Positions 1 through 64,000 of a DNA stretch of 64,000 nt are shown in pieces. The notes under the pieces are model-generated. The model worked only from the letters and a program-made list of their open reading frames with translations. It was not told where the DNA came from and did not search any database. The stretch lies in NCBI RefSeq assembly GCF_029167625.1, contig NZ_CP119146.1:62001-126000 (forward strand), in the 5' to 3' direction. Both the position numbers and the translations under genes were made by a program. The DNA comes from Streptomyces sp. AM 4-1-1 (GTDB taxonomy: Bacteria; Actinomycetota; Actinomycetes; Streptomycetales; Streptomycetaceae). Within the stretch, counting starts at the first letter, position 1; each line of letters starts with the position of its first letter.

Positions 1-100
1 CCGTGGCAGTTCTTGCCGTCCAGGGCGCGGAGTGACCCGTCCCCTCACCACTCCCCCGTCGCCGCCGAGGTCGGTTCGCTCCCCCGGCCCGGGTGGGCGG

Positions 101-1627
101 CTAGAACAGGGTCAACGGCTGAGGAGGGGTTGGTGCGCTCTGGTGTTCTCGGATCGCGTCCCGAAGCTCCGCGGCGGTGACGCGGGCGGCGTCGAACGTC
201 TCGGTCCAGCCGTTGGGCAACTGGGCGGCGGTGAGGAAGACGCCGTGCCCGGCGGCGCGCAGGCGCCGCAGGATCGTCTGTTCGACGGACAGGGCGTCGT
301 CGCCGGTGGGCACGTGGTGCTCGTAGTACAGGGTCCAACCAAGGCGGCGGTGCTGGCCGATGCGGTCGTTTCGCTGACGAGCACCGGCGACGCCGATCTT
401 GACGGCGCCGTGCAGTACGTGGGTGACGACGTAGACGCGGGCGGGCGCGGCACGGTCGAAGCCGAAGCGGGCGCAGTACTTGCATCCGCGACCGCTGCGG
501 ATCTTGGACAAGGTGGGAGTCGAGGTGCGGCCGCAGGTGGTGCAGCGGCAGCGCCAGGGCGTCATGGACGTGGTGTAGGGCTCCAGGGGCTCGAGACCGG
601 CTTCACGCATGGAGGCGGCGGCGCGCTCGGGGTCTTCCCGTCGTGCGGCGCCGGCGCGGAGGTCGGCGCAGCGTCGGCATCCGCTCTGGCCGGCGAGGAT
701 GGATCCGAAGGTCGGCGAGGTGATGGTGCCGCAGCCGTGGCACAGGCACCGCCAGGGATACTTGACCCCCCGGTACGGTTCTTGGGGTTCGAATCCGTGC
801 TCGCGCATCTCGGCGACGGCCAGGTCCTCGTCATGGCGCTGTACCTCGCCGTGGGCCCGGTCGGCGCATGATTTACAGCCCGGGGGCCGGCTGCGGCCGG
901 TCAGGGAACCTAGGCGCGGGGAGACGATGGCCCCGCACTTGGTGCAGCGGCTCTTCCACGGGAACGCGGTGCCGGGGTACGGCTCCAGCGGATCCAGGCC
1001 CGCCGCCCGCATCACCGCGGCCGCGGTCTCGGCGTCGTGGCGCATCGACTCGTTGGCCTTGCGCCGGCCGCAAGGGTAGCAGCCGCCCTGTCCCCGCCGG
1101 ATGGAGCCCAGCGTGGGCTTCCCGGGCGCTCCGCACGCCCGGCATCGGACGGGCCATGGCGTGTCCACTCCCGGGTACGGGCCGAGGGGTTCCAGGCCCG
1201 CGGCCCGCATGTCGGCCGCGGCGACGTCCGGTTCGACCGGCGCGTTCGGCGCGCACCACCGGCAGGGCCCGGCACCGGAGTTGATCCTGACGTAGGTGGG
1301 TGTGACCTCGCGTCCGCAGGCGAGGTGACGGCACCGCCACTTCCGGTCGCTGCCGGGATAGGCCTCCAGCGGCTCCAGGCCGGCCGCCCGCATCACGCCG
1401 GCCGCGGCCTCGGGCTCGATCCGGGCCCGCCCGGAGCAGTACACGCAGCCGCGCTGTCCCTTGGTGACGTTGCTCAGGCGTGGGGTCACCTCCCGCCCGC
1501 ACGTCGTATGGCGGCACCGCCAAGGCGCGGAGCTGCCGGGGTAGGGCTCCAGCGGCTCCAGGCCCGCTGCCTGCATGATCTCTTCGGGTTCGCGGGGGTC
1601 CTTCCGTGGCCGGCCGGTGCGCGCCAT
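101..1627 (-). CDS. GIY-YIG (T5orf172-like) protein with six zinc-ribbon repeats
   Basis: A 508-residue protein. Six repeats of about 60 residues each carry a conserved AGLEPLEPYPG-like segment, a W, a CxxC(G) knuckle and a second CxxC about 20 residues later; this looks like a string of zinc ribbons. The last ~100 residues hold a GIY-YIG-like nuclease domain: VYVV, then VKIGV, an Arg-rich stretch, a Glu in SVEQTILRRL and a closing GWTETF. The family cuts DNA; the repeats probably bind DNA (inference). The ATG at 1627 was chosen because GGGGAG sits 7-8 bases before it; the frame stays open further upstream without a ribosome site. A shorter relative of the nuclease domain is encoded at 3879-4532. 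Confidence 0.75.
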   Translation of the reverse strand: MARTGRPRKDPREPEEIMQAAGLEPLEPYPGSSAPWRCRHTTCGREVTPRLSNVTKGQRGCVYCSGRARIEPEAAAGVMRAAGLEPLEAYPGSDRKWRCRHLACGREVTPTYVRINSGAGPCRWCAPNAPVEPDVAAADMRAAGLEPLGPYPGVDTPWPVRCRACGAPGKPTLGSIRRGQGGCYPCGRRKANESMRHDAETAAAVMRAAGLDPLEPYPGTAFPWKSRCTKCGAIVSPRLGSLTGRSRPPGCKSCADRAHGEVQRHDEDLAVAEMREHGFEPQEPYRGVKYPWRCLCHGCGTITSPTFGSILAGQSGCRRCADLRAGAARREDPERAAASMREAGLEPLEPYTTSMTPWRCRCTTCGRTSTPTLSKIRSGRGCKYCARFGFDRAAPARVYVVTHVLHGAVKIGVAGARQRNDRIGQHRRLGWTLYYEHHVPTGDDALSVEQTILRRLRAAGHGVFLTAAQLPNGWTETFDAARVTAAELRDAIREHQSAPTPPQPLTLF

Positions 1628-1775
1628 GATCCAACTCCCCGCTCGTGAAGGGTGAGCGGGGTCGTGCCTCGCTGTGCGGCGCAGCATAGAGGCAGCCACT
1701 GACATCGGCGCCGACCGCGGCCTTGCCGCCAGCGGGATGTGCTGCACGCCCGTCGCTTCTCCGGGCCGACCGGGC

Positions 1776-2176
1776 TCAGTTCACGGCATCGGCAGGGGCG
1801 CAGGGTTCGTCAGTGGTGCCGTTCGCTCCGGTCAGGTCCTCGCAGATCTTCAGGTGCAATCTGGTGGCGGCGGCATCGAGGCGCTCCCACTGTTCGGTGG
1901 TCAGGTCGGGCAGGAGGGCACCGAGGTGGTGCAGGGCGAAGGCGACGGCCGCCGGCACCGCGTGACCGAGGAGGTTGCCGATCCCGGCGCTGTGGGCGTC
2001 GTGGTCGAGGTCGCGGCCGCCGGACAGCCCGTAGGCAAGGCCGTAGGTGTAGGCCGCTTCCTCCGTGAGGGTGGTGTGGGCAATGGCGCGTGCACCGTCG
2101 GCGCAGGCGACGGTGGCCAGGAGCTGGTCGATCACGGGGCCGGGAATGGTCTCGCCGGAGACGGTGGTGGTGTCGT

Positions 2177-2180
<4 letters not shown>
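1776..2180 (-). CDS. Protein of unknown function, coupled to the kinase gene
   Basis: A 134-residue soluble protein that I do not recognise. It is mostly helical, with an alanine/leucine-rich middle (GHAVPAAVAFALHHLGALLPDL) and no signal peptide or membrane segment. Its ATG overlaps the stop of the upstream kinase gene by four bases (ATGA), so translation is probably coupled. That makes it a candidate partner or substrate of the kinase, which is inference from position only. Confidence 0.65.
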
Positions 2181-3715
<1,535 letters not shown>

Positions 3716-3878
3716 CAAGTCCTCCAGCCCTGCGTGCCTCAGCTCTGGAGCCGGCTGGCTCCAGACGCGCCGCGGGCAAGGGCTTGCCCCCGGTTCGGCG
3801 GAGCATACGAAAACGCCTCGCCGGGGCTGAGTGGCGATGCCAGCGCCGAGGGCTGCGGTCAGGTCGGGCGCGGTCGGA

Positions 3879-4532
3879 TCACACGGACACGGGCGCCTCC
3901 TGCGGCTCGCGGGGCCCCAGGTGGCGGACCATCTCCTCGCCCAGTTCCAGCAGCGTTAAGAGACGTTCCCTGGCGAGTGCCTTGTGCCCTTCGTCGATCA
4001 GGTCGAGTGCGGCTTCCCCGGCAGCGAGGTAGTCGCGGGTCCACTGGTGCAGAGGACTGTGGGCTCGGCGGATGATGCGGCCGGCCGCTTGAGCGATCGC
4101 TGCAAGAAGGTCACCGTCGAGATCTACCAGGTCGGCATGTGCGACTGTCTCCGTGTATCCGCCCTGAGGCATTTCCCGTTGCGGCAGCCGATCGGTGGCC
4201 CCGCACTCCCGGAGGAATCCCAGCACGGCACGCTCGGCTTGCAGGGCCTGGCGTCCGGTATCGAACTCAGTCACCATCTCTGTCACCCAGCCCTGCCGCG
4301 CGTGAGCCCTCAGCCGCACCTCACGGGAAGCGGCACCCACCACCCCGACCTTGAGCGCAGCGAGCCCTTCGTGCCGTATCACGTACAGCAGAGCCGGTTC
4401 GTCAACACGATCATGAAAGTTACCCCCAGCCACCCTGTCCCCCATCTCGTCGGCTGTGCGGACAGTACTGCCCGCCTCCGACAACGACCCCTGCCCGCCG
4501 GCTTCTCTCGACCGGCGCATGCTCCGTCGCAC
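3879..4532 (-). CDS. GIY-YIG (T5orf172-like) domain protein, no zinc ribbons
   Basis: Up to 217 residues. The middle reads LLYVIRHEG, then KVGVVG, HARQGW, AERAVLGFLR and GGYTETV. It matches, block for block, the C-terminal domain of the zinc-ribbon protein at 101-1627. The N-terminal ~40 residues look unrelated, and the C-terminal ~80 residues are helical and not recognised. No good ribosome site precedes 4532; an ATG at 4445 is an alternative start. It may be a relative that lost, or never had, the repeats. Confidence 0.6.
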   Translation of the reverse strand: MRRSMRRSREAGGQGSLSEAGSTVRTADEMGDRVAGGNFHDRVDEPALLYVIRHEGLAALKVGVVGAASREVRLRAHARQGWVTEMVTEFDTGRQALQAERAVLGFLRECGATDRLPQREMPQGGYTETVAHADLVDLDGDLLAAIAQAAGRIIRRAHSPLHQWTRDYLAAGEAALDLIDEGHKALARERLLTLLELGEEMVRHLGPREPQEAPVSV

Positions 4533-4788
4533 AGCCAGCCCGCCGGGCGATCGAGGAGCACGGCGGAGGATCCTCCGGCCGGGCCGAGTCCGATGGAGCA
4601 GCTCCGTGCCCTCGCCGGCCTATCCGAGACCGGGACGGAGTTCTACCAGGTGTTCGGGTGTGGCCCCGGCCAGTTCGAGGTGGAGGTGCCCGGCCGCCGC
4701 GCCGTGATCGATGCGGGGATGAGTACGCCTCACGACGCGGGGATCGTTCGGCGCTCTGGCCCAGGCAGATCACGGTGTTCGGATACGA

Positions 4789-4819
4789 CGACGGGCCCGG
4801 TGATGCGCCGGGCCCGTCG
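4789..4819 (-). terminator. Hairpin terminator after the tRNA gene
   Basis: A perfect 12-bp inverted repeat (CGACGGGCCCGG and its complement) around a 7-base loop, starting 6 bases beyond the 3' end of the leftward tRNA gene. There is no U tract, as is common in Streptomyces. Confidence 0.6.
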
Positions 4820-4824
4820 GTGAG

Positions 4825-4898
4825 TAGCGGGGACAGGATTTGAACCTGCGACCTCTGGGTTATGAGCCCAGCGAGCTACCGAGCTGCTCCACCCCGCG
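4825..4898 (-). tRNA. Initiator tRNA-fMet (anticodon CAU)
   Basis: A full cloverleaf can be drawn: acceptor stem beginning CGCGGGG, a D arm, the anticodon stem CTGGG/CCCAG around CTCATAA, and a T arm with GGTTCAAATCC. Initiator hallmarks are present: position 1 (C) does not pair with position 72 (U), and three consecutive G:C pairs close the anticodon loop. The 3' CCA is not encoded. A strong hairpin follows. An initiator tRNA is normally a chromosomal gene, so its place beside linear-replicon genes is notable. Confidence 0.92.
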
Positions 4899-4953
4899 TC
4901 GGTGAGGCCACTCTACACAGTGGTCCTGGCGGGGTGGCGAGCATTTCGTGGTG

Positions 4954-5160
4954 TCAGCCGCAGCGGACGATGTTCTCGGCCTGGGGGCCCTTCTGACCCT
5001 GGGTCACGTCGAAGGTGACCTGCTCGCCTTCGTTGAGCTCGCGGAATCCGTTGGCGGAGATGTTGGAGTAGTGCGCGAAGACGTCCGGTCCGCCGCCGTC
5101 CTGGGAGATGAAGCCGAAGCCCTTCTCGGCGTTGAACCACTTCACGGTGCCGCTGGCCAT
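4954..5160 (-). CDS. Cold-shock protein (CspA family)
   Basis: A 68-residue single cold-shock domain, the usual full length. It begins [18 protein letters not shown], so RNP1 (KGFGFI) is intact, as is RNP2 (DVFAHYS). The family binds single-stranded nucleic acid and acts as an RNA chaperone. AAGGA lies about 9 bases before the ATG. It sits between the initiator tRNA and an HU gene, all on the same strand. Confidence 0.95.
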
Positions 5161-5348
5161 GCTGCTGTCCTTCGGTGTCGCCGGGTGCTCCCCGGTCGTT
5201 CTATGGGGCGGAGCCGCCCGTCACCGGGGGCATCCGCCGTCCGTTCTACCCCGTGGGCCGCAGTTCTATCCGGCTCCGCGCGCACAGCGTGCCGTTGCGC
5301 TGCTCATCGGGGCCTTGGCCCTTCGGCGTGAGCTCCGTCCCGGCGGGG

Positions 5349-5630
5349 CTACTTGCCCTTGGCGGCGTCCTTGAGCTTGGAGCCCGCGGAGACCTTCACG
5401 CTGTAGCCGGCCGGGATGTCGATCGGGTCGCCGGTCTGCGGGTTACGGGCGGTGCGAGCGGCACGGTGGGTGCGCTCGAAGGTCAGGAAGCCGGGGATGG
5501 TGACCTTCTCGTCGCCCTTGGCGACGACGTCGCCGACGGTCTCGGCGAGGGCGGCCAGAACGGCGTCGGCGTCCTTGCGGGTCACCTCGGCGCGCTCGGC
5601 GAGGGCTGCGATCAGTTCGGTGCGGTTCAT
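5349..5630 (-). CDS. hup: HU-family nucleoid protein (HupA type)
   Basis: A 93-residue histone-like DNA-bending protein, full length. It starts MNRTELIAALAERAEV and contains the signature GFLTFERTHRAARTARNPQTG, with the conserved proline in the DNA-binding arm. It lacks the long lysine-rich tail of HupS, so it is the short HupA type. ATG 5630 follows GGAG at 9 bases. On a plasmid, such a protein may shape the nucleoid or lower the cost of carriage (inference). Confidence 0.93.
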   Translation of the reverse strand: MNRTELIAALAERAEVTRKDADAVLAALAETVGDVVAKGDEKVTIPGFLTFERTHRAARTARNPQTGDPIDIPAGYSVKVSAGSKLKDAAKGK

Positions 5631-5794
5631 GAGCTGTACTCCGTGACGTTCGGGTTGCCGCGGCCGGTGCGGGGACGCGACGATCGACGGCCATCCTTCC
5701 ATCCGGGTCTGACACACCTTGTGCCTGGGCCTTCGGCGGGTCGCGCGGCGCTGGATCTGCCGTGCGGCAGGAACCGTAAGCGGTCTGCCAAGGG

Positions 5795-6520
5795 TCAGTC
5801 CGGTTGCGGCGGGGCCGTGGAAGTGACGGGCGGGTGCGAGGTGCGCCGGTGCGGCAGGTGTGTCGCGAGGGAGCCAGCCGATGCCTGTGCGAGGAGGTCG
5901 AGGGCGTCCTCGCTGAGCCGCTGCGCTTCGGGGACGGCTGCCGCACGCTGCGCCGCATCGGCCTCTGCCGTGTCGGAGAGTTGAGCGGTCCGCAGAGCGC
6001 CCTCGATGTGGGTGATGCGGCCTTCGACCGCCGTGAGCGCGGCTGTGAGGCGGTCGCGGAAGAGACCGTCGGTCTCTGGATCAACTGGGGCTGGAGTGTT
6101 GGTGGTGAGGGTGTGACTGCGCCCGGAGAGGTCTGCGTGGCGGGCGAGGAGTTGGGTGAGCGCCTGCGCCTCGGCGGCGAGGGTGAGTCGTGTTTCGTCG
6201 TCGCGCAGGGATGTGCCGGCCTCGACGACGGCATCGATTCTGGCCTGCAGGGCCTTGAGGTCGTCCGGCAGCTCGCGCACTTCTTCCACGCGATACCGCC
6301 CGCGCCATGTGACGGCCGCTGCGTAGCCCTCTCGATAGCACAGCCAGCGGTAGGACTCGCCGCGATCGAAGAGACCTGGCCGCTTGCCGGCCCAGGCGGG
6401 GCGGGCGGGGACGTCTCCGTGTGCGGGCGGCAGGAGCTCGGGCGGGACGCCGGCTATGAGGGCCGCCTGGCTCGCGGGTACGGACGGCTCAATGATCACG
6501 CGGTACTGCGGTGAGGGCAT
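5795..6520 (-). CDS. Protein of unknown function, helical
   Basis: A 241-residue protein I do not recognise. The N-terminal ~90 residues are rich in Trp and Arg (RGESYRWLCYREGYAAAVTW), and the remainder is a long alanine/glutamate-rich stretch that may form a coiled coil. AGGA lies ~9 bases before the ATG. It stands 56 bases downstream of the helicase gene and may be the last gene of the tap operon. Confidence 0.6.
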   Translation of the reverse strand: MPSPQYRVIIEPSVPASQAALIAGVPPELLPPAHGDVPARPAWAGKRPGLFDRGESYRWLCYREGYAAAVTWRGRYRVEEVRELPDDLKALQARIDAVVEAGTSLRDDETRLTLAAEAQALTQLLARHADLSGRSHTLTTNTPAPVDPETDGLFRDRLTAALTAVEGRITHIEGALRTAQLSDTAEADAAQRAAAVPEAQRLSEDALDLLAQASAGSLATHLPHRRTSHPPVTSTAPPQPD

Positions 6521-6576
6521 GGGTGGGTTCCTGAGTGGGCGGGCTGTTCAGGCGGATGGGGCGGTCACCGTGCCGC

Positions 6577-8982
6577 TCATGTCGCGGCGGTGGGTCCGTC
6601 TGGGGCGGATGTCGGGTGGCGGGTGATGCCGGCGGCGGTGACGGCCTGGAGGTGTTCGGGCGTCAGGCTGTCCCAGCGTTTGCGGAGGTTCTTGAGCCAC
6701 TGGCCGACCTTGACCTCTTCGCCGTCGACGGTGACGGTGTCGCGCTGGCGGATGTGGAGGTGGCCTTCGCGGTCGTGGAAGGCGGCGACGGCCGCCAGGC
6801 CCTGGTCGAGCTGCCTCTGCTGGCGGGCGGCGCGGCCGGTGGGCTGGGGTGGTTCGTCGTCGGGTTCGATCAGGGTGATGCCGAGTTCGCTCACAAGTTG
6901 GAGCTGCTCGGGATGGAGCGTGCTGTAGTCGGTGCTCTGGAGGCGGACCCATTCGCCGAGGGGCTCGTCGTCGTCGGTGAGAAAGTCCGCGGGGAGGTCG
7001 TCGAGGGTGATGCTCGCCTCCGCGTAGGCGCGGGCGGTGTAGTAGAGGCGCTGCCAGGTGATCGGCCAGACGGGGTTCCAGTACGGGTCGATCTCGGCGA
7101 GCGCGGTGTCGGTGGAGTCGGCTTCGAGTCCGTTCTCCGCGCGGGTGCGGGCGGCGGCTCGGCGGTTGGTGAGCCAGCGGCCGAAGGCGTAGTCGCCGAT
7201 CGTCTCGTCGCTGGGGACGGCGAGGTGGCCGCGGCGGGCAGCCCAGTTGCGGGCATGGAGGAGTCCGCGCTCGGCCGCCTGGGTCTGGAGGTTCCAGATG
7301 ATGCCGAGGTGTTCCAGGGACTTGATCTGGGAGGGCTTGAGAGTGCCGGCCGCGTACGCCTTGCGCATGCGGTTGATCCAGCGGCCCAGTGCGAAGCCGT
7401 TCTCGTCGTCGTGGAGCCGGGGGACGTCGAGGTGCCCGTGGGTCTGCTGGTAGGCGGTGGCGGCTTCCAGGCCGCGGCGGAAGGACGCCTCCCGGGGGTG
7501 GAGGACGCGCAGCCGGAAGGCCTGGGCGATGGTGTCGGCGGGGAAGGGCCGGTCGAAGACGACGTCCACGGGCACGCCGGTCTCCTCGTCCTCGTCGTCC
7601 GGGGCCGGGTGGGCGGGCTGCTGGGGGACGGCGAGGCGGTCGGCGATGCGGTCGTCGTGTGCGCGCAGGGCCTGGAGGACCCGCCAGAGGGGCCGGTACA
7701 GGTTGGAGCCCATGAGGTCGTCGGCGTCTTCGCCGGGGGCGACGTAGACGGGGACGATGAGGGTGGCTTTCTTGCCCTGGCCGGGCTTTTGGCGAAGGGC
7801 GCGTCCGACGGCCTGGACCGTGTCGACGATCGACTCCTTGGGGTCGGCGAAGACGACGGTGTCGATGCTGGGGATGTTGACGCCTTCGCCGAGAAGGCGG
7901 GCGTTGGCGATCACGGTGCGGTGGGCGGGCTCGAGGAACTCGCCGGGGCGGCCGTCGAAGCGGTCCAGGAGCTCGCGGCGGTAGGCGGGGTCCTGGGTGC
8001 CGTCGAGGCCGGCCGCCCACAGCTCGCCGGGGTCGGGACAGCTGGTTCCGCTCTCGTCGAGGGTGTAAAGGCGCGCCGCGGTCTCGGGGAGGGTGGCGGC
8101 GAAGGCGTGGGCATCGTCGACGCGGTGGTGGAAGGAAACGACGCGGCGCAGGTCGAGCTTGGCCATGGCGCGCAGGACGGCGATCTGGAGGGCAGCCTGG
8201 CGCAGTTCGGCTTCGGTGGCCTTGTCGGAGAGCCCCAGGCGAGTGCGGATGGTGGCCTCGTTGACCTCCATGACGACGATCCGGTAGTCGGCAAGGAGGT
8301 CTATGTCGATGGCCTCGGCGAGCGGTAGACGAAAGCAGGTGTCGCCGTAGAGGGCCGGGTTGTCCATGGACGCGACGAGCGAGTCGTCCTCGTCGTCGCC
8401 GGGCTCGCCGGCGGACCAGATTCTCGGGGTGGCGGTGAGGTAGAGGCGCTTGTGGGCGGGGATCAGCTCGTCGTCGTGGACGGCGGCCCAGCGTTTCCCC
8501 AGGTCACCGCTGGTGCGGTGGGCTTCGTCGACGGCGATCAGCGACCAGGTGGGCAGACCGAAGCGGTGGTGGGCGTCTTGGACGCGGTGCAGGGAGTGGT
8601 AGGTGGCGAAGACCGTCAGGCCGGGGTTCTGGTGGACGGTGGCGGTCAGGGCGGCCGGGTCGGTGGTGAACGCGACGGACTCGCCCATGGTGTTGGGGCG
8701 TTTGGAGCACAGGGCGAGGACCGGGCCGGTCATGCCGGCGGTGCGCCAGTCGTCGATGGTCTGGGCGAGGAGTTCCAGTGTGGGCAGCAGCACCAGCCGG
8801 GTGCCCTGGGGGGCGACACGGGCGGCGGTGCGCGCGGCGACGTACGTCTTGCCGGTGCCGCAGGCCATCACGACGGAGGTCCGGGCGGTGAGGCGCAGCG
8901 CGGTGTGCGCGGCGTGGACGGCCTTGGACTGGTGCGGGCGCAGCCTGATCCGGGGCTGTGGGGTGGTGATGGTCGCGGTCAT
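6577..8982 (-). CDS. DEAD/DEAH-box helicase with helicase-associated repeats
   Basis: An 801-residue superfamily 2 helicase. The Walker A motif MACGTGKT lies at 39-46, DEAH in VDEAHRT follows, and motif VI is in QAVGRALRQ. The C-terminal half has several helicase-associated units (HGHLDVP, FALGRWINRMR and similar). A GTG at 9024 would overlap the tpg stop (GTGA), but ATG 8982 has AAGGA upstream and fits the start of the related helicase at 44472-46781. It directly follows tpg, so it may act in telomere or replication work. The architecture recalls the terminal helicases of Streptomyces linear replicons, from memory and unverified. Confidence 0.85.
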   Translation of the reverse strand: MTATITTPQPRIRLRPHQSKAVHAAHTALRLTARTSVVMACGTGKTYVAARTAARVAPQGTRLVLLPTLELLAQTIDDWRTAGMTGPVLALCSKRPNTMGESVAFTTDPAALTATVHQNPGLTVFATYHSLHRVQDAHHRFGLPTWSLIAVDEAHRTSGDLGKRWAAVHDDELIPAHKRLYLTATPRIWSAGEPGDDEDDSLVASMDNPALYGDTCFRLPLAEAIDIDLLADYRIVVMEVNEATIRTRLGLSDKATEAELRQAALQIAVLRAMAKLDLRRVVSFHHRVDDAHAFAATLPETAARLYTLDESGTSCPDPGELWAAGLDGTQDPAYRRELLDRFDGRPGEFLEPAHRTVIANARLLGEGVNIPSIDTVVFADPKESIVDTVQAVGRALRQKPGQGKKATLIVPVYVAPGEDADDLMGSNLYRPLWRVLQALRAHDDRIADRLAVPQQPAHPAPDDEDEETGVPVDVVFDRPFPADTIAQAFRLRVLHPREASFRRGLEAATAYQQTHGHLDVPRLHDDENGFALGRWINRMRKAYAAGTLKPSQIKSLEHLGIIWNLQTQAAERGLLHARNWAARRGHLAVPSDETIGDYAFGRWLTNRRAAARTRAENGLEADSTDTALAEIDPYWNPVWPITWQRLYYTARAYAEASITLDDLPADFLTDDDEPLGEWVRLQSTDYSTLHPEQLQLVSELGITLIEPDDEPPQPTGRAARQQRQLDQGLAAVAAFHDREGHLHIRQRDTVTVDGEEVKVGQWLKNLRKRWDSLTPEHLQAVTAAGITRHPTSAPDGPTAAT

Positions 8983-9020
8983 GGGGTGGCCGGTCCTTTC
9001 AGCCGGGAGGGGTCGGCGGG

Positions 9021-9599
9021 TCACGTGATGTCGAATTTGATGTGGTCGATGCCGGTGAGTGCGACCGACTGGAGGGATGTGGCGCGCGAGCCGCCGTCGG
9101 TGAAGTAGTCGTCGCGCAGTCCGTCGGCGACGATCTGGGCGAGTTCATCCTCGGTGGCGCCGGCCTCTTTGGCTTCGAAGAGGGCTGCGGCGGTGGCGGC
9201 GTCCAGGCGGCGGGTGAGGCGCCGGTAGCGGGGGTCGTTGGTGGTGCCCTTGGGGGACTTGAAGCCGAACTTCCCGCGGACGTCGACCCTGATGCCGCCG
9301 GTGGTGACGGCGGCCTGGAGCTTCTTCGCCTTGACGATCGGCTGCCAGAGCTGCTTGACCGTGGCCTCGATGAGGGCGGCGGTTTCAGGCTTCGCCGTCT
9401 TGATCTTGTCGTCGCGGTAGCGCTCGACGGTGCGCTGGGACTTGCCGATCTTCTCGGCGACGGCGCGGGCGGCCTCGGCGCGGCTCACGCCTTTCTCCTG
9501 CTTGAGCAGAAAGCGGATCCGGGCGCCGAGCGTCTTGGGAATCGGCTGGGAGAAGGCGGTCTCGGTGGCCTCGCCCAGGCGGTCTTCGATCAGTCCCAC
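9021..9599 (-). CDS. tpg: Telomere terminal protein Tpg
   Basis: A 192-residue protein. The start MGLIEDRLGEATETAFSQP, the helix-turn-helix-like AEKIGKSQRTVERYRDDKI segment, the TTGGIRVDVRGKFGF block and the final GIDHIKFDIT match the Streptomyces Tpg family, whose usual length is ~184. Tpg primes synthesis of the last fragment at linear replicon ends and stays bound to the 5' end. The GTG start has AGGAAG ~10 bases before it. It lies 18 bases after tap, the standard gene order. Confidence 0.92.
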   Translation of the reverse strand: MGLIEDRLGEATETAFSQPIPKTLGARIRFLLKQEKGVSRAEAARAVAEKIGKSQRTVERYRDDKIKTAKPETAALIEATVKQLWQPIVKAKKLQAAVTTGGIRVDVRGKFGFKSPKGTTNDPRYRRLTRRLDAATAAALFEAKEAGATEDELAQIVADGLRDDYFTDGGSRATSLQSVALTGIDHIKFDIT

Positions 9600-9617
9600 A
9601 GTCAGTCAGCTTCCTGT

Positions 9618-12110
9618 TCAGGCCACGCGGACGAGCGAGACGTCCTTGATTTCGTTGGCGATGTTCACTCCGTCGACGAGCAGGTCCAGCGCCCAGTCGA
9701 TGGTCTGGGAGCCCTGGTGCTTGACCGAGCCGGGGTTGACGCCGAGACGGAACCCGCCGCGGATCGGCTCGCCGTCGGGGCCGAGCAGGAGGGGCAGCGG
9801 GGACACGCCGTCGACTGCGTAGACGACGCAGTCGTTGTTGACGGCCAGGGGGTACCGGCCCGCGGTGGTGGCGAGGTTGTGCATCTTGCGGTGCATGTTG
9901 GTTCGCGCCTTCGACAGGATCATGGCGCGGATGTCGGGCCGCCACGTGCGCCGTTTCAGGGCCGGCCACGGGGTGCCGAAGACGTGGTCGAGGCCGAGGT
10001 TGGGGCGCTGGCGCAGCTTGCCGATCCCGGACTTGGCGGTGGCCTTGATGGCGTTGGCCAGGGTCACCAGGAGCGGGTCGCCGTCCTTGTATCCGGCCAT
10101 GGCCGCGAGGAAGGCTTCGTCGTCGAGGTCCTGGGTGACTTTGAGCTCTGCCATCACGGTCAAGTAGGCGTTGCGGAGGGTGTCGTACCAGGGCTGGAGG
10201 TAGGGGCTGTGGGTCTCGCGGACCCAGGCTTCCATGGGGCGGACGTCGGCGCCGAGTTCGACGGCGTAGGCGACGGTGGGGGTGGCGTACCAGGCGGGGC
10301 CTTCGGGGCGCACGCCGCTGGAGGTAAAGGGGCTGGGCAGGCGCGGGTCGGTCTCGATGTGGGAGAGGTCGAGGTACCAGGAGCCGGGCAGGTCGGGGTC
10401 GAAGGTGGGGTTGCGGGGGTAGTGGATGGCCGGGCCGGTGCCGACGTGGAGGCGCCGGCAGGCGGCGAGGAAGGCCACCTGTACGTCCAGGGCGGCGACG
10501 TGGGTACGGGCCCGCTCGTCGTCGGTGATCAGTTCGGCGGGGCGGACCCAGATGCAGGCTTCCTCGTCGAGCGCCTCGCTGGCGGGCCGGGAGCCTTCCT
10601 CCGGGTAGTCGGCGGCGACGACGGGGTGTTCGTCGGGTGCCTCGCACGGGGCGGGCTCGACGACGGTGTGGAGGGTGTGGGCCACCTTCGCCGAAACGTA
10701 CTTGCCTTCCTCCGCACTCCACTCGGCCTTGGTGGGCGGGCGCAGCGCGGTCATGAGTTCGTCGCCGGTGACCGCGAGGGTGCCGCGGGGGGTGATGACC
10801 AGGCGGGCGTAGGTGCCGAGCATGGCGGCGAGGTCGCCGGCGGACAGGGCACCGGCCTTGCCCCAGGCACGGGTCTCCAGCGCGCCCCAGGGCACGAGGG
10901 CGAGCTGAACGCAGTGGCGCTTCCCGTCGAGGCGCTTGAAAAGCCTGGCCCATGGGCCGAAGCCGGACTTGGTGAGCTCCCAGCCGGCCTTGGTGATGTT
11001 CTTGACGCTTCTGTCGTCGGCCGGCAGGCGCAGATCCTCTTGGTCCGCGAGGTCGGTGGGCAGGCCGAAGTGAGCCACGGCTCCTTCGGTGAGGATGAGC
11101 AGCGGGTCCTGGTCGAAGCCGTTGTCGTGGAGCTTGGCCGCTCCCAGGCGGATCTTCTTCTTGTCCAGTGCCCATGCGGCTAGGGCCTGGAGGGTTTTGG
11201 CCGGGCACGGGAGGGTGCGGCCGTCGACGAGGTGCGCGGTCAGGGCGCCGTCGGTGATGTCGAGGACGGCCAGCGGGCCGTCGGCGTACTCCGGGGGCAC
11301 CGGCTTTGCGGCCGGCTTCTTGACCGTCCTGCGACGGGGGGCCGTGGTGGTGGCCGGGCGCCGCGGCGCGGCCGGCGCAGGGGCGGAGTGCGCGGCGGCA
11401 GCACGATCCGTCGGGGCCGTGCCGGTGGCTTCCGGTACGACGGGGGCTGTGGCGGCCACGGTGGGCGTGGGTGTCGCGGACTCGTTCCGCGGGGCGGAAG
11501 CGGGAGCGGCCGGGGCGGTGGACCGGGTGCCGCAACGGGGCATGCCCATGGCTGCCATGGCCTGGAGGTGCACATGGCGGGGCTGGCCGTCCACGACGCT
11601 CGACGTCGGCTGCCCGCAGCGGACGCAGCGCCGGGTGACCCCCTCGGGCAGGGCGGTCCAGGAGTCGGGCGCGTCGAACTCGAGTTCCGACGTCTCCGTG
11701 AGGGCGGGGGCGGGGGCGGGTTCGGGGTCCGGCCAGGAGAGTTCGGGAGGATCCTCGATCTCGAAGTCGAACTCGAGAGGGGTCGCCTCCGCGGCGGCTG
11801 CCTCGGGCTCGGGCTCGGGTTCCAGGTTTGCGGAACCGTCCTGCACCCCACTGCGAGCAAGCTCGGCGGCGAAGTAGGCGAGGATCCGGGCGTACCGCTG
11901 CCCCTTCTCGCCGCGCGGTGTGCGGGGAGGGTCCGATTCCCAGGTCCACACCGTCTCGCGGCGCACCTCGTTGGCCTGGCCCATCTGCGTCACCGTCCAG
12001 CCGAACGCCTCGCGGAGCCTGACACGCTCCGCCGGGTCCGGCAGTGGCGGAACCGGGCCGTCGAACGGGATCCGGTCGAGCACAGCCGCTACCGGGTCGC
12101 TGCTCCCCAT
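9618..12110 (-). CDS. tap: Telomere-associated protein Tap
   Basis: An 830-residue protein immediately upstream of tpg. The N-terminal ~100 residues include an XRE-like helix-turn-helix (VRLREAFGWTVTQMGQANEV), followed by an acidic, proline/alanine-rich linker with a CVRCGQP zinc knuckle. The C-terminal ~550 residues correspond to the conserved Tap region. Tap binds the telomere 3' overhang and recruits Tpg. It is somewhat longer than the usual ~740, owing to the linker. ATG 12110 is set by GGAGGAGG 5 bases upstream. Two 11-bp direct repeats in the promoter region may be its own operator. Confidence 0.9.
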   Translation of the reverse strand: MGSSDPVAAVLDRIPFDGPVPPLPDPAERVRLREAFGWTVTQMGQANEVRRETVWTWESDPPRTPRGEKGQRYARILAYFAAELARSGVQDGSANLEPEPEPEAAAAEATPLEFDFEIEDPPELSWPDPEPAPAPALTETSELEFDAPDSWTALPEGVTRRCVRCGQPTSSVVDGQPRHVHLQAMAAMGMPRCGTRSTAPAAPASAPRNESATPTPTVAATAPVVPEATGTAPTDRAAAAHSAPAPAAPRRPATTTAPRRRTVKKPAAKPVPPEYADGPLAVLDITDGALTAHLVDGRTLPCPAKTLQALAAWALDKKKIRLGAAKLHDNGFDQDPLLILTEGAVAHFGLPTDLADQEDLRLPADDRSVKNITKAGWELTKSGFGPWARLFKRLDGKRHCVQLALVPWGALETRAWGKAGALSAGDLAAMLGTYARLVITPRGTLAVTGDELMTALRPPTKAEWSAEEGKYVSAKVAHTLHTVVEPAPCEAPDEHPVVAADYPEEGSRPASEALDEEACIWVRPAELITDDERARTHVAALDVQVAFLAACRRLHVGTGPAIHYPRNPTFDPDLPGSWYLDLSHIETDPRLPSPFTSSGVRPEGPAWYATPTVAYAVELGADVRPMEAWVRETHSPYLQPWYDTLRNAYLTVMAELKVTQDLDDEAFLAAMAGYKDGDPLLVTLANAIKATAKSGIGKLRQRPNLGLDHVFGTPWPALKRRTWRPDIRAMILSKARTNMHRKMHNLATTAGRYPLAVNNDCVVYAVDGVSPLPLLLGPDGEPIRGGFRLGVNPGSVKHQGSQTIDWALDLLVDGVNIANEIKDVSLVRVA

Positions 12111-12132
12111 GTCCACCTCCTCCTTCAGATGC

Positions 12133-12154
12133 AAATCTAACGCGAATCTAACGC
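12133..12154. promoter_or_regulatory. Two tandem 11-bp repeats upstream of tap
   Basis: AAATCTAACGC is followed directly by GAATCTAACGC, 23-44 bases before the tap start. One helical turn between identical boxes suits a dimeric regulator. Tap has an N-terminal helix-turn-helix, so autoregulation is possible (inference). Confidence 0.4.
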
Positions 12155-12186
12155 ACTTGTCGCAGCACGCGCAAGCGCCTTGTTGA

Positions 12187-12204
12187 TATTCCATTATGTA
12201 TTGT
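12187..12204. promoter_or_regulatory. AT-rich element shared with 17709-17726
   Basis: An 18-base AT-rich stretch (TTCCATTATGTATTGTGA) in the tap/12372 divergent gap. About 15 of 18 bases match a stretch before the gene at 17810. It is probably a promoter or operator shared by these gene groups; the function is not known. Confidence 0.3.
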
Positions 12205-12371
12205 GACCGTTGCCTAATGTGTTTTCGTGATGTACTGTCATGACTTGTTGGTCAGGGTCGCCCCGAAGACGGCGGCCGCGTCCAAGGAGGCCGTGCGCAA
12301 CGTAAGTTGCCCTCTCCTCGCCCGCCGGGTCTCTCCCGCGTCCGACACGACACGTGAGGAGTACGACAGCC

Positions 12372-13004
12372 ATGCCCCTTCTGTCCCCCGAGCCAGGGGA
12401 TTCCGCCGCTGTGGGGTCGAGGATCCTCGTGGAGGCAGGCGACATCCTGATGCGCCGCAGCCTCACCGATCACGCCCCTGCGGCTCAGGTTCACGTGATC
12501 GAGGCAGCCAAGGCCCTGGAGGACTTCCGCCTCGGCCACGGCGCCGCGCTGGAGCGCGCCGAGGCTCTCATGGACCGGGCGATCACGACGTTCCAGGAGC
12601 GCAGCGGCGAGTACGACGAGGCGGCCTGGCAGGCTGCCTCGGTCTACATGGTGGAGCTGTGGGCGACGCGTTTCAGCGCGGCCCGGCTGACCGTGTTCGA
12701 CCCGGCCCCGCCACCGCCGTCCCGGCTCACCCCGGCACATCCGCTGCGGCTGGAAACGGTCAGCCGCGAGGCCCACGAACACCTGCTTCGCGCCGGCCGC
12801 TCCCTGGAGCGCGCGCCGCGCCGCACGGACGAGATGGATGTGGTCCGCGCGCAGCACGCCATGCACGCAGCCGCCCGGCTGCTCCACGACCAGTTCGACG
12901 GGCTCTCCATGCCGCTGTGGGTGCTCATCGCCCGGTTCTGCGCCGAGATCCAGGCGGAGAACCTCCGCATTCTCAAAGCTCCCGCCCCCGGGACCACGGA
13001 CTGA
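12372..13004 (+). CDS. Protein of unknown function
   Basis: A 210-residue mostly helical protein with no motif I recognise. Features are a His/Ala-rich C-terminal helix (AQHAMHAAARLLHDQFDG) and a proline run near residue 115. ATG 12372 is preceded by GAGGAG at 10 bases. It is divergent from tap and first of a rightward run of small genes. Confidence 0.6.
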   Translation: MPLLSPEPGDSAAVGSRILVEAGDILMRRSLTDHAPAAQVHVIEAAKALEDFRLGHGAALERAEALMDRAITTFQERSGEYDEAAWQAASVYMVELWATRFSAARLTVFDPAPPPPSRLTPAHPLRLETVSREAHEHLLRAGRSLERAPRRTDEMDVVRAQHAMHAAARLLHDQFDGLSMPLWVLIARFCAEIQAENLRILKAPAPGTTD

Positions 13005-13081
13005 CGCCCCCGTCCCTACGCTCGTCACCGACCGCGCCCGCAGCCCGGCACCAACCCTCCGCCCCCACTAGGGAGTTCTTC

Positions 13082-13474
13082 GTGAGCACCAGCCCCTCCC
13101 CCGTCTCTTCCTCCGTCGGCCCCGTCCGGGTCGGGCAGCTGTGGCAGGACATGGCCCCCGACATGGTCGACCGCGAGCGGATGCTGCGCGTCGTCGCCGT
13201 GACGGAGACCCACGCCGAGTGCGTGGTCGAACGCGACAACAGGCCGGGAATGGCCGGCCGCACGGCACGGCCGCTGGCCCTCAAGCGCTTTACGACGAGC
13301 GCCTTCAGGCTGATCGAGGATGCCGTTGACGACGCCGACCAGGTCCTCTACGCACGCTTCCTGGCGGCGATGACGGGCGTGCAGGGCACCAACCCGTCGC
13401 CCATGGAGTACGCGACCGCGGCGTTGCGCGTGCACCACGAGCTCACCGCCGAGGCGGCGAAGGCCCACCACTGA
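13082..13474 (+). CDS. Small protein of unknown function (DUF6354-like?)
   Basis: A 130-residue protein. A core VRVGQLWQDMAPD, then LRVVAVTETHAECVVE and LKRFTTSAFRLI looks like a short beta domain seen in small Streptomyces plasmid proteins, perhaps the DUF6354 group (recalled, not checked). The GTG start is set by GGGAG 6-7 bases upstream; an overlapping longer reading lacks a ribosome site. Confidence 0.6.
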   Translation: MSTSPSPVSSSVGPVRVGQLWQDMAPDMVDRERMLRVVAVTETHAECVVERDNRPGMAGRTARPLALKRFTTSAFRLIEDAVDDADQVLYARFLAAMTGVQGTNPSPMEYATAALRVHHELTAEAAKAHH

Positions 13475-13563
13475 CCGAACCTGCGAAACCCACTGCTCCC
13501 GAGCCGAGCGGCGCCGCTTCGGACAGCCGCTCGCCCGGCCGCACCCGGAAGGAAGGTGCTCGA

Positions 13564-13845
13564 ATGCAGAGCGACGAGTACTACGAGGACTTGCGCCGGC
13601 AGATGCTCGCTTCTGGCCTGTACACGCCTGACGACGTGGACAAGGTCGTCTCGGCCTACCGCAATCGCGACGCGGACTTTTCCGCCAAGGAAGCCGAGGT
13701 GGGGCGCCCTCCCCTCGTTCACCGCATGAGGCGCACGAACACGACCGGCATCACCGACTGCTGTAAGCGGAATCTCGACGAGCCGGAGTTCAAGTATGAC
13801 TACGTGACGCACCTGGTCGCGAAGGTGACGTGTGCGGGTAAATGA
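13564..13845 (+). CDS. Small protein of unknown function
   Basis: A 93-residue charged protein (MQSDEYYEDLRRQMLASG) with three cysteines in its C-terminal half. A strong GGAAGGAAGG ribosome site lies 7 bases before the ATG. No family is recognised. Confidence 0.55.
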   Translation: MQSDEYYEDLRRQMLASGLYTPDDVDKVVSAYRNRDADFSAKEAEVGRPPLVHRMRRTNTTGITDCCKRNLDEPEFKYDYVTHLVAKVTCAGK

Positions 13846-14181
13846 GGGGAGGCCCCGCAGTCCGTCCACCGATTCTGCGGACGAGGCCTTACCGCACCTC
13901 GGGGTCGGCGTGCTTGTCTGCAACTGCCTGAACGACTGGAACCCGGGGTTCGTCCGGACGGATTTCACCGCTCCCGTGTCCACGACGACGGGTTCCACGA
14001 GCGCTGCGATGAGGCTGACGCGCCCCGTGGGGCCCGTCTCCCGTCGTGGCTTTCCGCGCAGAGACACACGTCCTGGTGAACCGGTCTGCAAGACAGCAAC
14101 CGAACTGCTGCCCGGTCGGTAGAGGTGTACGTGAGCAGCACGTGCGTTCGTGCCGCTGGTCTCCGATCCTGGGAGCAGCCC
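13846..14181. other. Non-coding gap
   Basis: 336 bases between the 93-residue gene and the GFA gene. I see no gene with a credible ribosome site and no clear terminator. Confidence 0.4.
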
Positions 14182-14607
14182 GTGACTACCACCGCTTCTT
14201 CTTCGCCGTCCGCCGTACGCCGCGGCGGCTGCCTGTGCGGGGCCGTCCGCTTCGAGGTGCCAGATGTTCCTGACGCGCCCCACCTGTGCAGTTGCCGTCA
14301 CTGCCAGAAACTGGGCGGCGGGCCGGTGATGTCGTGGGTCTCCTTCCCTCTGGCCGGTCTGGTGTGGAGCGGGCGGGAGCCGGTCTGGTTCTACACCTAC
14401 CCGCAGGAGACCCGGCGCGGGCGCTGCCCCGACTGCGGGAGCCATCTGTGCGCCCTGGACGACGGCGCCGTGAGCATCGCGTTCAACTTCGGCGCCCTGG
14501 ACGACTCCTCGGACCTCGTCCCGGAGTTCCAGAGCTACGCCCACGACGCGGTGCCGTGGCTCAGGCCGGTCACCGACTCCCGCTCCACAGCCGCCGCGGG
14601 CAGCTGA
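14182..14607 (+). CDS. GFA-family protein (glutathione-dependent formaldehyde-activating-like)
   Basis: A 141-residue protein of the GFA zinc-binding family. Its cysteines fit the family: RGGCLCGAVRFEVP, CSCRHCQKLGGGP, and GRCPDCGSHLCALD. These proteins bind two zinc ions; many act on unknown substrates, so formaldehyde is not implied. GTG 14182 follows GGGAG at 6 bases; GTG 14125 is an alternative. The gene ends just before a convergent leftward gene. Confidence 0.85.
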   Translation: MTTTASSSPSAVRRGGCLCGAVRFEVPDVPDAPHLCSCRHCQKLGGGPVMSWVSFPLAGLVWSGREPVWFYTYPQETRRGRCPDCGSHLCALDDGAVSIAFNFGALDDSSDLVPEFQSYAHDAVPWLRPVTDSRSTAAAGS

Positions 14608-14632
14608 CCACCGACCGGACGCGTGCCCGGGC

Positions 14633-16118
14633 TCAGAAGGGGATGGTCGATGCCTTCGCGACGGCATGGGCGTAGCTCATCTCGATGAGTTCGCGCTGCA
14701 CGGGGGCCTGCTCGGTCAGTTCACGCAGCCGCTGGGTATGCAGGTGGGAGAAGCGGACGTCGGTGCTGAGGGTGCCGTGACAGGTGATCCACCGAGGGCT
14801 CGGCAGCGCGCCGTCGGTGAGGGGGAGCAGGTCGTACTCCCAGCCGATCAGCTCGTCGTCGGGGTCGGTGCGCACTTCCGCCCAGCTCACGGTGATCGTC
14901 CTGGCAGGAGCGGCGCCGGCTGCCTTCTCCCGGGCCGCGGCGGCGGTCAGCAGGAGCATCTGCGGCTGCAGGGCGCGGGGCTCTGAGCTTGCTGTGCGGC
15001 CCTGGTCTACATCTTCGGCCAGGGCCGCGCGCAGGACTGTCTCGGCGTCCGCCCGGGTGTCTTCCAAGCGGGTGTGGCGGGAGCGGCAGGCGGTGACCCA
15101 CCCGTAGCCGTGCGCCATGCCCTTGCCGGCCCGCGCGAGATAGCCCAGCAGCTGCCCGTGGTCGACGACCGGGTACAGGGCGGCCGTGCGGTCCGGCTCG
15201 TCGAGGGCGGCGCGCGCCTGCTCCTCGTCGAGGTGGGGCAGCGGCTGCCGGCCGGCGGCTGCGGCGGCCCGGTGGCGGGCGGCGGCCTGGCGGGCGCCGC
15301 GCAGGGCCTTGTGCGGATTGGACATGTAGTCGTGGCCGAGGTGATCGACGGCGCTGCCGTCGGCCGTCACCCAGGCGTGGAGGGCATCGAAGGGACCTGC
15401 CCGGAAGAGATAGCCGATCGTCTCGCCCTCTTCCTTGACGGGCCGGAACCCGGCCGCGGCCGGCCAGACGCGGCGCGCGGCCGTCTTCGCTGCGGCACTC
15501 ACTTCTCGGTGGGCCTCGTACGCGGCGCGGACCGCCTGCTGCGCGGCGGCGGGGTCGTAGACGGGGAAGGGCCACTTCGCGGCGTTCCAGTCGGCGATCT
15601 CCTCGTCGGTGATGTCGTTCGGGGAGACTTCCGCGTCTGCGGTCACCCAGTGCGCGCGGTGGAGGTGCTTCCACGTCCAGCCCGCCAGCTCGCCGGCGTC
15701 GGTGCGCACGGGTTCGTAGGTGAAGTGGCGGGCTTCGTCTCCGAAGACGTCGCAGACGGCGGGCTTCACGGCGTCCAGGGCTGCTCGGCCGAAGTCGGAC
15801 TCCCGTGTCCGGTCGAGGTACTGGTCGCCCAGGACACCGAGCCGCACCGCGGGCGCCCTGGTCGGCTCGGCCGGCTGGCGCAGGGCCGGTACGAGGTCGG
15901 CGACCCAGCCGCCCCGGCCCAGGGCGTGCACGGTGACCAGGCCCTCCTCTTCCCACTGGCGGGCGAGGTCGAGCAGGCGCCGCCCGGGGGCCCCGTCGCG
16001 GCGGACGGAGCCGCGGAAGGCACCTCGGGCCAGTTGGTTCCACAGCCTGGCGTGGAGGGGGGGTCGGCAGGGCCGGGCGGATGGTGTCGGCCAGGACGGC
16101 GGGATGGTTGGCGGTCAT
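14633..16118 (-). pseudogene. Large plasmid protein of unknown function, frameshifted in a G7 run
   Basis: The ATG at 16118 has AAAGGGG 8 bases upstream and gives about 20 residues (MTANHPAVLADTIRPALPTP). After the run of seven G (16057-16063) the coding-like frame is the next one: LHARLWNQLARGAFRGSVRR and on to 14633, about 495 residues in all. Removing one base from the run restores a single reading frame. This could be a sequencing error, a real mutation or slippage-based switching. No family is recognised; repeated blocks (GYLFRAG...HAWVTADG, GYLARAGKGMAHGYGWVTA) suggest an internal duplication. It runs 40 bases behind 16159-16671. Confidence 0.65.
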
Positions 16119-16158
16119 TGGGCTTTCCCCTTTCTGCGGGAGGAACGGTGGGAGGGGC

Positions 16159-16671
16159 TCAGGCGGCTGCGGGGCGGTTGCGGACCAGCCGGTCGCCGAG
16201 GTGGCGGACGTGCCCGAGGTACGTCCTGGCCCCGGCGGCGTGAGCTGCCGGAGCCTCGCCGGCCCGGAGGACGGGAACGTTCAGGGCGGCGAGCAGCAGA
16301 GGGCTGTCTGCCGGGCCGAGGCTGCGCAGCAGGCCCTGTGGCGGGCCGGATCGCGCGTCCACGCGGCCGCGGTTGAGCCGCAGGTCCAGGACGGTGAAAG
16401 GCGGCCGGGGCCCGCCGGCGACGAAGTGAGCGAGCCAGGTGGCCCGGTCGTGGCCGGGTCCGGGCTCGTAGTCGGGCTCCGGGCACCCGAGGAGGAACTC
16501 GCCCAGCTCTGCCAGATGGTGCCGGGTGAGGGCTGCGGTGTGCACGAGCTGGTCGCGGACGTTGCGGAAGTCCGGCTCGGTCAGCCAGAGGGCGACGCCG
16601 GCAGGTGTGTCGGCGAGGACCAGACAGGCGCGGGGCGAGGCGGCGTTCAGCGGGATGGTGAGGGTACGCAC
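16159..16671 (-). CDS. Protein of unknown function
   Basis: A 170-residue protein beginning VRTLTIPLNAASPRACLVLAD; the GTG start has GGAG 10 bases upstream. No known domain is visible. It stands just upstream of the frameshifted gene on the same strand and probably shares its transcript. Confidence 0.55.
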   Translation of the reverse strand: MRTLTIPLNAASPRACLVLADTPAGVALWLTEPDFRNVRDQLVHTAALTRHHLAELGEFLLGCPEPDYEPGPGHDRATWLAHFVAGGPRPPFTVLDLRLNRGRVDARSGPPQGLLRSLGPADSPLLLAALNVPVLRAGEAPAAHAAGARTYLGHVRHLGDRLVRNRPAAA

Positions 16672-16744
16672 GGTACGGCTGCTCCAGGAGGCGGCGGGAG
16701 CCCTTGGCGGGCATGACGACCGGCCCGCACCGGAGCGGGCCGCA

Positions 16745-16762
16745 TCCCCGCGCTCGCGGGGA
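16745..16762. repeat. Solitary hairpin resembling a type I-E CRISPR repeat core
   Basis: T-CCCCGCG-CT-CGCGGGG-A forms an 8-bp stem with a 2-base loop, flanked by ATG-like and GGATCC-like bases typical of actinobacterial type I-E repeats. Only one copy exists here and no cas genes are present, so this is not an array. It lies between divergent genes. Confidence 0.35.
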
Positions 16763-16902
16763 GGATCCCGCCAGGACCGGTTCTCCTGGCCCGGTCATGC
16801 TAGCCGCACGGATCAGCCCGGCTCCGGGGTTGTCCGAAACCTGACGGCGTCCTGCCGCCGGTTGGACGGACAACGAAACGCCTCGGCCTCGCGGAGGCGA
16901 GA

Positions 16903-17499
16903 ATGGCGGCCATGTCACTCTCCTTGGCCCGCTGCGTGGAAGCGGTTGCCCGCCTGCTGGATGGCTGCGGCCCCCTGGAGCCGGTCCGGCTGTGCATGAG
17001 CGAGGGGGACGTGCAGGCGGAGGTGTGCGCGAGCGGGCCGGCCGCCTCAATGAGCATGGCGCGGCTGGCAGCGGTGACGAGCAGCGAGGCGGCCGGACGG
17101 ACGGACGATCGTGACGACGGTGTGATCACGGCGGATCTGGAAGACGACGTGGTCCTGGTCGCCGCCGTGGACGCCCCGGTGCGCGGCGCCGCGACCGGGC
17201 TCCGCGCGACATCGACGGCGGCGGGAGCCGGCCTGCTACGGACGCTGGCCCCGTGGACGGCCACACTGGACCAAAAGCTGCTGTCGGGAGCCCAGTTGTG
17301 GGTGGAGGACGACGGTCAGGGCTTCACGGTCCGGTTGCTGGCGACAGCCGCGTGCAGTGACGACCTGGAGAGCGTCGCCGCTGCCGCTGGGGCGGGACTG
17401 GGACGCGTCCGGACATGGCGCACCGGCAGCGGACTGGACGGGCGAGGAAGCCTCCCATGCGGCCAGAGCGTGCACCTCGGCGTCGTCCGCCTTGCCTGA
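16903..17499 (+). CDS. Protein of unknown function
   Basis: A 198-residue alanine-rich protein beginning MAAMSLSLARCVEAVARLLD, with a later core GAQLWVEDDGQGFTVRLL. GGAGG 5 bases before the ATG supports the start. No family or membrane segment is recognised. Confidence 0.55.
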   Translation: MAAMSLSLARCVEAVARLLDGCGPLEPVRLCMSEGDVQAEVCASGPAASMSMARLAAVTSSEAAGRTDDRDDGVITADLEDDVVLVAAVDAPVRGAATGLRATSTAAGAGLLRTLAPWTATLDQKLLSGAQLWVEDDGQGFTVRLLATAACSDDLESVAAAAGAGLGRVRTWRTGSGLDGRGSLPCGQSVHLGVVRLA

Positions 17500-17809
17500 C
17501 CACCCCCAGCCGGCCACCGGCCACCTCCTAGTGCCCAGTGCTCGGGGCGCAGTTCCGGGAGGCAGCTCCAGGCCACCGACGGCTCCACCTTCTCGTTCAC
17601 GGACCGAACGGCGTTGCTGCATAAGCCCCGTGAGCGGGCAGGCCCGCACGGGGACCAGCTTCTGAGGGCGGAGGTATGACCTCCACCCATCGCTGTTGCT
17701 TATTCAGCTTCCAATGTGTATTGTTATTCGTGTTGGGGGTGCCGTTCACCTCCACCCCACACGCCCCCCGGAGCCGCACTGCCGCTCCCTTGCCGCGTAC
17801 GGAGCACCG
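17500..17809. other. Non-coding gap with AT-rich promoter-like stretch
   Basis: 310 bases upstream of the gene run that starts at 17810. The stretch around 17690-17740 is distinctly AT-richer than its surroundings and includes the element at 17709-17726. No gene is seen. Confidence 0.45.
17709..17726. promoter_or_regulatory. AT-rich element shared with 12187-12204
   Basis: TTCCAATGTGTATTGTTA matches ~15 of 18 bases of the element near tap. It lies 84 bases before the next start codon, a suitable place for a promoter or operator. Confidence 0.3.
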
Positions 17810-18430
17810 ATGAACCCTGCCCCCGCATCCGAACTGGCCACGGCCGTCCGCACCGCACTGACGCCGTTCGTCACCGATCCGACCGCCGGCACCCTGTGCG
17901 ACCTGAGCCGCGCCATGAGCAAGATGACCGCCTACGCCAACTCCGGCCGCAGCCATCAGGTCCCCGGACCGTGGCCCGAGAGCTACTTCGCCTGCGACCA
18001 CGCTCACGAGCACATCCAGAAGCTCAACCACACGTTCGCCACCAGCACGGCCCCCGCACCGCTGGACGTCCGCACCGTCAAGTACGCCGTTCTCGCCGCC
18101 ATCGCACTCTTCGACGACGCGGTCCGCAGCGACACCCCGAACCCCAGCGCCGAGCATGAGTTCAGCGTCTTCGCGATCGCCCGCGCCGCCGCTCACCTCC
18201 TCGGAAGCGGCTGGCGGGCGGAGCCCGGCCTTCACAACACCACCGGTCTCATCCAGCACTCCATCGGTGAGGACTACCTCCTGACTGTCGGGGACGTCGG
18301 CGACATGAGGCCGGAGCTGTACGTCGAGAGCGACGACAACCGGCACATCCTCTGGGACACCGCCGGTGAGGAGCTGCCCGCACTCGCGCAGCGCGTCGCC
18401 GACACCATCCGCGACCCCGCCCTGGCCTGA
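17810..18430 (+). CDS. Protein of unknown function
   Basis: A 206-residue helical protein beginning MNPAPASELATAVRTALTPF. GGAG lies 5 bases before the ATG. It opens a five-gene rightward group (to 20930) of unrecognised proteins. Confidence 0.6.
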   Translation: MNPAPASELATAVRTALTPFVTDPTAGTLCDLSRAMSKMTAYANSGRSHQVPGPWPESYFACDHAHEHIQKLNHTFATSTAPAPLDVRTVKYAVLAAIALFDDAVRSDTPNPSAEHEFSVFAIARAAAHLLGSGWRAEPGLHNTTGLIQHSIGEDYLLTVGDVGDMRPELYVESDDNRHILWDTAGEELPALAQRVADTIRDPALA

Positions 18431-18526
18431 CCCCCGGCGCTGCCACGCACCGGGACGAACACGCACGCCGCCCGCCCCGCCCACACGGGCCCGCCCGGAC
18501 CTCCCCTCTCGGAAGGACCCACCGAC

Positions 18527-19201
18527 ATGACCAGCACCGTCTCCGGCTTTCCCGTACTCGGCGCGGCGATCGCCGACCTTCTCGGCCACGACTGGGAGTT
18601 CGTGCAGACCAGGCCCTCGCGGACCACCGGTTCGATCCGGCACCGCGACGGCAAGCACATCGGCTTCGTCGTCGCCGTAGAGGCGAACGGCAACCTGACC
18701 GTCCAGGCCGGCGACTCCCAGCCGCTGACCGTCCTCCAGACCACCGAAACCGCCCAGGACACCGAGCACGCCGCCAACGCCGTTGTGGACGTGATCCGCG
18801 ACTCGCTCAAGTCCGTCCCCATCAAGCTGGACGACCAGCTGCCGTTCGAAACGCTGCTGGCCCTCTACCACCGGGCGGAGCGACTGATGAGCGCGCACAT
18901 CGAGCAGGTGCTGCCCCGGCACGTGGAAGGCGCCGTCCGTGCGGCACTGGACGAGAAGACCCTCGCCGAACACGGCGCGCCCGTCTCGGCCGCCTTCGAC
19001 ACCACTGAACAGGACAACGGTTACGTCTGGCTCGCCGACGAGACCCAGGTCGTTCTGGCCGACGGCACCAAGCGGACCGTCGACCTCGGCTGGGCGGGCC
19101 AGTGCCAGAACTTCCTTGTCCACCACGCCCTGGAGCACGAAGTGGGCGACGACGACGTCCTCACGGTGGCCTTCGCCCCGCCCGGCCTCCGTATCGCCTG
19201 A
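18527..19201 (+). CDS. Protein of unknown function
   Basis: A 224-residue protein beginning MTSTVSGFPVLGAAIADLLG. The N-terminal half alternates beta-like stretches (HIGFVVAVEANGNLTVQ), and the C-terminal half is mixed. GGAAGGAC precedes the ATG, nearly the same ribosome-site block as at 19270. No family is recognised. Confidence 0.6.
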   Translation: MTSTVSGFPVLGAAIADLLGHDWEFVQTRPSRTTGSIRHRDGKHIGFVVAVEANGNLTVQAGDSQPLTVLQTTETAQDTEHAANAVVDVIRDSLKSVPIKLDDQLPFETLLALYHRAERLMSAHIEQVLPRHVEGAVRAALDEKTLAEHGAPVSAAFDTTEQDNGYVWLADETQVVLADGTKRTVDLGWAGQCQNFLVHHALEHEVGDDDVLTVAFAPPGLRIA

Positions 19202-19269
19202 CACAGCCCGCCCGTCGGAGGCCGCGTCCGCCGCACGGCCTCCGCCCGCCCCCCGGAAGGACCCCCGCC

Positions 19270-19584
19270 ATGGGCAACACCCTCACCACCACCAGCGTCC
19301 TGAGCGCCGTCACGCGCACCACCGTCACGGTCGCCGTCACCGAATCCACCGTCCACCGCATGACGCCGTCGATGTGGGACGCCCTCGCCAAGCTCGACAC
19401 TTGCCCGCTCGACTCCACCGCCACGGCGTGGTTCGTCGGCACCTGGGGGCACACCCGCGCAACCTGCTCCCGGCTCGTCCGGGCGGGCCTGGCCGAGTAC
19501 CAGGAAAACGTCTGCCTGATCACCGAACCGGGCCGCGCCGCCCTCGCCCAGCAGTCGGCCGACAAGCAGCCGGCCACCACCTGA
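19270..19584 (+). CDS. Small protein, possibly a winged-helix DNA-binding protein
   Basis: A 104-residue protein. The order MWDALAKL, WGHTRATCSRLVRAGLAEYQ, CLITEPGRAALAQ recalls a helix-turn-helix with a following wing, as in MarR-like folds. This is a shape-based guess. GGAAGGAC lies ahead of the ATG. Confidence 0.5.
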   Translation: MGNTLTTTSVLSAVTRTTVTVAVTESTVHRMTPSMWDALAKLDTCPLDSTATAWFVGTWGHTRATCSRLVRAGLAEYQENVCLITEPGRAALAQQSADKQPATT

Positions 19585-19662
19585 CACAAGCCCCCACCAC
19601 GCCCTCCTTCCGTTTCGGGGCCCGGTCCCGCAAGGCCCGGCACCGCCCGACCCAAGGTCCCA

Positions 19663-20184
19663 ATGAACCCCCACGACGCAGCCCTCTCCCTCTTCGAAGC
19701 CCTCCTCGCCGAAGCCCAGCACTGGGCGTGCGACGACGCCGAGGACCAGGAGGTGCTCGAAGCGATCGACCGCGCGCCTACCCCGCTCGACAAGCTCGCC
19801 CTGATGCAAAACTCCAGCCTCGTCCCCAGCGGCCTGTCCTCGGCCGTCGCTGACGCCCTCCTCGCACTCGACCCCGCCACCTACTCCCCCGCCCCCGCAC
19901 CGACCGCCCCTGGAACCTCCATGGCCGACCCCGAACTCCACCGCATCCGCGAGGCATTGATCACCGTGGTCACCCCATCCCCCGAGGACGACACCCCCAG
20001 CGACGACTACGAGATCCAGGTCCACGGCGTCAGCGTTCTCATCCGCCGCGCCCAGTGGGGCGCCCACGCGCATGTCCCCTACGTGCACATCGAAGACCAG
20101 GCCGATACGCCCGGCCTGCTGCTCGTCGAGGTGAACGACAGCGGAAAGAACGAACACCCCCTCCCCCACGGAACCCGCGCATGA
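19663..20184 (+). CDS. Protein of unknown function
   Basis: A 173-residue acidic protein beginning MNPHDAALSLFEALLAEAQHW, with a proline/alanine linker at ~80-90. Its stop overlaps the start of the next gene by four bases, so the two are translationally linked. No ribosome site is obvious at its own start. Confidence 0.55.
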   Translation: MNPHDAALSLFEALLAEAQHWACDDAEDQEVLEAIDRAPTPLDKLALMQNSSLVPSGLSSAVADALLALDPATYSPAPAPTAPGTSMADPELHRIREALITVVTPSPEDDTPSDDYEIQVHGVSVLIRRAQWGAHAHVPYVHIEDQADTPGLLLVEVNDSGKNEHPLPHGTRA

Positions 20185-20930
20185 CCCTCGACCGCACCTA
20201 CGCCGCCGCCCGCCAACTGATCGACCCCGACGCCGACTACACCGTGCACGTCCGTGCCGGCACCGGCTGGCAGCCCCCCGGCAACCGCGACCAAGAGGAA
20301 CTGCCGGGCCTGGACGTCCTGCTGGCCGCCCGCAGGGTGCTGCGCGCCCAACCCGCAGGCCGCGTATGGAGCACCCGCCCCGACACCCTGAACGTGTGCA
20401 CCGGCGACGGCCTGCTGTGGCTACGCTTCACCGTGACCACGCTCGCCGAGACCGGCCTGTGCCACGCCGCCAAGTGCGCGGAGTTCCTCACCGACTCCGG
20501 CCACTGCCCTCGGTGCGCCGCCTGCCCCGGTCCCGACGGCCGCGCCCCCACGGGGGTGTGGAAGGTGCTCGGCCTGGCCGACTCCGCCGTCCTGCCCGTC
20601 ACACGAGACGACCTCACCACGACGGACCTGGTGCTCCTGGCCCGCGCCTGCCACACCCTCGACCAGCAGCACTATGACGTCCACGCCCGCACGCCGCTGC
20701 CGCCGGAGGCCAAGCCGCTCCTTCAGCGCCTGGCCCTCGTCCTTGACGACCTCGACGAAGGCCGTCCGCACGCCCTGAACCCCGACGCCGCTTTCTCTCG
20801 GGCCGAGTTGCTCACCCTCGCCGACACGGCACTGGCCCTCTACCGTGCACACGGGGACCCCGACGATCTCTTGGGCAGTCCGTCGGTGCTGCGGCTGGCT
20901 CACCTAGCATACGCGGACATGCCGGACTAA
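20181..20930 (+). CDS. Protein of unknown function with a cysteine cluster
   Basis: A 249-residue protein. Residues ~90-115 contain a His/Cys cluster (CHAAKCAEF, then HCPRCAACPG) likely to bind zinc. The C-terminus LYRAHGDPDDLLGSPSVLRL has a decayed copy at 22078-22152. The ATG overlaps the previous stop (ATGA). A perfect hairpin follows the gene. Confidence 0.6.
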   Translation: MTLDRTYAAARQLIDPDADYTVHVRAGTGWQPPGNRDQEELPGLDVLLAARRVLRAQPAGRVWSTRPDTLNVCTGDGLLWLRFTVTTLAETGLCHAAKCAEFLTDSGHCPRCAACPGPDGRAPTGVWKVLGLADSAVLPVTRDDLTTTDLVLLARACHTLDQQHYDVHARTPLPPEAKPLLQRLALVLDDLDEGRPHALNPDAAFSRAELLTLADTALALYRAHGDPDDLLGSPSVLRLAHLAYADMPD

Positions 20931-20956
20931 AGCCCGAGGGCCCCGGTTAGCCTCGG

Positions 20957-20972
20957 CCGGGCGTCCGCCCGG
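20957..20972. terminator. Hairpin between convergent genes
   Basis: CCGGGCG-TC-CGCCCGG is a perfect 7-bp stem, placed between the rightward group ending at 20930 and the leftward gene ending at 21011. It can serve both. Confidence 0.5.
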
Positions 20973-21010
20973 ACGGCACAGCCCGGCGCGCCCCACCGAA
21001 CGGCATGCCG

Positions 21011-21913
21011 TCACCCGCTCGCCGGCATCCGGAAGGCGCCGTGCGTCCGGGCGCACACGTCGCGGGCGAGGAGGACGAGCGCGCGTTCCCGGATCAGGTC
21101 GTCATGGACTCCCGGGTCACCGGGCGGCAGCAGTTCCAGCGCCCGGTCGATGGTGGCCAGGGCCTCACCGAAGCACCGCATCTCCCGCAGGAGTCCGGCC
21201 TCCCGGAACAGCGCCACAGCGTCGGTGCGCCCCCTGAACGGCGGACGAGACAGGATCCCCAGCATGTGCTGATGGCGCTGGGGCAGCCCATCGCCGAGCC
21301 ACAACCCGTGCAGCAGAGTGTGAAGGACCTTTACATCGTCGCTGGCGTCGGCCAGGACTCCCTCCATGACCTGCAGCCCCTGCGGCTTCGACTGGCCGAG
21401 CAACGCGAACGCGAACAGCGCGCGGCTGAAGACGTCCCAGGGACCGCGGTGAGCGCGCAGCATCTCTTCCAACGCGACCCGTCGAAAGTCGTAGCGCAGC
21501 GCGAGCCCCAGAAGATGGATGCGGGTACGGGCGGTCACGGGGTCGCCGGCAAGGGCCGCACCACTGGGGATCTCCTCGCTCACGCGGCGGCCGTCGCGCC
21601 GCGCCTGCCAGGTCACGTCGGCGAGGAACGCCGCCGACTCCTGCCACGTGGTCCGGGCGACACGCATCCAGTGCTCGGCCCGCACCGTGAACACCATGTC
21701 CGGGGCATCGCCGACATCCACCTGAGCCAGTGCGAGGACGCCCGGACGCAGCTGCGGAACGTGCACGGCCTCCTCCAGCAGAGGCAGGACTCCCGGCTCG
21801 CCCAGCAGTTGGCGTGCCTGAGCAAGGCGTGCGAGACGGGCGGCCGGCGGATGCCGGACGAAAGCGAGGACGCCCTCGGGCAGGACGGGCGAGGTCGGAA
21901 CAGCGACAGTCAT
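21011..21913 (-). CDS. Helical repeat protein of unknown function
   Basis: A 300-residue, helix-rich protein. Repeated A/L patterns in the C-terminal half (GLLREMRCFGEALATIDRAL) resemble TPR helices. AGGAG lies before the ATG. It reads against its neighbours and has no partner gene nearby. Confidence 0.55.
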   Translation of the reverse strand: MTVAVPTSPVLPEGVLAFVRHPPAARLARLAQARQLLGEPGVLPLLEEAVHVPQLRPGVLALAQVDVGDAPDMVFTVRAEHWMRVARTTWQESAAFLADVTWQARRDGRRVSEEIPSGAALAGDPVTARTRIHLLGLALRYDFRRVALEEMLRAHRGPWDVFSRALFAFALLGQSKPQGLQVMEGVLADASDDVKVLHTLLHGLWLGDGLPQRHQHMLGILSRPPFRGRTDAVALFREAGLLREMRCFGEALATIDRALELLPPGDPGVHDDLIRERALVLLARDVCARTHGAFRMPASG

Positions 21914-22077
21914 CGAGACGCTCCTGGGTCGAGAACAACAGCAGGTGAAGGAGCGAGCGCCCCTTCACCTGCTACAGGTGCTGATCCCGGCCGCGGTGTG
22001 ACACACCCAGCGCACTTTCTCGCGCTGACACGAGACGTTCCCCATGAGCTCTCACGCCCACCGCCGTGGCGCCCACC

Positions 22078-22152
22078 TTGTACCGGGTACACGGAAGACC
22101 CCGACGACGTACTCGGCCGCCCTTCGGTCCTGCTCCTGGCCACTCGCCTAGG
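22078..22152 (+). pseudogene. Decayed copy of the 3' end of the gene at 20181-20930
   Basis: Reading gives LYRVHG, then after a one-base shift EDPDDVLGRPSVLLLATRLG. This aligns with LYRAHGDPDDLLGSPSVLRL at the end of the 249-residue protein. Only ~25 codons remain. Confidence 0.55.
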
Positions 22153-22911
22153 ACAACACCCTGGCCTGACCAGCAAGCCGTCATACTCCGCCCCGTGAGC
22201 CCCACGTTGGTGAAGCGCTGGTCGGCTCCGGCGTAGTTCCAGCCGGCAGTGCTGAAAAGCTTCTCCTGCCTGCCGACAAGTCGAAGCCGATCGCGTAGCA
22301 ACTCTCTCGTCAGCGCCGTCGAACGCCTGCGCAGTCGCGTGCAGCTGCCGCACGACTTCTACACCGTGCCCTGCACGCGCCAGGCCCCGGCCACTTGCAC
22401 CATGCTCCCCGCGATCGCGGCCGTGACCCAACGCCGAGACGACGGTGATCGATCCTGGCTCGACCACCGATGTCCAGCCAGCCGCAGCTCGCCACCGAAA
22501 GCCTTCTCGGGGCGGGGCAGCGCACCCGCTAACCCATGCGTCCCCCTCGGTCCCTCAGCGCTCAAGCACGCTGAGCGCCAACGCTGACAGCTCTGGGCCC
22601 GGCGCGTACGTGGTTGCCAGCCCCTGGCACCTGTGAGGCGCATGTTTTCAGGCGCAGTCTCTTGGTGGACGACTCCACGGACGGTGCGGAAATTCGAGGT
22701 GACCGGCGAAGCTCACGCAACAGCATCGGCCGGTAAGGCGCATCGTCGCCAGTTGATGTTTCCGCACACACGGAATTTCACGGCTCACCTGCCAGAGCTG
22801 ACCGCGAAGCGAGACGTGACGTCTCGGCCAAGCCCGCGTTCGACCACCTGCCCGATCGTCAAGAGATGGCAAAATGACCCCTGACCTGCGAGTTTCACAA
22901 AATCACATACA

Positions 22912-22939
22912 TCACTCACTTACTCACTCAGGCACTCAC
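22912..22939. repeat. Short ACTCAC-type repeats
   Basis: Four near-copies of ACTCAC within 28 bases, in AT-rich DNA 310 bases before parA. Function unknown; a partition or replication site is possible. Confidence 0.35.
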
Positions 22940-23093
22940 CCGCAAGGCTCATCATCTTCATAAACGTCGCTTCCCCTAATTGTCAGCGTATGCAAATAGG
23001 CTTTAGGTCGGCGCATGGATTGAATTTCTGCGTCTTTAGGGGTTAGAAACAAGGAAAGCAAAGAATGATCTTGAGGGTCTCAACACGCCGTGC

Positions 23094-23117
23094 CACGTCA
23101 ATGTGACGTGACGTGAC
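23094..23117. promoter_or_regulatory. Palindrome plus tandem GTGAC repeats upstream of parA
   Basis: CACGTCA-ATG-TGACGTG is a perfect 7-bp palindrome that runs into a further ACGTGAC copy. It lies 130 bases before parA and is a fair candidate for a partition site or operator bound by the ParA partner (inference). Confidence 0.4.
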
Positions 23118-23248
23118 ACACGCTCGCTGACCCGTGTATGGTCACGCCCGAGCATGAAGGGACACGCGGGCCGATTGCGGATCACAGAATCCACTGTGGG
23201 CTAGCCAGCGCGTGGTTCTCGTGACCATCTCGCGACGGCGGAGAAGCC

Positions 23249-24340
23249 TTGGAACTTTACGAGTACAACGAACTGCAGAGTCGACTCGATGCGATCGTCG
23301 AGTTCGACGACATGTCAGGTGACGCCATGCTTGCGGCGCTCGTCGAGCAACTACGCCCCTACCTGCGGAACGTCATCGGGTCCACCATCGGCAAGGGCGG
23401 CGAAGGAAAGACCACCTTGGCCACCAACTTGGCCTACATGTTGGCTGAGGAACAAGCGAACCGCGACAGCCAAGGGAAGTCCGCCCTTCCGGTCCTCTAC
23501 ATGGAGATTGATGCCAACGGAGACGGAAGGACTGATCTGGGACTGGATGCAAAGGCCTTCAATGATCACGGGAAGGCCCTCCGTGATGCGATCACTAACG
23601 ACGGCCCCTTGAAGGTCGTCAAGAACGTTCGGCCGTTCCTGGATGCAACGATCTCGGGTAGGCACTGCTCCGATATCGCCGGTCGCATCAACAAGCTCGC
23701 CGACACGCACGCCATCGCTGCCTATCTCCTGCTGGCTCTGCTTCTGGCGCAGATCTCCCACCTGTACCGGTGGATCGTGCTCGACTTCGCCCCGGGCGAC
23801 AAAGCCATCCAGCGAGCCGGTCTGGCAGCATCCACCCATCTCGTCTCGCCCATTCACAACACGGACAATGCTGCTCTGAGGGGTCTGTCCACCGTCACAC
23901 GGCTCATTCGCGCCAACCGGCGCCTCAACCCGGAGGCGCAGCTCACTGCGATCGTCTTCCTGGGTTTCCGAAAGGTCAAGGGCGAGCCGACCACGGAGCT
24001 GACCAACGTTCGTATCAAGATCGAGAAGTTGCTCACAGAGGCTGGCATGGATCCTGGACTGATTCTGGACGAGTACGTACGCGATGCCCGCTCCATCGCT
24101 ACCTTGTGCCGCAACCACGGCCGCCCCGCCCGCGAGTTCGCACTGGCCGCCACCGGGCAACTCCGGGACGAAAACGGCGAGTTGGTTCCCCGGCCTCGGG
24201 ACGAGAACGGTCGCTACGTGGATGCGCAGTCGTCCGTAAACCTCGCGGACGATTACTCGAAACTGGCACGAGGAGTGATCACCCGGGTGCGCCAGCGCAA
24301 CGCCGAACTCCGTGAGAAGCAGATGCAGGGAGCGTCATGA
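23249..24340 (+). CDS. parA: ParA-like partition ATPase
   Basis: A 363-residue ATPase with a deviant Walker A KGGEGKTT at 49-56, a Walker B-like WIVLDFAPGDKA, and the overall ParA/MinD layout. Such ATPases move plasmid copies over the nucleoid with a centromere-binding partner. The TTG start is set by GGAG ~5 bases upstream. An internal spacer (LRDENGELVPRPRDENGR) is unusual. The stop overlaps the next gene's ATG (ATGA). Confidence 0.88.
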   Translation: MELYEYNELQSRLDAIVEFDDMSGDAMLAALVEQLRPYLRNVIGSTIGKGGEGKTTLATNLAYMLAEEQANRDSQGKSALPVLYMEIDANGDGRTDLGLDAKAFNDHGKALRDAITNDGPLKVVKNVRPFLDATISGRHCSDIAGRINKLADTHAIAAYLLLALLLAQISHLYRWIVLDFAPGDKAIQRAGLAASTHLVSPIHNTDNAALRGLSTVTRLIRANRRLNPEAQLTAIVFLGFRKVKGEPTTELTNVRIKIEKLLTEAGMDPGLILDEYVRDARSIATLCRNHGRPAREFALAATGQLRDENGELVPRPRDENGRYVDAQSSVNLADDYSKLARGVITRVRQRNAELREKQMQGAS

Positions 24341-25551
24341 GCAAGTCCACCGTCGGCACGGCGGGTACTGGAACCGGCCCCAAGGCCAACGCCAAACGGG
24401 GTGAGCAGGCGGGCAAGAAGGAGCACCTCATCGTTCCCGACCTGAACCTCGGGGGCGACGATGATGACGAAGACGAGGACGACTTCCGCCCGGTCCGTGC
24501 CTTCGTGCCTCCGACGACGGCGAAGTCGACCGCTGCTAAGGCTGTTGTTCCTCCGCAGCAGGATGAAGAGTCGGAGCGCAGCCCTGTTGCGGACGAGACT
24601 GAACCTTCGCCCACTGCTAGCCGCGTCACCGTGTCGCCGACCCAGACACCTGGTCCCGCCGCTATCCGCGGTGAACTGGGCCATTCTGCGGGGGACTCCG
24701 CTGAGAATGGGCAGGAGGCGTCGCACGGGTCGGGAGAGCCGAGCAGCGGATCGGCAAGTGAAACCTCTTCTGCGGAAGGCGCCTCCGGGCAGCCCACGGT
24801 CGAGGTGCAGGAAGCTCCCACCGAGCGAACGGCGGAACTGGCCCGAGTTGACCGGCATGCGGCGCCGGCCTTGCGTACCTCGGCTTCCTTGTCCGGACTC
24901 CCGGCCCGGCGGCCTGGTCGACGCAGGCCCGCCGAACCGTTCAACCCGGACGAACCGCGCCAGCGCAATGAGCAAGCGATGCTTGAGTTGTCACAGCAAG
25001 CACCGGGCTACGCCTCGCTGTTGACCGTATACAGCGCCTCTCAGCTGAACGCTGTGCCCTTCGAGAACCGCAACATCAACCTCTACGGCCTCGCGGCAGA
25101 CCAGGTCGGCACCCAGCGCACCGCCGACATGGCTCTGCTGAAAATGTTGACGTTCCAGCGACCGAAGCTAACTCCAGCGCACTACGTCGATGCCGCGCTG
25201 GAACCGGTGCTGAAGCCGCTCGACCCGGATGGCATCGACATGGAAGCCATGGAGGACGAGCGGGACTACGTGTGGCAACTCGCCCAGAAGGGTCTCGCGT
25301 ACCGCAAGTACATCCTCAGCGACCCCGAGAGCGCCAACATGGACAACTACCGGCCCGTGTGCTCCTTGCGCAAGGACGTCAACGCTCGCCTCACCCGCAT
25401 GATGGACCTCATGGACTCAATCCAGGGGATCCAGGCGAAGCCGTTCGAGATCGTCAGTGCCTGCCTTGCTGAGTACATTGCCAGCCTGCCGGCAGAGCGT
25501 ACGCACCTGTCGGAGTTTTTCCAGAAGCACCTGGTCACGACGATTCAGTAG
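24337..25551 (+). CDS. Probable ParB-type partner of ParA
   Basis: A 404-residue protein translationally coupled to parA. The first ~220 residues are low-complexity and very acidic in one place (GGDDDDEDEDDFRP). The last ~180 are a compact domain (RQRNEQAMLELSQQAPGYAS... to HLSEFFQKHLVTTIQ) that I do not recognise. No classical ParB nuclease or HTH motif is evident. The partner role is inferred from position. A strong hairpin follows. Confidence 0.6.
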   Translation: MSKSTVGTAGTGTGPKANAKRGEQAGKKEHLIVPDLNLGGDDDDEDEDDFRPVRAFVPPTTAKSTAAKAVVPPQQDEESERSPVADETEPSPTASRVTVSPTQTPGPAAIRGELGHSAGDSAENGQEASHGSGEPSSGSASETSSAEGASGQPTVEVQEAPTERTAELARVDRHAAPALRTSASLSGLPARRPGRRRPAEPFNPDEPRQRNEQAMLELSQQAPGYASLLTVYSASQLNAVPFENRNINLYGLAADQVGTQRTADMALLKMLTFQRPKLTPAHYVDAALEPVLKPLDPDGIDMEAMEDERDYVWQLAQKGLAYRKYILSDPESANMDNYRPVCSLRKDVNARLTRMMDLMDSIQGIQAKPFEIVSACLAEYIASLPAERTHLSEFFQKHLVTTIQ

Positions 25552-25577
25552 GCAGCGAACCCAGCCCGCCTGTCTCC

Positions 25578-25618
25578 CTCTCGGCCCCTGTTCCTACCCG
25601 TGGGACGGGGGCCGAGAG
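25578..25618 (+). terminator. Terminator of the parA operon
   Basis: CTCTCGGCCCC and GGGGCCGAGAG form a perfect 11-bp stem with a 19-base loop, 27 bases after the operon's last stop codon. Confidence 0.6.
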
Positions 25619-25690
25619 CCGACTGGCGTAGCGCCGAGGCGCACCATGAGTCCCACTGCGCCAACTCTTGGCTACCCTCAGTCACTTTTC

Positions 25691-25720
25691 CCTTTAACCG
25701 GGGCCGCACCAGGTTAAAGG
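25691..25720. terminator. 9-bp inverted repeat at the end of the Fic gene
   Basis: CCTTTAACC and GGTTAAAGG are perfect arms around a 12-base spacer, 7 bases past the leftward Fic gene's stop. It may end that transcript or bind a protein. Confidence 0.45.
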
Positions 25721-25726
25721 AAACCG

Positions 25727-27031
25727 TCACACCCACGCGTCGAGCTCGGGAAGGTCCCACTTCGTGTACGTCAGCCGACGCTCGGCACCGTTGATCAAGT
25801 CCAGCACGTCGGTGGCCAGGTAGGCACGTGTCCCTCGCTCAACCTCCTTCACCTGCACGACCCCGGCTCCAGCCAGTTCCTCCAGGGCGTTCGAGGCTGA
25901 GACGAAGGAGATGCCGAGCAAGGACTGCGTAGCCCTAGCGGTCACAATCGGCACGCCGGGGAGCTGCTCCATCAACCGCACAACTGCGGCTCCCTTCCGA
26001 GGCTGTCCACGGAGTCCCTGACCCTCCCTGTAGTGGGCAAGTTTCGCGTACCAGGCCCTCCGCATCTGGCTTAGCTCGTCGGTGAAGCGCCGAGCCTCTG
26101 CGACGGCATCGCGGGTAGCCGCCAGGAACACACGGATCCAAGCATCAACTCCAGCGGCCGCGGCGGAGCTGTCGGGCTCACCCACGTAACGGAACGCGTT
26201 AAGGCCGGCGATGTACTCGCGAGCATGAGCCAAGAGAGACATGGAGATCGGCAGGACATGTCCAACCGCGAGGCCTTGCCTGGCGAGTGCCGTGTGAATC
26301 AGCGCTCTACCGGTTCGACCGTTGCCATCGTTGTAGGGGTGGATCGTTTCGAACTGCGCGTGAACGAGGGCGGCCTGGACGAGAGGCAGCGGGTGATCTT
26401 CAGAGATGAAGGCAGCGAGATCGTCCATGAGAGGACCTACCGCGTCAGGGGTGGGTGGCACATACTCCGCTCCGTGCGGCCCGTAAGCGTTGCCTCCTAC
26501 CCAGTTCTGAACGGTCCTAAGAAACCCCGATGACTCGTCTTGCTCTGTTTCCACCATCAGGGCGGCTTGCAGGCCGTTGATGTCGTCAACCGTCACTGCC
26601 TCGGTCTCGGACAGCGCAGTCACGGCACGACGCAGGGCCAGAACGTTGTTGACAACCTCGCGTGCGCTGTCGCTGATGCCGCGGTGGGTGCGCTGATCGT
26701 CGCCGGCCTTGGTCGCGAGCATCAACTCAAGGTGAGCGATTGCTCGGGCGGAAGCCACCACGCCTTCGATGCGCGAGGACGCCACAGCCTCCGACCGGAG
26801 AAGGAAACGGGCCAGAGACTCCAGATGAGGACTGGTCGGCGCGGCGTCGTTGAAGGCACGAACCAGCCGGTCCGCTTCGGCAACCTCTGCAGCAAGTTCG
26901 GCTGACAGACGGAGCTGGCGCCCCCGAAGTAGATCCGGCTCGTACGCGGCGAACGTCCGGAGGTCCTGCTCCTCCACACCAGGCATCACGCCAGGCTGTG
27001 ACGGCCAGGGCCGTTCCGAAAACCTTGCCAC
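25727..27031 (-). CDS. Fic family protein (probable AMP transferase)
   Basis: A 434-residue Fic protein with the full active-site motif HPYNDGNGRTGR at 231-242, including the catalytic His. SSRIEG at 85-90 fits the built-in inhibitory helix (S/TxxxEG) of class II Fic proteins, so no separate antitoxin is needed. The C-terminal ~110 residues look like a winged helix. These enzymes transfer AMP from ATP to Ser/Thr/Tyr of target proteins; the target is unknown. The GTG start has GGAG at 8 bases. It lies between the partition and replication operons. Confidence 0.9.
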   Translation of the reverse strand: MARFSERPWPSQPGVMPGVEEQDLRTFAAYEPDLLRGRQLRLSAELAAEVAEADRLVRAFNDAAPTSPHLESLARFLLRSEAVASSRIEGVVASARAIAHLELMLATKAGDDQRTHRGISDSAREVVNNVLALRRAVTALSETEAVTVDDINGLQAALMVETEQDESSGFLRTVQNWVGGNAYGPHGAEYVPPTPDAVGPLMDDLAAFISEDHPLPLVQAALVHAQFETIHPYNDGNGRTGRALIHTALARQGLAVGHVLPISMSLLAHAREYIAGLNAFRYVGEPDSSAAAAGVDAWIRVFLAATRDAVAEARRFTDELSQMRRAWYAKLAHYREGQGLRGQPRKGAAVVRLMEQLPGVPIVTARATQSLLGISFVSASNALEELAGAGVVQVKEVERGTRAYLATDVLDLINGAERRLTYTKWDLPELDAWV

Positions 27032-27285
27032 TAGACACGCTCCAAAGGTTCAGCCTCAAGCAGATCCATTTAAGGATAGTGTGTGCCCCGTGATGTTTGG
27101 TGTGATGCATGGGGTGGTTCCGGAGAGTGGGGCTCGCGCTCTTCTCGCCGGATGCCGTCCTGTCGAGACTCTGGACTCACGCGCTTCGGACCGGCACGAG
27201 GCACGCCACGCCTCGGCAGGGTCAACGCGAGGACCGTCGCCACGGTCACACCGCAGTGGTCTTCAGGCTCGGGGCGAAAGCGAAA

Positions 27286-27306
27286 AGGCGACCCATCGGG
27301 TCGCCT
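27286..27306. repeat. Perfect 9-bp hairpin
   Basis: AGGCGACCC-ATC-GGGTCGCCT. First of three stem-loops before the replication operon; the next begins 5 bases later. Confidence 0.6.
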
Positions 27307-27310
27307 CACC

Positions 27311-27332
27311 GGGTGACTTCGCCAAGTCACCC
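27311..27332. repeat. Perfect 9-bp hairpin
   Basis: GGGTGACTT-CGCC-AAGTCACCC. Second stem-loop of the set. A third, GCCGAC-TTC-GTCGGC, lies at 27386-27400. Confidence 0.6.
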
Positions 27333-27385
27333 ATCACCACCGCTCGGGGTCGCCACCCTGAGCATTTCCGTGTCTGCCACATCGA

Positions 27386-27400
27386 GCCGACTTCGTCGGC
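27386..27400. repeat. Perfect 6-bp hairpin
   Basis: GCCGAC-TTC-GTCGGC, third stem-loop in the leader of the replication operon. Confidence 0.5.
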
Positions 27401-27546
27401 GTCACTTGCAGCCTGCGGTGCCACCCGCATGCCGCAAGGGGAGGAGAAGCCAACGGCAACCTGACCTGACCCTTCCGCCCTAAAGCGGATCTCAACTTCA
27501 CCCCCGCTGACCAGGACTTCTCCGTCGATCGGTCGAGCGGTCGGTC

Positions 27547-30273
27547 GTGTTGTGCCTTCATCCCTATGCAGTTCTGGAGCAGATCATAGCCGCCAGCCAT
27601 AGGGCTAGTCCCGTATTGCCAAAAAGAGCCTCGAACGAGTCTCCCCCGGACGATGCCCAAATCGGAACAAAAAGGACATTCGAGGGTGGTCGATGGACCT
27701 CGACTCATCCACGATGGCAAAGCACACCCCGCTCCTCCGACAAGGAAGGGCTTCCCGAACCGCTGGTACTGCGCCCGAAGATGAGGCAGCGGCTCTCTAG
27801 CGCTCTCGATGCCCTGCTATCAGACCGAGCGGTCTACCAGCGCCCACTGCCCGAGGTATTGGGTGCCACGGTCCTGTTGGCGAAGTCGCCGGCAGAAGAG
27901 TCGCGGTTGGAGCTGCGCGCGGGGGAGCTGGCCCGGTGGCTGGGAGTGTCGAAGTCCTACGTCGATCATCGGGTGCTGCCTGGGCTGCGTGGATCTGGCG
28001 CGGTGGCGACGGAGGTCGTGACGAAGACGGTGGACGGAGTGCGTCGGGTTGATGGTCTTCGTTGGGAGCTACTTCCACTGACTTCCGCTCAAGCCCGAGG
28101 CAACCCGCAGGCTCTGGTGCTGAAGAAGCATGAGCTGGCCGTCCTGTTGGCGTTGTGTGAGGCGCTGTTCGCGCCGGGCTGGGCGCCGGTGGGTAAGCGG
28201 GAGACGCCTGCGGGTCTGCTTGGTGCTCGGCGGGGTCGAGGGGCGGCGGCAGAGCGGCTGGCGTTGCTGCGGTTGGTCCTGGCTGCCCGGTCGGATGGTC
28301 GGGTACGGCTCGTTGGCGGGGCGGTGGCGGCTGGCTGGGATCGTGCGGATGCGACGGTCGCGCGGATGTTGGGGTGTTCCACGGCGGAGGCGGCCCGGGT
28401 AGTGGACGGGCTGATCCAGCAGGGGCTGTTGGAGGTGCGGGGCCGGGGCGTACCTGGTGCCCGGATCCGGATGGTGGTGCCGGCCGTAGCGGCCGCCCAC
28501 GGCCGGAGTGCTGCGGCGGAGCTGCGGGTCGTGCCCGATCCGGCCAGGGCCCAGCAGGCTGAGGACGTCGCCCCGGAACAGGCCCGAGTCTGCGTGCACT
28601 GCGCTTCGGGGTTGGACGAAGCGGGCCCGGAGGAGCCGGGGGAGGGGTGGGTCCAGGAGGGGTTCTTCACGGTCGTAGACGGCGGCTGGGACGTCGTAGG
28701 TGATGGTGCACTCAGGGGTCAGGAGGCTACCGAGGTTCTCCGGACCGAACCGGATAATGCTTCTGACCTGGGGGAATGCGAGGATCAACAAGGCATCGAG
28801 GTCTCCGGGGCGGAGACTGGGGGTGCGCTGCTCCACGCCCACCACGCTCCGGTGGTTACTCATGGTGGTTCTGGTGCTGCTTCGTTTTGCTTTTCCGGCG
28901 AAGCCGCATCGGGGTTCCCACCGTTGCCGGAACGCGCGGACGGGCGCGAGACCGGGCCCGGGTCGGTCCGGATCGGCGTGGTCGACGAGCCGGGTGGCCG
29001 GGGTGGCCCGCTTCGCGGGGAACAGCAGCCGGATCCAGCGGGGGAGTGCCAGACGGCTCCTGAGCCGGTGGTTGCGAAGCCGGTGCCGCTGCGGTGGTCG
29101 CTGCCGCGGGGCCTTGAGCGGGTGCTGGACCCGGTCCGGCTGGAGTGGGCCCGCATCGCGCATGCCGGGGGGCGCACCCGGGTGCGGGTGGCGCTCCAGG
29201 CCGAGTTGCGGCGGTTGGCCGGGATCGTGGGTTCGGAGCAGGCGCCGGTGGTGCTGGCTGAGCGGTTGGAGCGGCGGCTTGCTGCTCAGCACGGTGAGCG
29301 GGTGCGTGAGCCGGTGGGCTGGCTGCTGGCGCGGGGTCTGCCGCAGCGGGCGGAGTGCTACGCGACGGCGTGCGACGACCAGGTGCGGATGGACACCGGG
29401 CTGGTGTGCCCGAGCTGCGAGCTGCTGATCGGGGACCGCCGGGCGCTGCGGCACCAGGTCGGTCGGGCCGTCGCCGCCGAGCTGCCCCGCCTGACGCCGG
29501 CCGAGGCCCGGGCGGAGGTTGAGCGGCGGCTGAGCCGGGAGGTAGCGCAGCGGGCCGCGCGGGACGCTGTCCGGCGCGAGCAGGCTGCGGTGGAGCGGGC
29601 GCGACGCGAGGTGGTCTGGGCGCAGCAGCGCGAAGAGCTCGAGTCGGCGAAGGCCGAGTTGGCGGCACGGCCGTGCGAGGAGTGCGGGGTGCCGGAGGCA
29701 AGTGGTCTGTGCCTGGTGTGCTCGCAGAACCGCACGGCCCGTGCGGCTGTGGAGCAGGCGGCCCAGGTCGCGGCCGCGGTGAGCGGGCCGGTACAGGACC
29801 TGGGCGTGGTGGCCGAGCGGTTGGCCGCGTGCCGGGTCGGGCTGGAGGACGAAGTCGGCCGGGCGGCCGGGCGGTTGCGGCGCGAGGGGATGCCGGAGGC
29901 CGCGGTGGCCTGGGAGGCGCGCACCCTCGCCGAGCAGTTGCTGCGGCAGGAACAGGCCCGCGCGATGGACGCTCTGCTGGCCTCGGAAGAGGCCCTGACG
30001 GAGACCGAACGGGTCTTCGCCGTCGAGCGGGCGCGACGCGGCGGTGAGGAGCAGGCCCGGGCGGCGGCCGAGGAGGCGCGGCAGCGCTGCGCGGAGCTCC
30101 TTCTCGCCCAGCGGCTCGGCCAGATCCGGGTTGCGCAGCGGTCCCCGGCTTCGGAGGAGGTCGGTGGATGGCGGCAGCGGCTGGCGGCTCTGGCGGCGCG
30201 TCCGCTGCACGACGAGATCCGCGTGCCGCAGCCGGCGGCGGGCGGGTGCCGGGAGACGGTGGGCGCGGCGTGA
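27547..30273 (+). CDS. Large plasmid replication-associated protein with winged-helix regions and zinc knuckles
   Basis: Up to 908 residues. The well-formed part begins near 27781 (MRQRLSSALDALLSD); the start is unresolved because no clear ribosome site is seen. Residues ~100-165 (RAGELARWLGVSKSYVDHRV) and ~270-310 look like helix-turn-helix units. The C-terminal third is Arg/Glu-rich and probably coiled coil, with two cysteine clusters (CDDQVRMDTGLVCPSC and CEECGVPEASGLCLVC). It is the first gene of the operon with a primase-polymerase and an ATPase, so it may recognise the origin (inference). GTGA overlap with the next gene. Confidence 0.65.
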   Translation: MLCLHPYAVLEQIIAASHRASPVLPKRASNESPPDDAQIGTKRTFEGGRWTSTHPRWQSTPRSSDKEGLPEPLVLRPKMRQRLSSALDALLSDRAVYQRPLPEVLGATVLLAKSPAEESRLELRAGELARWLGVSKSYVDHRVLPGLRGSGAVATEVVTKTVDGVRRVDGLRWELLPLTSAQARGNPQALVLKKHELAVLLALCEALFAPGWAPVGKRETPAGLLGARRGRGAAAERLALLRLVLAARSDGRVRLVGGAVAAGWDRADATVARMLGCSTAEAARVVDGLIQQGLLEVRGRGVPGARIRMVVPAVAAAHGRSAAAELRVVPDPARAQQAEDVAPEQARVCVHCASGLDEAGPEEPGEGWVQEGFFTVVDGGWDVVGDGALRGQEATEVLRTEPDNASDLGECEDQQGIEVSGAETGGALLHAHHAPVVTHGGSGAASFCFSGEAASGFPPLPERADGRETGPGSVRIGVVDEPGGRGGPLRGEQQPDPAGECQTAPEPVVAKPVPLRWSLPRGLERVLDPVRLEWARIAHAGGRTRVRVALQAELRRLAGIVGSEQAPVVLAERLERRLAAQHGERVREPVGWLLARGLPQRAECYATACDDQVRMDTGLVCPSCELLIGDRRALRHQVGRAVAAELPRLTPAEARAEVERRLSREVAQRAARDAVRREQAAVERARREVVWAQQREELESAKAELAARPCEECGVPEASGLCLVCSQNRTARAAVEQAAQVAAAVSGPVQDLGVVAERLAACRVGLEDEVGRAAGRLRREGMPEAAVAWEARTLAEQLLRQEQARAMDALLASEEALTETERVFAVERARRGGEEQARAAAEEARQRCAELLLAQRLGQIRVAQRSPASEEVGGWRQRLAALAARPLHDEIRVPQPAAGGCRETVGAA

Positions 30274-31334
30274 ACGGGGGACTGGAGGTGGCGCTGCGAT
30301 GCGCTGAGTGGGGGTGGTGGGTGCACCCGCTGCTGCCTGGGTCGAAGCGTCCGGCGGGCAACTGCCGCCGGTGTCGGCCGCCGTCGGCCGGGGCGCGCTC
30401 GCCGTGCGGCTTCCCCGATGCGGCCGGGTGTGCGTGCCGTGAGGCCGGGCGGTACTGCCACGGAGTCCGGGCGGCGACGCGGGAGCGGGAGCTGATCCAC
30501 CGCTGGTGGCGTGGCCGGGACTTCGGCGTCGGCGTGGCCGCGGGGCCGTCCGGTCTGGTGGTGCTCGACCTCGACGACCACGACCGTCCGCCGCCGGAGC
30601 AGGCGCTGTTGCTGCCGGGCGTGGACCTGACCCAGCACCAGGACACGGATTTGGGCCGGGTGCGGAGCGGGGTGGACGTGCTGGAGTTGCTGTGCCGGGT
30701 ACGGCGCGCGGGCAGCTTGCTGGACACCCCGGCGACGCTGACCGTGCAGACCCCGTCCGGCGGGATCCACCTGTGGTACCGGGCCGGGGAGACGAGCCGG
30801 TACGTGCAGGGCGCGGGCCGGCTCGGCTGGCAGGTCGACGTACGGGCCGGCTGGTCCACCGCGGTCGCGCCCGGCACCGTCACCGCGGCCGGCCGCTACC
30901 GGATGGTCGGGCACCAGGAGCGGCCGGCACGGCTGCCGCGCTGGGTCGCGCTGGAGCTGGACCGCGTCGGGCTGCGCCACCGCGATGTGGCGACCGGCCC
31001 GCCCCGCCGAGTCCGGCTTCCCCATCCCGCCCGCGAGAGCGGTATGCGGGACGCCTCCGCGTACGCCGCCGCTGCGCTGCGCGGCGAACTCGATGCCGTG
31101 GCATCGGCCCGCGCCGGCCGCAACGACACGATCAACCGCGCCGGGTTCCGGCTCGGTCAGCTGGTCGGCGCCGGGCTGCTGGAGCACGACCAGGTTCACC
31201 AGGCGCTCACCGACGCCGCCGCACAGGCCGGGGTCGACCCCGGCGAGGCCAAAGCCCAGTCCACCCTCCGCCGCGCACTTCAGGCGGGCATGCGCTCGCC
31301 GCGCACCATCCCGAGCCCGGGAGCACGGTCATGA
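30270..31334 (+). CDS. Bifunctional DNA primase/polymerase (Prim-Pol, AEP superfamily)
   Basis: A 354-residue archaeo-eukaryotic-type primase. All three motifs are visible: metal-binding VLDLDDH (98-104), SGGIHLW (163-169) and VDVR (189-192). A Cys-rich insertion (CRRC, CGFPDAAGCAC) near residues 32-56 may bind zinc. Such enzymes make primers and extend them during plasmid or phage replication. GTG start within the GTGA overlap; the stop overlaps the ATPase gene (ATGA). Confidence 0.88.
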   Translation: MNGGLEVALRCAEWGWWVHPLLPGSKRPAGNCRRCRPPSAGARSPCGFPDAAGCACREAGRYCHGVRAATRERELIHRWWRGRDFGVGVAAGPSGLVVLDLDDHDRPPPEQALLLPGVDLTQHQDTDLGRVRSGVDVLELLCRVRRAGSLLDTPATLTVQTPSGGIHLWYRAGETSRYVQGAGRLGWQVDVRAGWSTAVAPGTVTAAGRYRMVGHQERPARLPRWVALELDRVGLRHRDVATGPPRRVRLPHPARESGMRDASAYAAAALRGELDAVASARAGRNDTINRAGFRLGQLVGAGLLEHDQVHQALTDAAAQAGVDPGEAKAQSTLRRALQAGMRSPRTIPSPGARS

Positions 31335-32941
31335 ACCACCCCCTCACCTCCCGCGCCGCGCTGCCCTCCCCGGCCCGAGAACCCCAACCCGCCGACCCGG
31401 CCGGCGCGGCTGGCGCGGGCGGCGCGGGCGGCGCGGGAGGGCCGGACGGAGCCCGGCCCGCGGAGCGGGAGCCGAAGCTGTCGCAGGCCGACATCCTGCT
31501 GCACCTGGGCATGGACCAGTACCAGCTGGTGCGCCACGACCAGACCGCGTACGCCGTCCCCGTCGACGGCCCGCCGATCGCGCGCCCGCTGCGCGCCAAG
31601 GGCGGCTTCGGCGGAACCGGCTCCCTGCGCCAACTCCTCAACCGCGCCTACGTCCTGCGCACCGGCCGCTCCCCGTCCCAGGGCTGCCTGACCGACGCGA
31701 TCGCCTCCATGGACGCCCTCGCCCTGGACTCCGAGGAACAGCCGGTCTGCCTGCGGATCGCCCCCGACCCGGCCGACGACCAGGCGACCTGGCTCGACCT
31801 GGGCCGCTCCGACGGACTCAGCGTGCTGATCGAGCCGGGCACCTGGTCGGTGACCACCCCGCCCATCGGCGAGGGCCCGCTGTGGCGGCGCACCCGGCTG
31901 ACCGGTGAACTCCCGATGCCCGAACGCGATCCGGGCGGCTGGCAGGCCGGACTCGGACTGCTGCGCGAGCTGTCCGCGCTGGCGGAGCCGTCCTGGCGGA
32001 TGGCGGTCGCCTGGCTGCTGGCCGGACTGCGCCCGGACATGCCCCGCCCGATCGCGTACTTCAACGGGGAGCGCGGCACCGCCAAGACCACCTCCGCCCG
32101 GCAGCTGCTGCGCGTACTCGACGGGATCCGCGCCGAGGTCCGCAACGTCCCGCGCAGCGAGGACGACGGCGCGGTGGCCGCGTCCGCCGGGTGGACCATG
32201 GGCCTGGACAACCTCGCCGGCATCCCTCAGTGGCTGTCGGACTTCCTGTGCCGGGCGGTCACCGGGGCCTCCGTCGCCAAGCGCGAGGTCTACACCGACG
32301 ACGACGTCACCTCCTGGGCCTACCAGCGCCCGGTCCTGCTGACCGGCATCGACGTTGGCGCCCTCCAGCCCGACCTCGCCGAACGCCTGCTCCCCTTCAC
32401 CCTGGAGGCCATCGACCCCAAGGCCCGGCGCAGCGAGCACGAGCTGTGGCGCCGCTACCGCGCCGCCCACGGCCGCATCCTCGGCGGCCTGCTCGACCTA
32501 GCGGCCGCGGTGTGGGCGCGCCTGCCCGACGCGGCCGACCAGCTCGACCAGAAGCCGCGGATGGCCGACTGGGCCGAACTGCTGTGGGCACTCGACGCGG
32601 TCACCGGCTGGGACACCCTGTCCACCTACACCGGCTCCCAGGACGCGGTCACCGACGACGTCATCGACGCCGACCCGGTCGCCACCGCCCTCACCCGCTG
32701 GTCCGCCACCACCGGCACCACCGAGTGGCGGGCCACCACCGGCCAGATCGACGAAGTGCTGCGACCACCCGGGCCCATCCCCGAGGCCTGGCCCAAGACC
32801 ACCGCCCTGCTCTCCGCCCGCCTGACCTCCCTCGCACCCGCCCTGCGTCAACGCGGCATCGACATCCGCAAGCTGCCCCGCACCAGCGCCACCCGCGGCT
32901 TCCTCATCACCCTTCGTCCGGACTCCAGACCACCCGCCTGA
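31331..32941 (+). CDS. Replication ATPase/helicase (partner of Prim-Pol)
   Basis: A 536-residue protein with a Walker A GERGTAKT at 246-253 following a ~200-residue N-terminal region; an Ala/Gly-rich low-complexity stretch lies at ~20-42. The order and partner gene fit the D5/VirE-like helicases that pair with Prim-Pol on mobile elements. It likely unwinds DNA at the origin or fork. It ends 229 bases before the left end of the Tn7-like transposon, so the insertion spared the operon. Confidence 0.75.
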   Translation: MNHPLTSRAALPSPAREPQPADPAGAAGAGGAGGAGGPDGARPAEREPKLSQADILLHLGMDQYQLVRHDQTAYAVPVDGPPIARPLRAKGGFGGTGSLRQLLNRAYVLRTGRSPSQGCLTDAIASMDALALDSEEQPVCLRIAPDPADDQATWLDLGRSDGLSVLIEPGTWSVTTPPIGEGPLWRRTRLTGELPMPERDPGGWQAGLGLLRELSALAEPSWRMAVAWLLAGLRPDMPRPIAYFNGERGTAKTTSARQLLRVLDGIRAEVRNVPRSEDDGAVAASAGWTMGLDNLAGIPQWLSDFLCRAVTGASVAKREVYTDDDVTSWAYQRPVLLTGIDVGALQPDLAERLLPFTLEAIDPKARRSEHELWRRYRAAHGRILGGLLDLAAAVWARLPDAADQLDQKPRMADWAELLWALDAVTGWDTLSTYTGSQDAVTDDVIDADPVATALTRWSATTGTTEWRATTGQIDEVLRPPGPIPEAWPKTTALLSARLTSLAPALRQRGIDIRKLPRTSATRGFLITLRPDSRPPA

Positions 32942-33170
32942 CCTCACGCCTCCGTACGGCCGCGAGCCAGCCCCCACACCGTCACCGAACCCGCCGCCAC
33001 CCCGAGACGCGCGGGCCCTCAGCACGTCCCGGACACCGTCGGGAGACCGGCCCGCGCGAACCGAAGGCACCTTCTGGGACTTCAGCCTGCCTTCCCGGCC
33101 GCTGCGCGCTGGACCGGGCCCGTTTCGACGGCCGACGGGTTACCGGAGGACGGCCTCGCCCGCGCAGCGA

Positions 33171-33216
33171 TTGACCTCTGACAAGTGATCTTGACCGTTT
33201 GCCAGGTGAGTTTGAC
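33171..33216. repeat. Left transposon end with TnsB-type sites
   Basis: The terminal 13 bp are followed by AAGTGATCTTGAC (33183-33195) and AGGTGAGTTTGAC (33204-33216), two spaced copies of the site also found in the right end. Confidence 0.8.
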
Positions 33217-33308
33217 TTGCCCTGTCTCTCTATCCGTGGACAGTTCGGAGACCTCCGCGCAGGTAGGCCGACGTCTTCATGCCAAGCGGCTCCTGCGAGG
33301 ATGCAGCC

Positions 33309-33794
33309 ATGGATGATGCAGATCTCCTCGAAGCGCTCCTCCTTTCCCTGGCTAGCGAGGAGAGTGTGTACTCGCGCTGGTGCTGGAGTTCGGGAGCTGA
33401 TCTTGCGCACCATGTCCGCGAGCTCGCGACGACCGCCGAAGCTGACTGGGCTCATGAGGCGGTCGTGGGCGCCACTGGACCGACCACTCTCAAGGAGATC
33501 GAGGCGGCCCTTCGTCCGGTCACGCGCGACACCGCAGCCGGGTTGATGGTCAACCTCTCCACCGACAGCCTGGTGTTCCCGGGGCATCCGCGGCGCGACC
33601 TCGCCCACGCAAGACGGGCTGTGACGAAGGCGATCTCGATTCTGGGCCCGGGGTCGGAGTGGTTCTCCAACATCGACGGTCTCTGGGAGAGCGGACGCGC
33701 ATGGAATCCGGTCACCAGGCACACCTTCGACGGTGTAGTCGCCGGCCGGGGAGCCGGATTCGTTGTCGTGCTCCTGCAGGTCGGCGAGGACTGA
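33309..33794 (+). CDS. Cargo gene of unknown function inside the transposon
   Basis: A 161-residue acidic protein beginning MDDADLLEALLLSLASEES; GAGGA lies 7 bases before the ATG. No family is recognised and there is no signal peptide. It is the only gene in the element besides the transposition set, so it is either cargo or an unrecognised accessory factor. It converges on the tniQ gene with a 70-base gap. Confidence 0.6.
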   Translation: MDDADLLEALLLSLASEESVYSRWCWSSGADLAHHVRELATTAEADWAHEAVVGATGPTTLKEIEAALRPVTRDTAAGLMVNLSTDSLVFPGHPRRDLAHARRAVTKAISILGPGSEWFSNIDGLWESGRAWNPVTRHTFDGVVAGRGAGFVVVLLQVGED

Positions 33795-33864
33795 AAGCCT
33801 TGCTGGACCACGCGAAGGTCCTGAGACTCCCGGACTCGCCCGGGAGAAGGCATGATCGCCCGGG

Positions 33865-34431
33865 TCAAGCGGATTCGTCCTCGACTGCGTCCGGGTTCTC
33901 GTAGAGGGCCAGCTCTGCTTGTTGCGCGCGAACGTTTCTGCCATGGCATCGGGGTGAACAGGCACTGCGTGGGCTGACCGCGGGCCGGATGAACTGGGCT
34001 CCGCAGCCGGGGCAGGGCAGGACTTGTTTCTGGTCCGGGAGGATGCCGTTGCTGGAGGGTGCGCTCTTCAGGAGGTCGTCTCTGCGTCGGCATCGGGCCG
34101 AGCACCACCAGGGAGCCGGGCCGGCCTCGACGTTCGGTCGGGGCAGGCGGCCGCAGTACTCGCAGAGCAGGAGGTCCGGTGGCGGTGGTGGCGTGCGTTC
34201 CAGGACTTCTCGAAGTTCAAGGGGGTCGCGTCCGGTTGCGGCGGCGAGGCGGGACCAGCTGAGGGTGCCGCGGTAACGGGGTGGGTCGCAGAGGCAGGCG
34301 TGCAGGTAGCCCGGCTTGAGGTAGTTCGCCGTGGCCAGACGGTCGATGAAGGACTGGGCGCCTTCGCAGGGCCGGGGGAAGACCTGGATCGGCAGTTCCA
34401 CGATCCGCAGGGCCAGCGGGACTCGGCTCAC
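33865..34431 (-). CDS. tniQ: TniQ-family transposition targeting protein
   Basis: A 188-residue short TniQ. The N-terminal segment (FPRPCEGAQSFIDRLATANY) is the family signature. Two zinc-finger-like clusters follow: CEYCGR with WWCSARC, and CPGCG with CSPRCHGR. TniQ bridges a target-site recogniser to the TnsC ATPase ring. The GTG start overlaps the tnsC stop (GTGA). Confidence 0.8.
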   Translation of the reverse strand: MSRVPLALRIVELPIQVFPRPCEGAQSFIDRLATANYLKPGYLHACLCDPPRYRGTLSWSRLAAATGRDPLELREVLERTPPPPPDLLLCEYCGRLPRPNVEAGPAPWWCSARCRRRDDLLKSAPSSNGILPDQKQVLPCPGCGAQFIRPAVSPRSACSPRCHGRNVRAQQAELALYENPDAVEDESA

Positions 34432-35447
34432 GTTCTGGCCTGCCTTGGCCGAGGGGCCTGCGTGGTAGCCGTGACGTCGAGAGGAATGGCTTCGAGTTCC
34501 GCTCGGGTGATCTTCTCGGTGCCGGTGAGGATGGCGTCGATCGCGGCTCCGCGGATCTGGTGGGAGAGGGCGCCGATCATGCCGCCGGTGCGGTCGTGGA
34601 GGTAGCGGTCCAGTTCGGCGAGGGTTCCCGGCTTGTGGTGGTGCAGCAGCAGGGTGTCCTCCATCGTCTTGACCAGGCCCTTCCACTCCTCGTTGTAGGG
34701 GAAGGGGTGGGTCGGGATGAGGGTGAAGCGGCCGGCGATCTGGGCTCCGCGGGTGCCCGAGAGGATCGAGCTGTGCTCGATGTCGATGCCGGCGTAGATG
34801 AACGTGGCGGGGATGCGCTCGGAGAAGTACTTCAGGGTGTCGGAGACCTCGGCGCCCTGGCGGGTGCTCAGGGAGATGTTGTGGACCTCGTCAACGATCA
34901 CGAGGCCGGTGCGGGCGGTGGTGCAGACGCCGACGACGGCCTCGATGATGTCGGTGGTGTTTAGTCGGCGGTGGACCGGCAGGCCCAGGAAGCGCGCGAA
35001 CTCCGCGGCGATCATGCGGGCGGTCGCCGCGGGCGGGACGGTGATGTAGAGGACCGGGATGCGGCCGTGGGCGTCGGGGTGGACCTGGCGGTCGTTGAGC
35101 TCGTGCGCCAGGCCGAGCTGGGTGAGCGCGATGGTCTTCCCGGTGCCGGCCGGGCCGGAGACGATCAGGCCCCGACGGGCGCTGATGGCGTGCCGGTTCA
35201 GCATGACCAGGCGGCGGCCCGTGGTGACGGTGTGGCGGACCGTGGAGGTGGCTACGACCATCAGGCGGGCGTGGTGGTCGATGCGCAGGTCGTCCAGCTT
35301 CAGGCGGGTTGCCTTGGGCAGCTTGGCGTACGACTTCGGCGACGGCGCCGGTATGTGGGGTGGCTTCGGACCGCCGGCCACGAACCGGCGCCAGCCGTCC
35401 TTCGTGGTCAGGTGCTGCCCGGCGTCGTCGGTGTCCGGCAGCGTCAT
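34428..35447 (-). CDS. tnsC: TnsC/TniB AAA+ transposition regulator
   Basis: A 339-residue AAA+ ATPase with Walker A GPAGTGKT (98-105) and Walker B LVIVDEVHN (182-190). In this family the ATPase forms filaments on target DNA and activates the transposase. The stop overlaps tniQ and the start overlaps tnsB. Confidence 0.88.
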   Translation of the reverse strand: MTLPDTDDAGQHLTTKDGWRRFVAGGPKPPHIPAPSPKSYAKLPKATRLKLDDLRIDHHARLMVVATSTVRHTVTTGRRLVMLNRHAISARRGLIVSGPAGTGKTIALTQLGLAHELNDRQVHPDAHGRIPVLYITVPPAATARMIAAEFARFLGLPVHRRLNTTDIIEAVVGVCTTARTGLVIVDEVHNISLSTRQGAEVSDTLKYFSERIPATFIYAGIDIEHSSILSGTRGAQIAGRFTLIPTHPFPYNEEWKGLVKTMEDTLLLHHHKPGTLAELDRYLHDRTGGMIGALSHQIRGAAIDAILTGTEKITRAELEAIPLDVTATTQAPRPRQART

Positions 35448-37507
35448 CGGCGTCTCCAGGGATCTTCGAGCGGGTCGAACAGGCCGAGCGGGATCACGTC
35501 GGCGAGCTTCTCCTCGGCCTCCGGCTCGGGTGCGGGGGCGGGCTCGTCAGTGGCCTGAGCGGGCAGCGGGGTCGACGGCCCGGCCGCCTTGGTCCGGGCG
35601 GCGACCCGGCGGTCGCGTCTGGTCGCCTTCGGCTTCGGTTCGCCCGCCGGTCCGGCGTGGGCCCGGGTCAGCAGGGAGGCGACGGCGTCAGCGATCTCCG
35701 CCTCCGTGGAGCCGGGCATCTGGTGGCTGACGTGGTCCCAGGCCAGATCACCGAACGGCACCGGTGCCCGGTGGAGCTGCTTCCAGGTCGCCTGGATCCA
35801 CCGGCGCCCGTCGGTGCGGTGGTCGCGTACCCAGATCTGGGAGACGTCGTAGGGGTCGCGGTGGACCTCCCAGAGCCCGCGCTTGGCGCGGATCCCGGAG
35901 TCCTGGCGCCGCAGCGGGGTCAGGTCGGGGCTGTCGTAGATGCGGTTCTTGACCCGGATCCCGTAGTCGTTGACCGCCCGCCAGTCCGAGGGCAGCAACT
36001 CGACGTAGTCGTCGCCGGTGAGCGCGACGGGGACGTAGCCGCATGCCTCGACCAGCACCGCGTACTTCTGGTTCGGCGTGAACAGCCGGCCCGGGTGGGC
36101 GGGGTCGCGCAGGCCGTCGTGCGGCCGGTTCTGCCAGTGCGCGACGATCCACTCGTCCAGGAGTTCCTGCAGTTCCAGCAGCGACCAGATCCGCTCGGGC
36201 TCCGGGTGACGGCTGCGGTGGTCCGCGCTGCGGCCCGTGTAGCCGGGCAGGAACTGGACGAACAGCGTCGCCACCGAGCCCAGCATCGACTCGATGTGTC
36301 CCTTCTCGAAGCCGGAGCCCTTGTGCGCGGGCTGGAAGTCGATCTCCAGGAACCGGCAGGACGATTTGAAGTTCCGGGAGATGAACGCCTTGCCGTGGTC
36401 GCAGACGATCATCTCCGGGACGATCACCGGGCGAGCCGCCGCGTGCTCCAGGCGCTCGTCCAGGCTCAGCAGCCGGCGGTGCGGCAGCACCGAGCGCGAC
36501 ATCCTCAGCACGTCCGCCCAGCCGGGCCGCATCAACTCCGGGGTGACCGTCCGGGCCAGCAGCACGCTCGCGTCGACCGACTTCGTGGTCGGCCGCAGCA
36601 CCGCCGCGGTGAGCGTCCTCGTGGCCACGTCGATCATGGCCGTGAGCTCGACCCGGCCCGGGACACCGTCATCCAGCAGGACCATCACATCCAGCGGGGT
36701 CGAGTCGATCTGCATGACCTCGCCCGGGGCGAACGCCGGGAGCTCGCCGAACGGGGCCTTCGCCCCGTGGGCCTTGGAACGGCGGGTGCTCGCCGCGCTG
36801 AAGGTATGGGTGCCGTCGGTCAGCTTCGCCAGCAGCCGGTAGAGGGTGCGCTCGGAGGGCACTTCGAGATCCTCGGTCCCTGAGGTCTCGCGCAGGATCT
36901 CCCCGGTCCGCCAGAGGATGAACGACCCCGTCCGGGTGGAGGCGTCGACGGCTTCGCCGATGGCCGTGCGCATCGCCGTCACCACCCGCTCGTCCACCGA
37001 GCCGAACTCAGGCCGCTTCGCGGCCTGGCGGTGATCGACCAGGCCCAGCACGCCCTCGGCCTGGTAGCGGCGCCGCAGGTTGGCGACCGCGCTGGCCGAC
37101 ACCTTGGTCCCGGCCGCCGTCAGCTCAGCGGCCTTGGCCCGCTGGCGGGCCGTCAGCGATCGATCCAGACCGTACTCCGGCCGCGGTGTGGTGTCCGGAC
37201 CGGCCTCCGGGGGCCGCCCGTGCAGCACTTCGAGGATGTGCCCCTCCCACCACAGCGCCTTCTCGACCGCTTTGGCCGGGAACGTCTCCAGCCGTGACGA
37301 GGCCGGAAGCGGCATCCGGACCGGGATGTCGATGACGGCGAAGTCCGCTTCGCCCGTCAGGTCCTCCACCGCCACGACGCGCTGGCCGGCCTCCGTGTCC
37401 GTCAGCGTCACCGTCCTGGCCGTCACGCCCACCACGGCACGGACCTGCGCGGCGAAGCGCACCCATGCGCCGACCTGGATTCCAACCGGCCGCTGCAGCC
37501 CGCTCAT
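35444..37507 (-). CDS. tnsB: TnsB/TniA-type DDE transposase
   Basis: A 687-residue Mu-type integrase-fold transposase. The catalytic triad is visible: D268 (MQIDSTPLD), D370 (IVCDHGKAF) and E406 (GHIES), with the classical 35-residue D-E spacing. An N-terminal helix-turn-helix region (~120-165) and a basic C-terminal tail fit end binding and TnsC contact. It joins the transposon 3' ends to the target. Four-base overlaps on both sides. Confidence 0.9.
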   Translation of the reverse strand: MSGLQRPVGIQVGAWVRFAAQVRAVVGVTARTVTLTDTEAGQRVVAVEDLTGEADFAVIDIPVRMPLPASSRLETFPAKAVEKALWWEGHILEVLHGRPPEAGPDTTPRPEYGLDRSLTARQRAKAAELTAAGTKVSASAVANLRRRYQAEGVLGLVDHRQAAKRPEFGSVDERVVTAMRTAIGEAVDASTRTGSFILWRTGEILRETSGTEDLEVPSERTLYRLLAKLTDGTHTFSAASTRRSKAHGAKAPFGELPAFAPGEVMQIDSTPLDVMVLLDDGVPGRVELTAMIDVATRTLTAAVLRPTTKSVDASVLLARTVTPELMRPGWADVLRMSRSVLPHRRLLSLDERLEHAAARPVIVPEMIVCDHGKAFISRNFKSSCRFLEIDFQPAHKGSGFEKGHIESMLGSVATLFVQFLPGYTGRSADHRSRHPEPERIWSLLELQELLDEWIVAHWQNRPHDGLRDPAHPGRLFTPNQKYAVLVEACGYVPVALTGDDYVELLPSDWRAVNDYGIRVKNRIYDSPDLTPLRRQDSGIRAKRGLWEVHRDPYDVSQIWVRDHRTDGRRWIQATWKQLHRAPVPFGDLAWDHVSHQMPGSTEAEIADAVASLLTRAHAGPAGEPKPKATRRDRRVAARTKAAGPSTPLPAQATDEPAPAPEPEAEEKLADVIPLGLFDPLEDPWRRR

Positions 37508-38280
37508 CGTTCTCCCCTCGTCGTCACGACGAGGCTGTCGGACGACAGCAGCCCGCCCTCAAGATCGGCACTCAGCACGCCAGACCACAGCAGGTGGAAC
37601 AGCACCGGCAGCACCAGCAGCGGGTCGCCGACCCCCTCCGCCCCGGGACGCAGCGGGGCCGGCTCCTCGAACACCCGCAGCAACCGCTCGGCGACGTCCG
37701 CTCGCGCGCAGCGGCGCCGGCGGTAGCGCGACAGCCACCGCATGTTCGCCATCAGCACCGGATCCGGCTCGCCGACGCGGGTGAACTCCCAGCCCACCGC
37801 CTGGCAGGCCCGCTCCGTCTCCTCGAACGACTCGGCGGCCGCCCGGTCGATCCGGTCACCGGCCCGCACGTCAACGACCCGGCCCCGGCCGTCTCCCAGC
37901 CGCACGAAGAAGTCGGGCGCGTGCCGACGTCGCCGCTTCCCGTCGTGCCAGTGCAGCCAGAACGGCTGCGACGCGATCCCGACCACGTCGGGATCGCGAT
38001 CCAGCAGGATCAGCCGATCCCGCTCCAGCCACGACTCGTAGCCCACGTGGGCGCCCGCCGTGGTCGAGTAGTACAGACCGGCGAAACTCTCCCCGCCCTT
38101 GGCCCAGCGGAACTCCCGGACCGGATCGGCCGCCTCGAACCGACGGTTCCAGCCCTGGCCCAACGGCAGCCGATGACGCTGCCCGGACTCGACGAAGTCC
38201 AGCTCAAAGGCCGACAGCACGGCATCGCCGTACGCCAGCGCGGCACCAGCCACGGTCTCCCCCCACCAGACGAGACCCAC
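37504..38280 (-). CDS. tnsA: TnsA-like transposon endonuclease
   Basis: A 258-residue restriction-endonuclease-fold protein. Candidate catalytic residues are E82 (YESWLE), D123 (HAPDFFV) and the VDVR strand ending in R139, where E. coli TnsA has Lys. TnsA cuts the 5' strands so that the element moves by cut-and-paste. The GTG start has no clear ribosome site and lies directly against a TnsB-type site, which may allow autoregulation. Confidence 0.8.
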   Translation of the reverse strand: MGLVWWGETVAGAALAYGDAVLSAFELDFVESGQRHRLPLGQGWNRRFEAADPVREFRWAKGGESFAGLYYSTTAGAHVGYESWLERDRLILLDRDPDVVGIASQPFWLHWHDGKRRRRHAPDFFVRLGDGRGRVVDVRAGDRIDRAAAESFEETERACQAVGWEFTRVGEPDPVLMANMRWLSRYRRRRCARADVAERLLRVFEEPAPLRPGAEGVGDPLLVLPVLFHLLWSGVLSADLEGGLLSSDSLVVTTRGER

Positions 38281-38359
38281 CGGTCAAGATCAAGTGGCAG
38301 AAACCTACTGGTCGTCAAGATCACTTGGCAAACGAACAAGATTGCCTGTCAGAGGTCAA
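38281..38359. repeat. Right transposon end with TnsB-type sites
   Basis: On the minus strand the end reads TTGACCTCTGACA, then a weak site, then TTTGCCAAGTGATCTTGAC and TCTGCCACTTGATCTTGAC. These match the left-end sites. The innermost copy touches the tnsA start codon. Confidence 0.8.
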
Positions 38360-38729
38360 GATGACGCCGTGCTGGCGCTGCCCATGACGCACACGGCACC
38401 CGGCCCGCACCGGCAACGACCTGGGACGTTTCCCTCCGACCAGCAACTCGATGACGCACATGACGCTCTCGCGCCCCATCTCTCTGAGTAGAAGAGGAGG
38501 AAGGAAGTAGAGACATGGCGTGCTGGAGCGTCATATGCGTCAGCCGGCCGGCCCCCGGACGGTATAAGCGCACGTCAATGCCGCCGTGGCAGAGAAGGGT
38601 GCAGCGTCATCCGTCTGCGTCACCGGTGCGGCGGCGTAACCCTGCGCGCGCGGGGGCTGATCCAGCGCTAACGGTCGCCTTCACCATCGGGGTAGTCCGC
38701 GGGCCCGCCCAAGAAGAAGTGACCCGGCT
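38360..38729. other. Gap between the transposon and the methyltransferase gene, with a possible small gene
   Basis: Holds a 72-codon reading frame at 38515-38733 whose ATG follows a strong purine-rich AGGAGGAAGGAAG and whose stop overlaps the next gene's GTG. The predicted peptide is Arg/Pro-rich and matches nothing I know, so it may be a translated leader rather than a protein. Confidence 0.35.
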
Positions 38730-39875
38730 GTGAGCTCGCCCGCGTCGTTGCTGGATGCTCTGCGGAAGAAGGGCGTGCCCATTGCGCCTTGGGGGGACGC
38801 CGTCGCCGACGTACGACGGGACCTTTTCATTCCCGAGGACATCGAGGTCGGGGACGAGGCCATCTCGCGCACCACTTCCCCGGCCAGATGGCTGGAGGCG
38901 GTCTACAGCGACGTTTCGATCACCACCCAGGTCAACGACGGCCGCTCCACAGCCCACGACGAGTACCGTCTGCCGACGTCATCGAGTTCGCAGCCGTCCG
39001 TCATGCTGGAGATGCTGTCCCTGCTGGACGCACGCGAGACCGACCGGATTCTTGAACTGGGCGCCGGCACGGGCCTGAACGCCTCCTGGCTCGCCCACCG
39101 CCTCGGCTCTTCCCACGTCGTCTCCGTCGAGATCGACACGGTGCTCGCCGAGCAGGCGGCCAAGAACGCCGCAGCGGCAGGCCTCTCGCCACTGATCGTG
39201 CACGGCGACGGCACCCGGGGCTGGCCACCCGGCGCCCCCCACCAGCGGGTCATCGCCACCTACGCGGTCACGGAGATTCCCTACGCCTGGGTGGAACAGG
39301 CCCGACACGGCCGGATCGTCGCGCCCTGGGGAGGATCGTTCTTCCCGTACTCCTTCGCCGTCGTCGACATTCGAGACGGCCGCGGGCACGGCACGTTCAC
39401 CGGCTACCCGGCGTTCATGCGGTCCCGCAACTCCCGCCCCGCGCGTGGCTACCTGAACGACTTCCTGCACCATCGCAAGGACGCCACCGAGACCACGACC
39501 AGCCTCTCGCCCCTCGCGATCGCGCAGGACGCCGATGCCCTGTTCTTCGCCGGCCTCGCGCTGCCGGACGCCTGGCACCTGCCCATCACCGCAGACGACG
39601 ACAGTGGCGAGATCACCTTCTGGATCCTCGCGGACGACCAGAATTCCTGGGCCTCGGCCGACTACATGCCCGACCGGCAGGAGTATCCCGTTGCGCAGTA
39701 CGGGCCCCGCAGGCTGTGGGACGAGGCCCTGGCCGCCTACCGCACCTGGGACGACCTCGGCCGCCCGGCCCGCGACCGGGCAGGCCTGTCTGTCACGTCT
39801 CAAGGGCAGCGGATCTGGCTCGACACCCCCGACAACGTTCTTCCCGATTCGCTGAGCGCGCATCCTCTCATCTGA
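38730..39875 (+). CDS. SAM-dependent methyltransferase, protein-L-isoaspartate methyltransferase-like
   Basis: A 381-residue protein. The SAM-binding motif ILELGAGTGLN lies at 107-117, followed by VVSVEID and other PCMT-like features. It is much longer than a housekeeping PCMT (~220), with a C-terminal extension of ~150 residues. Relatives of this size are known in lanthipeptide (FxLD-type) and other peptide-modifying settings, but no precursor peptide with that motif is seen here. GTG start at the GTGA overlap with a short upstream frame. Confidence 0.75.
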   Translation: MSSPASLLDALRKKGVPIAPWGDAVADVRRDLFIPEDIEVGDEAISRTTSPARWLEAVYSDVSITTQVNDGRSTAHDEYRLPTSSSSQPSVMLEMLSLLDARETDRILELGAGTGLNASWLAHRLGSSHVVSVEIDTVLAEQAAKNAAAAGLSPLIVHGDGTRGWPPGAPHQRVIATYAVTEIPYAWVEQARHGRIVAPWGGSFFPYSFAVVDIRDGRGHGTFTGYPAFMRSRNSRPARGYLNDFLHHRKDATETTTSLSPLAIAQDADALFFAGLALPDAWHLPITADDDSGEITFWILADDQNSWASADYMPDRQEYPVAQYGPRRLWDEALAAYRTWDDLGRPARDRAGLSVTSQGQRIWLDTPDNVLPDSLSAHPLI

Positions 39876-40362
39876 TCCGCCACACCAGCCTGACCGAGAA
39901 CGGCACCCGCCCGCTTCACCGAACGCTGCCCCGTCCCCGCTCGGACCAGCCACGGCCACGCCGCGCCCGTTGGTCGCGTCCGGCCCCGCACCATGGCAGG
40001 CGGAGCCCGTCCGGGTGCCGTCACCCTTCCCTTTGCGGGCGAAGCTGCATGGATGAAACGCCCAGCTCGCGCGCAGGGCCCACCCGCCATGGCCATGGTC
40101 TGACACCGAAGGAGGCATATTCGTCTGCAGGCGGGCTCCGCCTACGCCATCAAGCACCCCGGTCGGCTCTGGGCGGCAGCACCTCGACGGCCGCCGCCAC
40201 CTTGCTGATGCTCCCGGCGTCCCATCCGCGCCCTCGCGGCGCGGCGCAGGCACCAGCTTGCCGAAGAGACGCGGGCCCAGCCCCGTGAACGGGGCTGTCC
40301 AGGACGGCTTCGACGCCGTGATCACGCCAGACATCGCAAGACCAGGTCATCGCGTCAGATCA
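39876..40362. other. Non-coding gap with one hairpin
   Basis: 487 bases between convergent genes. Apart from the hairpin at 40279-40296 I see nothing I would call. Confidence 0.4.
40279..40296. terminator. 8-bp hairpin after the DUF5959-like gene
   Basis: AGCCCCGT-GA-ACGGGGCT is a perfect stem with a 2-base loop, about 70 bases past the leftward gene's stop. Confidence 0.45.
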
Positions 40363-40788
40363 TCAGGTCGTCTTTTGCGCGACCGCCTTACGCACGTGCT
40401 CAAGCCGGAGCCGGTTCTCCTCCAGCCACCCGGACGCCACGTCCACGGGTACCTGCACTGCAATCTGCGTCGATGGCGAGTCGTGCACAGTCACCTCCAC
40501 CGGATCCTCGGGAAGCACAGACAACCACGCACTACGGCCGCCGGGTGGCCACTCGGCTCCCTCCTCGGCCTCAAAAGCATCGAGACAACGGCCCCATGCA
40601 TCCAGATCCCCGTCTGAAACGTGCAGTCCGACAGTGCCGTTGACGAAGCCGCTCTCCAACACGATCTCGGCCGCGTAGTACCTCTCTTCCCCTGTCACGA
40701 TCGGTACATCACACGCGACCCGGAGGGTCACGCTCTGCACGCCGTCAGCGAATCGGAAGAGCTCCAAGATGTGTGCATCGTCGATCAC
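40363..40788 (-). CDS. DUF5959-like protein
   Basis: About 141 residues. The pattern ILELFRFADGVQSVTLRV, YYAAEIVLESGFVNGTVGL, LDAWGRCLDAFEA and VQVPVDVASGWLEENRLRLE matches small Streptomyces proteins I associate with DUF5959; their function is unknown. GTG 40788 was chosen because GAGGTG is just upstream; longer readings to 40848 lack a ribosome site. Confidence 0.6.
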   Translation of the reverse strand: MIDDAHILELFRFADGVQSVTLRVACDVPIVTGEERYYAAEIVLESGFVNGTVGLHVSDGDLDAWGRCLDAFEAEEGAEWPPGGRSAWLSVLPEDPVEVTVHDSPSTQIAVQVPVDVASGWLEENRLRLEHVRKAVAQKTT

Positions 40789-41080
40789 GACCACCTCATA
40801 GACCAGTGAGCGAACAAGACACTCCGATCCTCTCGCACCCCGGTTCACAACGATGGATGTGGGGTGCGCGACTCAGACACGCTACGGCAGCTGGCGGTTT
40901 CCCGCCTTGTGTGAAGGCCCGCCAAAGCCCCTTCCCCCGTAGGCTCCTCACCTACGGGCGGGGCCTGCATTGCCGAGAGCACATCCATCCAGGCGCTGCA
41001 CGCGCCCCGCGGAGACGACCGGCACCGGCGATGCCACGCAACGGCTGCTCGCCGCGTCGCTCCGCGGGGGAGTCTGCCGT

Positions 41081-41869
41081 CTACGGTTTGCGGGCGACGA
41101 ACCCCCACTGGTCCACCGCCGTCGCACCGCTTGCTTCCGGCCGCCACAGAGAGACCGGCCCGAACCCGGGCTCGACCATCTCCATGCCCTCCGCGCTCGC
41201 CGTGATCTCGTCCCGGTGCCGCACCCAGTACGCCGGGGTGTCTCCTGCCGCGTACGCCTCCTGCGCCGCCACCGTGGCCGGTGTCGAGATCGTGTCGCAG
41301 AGCACCAGATAGCTTCCGGACACCAGCGGCGCCATGTACCGGCGCAGCAGGTCGACGCCTGCTGCCGGTTCGACGTGTCCCAGCGTGGACAGCACCATCA
41401 CCGCCACCGGCTGCGACAGATCGAGCGTCTCGCGAGCCTCACGGAGCACCTGCTCCGTATCCATGAAATTCTGGGCGATATACTGCGTTCGTCCCTGCGG
41501 GGTGCTCGTCAGCAGCGCCCGTGCGTGTGCCAGAACCAACGGATCGTTGTCCACGTACGCGATGCGCGCGGCCGGATTACTGGCCTGTGCCACTTCGTGG
41601 GTGCTGCCGGCGACCGGCAGCCCCGTACCGATGTCGAGGAACTGACCGATTCCGGCTTCCGCCGCCAGGTGGCGCACCGCGCGCGTCTGGAAGCCTCGGG
41701 AAGCGCGCGCCAGTTCCTGTGCCTGCGGGTACACGGCTATGACGTCGTCGCCGAGACGGCGGTCGACCTCGTAGTAGTCCTTGCCGCCGATCCAGTAGTT
41801 CCACACCCGCGCGGAATGCGGAGCATCCGTCCGTAATACTGCCGCATCGAACGTGTCTTGCTGACTCAT
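41081..41869 (-). CDS. SAM-dependent methyltransferase (DUF574 type)
   Basis: A 262-residue protein of the family common in Streptomyces. It shows the signature PHSARVWNYWIGGKDYYEVDR near the N-terminus, motif I FLDIGTGLP, and AYVDNDPLVLAHARALL. The substrate is unknown for the family. GAGGAG lies ahead of ATG 41869. It stands alone. Confidence 0.88.
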   Translation of the reverse strand: MSQQDTFDAAVLRTDAPHSARVWNYWIGGKDYYEVDRRLGDDVIAVYPQAQELARASRGFQTRAVRHLAAEAGIGQFLDIGTGLPVAGSTHEVAQASNPAARIAYVDNDPLVLAHARALLTSTPQGRTQYIAQNFMDTEQVLREARETLDLSQPVAVMVLSTLGHVEPAAGVDLLRRYMAPLVSGSYLVLCDTISTPATVAAQEAYAAGDTPAYWVRHRDEITASAEGMEMVEPGFGPVSLWRPEASGATAVDQWGFVARKP

Positions 41870-42509
41870 CACATGCTCCTCGTCGTGGTGAGAGCGAAGC
41901 CCTTCGGGGCGCCGCGAATACGTAACCCTACCGATGGGGCAGCAGGACGCCCATGCGGCAAACTCCCGGCGCTCTACGCGTGTGCGGGTACTGCGCCGCG
42001 AAGCCACAGGGTTCCGTCTGCTCTCGCTGCGACGGGACCAGGCGGGCCTTTCGCTGGCCGGAACGCTGATCTGAGTCACGGCCATGCCGACGTTTGAGCG
42101 CGATCGGCGCCGAGTCCGATCAAGGACGCCGGCCTCCCGTCCAAGGTGCGCGCGGTACACATCAGAGTCTGTCGCCAGACAAGGCCGGGAGGGGTGTCCT
42201 CGTTCCTGCGGGAATGGTCTGGAGCTGAGTAACGGCGAGTGGATCGGCATCAAGTGGCCCGCGTGCGCGTGCCCGAAAGCGCCGAGTTCGTGTTCGCCGT
42301 CACCACCCACGGGACCCGGGCCGGGTACCTATCCTCCTGAAGCAGGAAGCGGCGGCCCGCGTCATCCGGGGGCCTGCCCGGTCTCACCTCGGGTCCCCCC
42401 GAGGGGTAAAGAATCGGCGGACGGCCTTCGAACCCACACCGGCGGTCGGCGAGTCCGACATCCACGCCGCTCCCTTTCACCTTCACCGCTTCCAAGGGAA
42501 GATGACCGC
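41870..42509. other. Non-coding gap
   Basis: 640 bases between divergent genes. No reading frame with a ribosome site or known motif is seen. Confidence 0.4.
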
Positions 42510-42986
42510 ATGACGACGATCCATGAAAGATCACGGACATGGCAGGGCGAGGGCGGTCCCGCCGAGTGGTCACGAGCATGGGACCGCACCCGTGACCTGA
42601 TCGGCACCCGCGCCGACTACTTCAGCGAGCACGACAGCGACCGTTCACAGGAGGACGGGATCTGCGCACTCGCCACCGCCCTCTACATCACAGCCAGAGA
42701 GCGGCGAATCGAGCCCGGGGCCGTACCCCGGAGCGCTGTGGATGATCTGATTCACCGACGGCCTGGTGAGAGCGACCTCGGTATCGTCCGGCGGTGGGAG
42801 GCTCACATAGAAAATTTGGGGCACACCGTCGACACCCAGAATGATCCTGTCTCCGCCTGCTGGAAGCGCCTTCGCTGCGAGTATGACCGCGACGGCTGGC
42901 TCTGGGACGATTCCCTCGCGCGCCACGGATACGCCCTTACCGCCATCCACTACGTGCTGAGCCCCTATGTGGCTCTGACCTTCTAG
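42510..42986 (+). CDS. Protein of unknown function ending at an IS element
   Basis: A 158-residue, Trp/Arg/Asp-rich protein (MTTIHERSRTWQGEGGPAEW). Its TAG stop (42984-42986) directly abuts the left inverted repeat of the IS at 42987, so the original C-terminus may have been cut off. GGGAAG precedes the ATG. Confidence 0.55.
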   Translation: MTTIHERSRTWQGEGGPAEWSRAWDRTRDLIGTRADYFSEHDSDRSQEDGICALATALYITARERRIEPGAVPRSAVDDLIHRRPGESDLGIVRRWEAHIENLGHTVDTQNDPVSACWKRLRCEYDRDGWLWDDSLARHGYALTAIHYVLSPYVALTF

Positions 42987-44464
42987 CCTCAATGCCGGTA
43001 ACTTAGGTGCATTCTGGTCGTTGTTGGTGGTATGCCGAGAGCGGGTCAGCTGAAGTCATCTGGTGAGCGTCTGTCGGACCGGGTCGCGGTCGGGGTGCTG
43101 ACGCAGGTGTTTTCTGCGGAGCTTGTGGACGAGGTGTTGGCGGAGACGGGCCGGGTACAGCAGCGGAACCGGCTGTTGCCTGCCCGGCTGGTGGTCTATT
43201 TCGTGCTGGCGATGTGCCTGTTCTCGGGGCAGAGCTACGAGGAGGTCGCCCGGCTGCTGACCATGGGTCTGCGGGTTGAACGGCGGTGGCGGGCGTCGTG
43301 GGTGGTGCCGAGTTCGGCGGCGATCTGGAAGGCCAGGTCCCGGCTGGGGGTGGCGCCGCTGCGGGAGTTGTTCGCGCGGGTGTGCCAGCCGGTTGCCGCA
43401 CCGGGTACTCAGGGCGCCTTCTACCGCAACTGGTGTCTGACCGCGACCGACGGCACCACGTTCGATCTGCCCGACACGACGGCGAACGTGGAAGCATTCG
43501 GCCGTCCGCCGCGTTCCGGGCGGGGTGAGCAAAACGTCGGCTACCCGCAGATCCGGATGGTCGGGCTGGTGGAGTGCGGCACCCACGCCGTTTTCGACAT
43601 GGCGATCGGCCCTCTGCGCACTGGCGAGCGGGCTCTGGCCCGGGCGGTCCTGCCGTCTCTTCGGCCGGGGATGATGCTGCTGGCCGACCGTGGCTTCTAC
43701 AGCGTGGACCTGTGGTCCGCAGCCGCGGCGACCGGGGCCGATCTGCTGTGGCGAGTCCGCAAGGACCTCGTACTGCCCGTGGTCGAGCAGTACCCGGACG
43801 GTTCCTACCTCACAGAGATCTTCGACCGCAGCGACATCCACCACCTCCGTCGCGGGGCCCCGGCACGCGCGGTGGAGTACACCATCGCCGGCCATGAGGG
43901 CGTCTACCGGCTCCTCACCACGATCCTCGACCCAGATCAGGCGCCAGCCGCGGAACTGGCCGAACTCTACGCACAACGCTGGGAGTTCGAGTCCACCCTC
44001 GACGAAATCAAGACCCACCTCGGCGGTTCCCACCTGGTGCTGCGTTCACAGCACCCTGACGGGACCGAGCAGGAACTCTACGGCTTCCTGCTCGTCCACC
44101 ACGCCATCCGAAACCTCATGCACCAGGCCGCACGGCAAGCCGGCCACGATCCCGACCGGATCTCCTTCATCCGCTCACTGCGCGTCGTGCGCCGCCAGGT
44201 CACCGACCAGGCGGCGTTTTCCCCCCGGCAGACTCACCCGCGCGGTCAAAGCCACCCACGCTGAACTCCTCGAACGCCTCCTGCCACCACGACGCCGCCG
44301 GGCCAACCCCCGCGTCATCAAACGCAAAGTCGCCAGCTGGCCGCTCAAACGCGCCGCCCACCGCGTTACCGATCGGCCACACGTCCCGGCCATCACCATC
44401 ACCCAAGCCACCAAACCCAAACGCGTGAAGCGGGCAAAAGCGCCCTAAGTTACCGGCATTGAGG
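42987..44464 (+). mobile_element. IS4-family insertion sequence
   Basis: A 1478-bp element with perfect 21-bp inverted repeats (42987-43007 starting CCTCAATGCCGG, and 44444-44464). It carries one transposase gene that is frameshifted near its end. No clear target duplication: the flanks read CTTCTAG and TTAGCGC, sharing only TAG. Confidence 0.88.
43032..44448 (+). pseudogene. IS4-family transposase, frameshifted
   Basis: A DDE transposase of ~470 residues. TATDGTTFDLPD, LLADRGFYS and YAQRWEFESTLDEIK carry the D, D and YREK-like E box. At TTTTCCCCCC (44217-44226) the frame breaks: the direct reading ends 40 bases later, while the next frame continues with RLTRAVKATHAELLERL to 44448. Losing one base repairs it. 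The break follows the catalytic E, so partial activity is conceivable. Confidence 0.8.
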
Positions 44465-44471
44465 TTAGCGC

Positions 44472-46781
44472 TCAGCTTTCTTTTAGTGCGGGAGCGGGCG
44501 GCATCGTCACACCGGCATGGAGAAGAGCGCTAAGCCACTCCTCGGGCAGCTTTCCGGCCTGATGCATGCGCCGCTGTTCCTGCAGCCAGCCGCCAATCGT
44601 TACACTGGCCGGCGGATTTACATCCCCATGCTGTTTCTTGTACTTTAAGAGGAGTCGAAAATTGTCCTCCCATTTCCTTTCGGCCACACTCCACACGAAA
44701 CCGAGACTTTCGAGAATCTTGATCTTTTCCTCGGAAAGATTTTCCTTTTTGTGGCGGATTCGATATTTTACTACTTGTTTTCCCAGTGGGCGGGCATCGG
44801 GGCCGGGCGTCATGTAGTTGTGGGGAACCAGCAGGTCGGAGTGCCGGCTGGCGTATGTCTTGAGGTCGGCAAGGAACTGTTCCCAGACATCTTTTGTGGG
44901 ACTCCAGGAGAATCCCAAGGCGTCGAGCTCGGCAATGACCTCCGGCTCCACTTTTCCCAGCCGGTGCTTCGAGCGCAGATTATTGACTGCCGTACCCAAT
45001 GGGTAAGGCGGCTCTCCATCGGTGGTATAGCTTTGAGGGACGCGCATATGGCCATTTTGGGCATGAAATGCACGCAAGTGTTTCAGCATTTGCTGGCGAG
45101 CCGTTTCTGAATTGCTCCAGATCATATCGAGCTCGTTCAGTGCGGTGATTCGTTCCGGTGCGAGTTTCCCTTCCTTGCGCTTTTGGCGCATGCCGTTTAT
45201 CCATATTCCCAGATTGATCCCGTCAGGTGTGCGCCATGATTGGTGTACTCTCAGATCACCGTGTTTCTCGCGGTATGCCTGAGCGGCGCCGTAATAATCT
45301 TTCCAGGATAAGGGTGTGGCGCGCACCGTCTGAACGGTGATGGCGCTGGCGAAGCCGTGGGGCACAGGTGCGCCTGTGACGCGCAGCCAGTCGGGTAGGA
45401 CTCTCTCCATCTGACTGCTTGGTGCGCTTGCGGACTGCTTCTGCAGTTCGTACAAACGGAGGGCGAGGCCGTCGTCATGAGCGGACAGGGCCCGGATTAC
45501 CTGCCAGACCGGAGCATAAGCCGAAGTCTCCAGTGCGGACTCGGGATCTTCACCTGGACTGAGGAAGACAGGCACGATGATGGATGCCGTCTTGGGCCCG
45601 GCATTCCGGCCACGACGCAGTGCCCGCCCGATGGCCTGGATCGTGTCGATGGCGGAGCTGCGGGGGTCGAAGAAGGCCACTGCGTCGACCCCCGGAGCGT
45701 CGAAGCCTTCACCGATGATTTTCGCGTTGGCGATCACGACCAGCCCGTCGCCGTCACTACGCAGCCGGTCCACGGTCTTTCTGCGCTGGTCCAGTGGCTG
45801 GGTCCCGCTCACGTAGTCGGCCAGCAAGCGCACCGGGCGCTCGTGCGGCTGCAGGAGTTCGACGGCGTGTGGCAGGGTATTGGCGACCCAGCGGGCGTCG
45901 CCCACGCGGGTGTGAAAGGTGATCATCCTGCGGATGCCGTACTGGTGGGCTGCGCGCAGGACGGCTACTTGAATGGCGAGCATCCGGGACGACAGGGCAG
46001 CACGGCCGCTTTGGTAGTAGTTCTGCTGCTGGGCAGCGCTCTGGAGGTCCTTGTCGGTCAGAACGGGCACGATTACCTGGTAGTCGGCCAGCAGTCCCAG
46101 CTCGATGGCTTTCGAGAAGGGAAGCCGGTGGGCTACCGTGCCGAAGATTCTTTCATCGTCCATGCTGATGGCGGCGTCTTCAGCATTGCTACCGCTGGCG
46201 ACGATCTTCGGTGTCGCGGTCATGTACAGCCGACGGAAGGCGGGGATGCGTGTGTTGCTGTGGATGATCGCCCACGCTTTGCTGGCGCGTCCTACGCTGC
46301 GATGTGCCTCGTCGATGACGATCAGGTCCCACATCGGCAGGCGATGCTCGTCGTGGGCGGCGGCGAGCGTCGGCAGGCTCTGGTAGGTGCAGGCGACAGT
46401 GATCCGGCTCTGGTCTGCGGTCAAGGCAGCCAGCTGAGCCGGGTCGGATGTGATGAGAGCGCCGTTCCTGCGAAGGTCGGGCTCGTGCTTGCGCAGCACA
46501 TTCTGGTCGGAGCAGACTGCGACGACCCGGCCGAGCACTTCGGCGCCGAGCACGTGCCGCCATTCGCCGATCATCTGCGTGATCAGGTCCAGGAAAGGAA
46601 CGACGAGCAAGACGCGCCTGGCGCCGGCATGCTCCGCCAGGTGTCCCGCGACAGCAGCGCCGACCCGGCTCTTGCCCGTGCCGCAGGCCATGATGGTGGT
46701 GGTGCGCTCGGCATTGGCCAGCGCCGACACGGTGTCGTTTACTGCTTCGATCTGATGGGGCCACAAACCAGACGTAATCAA
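44472..46781 (-). CDS. DEAD/DEAH-box helicase with helicase-associated repeats
   Basis: A 769-residue helicase built like the one at 6577-8982. It has Walker A MACGTGKS near residue 32, VIDEAHRS, IGRALRRGR, then about four C-terminal helicase-associated units (HGDLRVHQSW, NGHMRVPQSY, HSDLLVPHNY, HGDVNPPASV). The TTG start has GAGGAA 8 bases upstream. Base composition of the C-terminal third (44640-45130) is clearly AT-richer than the rest, suggesting separate origin. It ends 8 bases from the IS. Confidence 0.85.
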   Translation of the reverse strand: MITSGLWPHQIEAVNDTVSALANAERTTTIMACGTGKSRVGAAVAGHLAEHAGARRVLLVVPFLDLITQMIGEWRHVLGAEVLGRVVAVCSDQNVLRKHEPDLRRNGALITSDPAQLAALTADQSRITVACTYQSLPTLAAAHDEHRLPMWDLIVIDEAHRSVGRASKAWAIIHSNTRIPAFRRLYMTATPKIVASGSNAEDAAISMDDERIFGTVAHRLPFSKAIELGLLADYQVIVPVLTDKDLQSAAQQQNYYQSGRAALSSRMLAIQVAVLRAAHQYGIRRMITFHTRVGDARWVANTLPHAVELLQPHERPVRLLADYVSGTQPLDQRRKTVDRLRSDGDGLVVIANAKIIGEGFDAPGVDAVAFFDPRSSAIDTIQAIGRALRRGRNAGPKTASIIVPVFLSPGEDPESALETSAYAPVWQVIRALSAHDDGLALRLYELQKQSASAPSSQMERVLPDWLRVTGAPVPHGFASAITVQTVRATPLSWKDYYGAAQAYREKHGDLRVHQSWRTPDGINLGIWINGMRQKRKEGKLAPERITALNELDMIWSNSETARQQMLKHLRAFHAQNGHMRVPQSYTTDGEPPYPLGTAVNNLRSKHRLGKVEPEVIAELDALGFSWSPTKDVWEQFLADLKTYASRHSDLLVPHNYMTPGPDARPLGKQVVKYRIRHKKENLSEEKIKILESLGFVWSVAERKWEDNFRLLLKYKKQHGDVNPPASVTIGGWLQEQRRMHQAGKLPEEWLSALLHAGVTMPPAPALKES

Positions 46782-47107
46782 CGATTTGTTCCTCAGTAAA
46801 GGGTGTATGTCAACGAGTAGAGACAGGCGCGCTCGGCACTTCTGTCCCGGTGGGCCGTCCGCGGAACGGCAGTCCCGGCTGTCGCGGCGTGTATGGGCCG
46901 GGGAGAGGGGGTAGCGAGGGACCAGGCAGCCCGGCCCGGAGCATCGGCCAACGTGCGGCCGTCCCTCCTCGCCCCGGTAGAGCGATCGGATACGGCGGCC
47001 GGCCGGGCAAGGTCAGGGAGCACAAGCGGACAGGCGTGCGTGCCCCGCGCGCCGTCATGCCAGGTATTGCCTTGGAGTCGCGGAACGAACTCGCCAGCCC
47101 TGTGCGG
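46782..47107. other. Non-coding gap
   Basis: 326 bases upstream of the helicase gene. Nothing recognised; the helicase promoter is presumably here. Confidence 0.35.
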
Positions 47108-47773
47108 TCACGGTGCTGGTGTGGGCCTGCCGAGCGGTACTTCGGCGATCACGGTCCAGGTGTACTTGTCGCGCCAGGTCTGCTTCTGGTCGACGAGGAC
47201 GGCCCGTGTCACTGTCATCCGGGGCCGCGGCGGGCGGAGCCTCACCAGGGCCCGGGACAGTTCGTCGTGGTCCCACCGGGCGCCGCTGTACGCCAGGCTC
47301 AGGTGAGGCCAGAACACCTCGGGGGCCTTGGGCATCGTCTGGGTTCCGACGACGTGTTCCGTCACGCGCCGCAGTGTCCAGTACAGGTCTGTGATCCGGT
47401 TTTCGGGGTAGATCGCCGGGACAACTCCGTTGTGGATGGCCTGCGCCGGGCCGATCTCGATGGCGAACGGCTCGATGGCGGCCAGCGCGGGCCGGGCGGC
47501 CGCGGCGACCGCGGCCGCTGCGGCCGGGGTGAGCGGTCCGATGGACTGCACCGTGGCGTGCAGCCACTGGACCGGGACCGGGTTCAGCTCCGGGTAACGG
47601 TGAAGGACTTCGGTGTGGGCGCGGGCGAAGTCGTGCACGGCAGGCTGGTCCTCGAACAGGAGGTGCCAGTGCGCGCGCCGCTCGCCTGCCGGCCAGTGGT
47701 GGGTCTCCCAGAAGTCCCGCATCACACTTCCCCGGAAGACGTCAACGAGCGCTTCGCGCAGGCAACTTGGCAC
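47108..47773 (-). CDS. 2H phosphoesterase (2'-5' RNA ligase family)
   Basis: A 221-residue protein with two HxT/S motifs, HATVQ and HLSLA, about 95 residues apart, the signature of the 2H fold. The family opens or closes cyclic phosphates on RNA or nucleotides. GTG 47773 follows GAGGA at 6 bases. No functional partner is adjacent. Confidence 0.8.
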   Translation of the reverse strand: MPSCLREALVDVFRGSVMRDFWETHHWPAGERRAHWHLLFEDQPAVHDFARAHTEVLHRYPELNPVPVQWLHATVQSIGPLTPAAAAAVAAAARPALAAIEPFAIEIGPAQAIHNGVVPAIYPENRITDLYWTLRRVTEHVVGTQTMPKAPEVFWPHLSLAYSGARWDHDELSRALVRLRPPRPRMTVTRAVLVDQKQTWRDKYTWTVIAEVPLGRPTPAP

Positions 47774-47855
47774 AATGTGTCCTCGGTGCGGAACTTCCCA
47801 TTCCGACTGTACGGCCGGAGGGCTGTCTGCCGGGCATCATCGCGGTGGCGGGCAT

Positions 47856-49590
47856 TCACCGGGATGCTTCCAGGAGTCGGCGCACGCGCTGTTCGTCGCG
47901 GCGGCTGATAGGGGCGTAGATGTCGATGGCCCGCCGGAAGAGGGTGCGGGCCCGCTCGAGGTGGCCGCCGCTCAGAAGGGTCTGCCCCAGTAGCTCCAGG
48001 CTGTGTGCGTTCCAGCGCGGCGTGCTGATCGTGGCGAACTCGTCAACAGCTTGACGGCCCTGCGCCTCGCCTCGGGCGAGGTCGCCGTTCTCCGCGTGGG
48101 CCCGGCCGCGCCAGGCCAGCGCACGGCCGGCGTCGAAGCGGTCCTCAATCGCGAGCAGGACGTCACGGGCCGAGGTCAGTGCGCTGACGGCTTCTTCCGG
48201 CCGGCCGAGCCCGATGAGGACTTGTCCCAGACAGATGTCGGTCAGCGCGACGCCACGCCGGTAGGCGAGCTGCTCGCGTTCGTCGTGTGCCGCGGCGCCG
48301 AGTACCACCCGGCGCTCGCGTGCCCGGAGCAGGAACCCCTGTGCCTCCACCAGCCGTTCGGTGGCAAGGTAAACAGACCCGATCTCGTGCAGGGCCTGGG
48401 CCTCGCTGCGCTCGTCGTTGTCTTCTCGGGCCATCTCCAGCACCTGGGTGAAGGCCCGCTCGGCGTCGTCGTGGCGTGCGGCGCCACGTAGGCCGACCGC
48501 CCACGTTCCGAGCATCTCCCGCACAGCGGCCCGGTTGCCGCAGCGCACCGCGGCGGCGAATCCGAGCTGGTGGCTCTCGTTCCACAGCTCGTAATCGTGC
48601 GTTGAGCGCAGCAGGGGCCAGATCGCGTGGGCGAGCTGCCACACCACAGTGTCGATGCCGGCGGCGTCCGCGGTACGGATCGCGGCGAGCAGGTTGTGCC
48701 GCTGGGACTCCAGCCAGGCGAGGGCAGCCGCCTGGTCGGTGAAAGCCATCGGCACGCCGGGCGGGTAGGAGTAGTCACGTGCGAGGCGTAGGTGCGTCGG
48801 GGTGAGCAGACGCTCGGCGGCGGTGGCCGCAGCGAGGAAGAAGTCCAGCCCCCGGCGCCGGGTCTCGGTTTCCTCCCCAGCGGTCGCCTCTGCCTCGGCA
48901 CGCTGTCGGGCGTGGGCTCGGGCAGCGTCGTGATACCGGTAGACCCGTCCCCGCAGTGGGTCATCGAGGTCGCTGACGGCCTCGATGAGATGCGCGTCGT
49001 GCAGCGCGGCCAGCGCGTCGTGAGCGGCCGGCCGGGCCAGGTCGCACACCGCGGCGGTGTCGCGCCGGAGTGCCCAGTACGCGTGGTCGAGGGCGGCGGT
49101 GATGGCGGCCTCCTGGTGGATGAGCGCGGACCGTCCGGTCCGGATGGGGGCGAGGTGTGTGGAGAGCGCGGCGCTCATGTCGAGCAGTGACCGGGCGGGG
49201 TGAGCTGCGAGTTCTTGCACGGCGAGGGCCATCGCGAGCGGCATCCCTGCGGACATCTGGGCGATGTGGTCGGCGGCCTGGGGCTCGCGAGAGATCCGGT
49301 GGGCGCCGAGGCAGACGGTGAAGTACTGCCGTGCGGCGGCGGGATCGAGCGGGCCGAGACGGTGCAGCACAGCGCCGTCGCTGGCCAGATCCGCCAGCGG
49401 GTCGCGGGAGGTGACGACAACGAGGTGGCCGCCGCCGGGCAGCAGGGCGCGGACCTGCCCGGCGGTCGCTGACCGCCACCACGCACCGAGCTCCTCGGCC
49501 GAGACGGGATGAGCGCCCGGGCGTACGGCCCGCAGAAGCTGGCCGAGCACGTCACTGGTACGGGCGGGGCCGTCGGCCGAGTCACCCCGC
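47856..49590 (-). pseudogene. 5'-truncated NB-ARC/TPR regulator (AfsR-like without DNA-binding domain)
   Basis: About 578 codons remain. The text starts inside an NB-ARC domain (VVVTSRDPLADLASDGAVLH, then AGMPLAMALAVQEL) and continues through a winged-helix-like part and at least four TPR units (ERAFTQVLEMARE, EAQGFLLRARE, EAVSALTSARD, RARTLFRRAIDIY). The P-loop and the Walker B strand usually found before RALLPGG are missing, and at ~49590 the homology ends against a recombinase fragment reading the other way. The frame stays open beyond, but that part is antisense to the recombinase. Confidence 0.7.
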
Positions 49591-50405
49591 TGGATCTCTG
49601 AACACCTGATGCGGCAGATGGAGAACCCCGCCAGCCTGGCCTTGATCGCCACCGACGATCTCCGCCTCATGGTCCCGCTGCTGATCTCCTGCGGCCTGCG
49701 CATGAAGGACGCCCGGCGCCTGCGGTTCGACTGCGTCACACACGACGACACCGGCGCCCCCCCTACCTGACCTGGGTCAACCACAAGATCCACGGGCGCA
49801 TCGCGTTCTTCCCCATCAGCCAAGCCTTGGCCGACGAGATCGCCGCACAACAGAAGCGCGTCCAAGCCCGCTTCCCTGCCGGAAGCCGCTTCCTGTTCCC
49901 CGGCTGGGTGGCGAACCTCAACGACAGCAAGGCCGTCTCGGACAGCTGGTGCCGCGAACAGATGGAGACCTGGCTGGAGCGCATCCGCCTCATCGACGAG
50001 CACGGCGGCCCCGCGCGGGTGACCTTCCACCAGTTTTGCCACACGCTCGGCACCCGACTCATCAACGCCAACGTCCCGCAGCACATCGTCCAGCAACTGC
50101 TTGATCACATGTTGCCGCAGATGACGGCCATTTACGCCCGGCTGCACCAGAAGACCCTGCGCGAGCATTGGGAGAAGTCGCTCAAGGTCAACACCGAAGG
50201 CGAAGCCGTCGCGCTGGATCCGGAGACGCTGGCCCGGCGCATCGAGAGCGACACCGTCGAAACCGGCGTCCAGCAATGGCGCCTGGACCACATCCCGCGC
50301 TACCAGAGTGCACTTACCTGGATGCGACGAGAGGCCGAAGTCATCGACACCACTCATCTCTCGCCCACCCAAGTCGCGAAGACGATTACGGCCAGCATCC
50401 GCTGA
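49591..50405 (+). pseudogene. Broken tyrosine recombinase (integrase)
   Basis: The C-terminal catalytic domain only. It reads WISEHLMRQMENPASLAL, ISCGLRMKDARRLRF (first catalytic Arg), then at a C7 run near 49757 the frame shifts to YLTWVNHKIHGRIAF. TFHQFCHTLGTRLIN has Cys where the HxxR arginine belongs, and LLDHMLPQMTAIYARL holds the last His-like position and Tyr. Missing 5' end, frameshift and lost Arg make it a clear relic. Confidence 0.75.
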
Positions 50406-51236
50406 TTGGTTGGCGACGATCCCGTCGTCCGGCATAGACCTGTCCGTGTCGCAACCCAGCAGCTCAGAGACACTGCCGACCGCAGAGATCGACATAACCT
50501 CGAAGAGCAGGACACCGTTGCACAACTGCGACCATCCCTGATCCGGGTGGGCCGCGACCACGATGGCGGCCTCCCGGTCCGTGGCTTCGGCAGAGGGCAG
50601 ATGGGTTTGTGCTGACACATGACAAGGCCTCGGGAGAAACATCGCTGGGGAGGGATGGACAGAAGAGCGGTGGAGAGGGACCGGCTGCCGCAGCGACGCC
50701 CTCGCCACGGCAGCCGGGAGACAGCAGCGCTAGGGCCCTGCGTCTCGCTCCGATATTCCGGAGACAGCAGTGACGGGGGATGGCACCGCTGTCTCCGGAA
50801 CGGGACTCGGAGCCCGAGGGCGGACACCGGCGCACGGCGCTCACGGGGGTGTACTGCCGTACGGAGGCGTCCGCCCCGTTCATTGGGTGGTCGATCGTGG
50901 GCTTCACACCGGGCACCGACTGAGAGGTGGTGTGAGGTCCCAGCCAGCAGGATCAGATGCGCCCGCGAGCCCATGCAGTCGGTCGGGACGGAACTGCCGA
51001 GGACCGCAAGCCGTCGCGGCCCATCCGCCGCCCGCGGTAGAGCTGGGAGGTGCTTACGGAGTACAACCACCACCTGGTTGACCTCGTCCTGGCAGCGAAG
51101 CAGCTGAGGCACAAGCCGTCGGCCTGCCAAGCCGACTGCCCAGGCTTCGCCTCCGGACAGAGTGCCGAGAACCGACGAAACGAGAGCGATCACGACAACC
51201 CTTCCGTAGGTGACGATGCGGAAGAACTGTGAATAG
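50406..51236. other. Scrap region without a recognisable gene
   Basis: About 830 bases after the integrase relic. No ribosome-site-supported gene or motif was found; probably decayed or rearranged DNA. Confidence 0.4.
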
Positions 51237-51484
51237 CATCGCCGGTCCTTGGCATCGGCCAGAGGTTCGCAAGAACCCACCAGCCGGGCCGAGCGGAGAC
51301 CACCGACGAACGTCGGGATGTACCCGGCCCGGATGCCCTGGTCTGCGCAGAACTGGGTGAGGCTGTCCAAGAGGTCTTCCTCGTGGTCGAGGGCAAGCAC
51401 GAACTGCCTGCCGGTATGGACCCGTAGCACTGCCGGCACGTCTTGACCGCTGGGGAGCCGGTCACAAGCCTGCCCTGCAACCAT
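51237..51484 (-). pseudogene. N-terminal fragment of a PPC (DUF296) domain protein
   Basis: About 80 codons: HTGRQFVLALDHEEDLLDSL, TQFCADQGIRAGYIPTFVGG, LRSARLVGSCEPLADAKD. This is the first half of a PPC domain. After that the expected GHIHVS-type second half is absent. No ribosome site precedes the ATG. A second PPC gene lies at the window's right end. Confidence 0.6.
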
Positions 51485-51787
51485 CAGCGGGGCCAGGTAC
51501 GCGGGGGCTCATATCGAGGGTCATTCAGTTCAGCCTTCCCTTCCGTAGTGAGCAGCCCCAAATCTGGTCATTTCTGGTCCAAATACTGGTAGATGGGTCG
51601 TCTCCTCGTGGGAATGACCCCCGATATGAGCCGGTGGGCAGCTGGAGTTCTCGTTCAGAGGGGTGCGACGGTGAGAGCGGGGCTGATGAGAGCCGCACTC
51701 CGCCCCACTTCTCTTCAGAGTTCCGGGACCACTGCCTCAGCGCTCTGCTCCACCACGGCAAGCTGAGCTGAAGTCCTGTCCTTCGCG
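51485..51787. other. Non-coding gap before the biosynthetic cluster
   Basis: 303 bases, somewhat AT-richer than average around 51540-51600. It is the likely promoter region of the cluster; no motif is assigned. Confidence 0.35.
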
Positions 51788-52917
51788 ATGAGAGCGAGCC
51801 CCGCCGTGTCCGCTTCACGCCTGCCCCGGCGACGCCTGGTCGCCGGATGGGACGAGCACCCTCTCGGCGTCGGTTGCCGGCCCATCGGGGGACCGGCAAC
51901 CAACCTGGGCTACGCCACAGGATGGGCATCCGTGAACGACGACTGCGCGGTCGACGCCCTCCTGCGCGCCCGCGAAGAGGGAGCAACTGTCTTCGATACC
52001 GCGGACGTCTATGGTCTCGAGCACTCCCAGTGGCTGTTGGGCCGCCTGCTTGCTCAGGTGCCCCGCGAAAGCGTCAGCATCACCAGCACGGTCGGGGCCT
52101 TCAGGGGCACCAGCGTCAATGCGTACGGCTCCCTGATCCTGCACGGGCAGGCGGAGCAGAGCTTTGAGAACCTCGGCGTGGAATCGCTGGATGTCCTGAC
52201 GCTGCACCACACCGACTTCGGCCCTCGCGATCAGTACCTCCAGGAGGCGCGCGAGACGCTGGAAGCCCTGCGCCACCTCGGCAGGGTCAAGGCACTCGGG
52301 ATGAGGGCGCCGAACCGGCTGGCGGCAGGTGCAGAGACCGCAGGTGACCGCCACCAGGTAAGCGCGGCTCGGTTCGCGTTCCTCGTCCAACAGTTCGACC
52401 CCAAGGTCATCACCACCCCCTTCAATCCCCTCAGCCAGCCACCACTTGAACATAGGGCCGCCGGCAGCGAAGAGGACGAGGACATCTTCAGCTTCGCCCG
52501 TCGCCACAACGTCGTCACCATGATCACGGAACCTCTGGGCCGGGGTCTGCTCGCCGGCAAGTACCTTCCGGGCACGGCCTTCGGCCCTGGCGACGTCCGC
52601 TCCCGCATCACCGCGCCGGTCCTGGACGTCGTCGAGCGAGGCCTGCAGCCCCTGCGGGATCGGTTCGGTTCCGCCCCGGATGACCTCGCCCGGGTCGCCC
52701 TCCTGATTGCCTCCGGCGCTGCCCGGACTCGATCGTCTTTGCCGGATTCACCGGTCCACAGCAGGTGGCCGTCAACTACCAGTGCCTGAAGTCCGGGCTG
52801 AGCGAACCGAGTTGGAGGCGGCCGGCCGGCCCCGCTTCAACGAAACGGCACCCGTACGGCCATTCCCCGGCGCGAGTCGGGCCGCCCACGCAACCGAGGA
52901 GCGATGACGCCCCGTGA
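51788..52917 (+). pseudogene. Aldo/keto reductase family gene, frameshifted and lacking the catalytic Lys
   Basis: LGVGCRPIGG, VFDTADVYGLEHSQWLLGR (Asp and Tyr of the tetrad), SITSTVGAF where the family has a catalytic Lys (STKVG), and LTLHHTDFG with the His. Near 52705-52710 the frame breaks: the direct reading stops at 52789, but the next frame reads CLRRCPDSIVFAGFTGPQQV, the expected C-terminus, and ends at 52917. So it is a decaying gene, a sequencing error, or an already non-catalytic relative. It heads the biosynthetic cluster. Confidence 0.7.
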
Positions 52918-52939
52918 AGATCACCAAGGGGGAGACACC

Positions 52940-54253
52940 GTGAGGCCAGACAGCACCTCCTGGATGACCTACGCCATCAACCTCGCCGAAGCGATGCCGC
53001 AGCCAGGCAGGCGGGCCGGCGCAGCGCTCGTCTCCGGGCACAGCGGGCTGATCTGCTCTGCCTTTGAGGGCGAAGAGCCCGGCGTGTCCTGGAGTCGCAC
53101 GCTGCGGCGCAAGGCCCGAGAACTCGGAGTGTCCAGCGCACACAGCGTCTACCTGACGATCAACACCCTGTCGGAGGCCGGGTCGTTCGAGCTGGCCGAG
53201 CTCTTGGCGGACGTGCGGATCGACACGGTGTACATCGGTCTGCCGGACCCGGCGCTGACGAGCTACCGCAGTGGCGATCCCGTCACGGAGCGGGACCAGG
53301 TGCTGCGCTTCCCCGACGAACTGCAACGCCACATCCTGGACCAGAACCGAGATCTCTACGCGGCGAGCGGGCAGAGCATCGAGTGCAACCCTCACTACTC
53401 CACCCACCGCATCAGCGAGGCCGTCACCACCAAGCTGTTGTCCATGGGGTTCGCGCTGACTAAAGACGACGTCAACGCGCACCGGGGGAGGACGGCGCTC
53501 GCCACACTCATCCACCAGAGGTACGGAGCCGAGTACGAAGAAGCGGATCGCGCCGTAGCAGACGCGCTGGCCAGCGCGTTCAACACGAAGTACGGCACCT
53601 ACGACTACACGCACGACGCTCGCACCGCCAACGCGGGGTGGGCCGACGATTTCATGTCGGTGTACAGGAAGTCGTCCACAAGACCCCTGTCCGCAGTCAG
53701 CGTCCTCAACGTCGGCGTCGGCGCCGGCCACGAGGCAACAGCCTTGTTCTCAGACTGCCCGCATATCACCTTCGCCGATATCGCGGAAAGTGGCCTTGCA
53801 AACATAAGCAGGCGAATTCCTCGTTCAAGAATCGTCATCTCCAGCGCCGAGGATCTATCCGTCATACCAGACGACAATTTCGATCTGTATGTCTCCTTGA
53901 GGACGTACAATTCATCATTCTTCGACACGTCCGCAGCGGCCCGGGAAGCGCACAGAGTACTGAAATCAAGCGCGGTGATTATCGTCTCCGTGGCCAACGG
54001 GTTTCTGTATACTCAGCGGGGCTGCGTCGTGCCAGGGTTGATCATTCCCGGAACTGATTTCGTCGACCTCTACCGTGGAATGGAAACGGCGAACCTGATC
54101 GGCGCGGAGCTCGAATGCGCTGGATTCAAAGATATTCGAATTCTCCCAACAAGTACCGAGATCTACCTGTCGGCGGTCGCGACTTCCCGTCAGTTCCGGG
54201 CGAGGGGCCGTAGGAGGCCGGGGCGACCGGACGGGCCTGGAGGGGCAGCGTGA
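52940..54253 (+). CDS. RibD-like deaminase domain fused to a SAM methyltransferase
   Basis: A 437-residue fusion. Residues ~1-190 follow the outline of RibD-type pyrimidine deaminases (MTYAINLAEAMPQPGRRAGA, VYLTINTLSEAGSFELAELL, VYIGLPDPALT), but the zinc motifs HAE and PCxxC are absent, so it is probably not a working deaminase. Residues ~240-420 are a class I methyltransferase (VLNVGVGAGHEA, DLYVSLRTYNSSFF, AHRVLKSSA). GTG 52940 follows GGGGGAG at 5 bases; ATG 52904 is the alternative. The last ~400 bases are AT-richer than the surroundings. Confidence 0.6.
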   Translation: MRPDSTSWMTYAINLAEAMPQPGRRAGAALVSGHSGLICSAFEGEEPGVSWSRTLRRKARELGVSSAHSVYLTINTLSEAGSFELAELLADVRIDTVYIGLPDPALTSYRSGDPVTERDQVLRFPDELQRHILDQNRDLYAASGQSIECNPHYSTHRISEAVTTKLLSMGFALTKDDVNAHRGRTALATLIHQRYGAEYEEADRAVADALASAFNTKYGTYDYTHDARTANAGWADDFMSVYRKSSTRPLSAVSVLNVGVGAGHEATALFSDCPHITFADIAESGLANISRRIPRSRIVISSAEDLSVIPDDNFDLYVSLRTYNSSFFDTSAAAREAHRVLKSSAVIIVSVANGFLYTQRGCVVPGLIIPGTDFVDLYRGMETANLIGAELECAGFKDIRILPTSTEIYLSAVATSRQFRARGRRRPGRPDGPGGAA

Positions 54254-54269
54254 AGGAAGGGCTTCTGCA

Positions 54270-54989
54270 ATGAACGGGCAAACGATGGTTGCCGATCGCA
54301 TCCTGCAGTTCAACGAGGGACTCGCGGACACGACGCTCGAACTACCCCCCGGGTACAGGGTTGTCAACCCTTTCAGCGGCCCCCAGAAGGAGCGCGTCCG
54401 CGAGGTGACGACCGCGTTCTACCGCCGACACTACGACGATGACAGGCCCCGCCGGCTGATCCTGGGCAGCTCGCCCGCCCGGCGGGGCACGGCCGTGACC
54501 GGGGTCCCGTTCGAAGACGCCAAGCTCCTCGAAAGCGACACGGGAGTCGATGTCTCCGACGGCTACGCGGTGAGCCGGCCCTCCGCCGGGTTCCTGCACG
54601 ACGTCATCACGCGCTACGGGGGACGGCCACGGTTCTACGCCGACTTCGTCATGAGCTTCGTGTGCCCGCTCGGCCTGGTGAAGACGACCCCCCAGGGCAG
54701 AGAGGCCAACGCCAACTACTACGAGAACAATGAACTTCTGAAAGCCCTGGAAGGATTCCTCGTGGGTGCCCTGGAGCGTCAGCTGGAATTCGGCACCGAC
54801 ACTTCGGTGTGCTACAGCATCGGCAGCGGCGGAAACTTCAAATTCCTCACGAAGGTGAACGAAGGCCGGGGCTTTTTCAAGGAGATCGTTCCCTTGGAGC
54901 ACCCGCGATTCATCATGCAGTACAACGGCGATAGGAAAGAAGAGTTCGCCGAGAAATACCTCCGTGCTCTGCGCGGAGAAGGCGACTAG
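54270..54989 (+). CDS. Uracil-DNA glycosylase-like protein (SMUG2/DUF4918 type)
   Basis: A 239-residue protein. LILGSSPARRGTAVTGVPFED (64-83) matches the active-site loop of this UDG group (usually LGxNPGPFG...TGVPF), with SSPARR replacing NPGPFG; DFVMSFVCPLGLVK and a late EHPRF follow the family. The changed loop may mean altered or lost base excision. As part of a compact cluster with other base-handling folds, it may act on a free nucleotide or on DNA carrying the product's base (inference). Confidence 0.7.
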   Translation: MNGQTMVADRILQFNEGLADTTLELPPGYRVVNPFSGPQKERVREVTTAFYRRHYDDDRPRRLILGSSPARRGTAVTGVPFEDAKLLESDTGVDVSDGYAVSRPSAGFLHDVITRYGGRPRFYADFVMSFVCPLGLVKTTPQGREANANYYENNELLKALEGFLVGALERQLEFGTDTSVCYSIGSGGNFKFLTKVNEGRGFFKEIVPLEHPRFIMQYNGDRKEEFAEKYLRALRGEGD

Positions 54990-55061
54990 CAGCGGCGCCC
55001 TCGGCCTACCTCTGGCCGAGGGCACCCACCACGACGGATCGAGAAGAAGGAGAACAGCATC

Positions 55062-55841
55062 GTGGTGTCAGAAGGCAGGATCCTGGTCCACTTCGGCTCG
55101 GAACACGTCAGCGTCCACCGCCACCAGGGGGGGACGCTGGACCTGCTCACGAAGGACCCGCTCCCGTTCGCAGCCGGCCTCGACGGTGAGGCGCTGGCGG
55201 AGCGCGTCGGCGAGTTCTGCGTCGGGCTCACGCAGTACGCCGAGGCCGTCGACAACAAGACCACGCGGGTGCACGCCACCGGGGTGTTCCAGCAGCTGCC
55301 GCAGGCGGAGGCGGCCGCGCTGGTCAACAGCGTCTACGTCGACACGGGCCTGTACTTCAACATCGTGGGGCCCGATCTCGAGCGGTTCTACTGGGACACG
55401 GCCATGTCCGCCTCCGGCTCGGACGAGATGGTGGAAGGCATGGCCCGGCGGGAGTTTCGGACGGCCGTCGTCTGCGGCAGCTTCCAGCAGTCGCTGGAAC
55501 TCATCGAGGCCACCATCGCCCGACTGCGCGAGAGCGGCACCGAGGTGCTCAGCCCCCGCAGCACCAGGATCAAGCCGGAGACCGAGGGCACCGACTTCAT
55601 CCTTTTTGACTACCAGGACCAGCTGAAGAACCACCGCGACACCTGGCGGCACAAGTACGTGCACATGGACGCGTTCCGGCAGGCCGACGCTGTCGTCGTG
55701 TGCAACCCGGGCGGTCGCGTCGGAAGCGGCACCGTCTTCGAGCTCGGCTTCATGTCCGCGCTCGGCACGAGGGTCATCTTCACCGAGGAGCCCCGGGGCG
55801 TGTCCGTTTCCTTCCCCTGCGAGGTCGGCATGGGGGCCTGA
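55062..55841 (+). CDS. Nucleoside 2-deoxyribosyltransferase-like protein with an extra N-terminal domain
   Basis: A 259-residue protein. Residues ~132-255 form the NDT fold: TAVVCGSFQQ, HKYVHMDAFRQADAVVVCNP and GGRVGSGTVFELGFMSALG with probable catalytic E227. The same fold includes MilB and BlsM, which free the base from CMP in nucleoside antibiotic pathways. The first ~130 residues are not recognised. The GTG start has AAGGAG at 9 bases. Confidence 0.72.
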   Translation: MVSEGRILVHFGSEHVSVHRHQGGTLDLLTKDPLPFAAGLDGEALAERVGEFCVGLTQYAEAVDNKTTRVHATGVFQQLPQAEAAALVNSVYVDTGLYFNIVGPDLERFYWDTAMSASGSDEMVEGMARREFRTAVVCGSFQQSLELIEATIARLRESGTEVLSPRSTRIKPETEGTDFILFDYQDQLKNHRDTWRHKYVHMDAFRQADAVVVCNPGGRVGSGTVFELGFMSALGTRVIFTEEPRGVSVSFPCEVGMGA

Positions 55842-55955
55842 GAACACCCTGCCGTCCCGGTGGTCACCGCCCCGACGGCACACCTTCGGCCCGCGCTCTC
55901 CGTCCATCCCAATCCCGCTGCTCGGCTACGTAGATACGGAAAGGACCATCCGCTG

Positions 55956-57749
55956 GTGGAACCCATCGACATGATCGACACGGTGCGCGACAGGCTGCGG
56001 GGGATCGTGGCCTCGGTCCTGGAAGTTGACCAGGACGCCATCAAGCCGGGTGCCCTGTTCTACGAGGACCTCGGCATGAGCTCCCTGGAGAAGACCGAGG
56101 TCGTGGTCGCGGTCGAGCGCCAGTACGGACCTCTGTCCGCCCAGGAAGCAGCCGCCTTCACCAGCCTGGACGCCGCGGTGACTGTGCTCGCGAAGCGGGC
56201 GAGGACCCGCCAGGACGTCGACCTGATCGACCTCTTGGTGGCGGCCCGCGTCCGTGCCGGCCACGGTGACCGGACTGCCTACCTCGACCCCCAGGCCGGG
56301 GAGATCACCTACGCGGGGCTGCTGGAGGCGGCCCGCGGGTACGCGGGCGCCCTGCGAGTCGCGGGCGTGCCCGCCGGCACCCGCGGCCTGCTGGTCGCCA
56401 ACGACTCCGTGGCGACCGTGACCGCCGTGCTGGGCCTGTGGTGGCACGGCTGCGTCCCCGTGGTGATCAGCCCGATCCTGACCGACGCCGAGCTGCGCTA
56501 CATCGCGGAGGACTGCGACGCCGCGATGGTGCACCTGGACGCGACCCCCGCGCGGCAGCGCACCCTGGAGGAGCTGTTCGCCACGGCCACCCGGTTCGCC
56601 GGTGCGGACGTCCGCACCGGCCTGGCGACGGCGGAAGTCGGCCCCGCGTACCAGCCCGGACAGGCCGGACCCCCGGCCGTGTGGAGCGCGGGCGGCGAGG
56701 CGCTCGTGCAGTACACCTCCGGCAGCACCGGCATGCCCAAGGGAGTGCGGCACTCGTCGGGCGCGATCGCGGCCATGGCCCACGGCATCGGCACGGTCCT
56801 GGCGCTGACCGAGCAGGACACCGTGCTGTCCAGCGCCCGGATGAGCTTCGGCTTCGGCTTCGGCAGCTCCGTCCTATGCCCCCTTGCGGCCGGCGCCCGC
56901 GTCGCGCTCATCAGCGGCACCGTCGACGTCCACTCCCTCACTGCCGCGCTGCAGCACCACCGGCCGACCGTCCTGTTCTCCGTCCCGCGGCTGTACGCGG
57001 CCCTGCTGAACGCCTCCGGAAACGAGCTCGCCCCCGTCAGCGTCGACTCCGTGCGGCTGTGCGTGGCGGCTGGCGAGAACCTGCCCGGCCCGCTCGGTGA
57101 GCGGATCCGCACCGCCTTCGGCGCCGAGCTGCTCAACGGCCTCGGCGCAACCGAGGTCCTCTACATCGTCGTCGGCACCCCGCCAGGCGAGGACCGGCCG
57201 GGGACCTTCGGAGTGCCGGTGCCCGGGACCACCGCGACCGTCCGCGCGACGGACGGCAGGCCCGTCGCCGACGGCGAGCAGGGACGGCTGCACATCGCCG
57301 GCCCGACCGTCGCCCTGGGCTACATCGGCCGACCGGAAGCAGCGGCGGCCACCTTCGCCGACGGCGGCGCCTACACCGGCGACGTGGTGCGCCGTGCGCC
57401 GGACGGCACGTTCACCCACCTGTGCCGTTCCGATGACGTGCTCAACCTGGGCGGCCACAAGGTCGTGCCCAGCGAGATCGAGAGCGTCCTTCGCGGCGTC
57501 GACGGGGTCCAGGACTGCGTGGTGGTCGGCGGCCGCGACGCCGACGGCCTGGAGCAGGCGGTGGCGTACCTGGTGGCCGCGCCCGGATCCGAGGTGACCG
57601 CGGTGCGGCGCGCGGTGCTCGCCGCGATACGCGGAGGTCTCGCCACCTACAAGCGGCCCGGCCGCCTGGAGTTCCTCGACCAGCTCCCCACCACCTCGAC
57701 CGGCAAGGTGGCCGCCTTCGAGCTCAGGAAGGCGGCCAGCCGAGCATGA
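55956..57749 (+). CDS. ACP-acyl adenylating enzyme fusion
   Basis: A 597-residue protein. An acyl carrier domain occupies ~1-80, with attachment Ser43 in YEDLGMSSLEK. An AMP-forming ligase follows, with VQYTSGSTGMPKGV, GLGATEVLY, YTGDVVRR and the C-terminal Lys in TSTGKVAAF. It probably adenylates a carboxylic acid and loads it on its own or a partner ACP. The benzoate-CoA-ligase-like look hints at an aromatic or amino acid starter (inference). The GTG at 55956 has AAAGGA upstream. Confidence 0.85.
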   Translation: MEPIDMIDTVRDRLRGIVASVLEVDQDAIKPGALFYEDLGMSSLEKTEVVVAVERQYGPLSAQEAAAFTSLDAAVTVLAKRARTRQDVDLIDLLVAARVRAGHGDRTAYLDPQAGEITYAGLLEAARGYAGALRVAGVPAGTRGLLVANDSVATVTAVLGLWWHGCVPVVISPILTDAELRYIAEDCDAAMVHLDATPARQRTLEELFATATRFAGADVRTGLATAEVGPAYQPGQAGPPAVWSAGGEALVQYTSGSTGMPKGVRHSSGAIAAMAHGIGTVLALTEQDTVLSSARMSFGFGFGSSVLCPLAAGARVALISGTVDVHSLTAALQHHRPTVLFSVPRLYAALLNASGNELAPVSVDSVRLCVAAGENLPGPLGERIRTAFGAELLNGLGATEVLYIVVGTPPGEDRPGTFGVPVPGTTATVRATDGRPVADGEQGRLHIAGPTVALGYIGRPEAAAATFADGGAYTGDVVRRAPDGTFTHLCRSDDVLNLGGHKVVPSEIESVLRGVDGVQDCVVVGGRDADGLEQAVAYLVAAPGSEVTAVRRAVLAAIRGGLATYKRPGRLEFLDQLPTTSTGKVAAFELRKAASRA

Positions 57750-58882
57750 CGTGGGACATCACGGGCATGGCGGCCATCGCCAACATCGGCGCCACCCCGG
57801 AAGAGATCTTCGCCGCGCTCTGCGCGGGCAAGGAGAGCCGCGCGCCGTTGAAGGCGTTCGACCCGGCCAAGTACCGGGCGGCCTACGCCTACGAGATCGA
57901 CGACCGGCCCGAGGCCGGCGTCGACCTGCCGGGGCGTGCCACCCGCTGGTTGACCACCGTCGTCCGCCAGGCGGCCGCCGACGCGGGCCTGGGCAAGGAC
58001 CTGGCCCAGGTGCCCGTGCTGGTCGGCACGACCATGCGCGAGCAGCGAAGCCTCGAACTGTGGTGGCGCGACGGCGCGCAAGTCGCTGTCGACGACCTGC
58101 ACTTCGGTACCGCGCTGAAGGCAGAGTTCGGGGCGTGCACCACGTACACCTTCGCCAACGCCTGCTCCGCCTCGCTGTACGCGCTCGGCATGGCCACGGA
58201 CATGATCGACCTCGGTCTGGCCGACACCGTCATCGTCGCCGGCACCGATGCCGCCACCGAGAGCGGCTTCGGCACCCTCGACCGGGTGCAGAACGATCTC
58301 CCCGACGCGCTGCGCCCCTTCGACGCCACCCACAAGGGCATGCTGATGGGGGAGGGCGCGGCGGCTGTCGTCGTCCAGCGCACCGGCACCGGCACCGGGC
58401 CCGTGCACGCCCGGGTGCGCGGCGTGTCCATGAACTGCGACGGCCACCACGCCACCGCGCCCGACCCCGACGGCATCACCCGCGCAGTACGGGACGCCTA
58501 CGCCAGAGCGGGGGTGCGGGCGGGCGACATCGACCTGGTGATGCTGCACGGCAGCGGCACCCCCCTCAACGACAAGACGGAGTCGAGCGTCCTGCGCCAC
58601 GTCTTCCAGGGCGCGGGCGCCGGTCTGCGGATGACGGCGATCAAGGCGATGACCGGCCACACCATGGGCGGCTCGGGATTGCTCAGCCTCGTGATGGCGG
58701 TGCTCGCCATGAAGAGCGGGACGGTCCCCCCGGTCCTGGGCCTGGCCGCCCCGATCCCCGAGGCCGCCGGACTGGGCCTGGTGCAGGGCCGCCCCACCAC
58801 CGCCGACCTGCGCCTCGCCCAGGTCGACGCGTTCGGCTTCGGAGGGATCAACGCCGTCGCGATCGTGGAGGCCATCCGATGA
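57746..58882 (+). CDS. Beta-ketoacyl synthase, catalytically complete
   Basis: A 378-residue thiolase-fold ketosynthase with the C-H-H triad: C140 (FANACSASL), H268 (LHGSGTPLND) and H305 (TGHTMGGSG). It is shorter than FabF (~410) because of a short N-terminus. It overlaps the preceding gene and the following ketosynthase-like gene by four bases, suggesting a paired enzyme. Confidence 0.9.
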   Translation: MTWDITGMAAIANIGATPEEIFAALCAGKESRAPLKAFDPAKYRAAYAYEIDDRPEAGVDLPGRATRWLTTVVRQAAADAGLGKDLAQVPVLVGTTMREQRSLELWWRDGAQVAVDDLHFGTALKAEFGACTTYTFANACSASLYALGMATDMIDLGLADTVIVAGTDAATESGFGTLDRVQNDLPDALRPFDATHKGMLMGEGAAAVVVQRTGTGTGPVHARVRGVSMNCDGHHATAPDPDGITRAVRDAYARAGVRAGDIDLVMLHGSGTPLNDKTESSVLRHVFQGAGAGLRMTAIKAMTGHTMGGSGLLSLVMAVLAMKSGTVPPVLGLAAPIPEAAGLGLVQGRPTTADLRLAQVDAFGFGGINAVAIVEAIR

Positions 58883-59895
58883 CCGCGACGAGCACGCGGA
58901 GAAGGGCGGATGTCCGGGAGGTCGTCGTTACGGGCGTCGGGCTGGCGCTTCCCGGCGTCGCAACGCCCGGCGACCTCCTCGGACTACTGCCGGGGGAGGG
59001 CGGCTTCGACCCGGTCACCGGACTGGTCGGACGGGAGCTGCGCCACAAGGACCGGGCGTCCCGGCTCGCCCTTCGCGCCGCCGAGTTCGCCCTCCACGAC
59101 GCTGCTCTGGCCGACGCCGACGGCCTGTTCACGGGCGCGGCCGGCGGGACCGCCGTCGTGGTCAGCACCAACTTCGGCAATGCGGACAGTGTCTGCGGGG
59201 CCGTCGACACCATCGCCGCTGAGGGTGTCACGGGCCTCAGCCCCCTGGGGCTGCCGCAGACGTCCAGCAACGTCATCGCCGGTTGGGTGGCCATCCGTTA
59301 CCGGCTGGGCGGCCCCAACCTGACGGTCAGCAACGGCGCAACGAGCGGTCTGGACGCCGTGGCCTGGGCCCGGAACCTCATCGTCGCCGGCCGCGCCGAG
59401 GCCGCCATCGTCGTCGGCGTCGAGCCAGGCAACCACGTGGTGACGAAGATCCTCGGCGAGCAGTCCACCGACGCGGCGGTCGCCGTCGTCCTGGAGCCTG
59501 CGGACGCAGCCGCTTCCCGGGGCGCACGGCCCCGCGCCACGATCACCGGCTACGCACGGACCCGGAACCTCACCGAGGCGCTGGTCTCCACCGGCGAGCC
59601 CGCGGAAGGCCCCGTCGGACTGTGGCTCACGGACGGGGCGGAACCCGCCGGCACCACGGCGGGCCGCCTGCTCGCAGCCGCGCGCCGGATCGACCTGGAA
59701 TCCCAGCTGGGTCCGCTGTCCGGGGCGCTCGGCGTCCTGCAATGCGCCGCCGCGGCCGCCCACCTGGCCAGCGGCGCCTCCGGCAACGCCCTGGCCACCG
59801 CCGGAGGCCCCCGCCACGACGCGACTGCCGCCCTGCTGCTGGCCCCGCCGCGAGCCCTTCGCCCGTCCACGCAGGAACGAGGACAACACCCATGA
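58879..59895 (+). CDS. Ketosynthase-like partner without active-site residues
   Basis: A 338-residue ketosynthase homologue. In SNGATSGLDA the catalytic Cys is Ala154, and both His motifs are gone (AEPAGTTAG and LGPLSGALG). This pattern recalls chain-length factors, which pair with an active ketosynthase. ATG lies in the ATGA overlap with the active ketosynthase gene. Confidence 0.8.
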   Translation: MTATSTRRRADVREVVVTGVGLALPGVATPGDLLGLLPGEGGFDPVTGLVGRELRHKDRASRLALRAAEFALHDAALADADGLFTGAAGGTAVVVSTNFGNADSVCGAVDTIAAEGVTGLSPLGLPQTSSNVIAGWVAIRYRLGGPNLTVSNGATSGLDAVAWARNLIVAGRAEAAIVVGVEPGNHVVTKILGEQSTDAAVAVVLEPADAAASRGARPRATITGYARTRNLTEALVSTGEPAEGPVGLWLTDGAEPAGTTAGRLLAAARRIDLESQLGPLSGALGVLQCAAAAAHLASGASGNALATAGGPRHDATAALLLAPPRALRPSTQERGQHP

Positions 59896-60887
59896 CCACC
59901 ACGAGCGTGACCATCGAGGAGCTCCGCGCCCTGATAGCCGACGTGCTGGAGACCGAGCCCGAAGAGGTCACCGACGATGCGCACTTCGCCCACGAGCTCG
60001 ACATCGACTCGCTGATGATGCTGGAGATCTTCACCCGCGTGGAGGGCGCGTTCGGCGTCCTGGACAACGCCGTGGTGGCCAGCGGCGTCACCACCCTCGC
60101 CGAGCTGCACGCCTTCCTCACCTCGAAGCTCAACCGCGCGACCTTGCCCTCCCCGCTCATCCGACCCAGGCCGGTGAGCGACCCAGCGGCGCGCCTGTTC
60201 CTGCTCCACCACGCCGGCGGGTCACACCTGCTCTACCGGGGCTGGGCGGAGCTTTTCCCCGAGGACTGGGAACTGTGCCTGCTGGAGGCGCCCGGCCGCG
60301 GCAGCCTCCAGGGCCTTCCGCTGATCGACGACTGCGAGCAGCTGGTCGACTACTTCCACGTCGCCATCGCGCCCCTGCTCGACCGGCCCTTCGGGTTCTT
60401 CGGCCACAGCATGGGCGCCCTGATCGGCTACCAGCTCACCCACCGGCTCCTCCGAGAGCGCGGCGCGCTCCCCACCTGGCTGGGGGTCTCCGCCTACGGT
60501 GCTCCGGGAGGCGACGCCAGCGGCTGCGGCCCTCACCTGATGGCCGACGACGAACTGCGCGCCTGGCTGCGCAGCGGCGGCGGCAGCCCACCGCAGCTCC
60601 TCGACAACGACGTCTGGCGCAAGTTCGCCCCGGTGTTCCGCGCCGACTTCAAGCTTGTGAACACCTGGGCCGCACCCCGCAGCCCCGAGCCGCTGCCCGT
60701 CCCGCTCACGGCATTCGCCGGCAGGGGCGACGCGCTGATCGGCGAGGACCGACTCCTCGCCTGGCAGGCGCTCACGACCGACTTCCGCGGACTCGCGAGG
60801 TACGACGGTGGCCACTTCTACCTGCTGGACCACCCGCAGCAGCTCGCCGCCGCCATCACGGCCGCGATGCGACCCGCAGCACCTTGA
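59892..60887 (+). CDS. ACP-type II thioesterase fusion
   Basis: A 331-residue protein. An ACP sits at ~1-80 with attachment Ser40 in HELDIDSLMML. A RifR-like alpha/beta-hydrolase follows: FLLHHAGGS, catalytic S173 in FFGHSMGAL, Asp in GRGDALIG and His in DGGHFYLL. It probably carries and then releases or edits the acyl chain. ATGA overlap with the ketosynthase-like gene; last gene of the cluster. Confidence 0.88.
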   Translation: MTTTSVTIEELRALIADVLETEPEEVTDDAHFAHELDIDSLMMLEIFTRVEGAFGVLDNAVVASGVTTLAELHAFLTSKLNRATLPSPLIRPRPVSDPAARLFLLHHAGGSHLLYRGWAELFPEDWELCLLEAPGRGSLQGLPLIDDCEQLVDYFHVAIAPLLDRPFGFFGHSMGALIGYQLTHRLLRERGALPTWLGVSAYGAPGGDASGCGPHLMADDELRAWLRSGGGSPPQLLDNDVWRKFAPVFRADFKLVNTWAAPRSPEPLPVPLTAFAGRGDALIGEDRLLAWQALTTDFRGLARYDGGHFYLLDHPQQLAAAITAAMRPAAP

Positions 60888-60967
60888 GCCTGCTCGCCAT
60901 GCCGCCGCGCCGCCCGTCAGACGATCAACTTCGACGGAGCGGCAGCGGAGGGCGTGTTGGCGGGCGT

Positions 60968-61357
60968 TCAGGCGTCGGGGTCGACTTCGGGGTGCGTGAA
61001 CCGCACGGGCCGGCCCAGCGACCGGGCGTAGGCGATCTCGGACCGGGTGCTGTCACCGATGTAGTCGCCGACCACGAGCACCTCATCAGCCAGAAGGATC
61101 TTCGATCGGTGCAGTGCGTCCAGCCGAACCTTCAGCGCTTCGGCCTCGACCGGGTCGGACCAGAGCGGCTGCGGAGACTTCAGGTCGCAGCCCGGCTTGA
61201 CGACGATCCGCCCGGCCTCGGTCTCCCGTACCTCTGCCTCGGCCATCTCGGCCATGAAGCGGGTGGAACCGCAGATCGCGACGATCTGCGGGAAGTTCAG
61301 CTGCGCCTTCGCCTCGGCGAGCTTCTCCTCGGGGGTGATCACTTGCGGGGACGACAC
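60968..61357 (-). CDS. Small nucleoside 2-deoxyribosyltransferase-like protein
   Basis: A 129-residue protein with IVAICGSTRFMAEMAEAE, then LHRSKILLADEVLVVGDYIG and DSTRSEIAYARSLGRPVRF, the outline of NDT-like/DUF4406 proteins, with a Glu in SEIAYA at the catalytic position. AGGAGGAACA just before GTG 61357 decides the start. It converges on the cluster and may be unrelated to it. Confidence 0.7.
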   Translation of the reverse strand: MSSPQVITPEEKLAEAKAQLNFPQIVAICGSTRFMAEMAEAEVRETEAGRIVVKPGCDLKSPQPLWSDPVEAEALKVRLDALHRSKILLADEVLVVGDYIGDSTRSEIAYARSLGRPVRFTHPEVDPDA

Positions 61358-61952
61358 TGTTCCTCCTGGTGGTGCTGCCCGAGGGATGCCTGCGGCGACA
61401 AGTACGAGGGCGTCCAAGGTCGCCTTACGGCGAACCGTGAACACACCCGCGCCCGCACTCTATGCGACGGAGATCCCTGCCCGGTGGCGCTTCGCCAGTC
61501 AGCCACCTGGCCGCAATTTCGGCCGACCCAAGGCCGCCCTGGCTGCCAGCGCCACGAAGAGCCGCCACGGCCTGCCCGGCTGCCGCCCCGAGCAGCCGCT
61601 GTCCGCGGCGTCGGGCCCCAGTGTCGGCCTCGTCAGCCGATCCCCTGTCGGCGGCCGGTGGCGGTGCCGGGACGAGCACGGGAGACTTCCGCCACCCGAA
61701 CGAGCGAAGAACGACCAGTCGACCGCGTTGACGAAGGCTGCCCGGCGGGGAGGACCTCGGTGGTATGCCAGCCCCGGCTCACCGAACGGCCAGGCCGCCT
61801 GCCAGCCGTTGCGGATGCGGCTGGAACCGAGGTTGAGGCGGTCACCTCACCGGCGCCCCGGCCCTGCGCTGCGCCTGCGCCCGCCCTGATCGCTACAGCT
61901 GCCCGCTACCCCATTCCTGACCACGCCCGCTGTGCATGTCAACGAGGAGATC
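61358..61952. other. Non-coding gap
   Basis: 595 bases between divergent genes. Long open frames exist only as an effect of high GC; I see no motif or ribosome site. Confidence 0.4.
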
Positions 61953-63005
61953 ATGTCCATCGCATCCCACGGCACGCCGGAGCAGATCGCGGCGATCGCC
62001 GAGACGCTGGTGCTCGCGTACGGACTGCGCCCGGCGGAGATCACGCGCATCCCGGAAGGCACCGCGACGGACAACTACGCCATCGTGGACCAGGCGGGCC
62101 GTCAGCACTTCGGCAAGGTCTACCGCACGGGCAGCAACTTGGATCTGGAGCTGGCGTCGGTCGAGCTGTCCGAGTACGCCGCCGACGGGGGCGTCGCCAC
62201 CGCGCGGGCGACCCGCACGCGCGGCCACGAACTCATCGCGACCCATGGGAGGCTTCCGATGTCTCTGTGGTCGTACGTGCCGCACACCGAGACCGCCGAG
62301 GGCACCCTGACCGGTGCACGCTGGCCCGCGGTCGGCGAAGCGATGGGCCGTCTTCACCGCCGGCTCGCCACCCACCCCGCCGCCGCACCCGCGCTGGAAC
62401 CCGGTGCCGCGATCTGCGACGTCGCCACTGCCCGAGACCGCTTCGCCAGGCTGATTTTCGCCTTCCAGCGCAAACCCTGGCTGGGGGAGTTCGAGGCATG
62501 GGCTCTGCAAGCGGCGCGGGAGCGGCACGCCGTCCTGGGGGACGTCGAGAACGTCCTCGTCGGGCTTCCACCGCTGACCGTCCAAGTCATGCACGGCGAT
62601 CTGGCCGGCCCGAACGTCCTGTTGCGGAACGACGCCGTTGCCGCGCTCGTGGACTTCGGCCCCCCCGCACCCGGCTACCTCGCCTGGGAACTCATGCGCC
62701 TGGGCTGCGACCCCAAGAGCTTCCAGTCCCACGGCGTCGAGAAGTGGCTCACGAGCTACACCGACCTCGCCCTCGCCTACCGAGACGCCAACCCCTCGGC
62801 ACCCACGGCCGACCTCCTGTCCTCGGTTCGCGTCGGCTGCGCCGCCATGCTCTGCTCGGCTTTCCCCCTGTCGGCCCCCGTAGACCGACCCCACCTCGTC
62901 GACGCTGCGCTTGAGTCCTACGCACGGGCACGGCACGCGGCCGCGCTGACGATTCTGGAGCAACTGCCCGCCTTGGAGCAGGTCCTGCGCGACGCTCTTC
63001 GCTGA
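61953..63005 (+). CDS. APH/homoserine-kinase-like phosphotransferase
   Basis: A 350-residue kinase of the aminoglycoside phosphotransferase fold. It has the catalytic motif MHGDLAGPNVLL and the metal-binding ALVDFGPP. N-terminal EGTATDNYAIVD and FGKVYR supply the nucleotide-binding part. Substrates in the family range from antibiotics to small metabolites. GAGGAG immediately before ATG 61953 sets the start; a GTG at 61932 is the alternative. It could give self-protection against the cluster's product (inference). Confidence 0.82.
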   Translation: MSIASHGTPEQIAAIAETLVLAYGLRPAEITRIPEGTATDNYAIVDQAGRQHFGKVYRTGSNLDLELASVELSEYAADGGVATARATRTRGHELIATHGRLPMSLWSYVPHTETAEGTLTGARWPAVGEAMGRLHRRLATHPAAAPALEPGAAICDVATARDRFARLIFAFQRKPWLGEFEAWALQAARERHAVLGDVENVLVGLPPLTVQVMHGDLAGPNVLLRNDAVAALVDFGPPAPGYLAWELMRLGCDPKSFQSHGVEKWLTSYTDLALAYRDANPSAPTADLLSSVRVGCAAMLCSAFPLSAPVDRPHLVDAALESYARARHAAALTILEQLPALEQVLRDALR

Positions 63006-63176
63006 GCCGCGGACCCTCGCTGTCGGCGTACTCACCTCGCCCGCGGTCCTGCACAGCGGACTCCCCTGGCTGCCCGGGCCTGCCGCACCGGCAGCGTTTG
63101 AGGGTCGCCTGTCGGCGCGGCCGCCGCCCGGAGAGCGGCGGGGTCGCGGAGGGTCAGGGCCGGGGCGGGGCGGTGA

Positions 63177-63698
63177 TCATCGGGTGAGCAGCTCCACTTG
63201 GAGCAGATCGTCGGGGCTGACCTTGATCGCGGCGATGTCGGCGAGCCACTCCATCCACACCGGTTCGACGCCGGGCGCGGCCTCGAACTCGGCGTCCGTC
63301 ACGCGTCCCTGCGCGTAAGCGACCGTGCGGTCTGCCAGCTCCTGCAGGGCGTCGGGGGCGATCCAGCGGACATTCTTGGTCTCGCGGGCGCTCGGAGTGA
63401 GGTCGCCGGTGACGGTGGCCTGGTAGACGGTCCAGTCATGGCCGGTGCCGCGGGCGTCGGGACGTCGGCGGCATCGGTTGTCCCGCCAGCCGCCGGTGAC
63501 GCGGGTGAGGCTGGTGACGGTGAGGCCGAGTTCCTCCTCGACCTCGGCGCGGCCGGCGTCCTCGGCGCTGCCGTGGTCGTCAATGTGGCCGGCGGCCGGT
63601 GACGCGCCGACGGGGAAGGTGGCGCGATCGAAGATGAGGTAGCGGCCGTGGCGGTCGGTGATGACGATGCCAACGGAGGCGTTGTCGCAGGTCTTCAA
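63177..63698 (-). CDS. NUDIX family hydrolase with a degenerate box
   Basis: A 173-residue NUDIX-fold protein. The box runs from GHIDDHGSAEDAGRA into EVEEELGL: the catalytic EE pair is kept, but the first Glu and the Arg of Gx5Ex7REUxEExGU are replaced. IDDHGSAED and KNVRWIAPDAL fit IDI-like members. TTG 63698 has AGGAG at 7 bases. The substrate is unknown. Confidence 0.8.
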   Translation of the reverse strand: MKTCDNASVGIVITDRHGRYLIFDRATFPVGASPAAGHIDDHGSAEDAGRAEVEEELGLTVTSLTRVTGGWRDNRCRRRPDARGTGHDWTVYQATVTGDLTPSARETKNVRWIAPDALQELADRTVAYAQGRVTDAEFEAAPGVEPVWMEWLADIAAIKVSPDDLLQVELLTR

Positions 63699-63783
63699 GG
63701 TCTGGCTCCTGCCGGGCGCTGAACATCACCGGCGTGCGGCGGCACGTCCGGCTTCACGGGATGCCGGGCCGTGCCCGGCGGCA

Positions 63784-64000
63784 TCACAGGGCCCCGGTCT
63801 CGGGGCGCGGGACGAAACCTAGCGTTGGGACGGCGTGCGGTCCGCACAGCGGTCGCACCATCCGGGGGGAGAGGACCTCCTGGAGGAACATCTCCTGGAT
63901 GAACTGCACCTGCGCCCGCAGCAGATGCGACACGCTCCCGGCGGCGGCAAGGTCCTTGCGGCCGACCGCGACATGGATGTGCGGGGCGAGGGCGTCGTTC
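63784..64000 (-). CDS. PPC (DUF296) domain protein, partial
   Basis: The last ~72 codons of a leftward gene whose start lies beyond the window. APHIHVAVGRKDLAAAGSVS and LRAQVQFIQEMFLQEVLSP are the second half of a PPC domain, and a short Pro-rich tail follows. A first-half fragment of a similar domain lies at 51237-51484. Function of bacterial PPC proteins is largely unknown. Confidence 0.7.
   Translation of the reverse strand, partial: NDALAPHIHVAVGRKDLAAAGSVSHLLRAQVQFIQEMFLQEVLSPRMVRPLCGPHAVPTLGFVPRPETGAL

Follow-up and report, generated by a model that had tools for sequence, protein, structure and literature searches.

The window, a stretch of 64,000 nucleotides from Streptomyces sp. AM 4-1-1 (contig NZ_CP119146.1, positions 62,001 to 126,000), contains a conserved gene cluster in which two older, separately existing modules are joined, three genes for proteins with nucleobase-handling folds (base genes) and four genes of a minimal acyl assembly line (acyl genes). 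These seven genes, from the pseudo-deaminase/methyltransferase to the ACP-thioesterase, occurred together in 20 of 20 Streptomyces and Kitasatospora loci examined, and because of this recurrence the gene set represents more than chance. Our tentative explanation is that the cluster encodes a pathway to an aryl-primed ketide together with its own base-clearing genes for self-protection, which we prefer over a hybrid product composed of a nucleobase and an acyl unit.

The original prediction described eight open reading frames between 51788 and 60887, all on the + strand. All eight were found in place, and domain searches agreed with the gene list. Seven frames are intact and the first, an aldo/keto reductase (AKR; 51788..52789; PF00248 Aldo_ket_red, 7.3e-22), is frameshifted. 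Its homology extends up to 52702 and resumes in another frame from 52708, indicating that the gene is a relic, and it is an accessory gene found in just seven of the 20 loci. Of the several 4-bp overlaps that had been predicted, three are present (ligase/KS, KS/CLF, and CLF/ACP-TE), all among the acyl genes, and 16 and 72 bp lie between the three base genes. A short convergent gene on the − strand (60968..61444, 20/20 loci), whose product is NDT-like by eye and matched no Pfam family over its cut-off, belongs to the conserved unit as well, and so usually does an APH-family phosphotransferase gene (61932..63005, +; PF01636, 1.6e-15), which kept its position in 18 of the 20 loci. The two exceptions are L046, which has only a 40% copy elsewhere, and L047, which ends before the APH position. 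A NUDIX hydrolase gene (63177..63698, −; PF00293, 9.8e-14) is loosely linked (10/20 loci). Nothing but a tRNA was found in a search for RNA elements in the window.

The first base gene (52904..54253) encodes a class I SAM methyltransferase (Methyltransf_11, 9.6e-10) preceded by a RibD-like domain that lacks zinc ligands and putatively has a deaminase fold. The dCMP_cyt_deam_1 family was weakly matched in ten of 13 members (best 8.7e-4; window protein 0.062), and all eight PDB profile matches up to an E-value of 10 were deaminases, also weak, the best being RibD 3zpc at 0.46. The zinc ligands HAE and PC..C were absent in 20/20 rows (by eye) and in the RibD alignment. A fold search with the 449-aa model returned methyltransferases throughout, corresponding to the methyltransferase half, and the N-terminal domain was therefore judged by sequence only.

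The second base gene (54270..54989; UDG, 3.3e-8) encodes a SMUG2-like uracil-DNA-glycosylase (UDG) homologue. It showed whole-length homology (E = 4.6e-75, profile positions 5–235) to 5h0j, which is listed as 'Uncharacterized protein' and which we take to be SMUG2 of Pedobacter heparinus, and its relatives are named SMUG2 by NCBI. The cluster protein also retains the HP of motif 2, but its motif 1 differs from that of SMUG2, being GSSPARRG in 8/8 cluster proteins and 28/28 trio loci, while the orthodox relatives have GINPGR(L/F)G (14/16) or AINPGRFG (2/16). The GINPG motif 1 of SMUG2 (UDG family 3) is absent from the cluster protein, and with it the Asn proposed to position water, which makes its glycosylase activity uncertain. 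According to PMC5387724, UDG families 4–6 are also without that motif 1 Asn. The genome carries three other UDG-superfamily genes, so the cluster copy is not the housekeeping one.

The third base gene (55062..55841; Nuc_deoxyrib_tr, 3.1e-8) encodes a single N-terminal PPX/GppA lobe followed by a DNPH1/NDT-type N-glycosidase domain. Residues 133–259 fold as DNPH1, with PF05014 over its cut-off, and Asp209 and Glu227, which are invariant in 33 rows, were paired by motif and by eye with D80 and E104 of DNPH1. The protein thus resembles DNPH1 and the CMP N-glycosidase MilB in this fold and in the catalytic Asp and Glu, but differs from both in its fusion to the PPX/GppA lobe and in lacking a Tyr where DNPH1 has Tyr24, a member of the catalytic triad (10/10 rows, by eye). 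PDB sequence searches gave no significant match, including one with the NDT half alone. DNPH1 is a nucleotide-pool sanitiser tied to SMUG1, and the roles of its catalytic Asp, Glu, and Tyr are described in PMC10603095.

The acyl module begins with an acid ligase carrying a fused ACP (55860..57749; PP-binding and AMP-binding), which belongs with the benzoate/anthranilate ligases and matched benzoate-CoA ligase 2v7b (9.6e-76) and anthranilate-CoA ligase 4wv3 (4.6e-61). Its likelier start is 55971 (counted on the translation, with shorter homologue open reading frames), ~129 bp after the NDT-type gene. The ketosynthase (KS; 57746..58882) has both N and C ketosynthase domains, and Cys140, His268, Lys300, and His305, presumably its catalytic residues, are invariant in eight loci. 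Its two best solved relatives were 6kxd (Ketosynthase; 6.3e-48), which we take to be a KS-CLF of the ishigamide type, and 9s5h (named 3-oxoacyl-ACP synthase), and 9s5h_C was also the second-best solved relative of the next protein, a shortened KS-like/CLF-like partner (58879..59895; PF00109, 2e-16, without Ketoacyl-synt_C). In this partner the place of the active Cys is occupied by Ala, Thr, or Val (by eye). An ACP-thioesterase fusion (59892..60887; PF00550, 6.7e-10; PF00975, 3e-39) completes the set. The predicted minimal ligase/KS/CLF/TE module was borne out by the domain search, which found neither AT nor KR in the operon.

The module resembles the highly reducing type II PKS systems (Iga/APE) in its KS with Cys-His-His and its CLF partner without Cys (by eye). 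However, KR and DH, both of which Iga/APE have, were absent from the operon genes plus three downstream genes, and therefore no polyene is expected. NCBIfam pointed to the cispentacin family, which we rejected because the scores were far under the cut-offs (KS against AmcF model NF058662, 175.5 bits with a cut-off of 325; CLF-like partner against AmcG model NF058659, 20.3 bits with a cut-off of 80). With AmcB/F/G/H as described in PMC10698177, the module shares a KS, a KS-like partner, an ACP, and a ligase, but the ligase here is of the benzoate type and the base genes are outside the published Amc core; the cispentacin type II PKS-like enzymes offer a precedent for a single C2 elongation.

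The cluster was present in all seven other genomes of the genus with the UDG, and, within the best 80 of 166 relatives, in all 12 loci named as Streptomyces/Kitasatospora, which supports a single conserved cluster. The KS/ACP half and the nucleobase half, which that prediction would have been contradicted by finding always apart, stood together in 20/20 loci, and no described pathway matching the set, nor any known cluster, was found in the literature searched. The 20-locus set leaves out L057 and L060, which are the same contigs as L017 and L023, and some open reading frame lists were G+C-filtered and missed some real genes, so conservation counts were taken from other searches. In a class-wide draw of 394 genomes the UDG was found in one, the present genome, indicating that its spread outside the genus was thin in that sample. 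Pathway enzymes would show the same association of base genes with acyl genes in all 20 loci, an observation that counts against the self-protection reading.

Outside Streptomyces and Kitasatospora, in 17/17 loci with the three base genes (among the best 80 of 166 relatives), none of the four acyl genes had a relative within the fetched stretch. The base genes are hosted by Firmicutes-type bacteria, actinobacteria, and an alphaproteobacterial bin. In 12 of 16 non-actinobacterial loci the gene directly upstream encodes an AlkA-type glycosylase; as a point against the self-protection reading, no such gene was found at an E-value of 1e-15 in the 20 Streptomyces/Kitasatospora loci. Mostly gut-derived bacteria possess a free-standing four-gene operon of AlkA, pseudo-deaminase/methyltransferase, remodelled SMUG2, and PPX-lobe/DNPH1. 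UDGs of this type also occur as solo genes (34 in the tree), and neither partner gene was found in the 16 of these 34 genomes that were searched (control 6/6). Looser ligase/KS/CLF sets were likewise found without base genes. In the UDG tree, which omits L030 because of its broken frame, the acyl-linked cluster UDGs formed one clade (13/13, support 0.70), a topology that fits a single joining event of the two modules. The agreement between the trees of the two halves was not clean, with 4/17 splits shared and 35 conflicts between supported splits. No RNA element reached the gathering score in nine loci with free-standing base genes. Also against the self-protection reading, no convincing LexA-type box preceded the genes. 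Control windows from each locus mostly did as well as the best match there, except in the case of 2-mismatch sites ahead of the solo UDGs L044, L076, and L077 (12, 3, and 9 of 200 controls as good); 2-mismatch sites of the Streptomyces-type loci L046, L048, and L064 were equalled by 68, 36, and 39 of 200 controls.

Base excision or clearance of nucleotides fits the AlkA link and the solo UDGs better than nucleobase assembly does, and we infer the following reactions, product, and protective role. The ligase would load an aromatic-type acid onto its own carrier domain, the KS-CLF would add probably one malonyl unit, with an acyltransferase and other steps provided by primary metabolism, and the ACP-TE would release a short aryl-ketide. 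Either this product or a derivative formed elsewhere in the cell may damage or mimic nucleobases. The SMUG2-like protein would excise the abnormal base from DNA, the DNPH1-like protein, perhaps together with the short NDT-like protein, would strip it from nucleotides, and the pseudo-deaminase/methyltransferase would bind and methylate the freed base, preventing its salvage. A UDG homologue, putatively a base-excision enzyme, is found inside 20/20 clusters, and PMC9040887, PMC8626424, and PMC8934636 provide precedents for DNA glycosylases as self-resistance in producers. As with AlkZ, YtkR2, and TxnU/LldU, a glycosylase-family gene lies within a producer-type cluster, but here it has a UDG fold and its companions are a nucleotide glycosidase and a methyltransferase. 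To our knowledge, a methyltransferase is untypical of glycosylase self-resistance sets. If the protective reading is true, the cluster would represent a new self-resistance design acting at both the DNA level and the nucleotide-pool level (UDG and DNPH1 folds) and tied to a minimal polyketide line, and would provide marker genes with which to search for unknown natural products that attack bases.

The original prediction proposed the joining of a nucleobase or nucleoside to an acyl unit. In such a hybrid pathway, a nucleobase or a fragment of a nucleotide would be provided and methylated by the base genes and then linked to the aryl-ketide. This would be a new route to nucleobase-polyketide hybrids, but we consider it doubtful, and as stated it found no support: the base genes elsewhere lack acyl relatives and often accompany an AlkA-type gene; UDGs also occur solo; the domain search revealed no enzyme in the operon that would form a glycosyl or amide link; and the conflicting splits indicate that the halves recombine between clusters.

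Also improbable is a reading in which the acyl module itself makes a base mimic, a polyketide nucleobase, and the base half both handles this compound and acts as its antidote. 2,4-Dihydroxyquinoline is a benzo-fused uracil analogue obtainable from anthranilate by one malonyl extension and ring closure, and the route would be open here if the ligase loads anthranilate. The DNPH1-like enzyme could then move the compound on or off deoxyribose phosphate, the remodelled SMUG2 pocket could recognise it in DNA, and the AlkA-linked copies in gut bacteria might be a general clearing operon for such bases.

Similarly improbable is that the base genes serve in stress or against parasites, e.g., by acting on foreign DNA that carries modified bases, and that their place in the operon of a small-molecule pathway is incidental. 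The range of base-gene hosts is consistent with this, as is the presence of the cluster on four Streptomyces plasmid records; a fifth such record has a partial UDG covering 72% of the query, and two further plasmid matches with the UDG (H2, H3) are outside the 20-locus set. However, the invariant partnership with PKS genes would be unexpected. A phage or viral origin of the base genes was rejected, as no relative was found in three viral-contig scans or, with one query, in phages, and a known defence system was rejected, as defence models matched only weakly (mad2, 1e-6 to the methyltransferase part; PD-T4-6, 0.0085 to the APH). A nucleotide-linked signal or regulator as the product, with the PPX/GppA lobe perhaps binding a guanosine nucleotide, is very unlikely, since with a single lobe a normal PPX active site would not be expected and no regulator is conserved with the cluster (XRE-deformylase in 6/20 loci).

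In line with our explanation, the two modules also differ in composition within the window, the base genes having a lower G+C content (62.5–67.9%) than the acyl genes (70.8–74.6%).

All eight genes that the original prediction placed at 51788..60887 were found on the plus strand at the claimed coordinates, and a domain search agreed with the gene kinds it had named: an aldo/keto reductase, a methyltransferase carrying an additional domain at its N-terminus, a UDG-superfamily protein and a nucleoside 2-deoxyribosyltransferase (NDT)-type protein, followed by an ACP-AMP-ligase, a ketosynthase (KS), a shorter ketosynthase-like protein (CLF) and an ACP-thioesterase (ACP-TE). The reductase frame is broken, as homology to its relatives ends at 52702 and resumes in another frame from 52708. 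The 4-bp overlaps also predicted occur at three junctions within the last four genes (acyl genes), while the methyltransferase fusion, UDG and NDT genes (base genes) do not overlap. In the window, the three base genes have G+C contents of 62.5–67.9%, compared to 70.8–74.6% for the four acyl genes. The host genome is 7.47 Mb in two contigs, and the window lies on contig C2 at 62001-126000; its closest relatives suggest Streptomyces by their names.

The UDG gene was present in 8 of 295 genomes sampled from the genus, counting the source genome, and in 1 of 394 sampled from the class, which was the source genome itself. A gene-neighbourhood check, proposed with the original prediction, found the identical order (methyltransferase fusion-UDG-NDT-ligase-KS-CLF-ACP-TE) in the seven other genus genomes, with protein identities of 70–87%. 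Our locus survey used the best 80 of 166 UDG relatives, among which all seven genes were present in 12 of 12 Streptomyces/Kitasatospora loci. They were also present in all 20 loci of a combined Streptomyces/Kitasatospora set, for which two annotated plasmid copies were added and two duplicates removed. Every one of these loci was found by way of the UDG gene; UDG proteins are also named from other actinobacterial genera, among them Amycolatopsis, Actinomadura and Arthrobacter. Additional sequence separates genes of the acyl half in L047 and L053. Downstream of the cluster, a short convergent NDT-like gene was found in 20/20 loci and an APH-family gene at its place in 18/20; a NUDIX gene was found in 10/20. 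Upstream, the reductase was found in 7/20 loci, and a fusion of an XRE-type regulator with a peptide deformylase domain in six (L022, at 5172-6638 on the minus strand, L018, L019, L053, L062 and L137).

A CLF relative was detected at E ≤ 1e-20 in 60 of the 295 genus genomes, with a score gap between nine genomes at E ≤ 4e-173 and the next best at 1e-108. These nine were the eight UDG genomes and G149, whose locus (L124) is a decayed cluster retaining CLF, ACP-TE, 26 residues of KS and the downstream genes; base genes and ligase were absent from the stretch, and UDG from the whole genome. Transposase-like ORFs were read by eye in its neighbourhood. Because the sole additional genome with a close CLF is decayed, none of the 295 genomes showed an intact acyl half of the close form without base genes. 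Looser acyl relatives, compared by protein in seven loci, showed identities of 49–59% (ligase), 61–70% (KS) and 52–59% (CLF). Base genes were found neither in these seven loci nor, by a filtered ORF search, in any of the 13 looser loci fetched, whose other genes include ketoreductase, asparagine synthase, DAHP synthase and class II aldolase.

Among the same 80 relatives, the methyltransferase-fusion/UDG pair was found in 17 loci outside Streptomyces/Kitasatospora: one in Saccharothrix luteola, one in an alphaproteobacterial bin and 15 in Firmicutes-type records, the last mostly from gut samples according to record titles. NDT follows UDG in 16 of the 17, the exception being L041, whose contig ends right behind UDG. 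No relatives of ligase, KS, CLF or ACP-TE were found in the fetched stretches of the 17 loci, only about 5 kb in some. A CLF-profile search of 13 of the genomes, several incomplete bins among them, gave at best partial matches (7e-15 and 4e-14), compared to 4e-173 or better for true clusters. Immediately upstream of the pair, 12 of the 16 non-actinobacterial loci carry an HhH-GPD glycosylase of AlkA/3-methyladenine type (Pfam 5.7e-16; 2h56 at 2.8e-37). The four loci lacking it include L080, which starts close to a contig end, and L052 and L063, where the fusion gene is shortened. At a cut-off of E 1e-15, neither Saccharothrix nor any of the 20 Streptomyces/Kitasatospora loci gave an AlkA-type match. 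The resulting free-standing operon, AlkA-type glycosylase, pseudo-deaminase/methyltransferase, GSSPA-type UDG (named for its motif 1) and PPX-lobe/DNPH1, occurs at L026:7930-11571, L028, L031, L032, L034, L037, L038, L050, L051, L061, L069 and L071; these are Firmicutes records, mostly of gut origin, and a single alphaproteobacterial bin. No other constant neighbour was seen in the subset inspected.

The 13 acyl-linked UDGs all fell into one clade (support 0.70) of a tree built from 80 UDG proteins, and the sister of this clade was the Saccharothrix copy without acyl genes. This topology fits a single joining of the two halves in actinobacteria. The divergence of the two halves was correlated (Mantel r 0.71, reached by 0 of 9999 permutations), which could be explained by shared species history alone, and 35 conflicts among supported splits of their trees show recombination between clusters. 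Firmicutes UDGs from base operons and solo copies were intermixed. The tree held 34 solo SMUG2-like genes from Firmicutes, e.g. L024, L027, L029 and L083 (Listeria) and L072 and L075 (lactobacilli), and neither the methyltransferase fusion nor the NDT protein was found in the 16 of their genomes searched with profiles that were positive in 6/6 control genomes. Motif 1 of the solo proteins is mostly GSSPA-type rather than GINPG (exceptions L035, L043, L076, L079, L082 and L095), which may indicate a different substrate.

The acyl half would most likely load an aromatic acid, carry out one or a few extensions and release a short ketide. The one precedent that would suggest a single extension round is AmcF-AmcG, distantly similar to the present KS/CLF, for which one C2 elongation is reported (PMC10698177). 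For the base half, two observations favour a putative role in base excision or in clearing nucleotides over one in assembly: the AlkA-type gene beside the base genes in other bacteria, and the solo UDGs without fusion or NDT partners. A contribution of the base genes to the product itself, as in the hybrid nucleobase-acyl compound originally proposed, is the less likely alternative. According to PMC10603095, DNPH1 and SMUG1 handle the same modified base at the nucleotide and DNA level, respectively; the counterpart here is the DNPH1-like NDT gene beside UDG. Joined to a biosynthetic module, the base half reads as candidate self-protection by analogy with AlkZ and YtkR2 (PMC9040887, PMC8626424) and TxnU/LldU (PMC8934636).

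In the open-licence literature searched, no paper linked nucleoside 2-deoxyribosyltransferase either to ketosynthase or to uracil-DNA glycosylase together with a biosynthetic gene cluster, and none mentioned DUF4918. SMUG2 appears alongside DNA glycosylase in two papers. One paper has uracil-DNA glycosylase as well as ketosynthase and acyl carrier protein; going by its title and abstract, its subject is base editing in a polyene producer.

Elsewhere in the window, genes named by eye as Tap-like and ParA/ParB-like (9618-12194 and 23249-25551) suggest a linear plasmid, and the cluster is also present on two replicons annotated as linear plasmids. Also by eye, a pair at 34428-37507 resembles Tn7-type TniB/TniA transposition genes, and large helicase-family ORFs at 6577-9024 and 44472-46781 are apparently diverged copies of one another. 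A 950-aa ORF at 47856-50708 is probably a decayed regulator adjoining the cluster; by eye, its C-terminal part is NB-ARC/TPR regulator-like, and its dissimilar N-terminal part is perhaps a wrong-strand reading.
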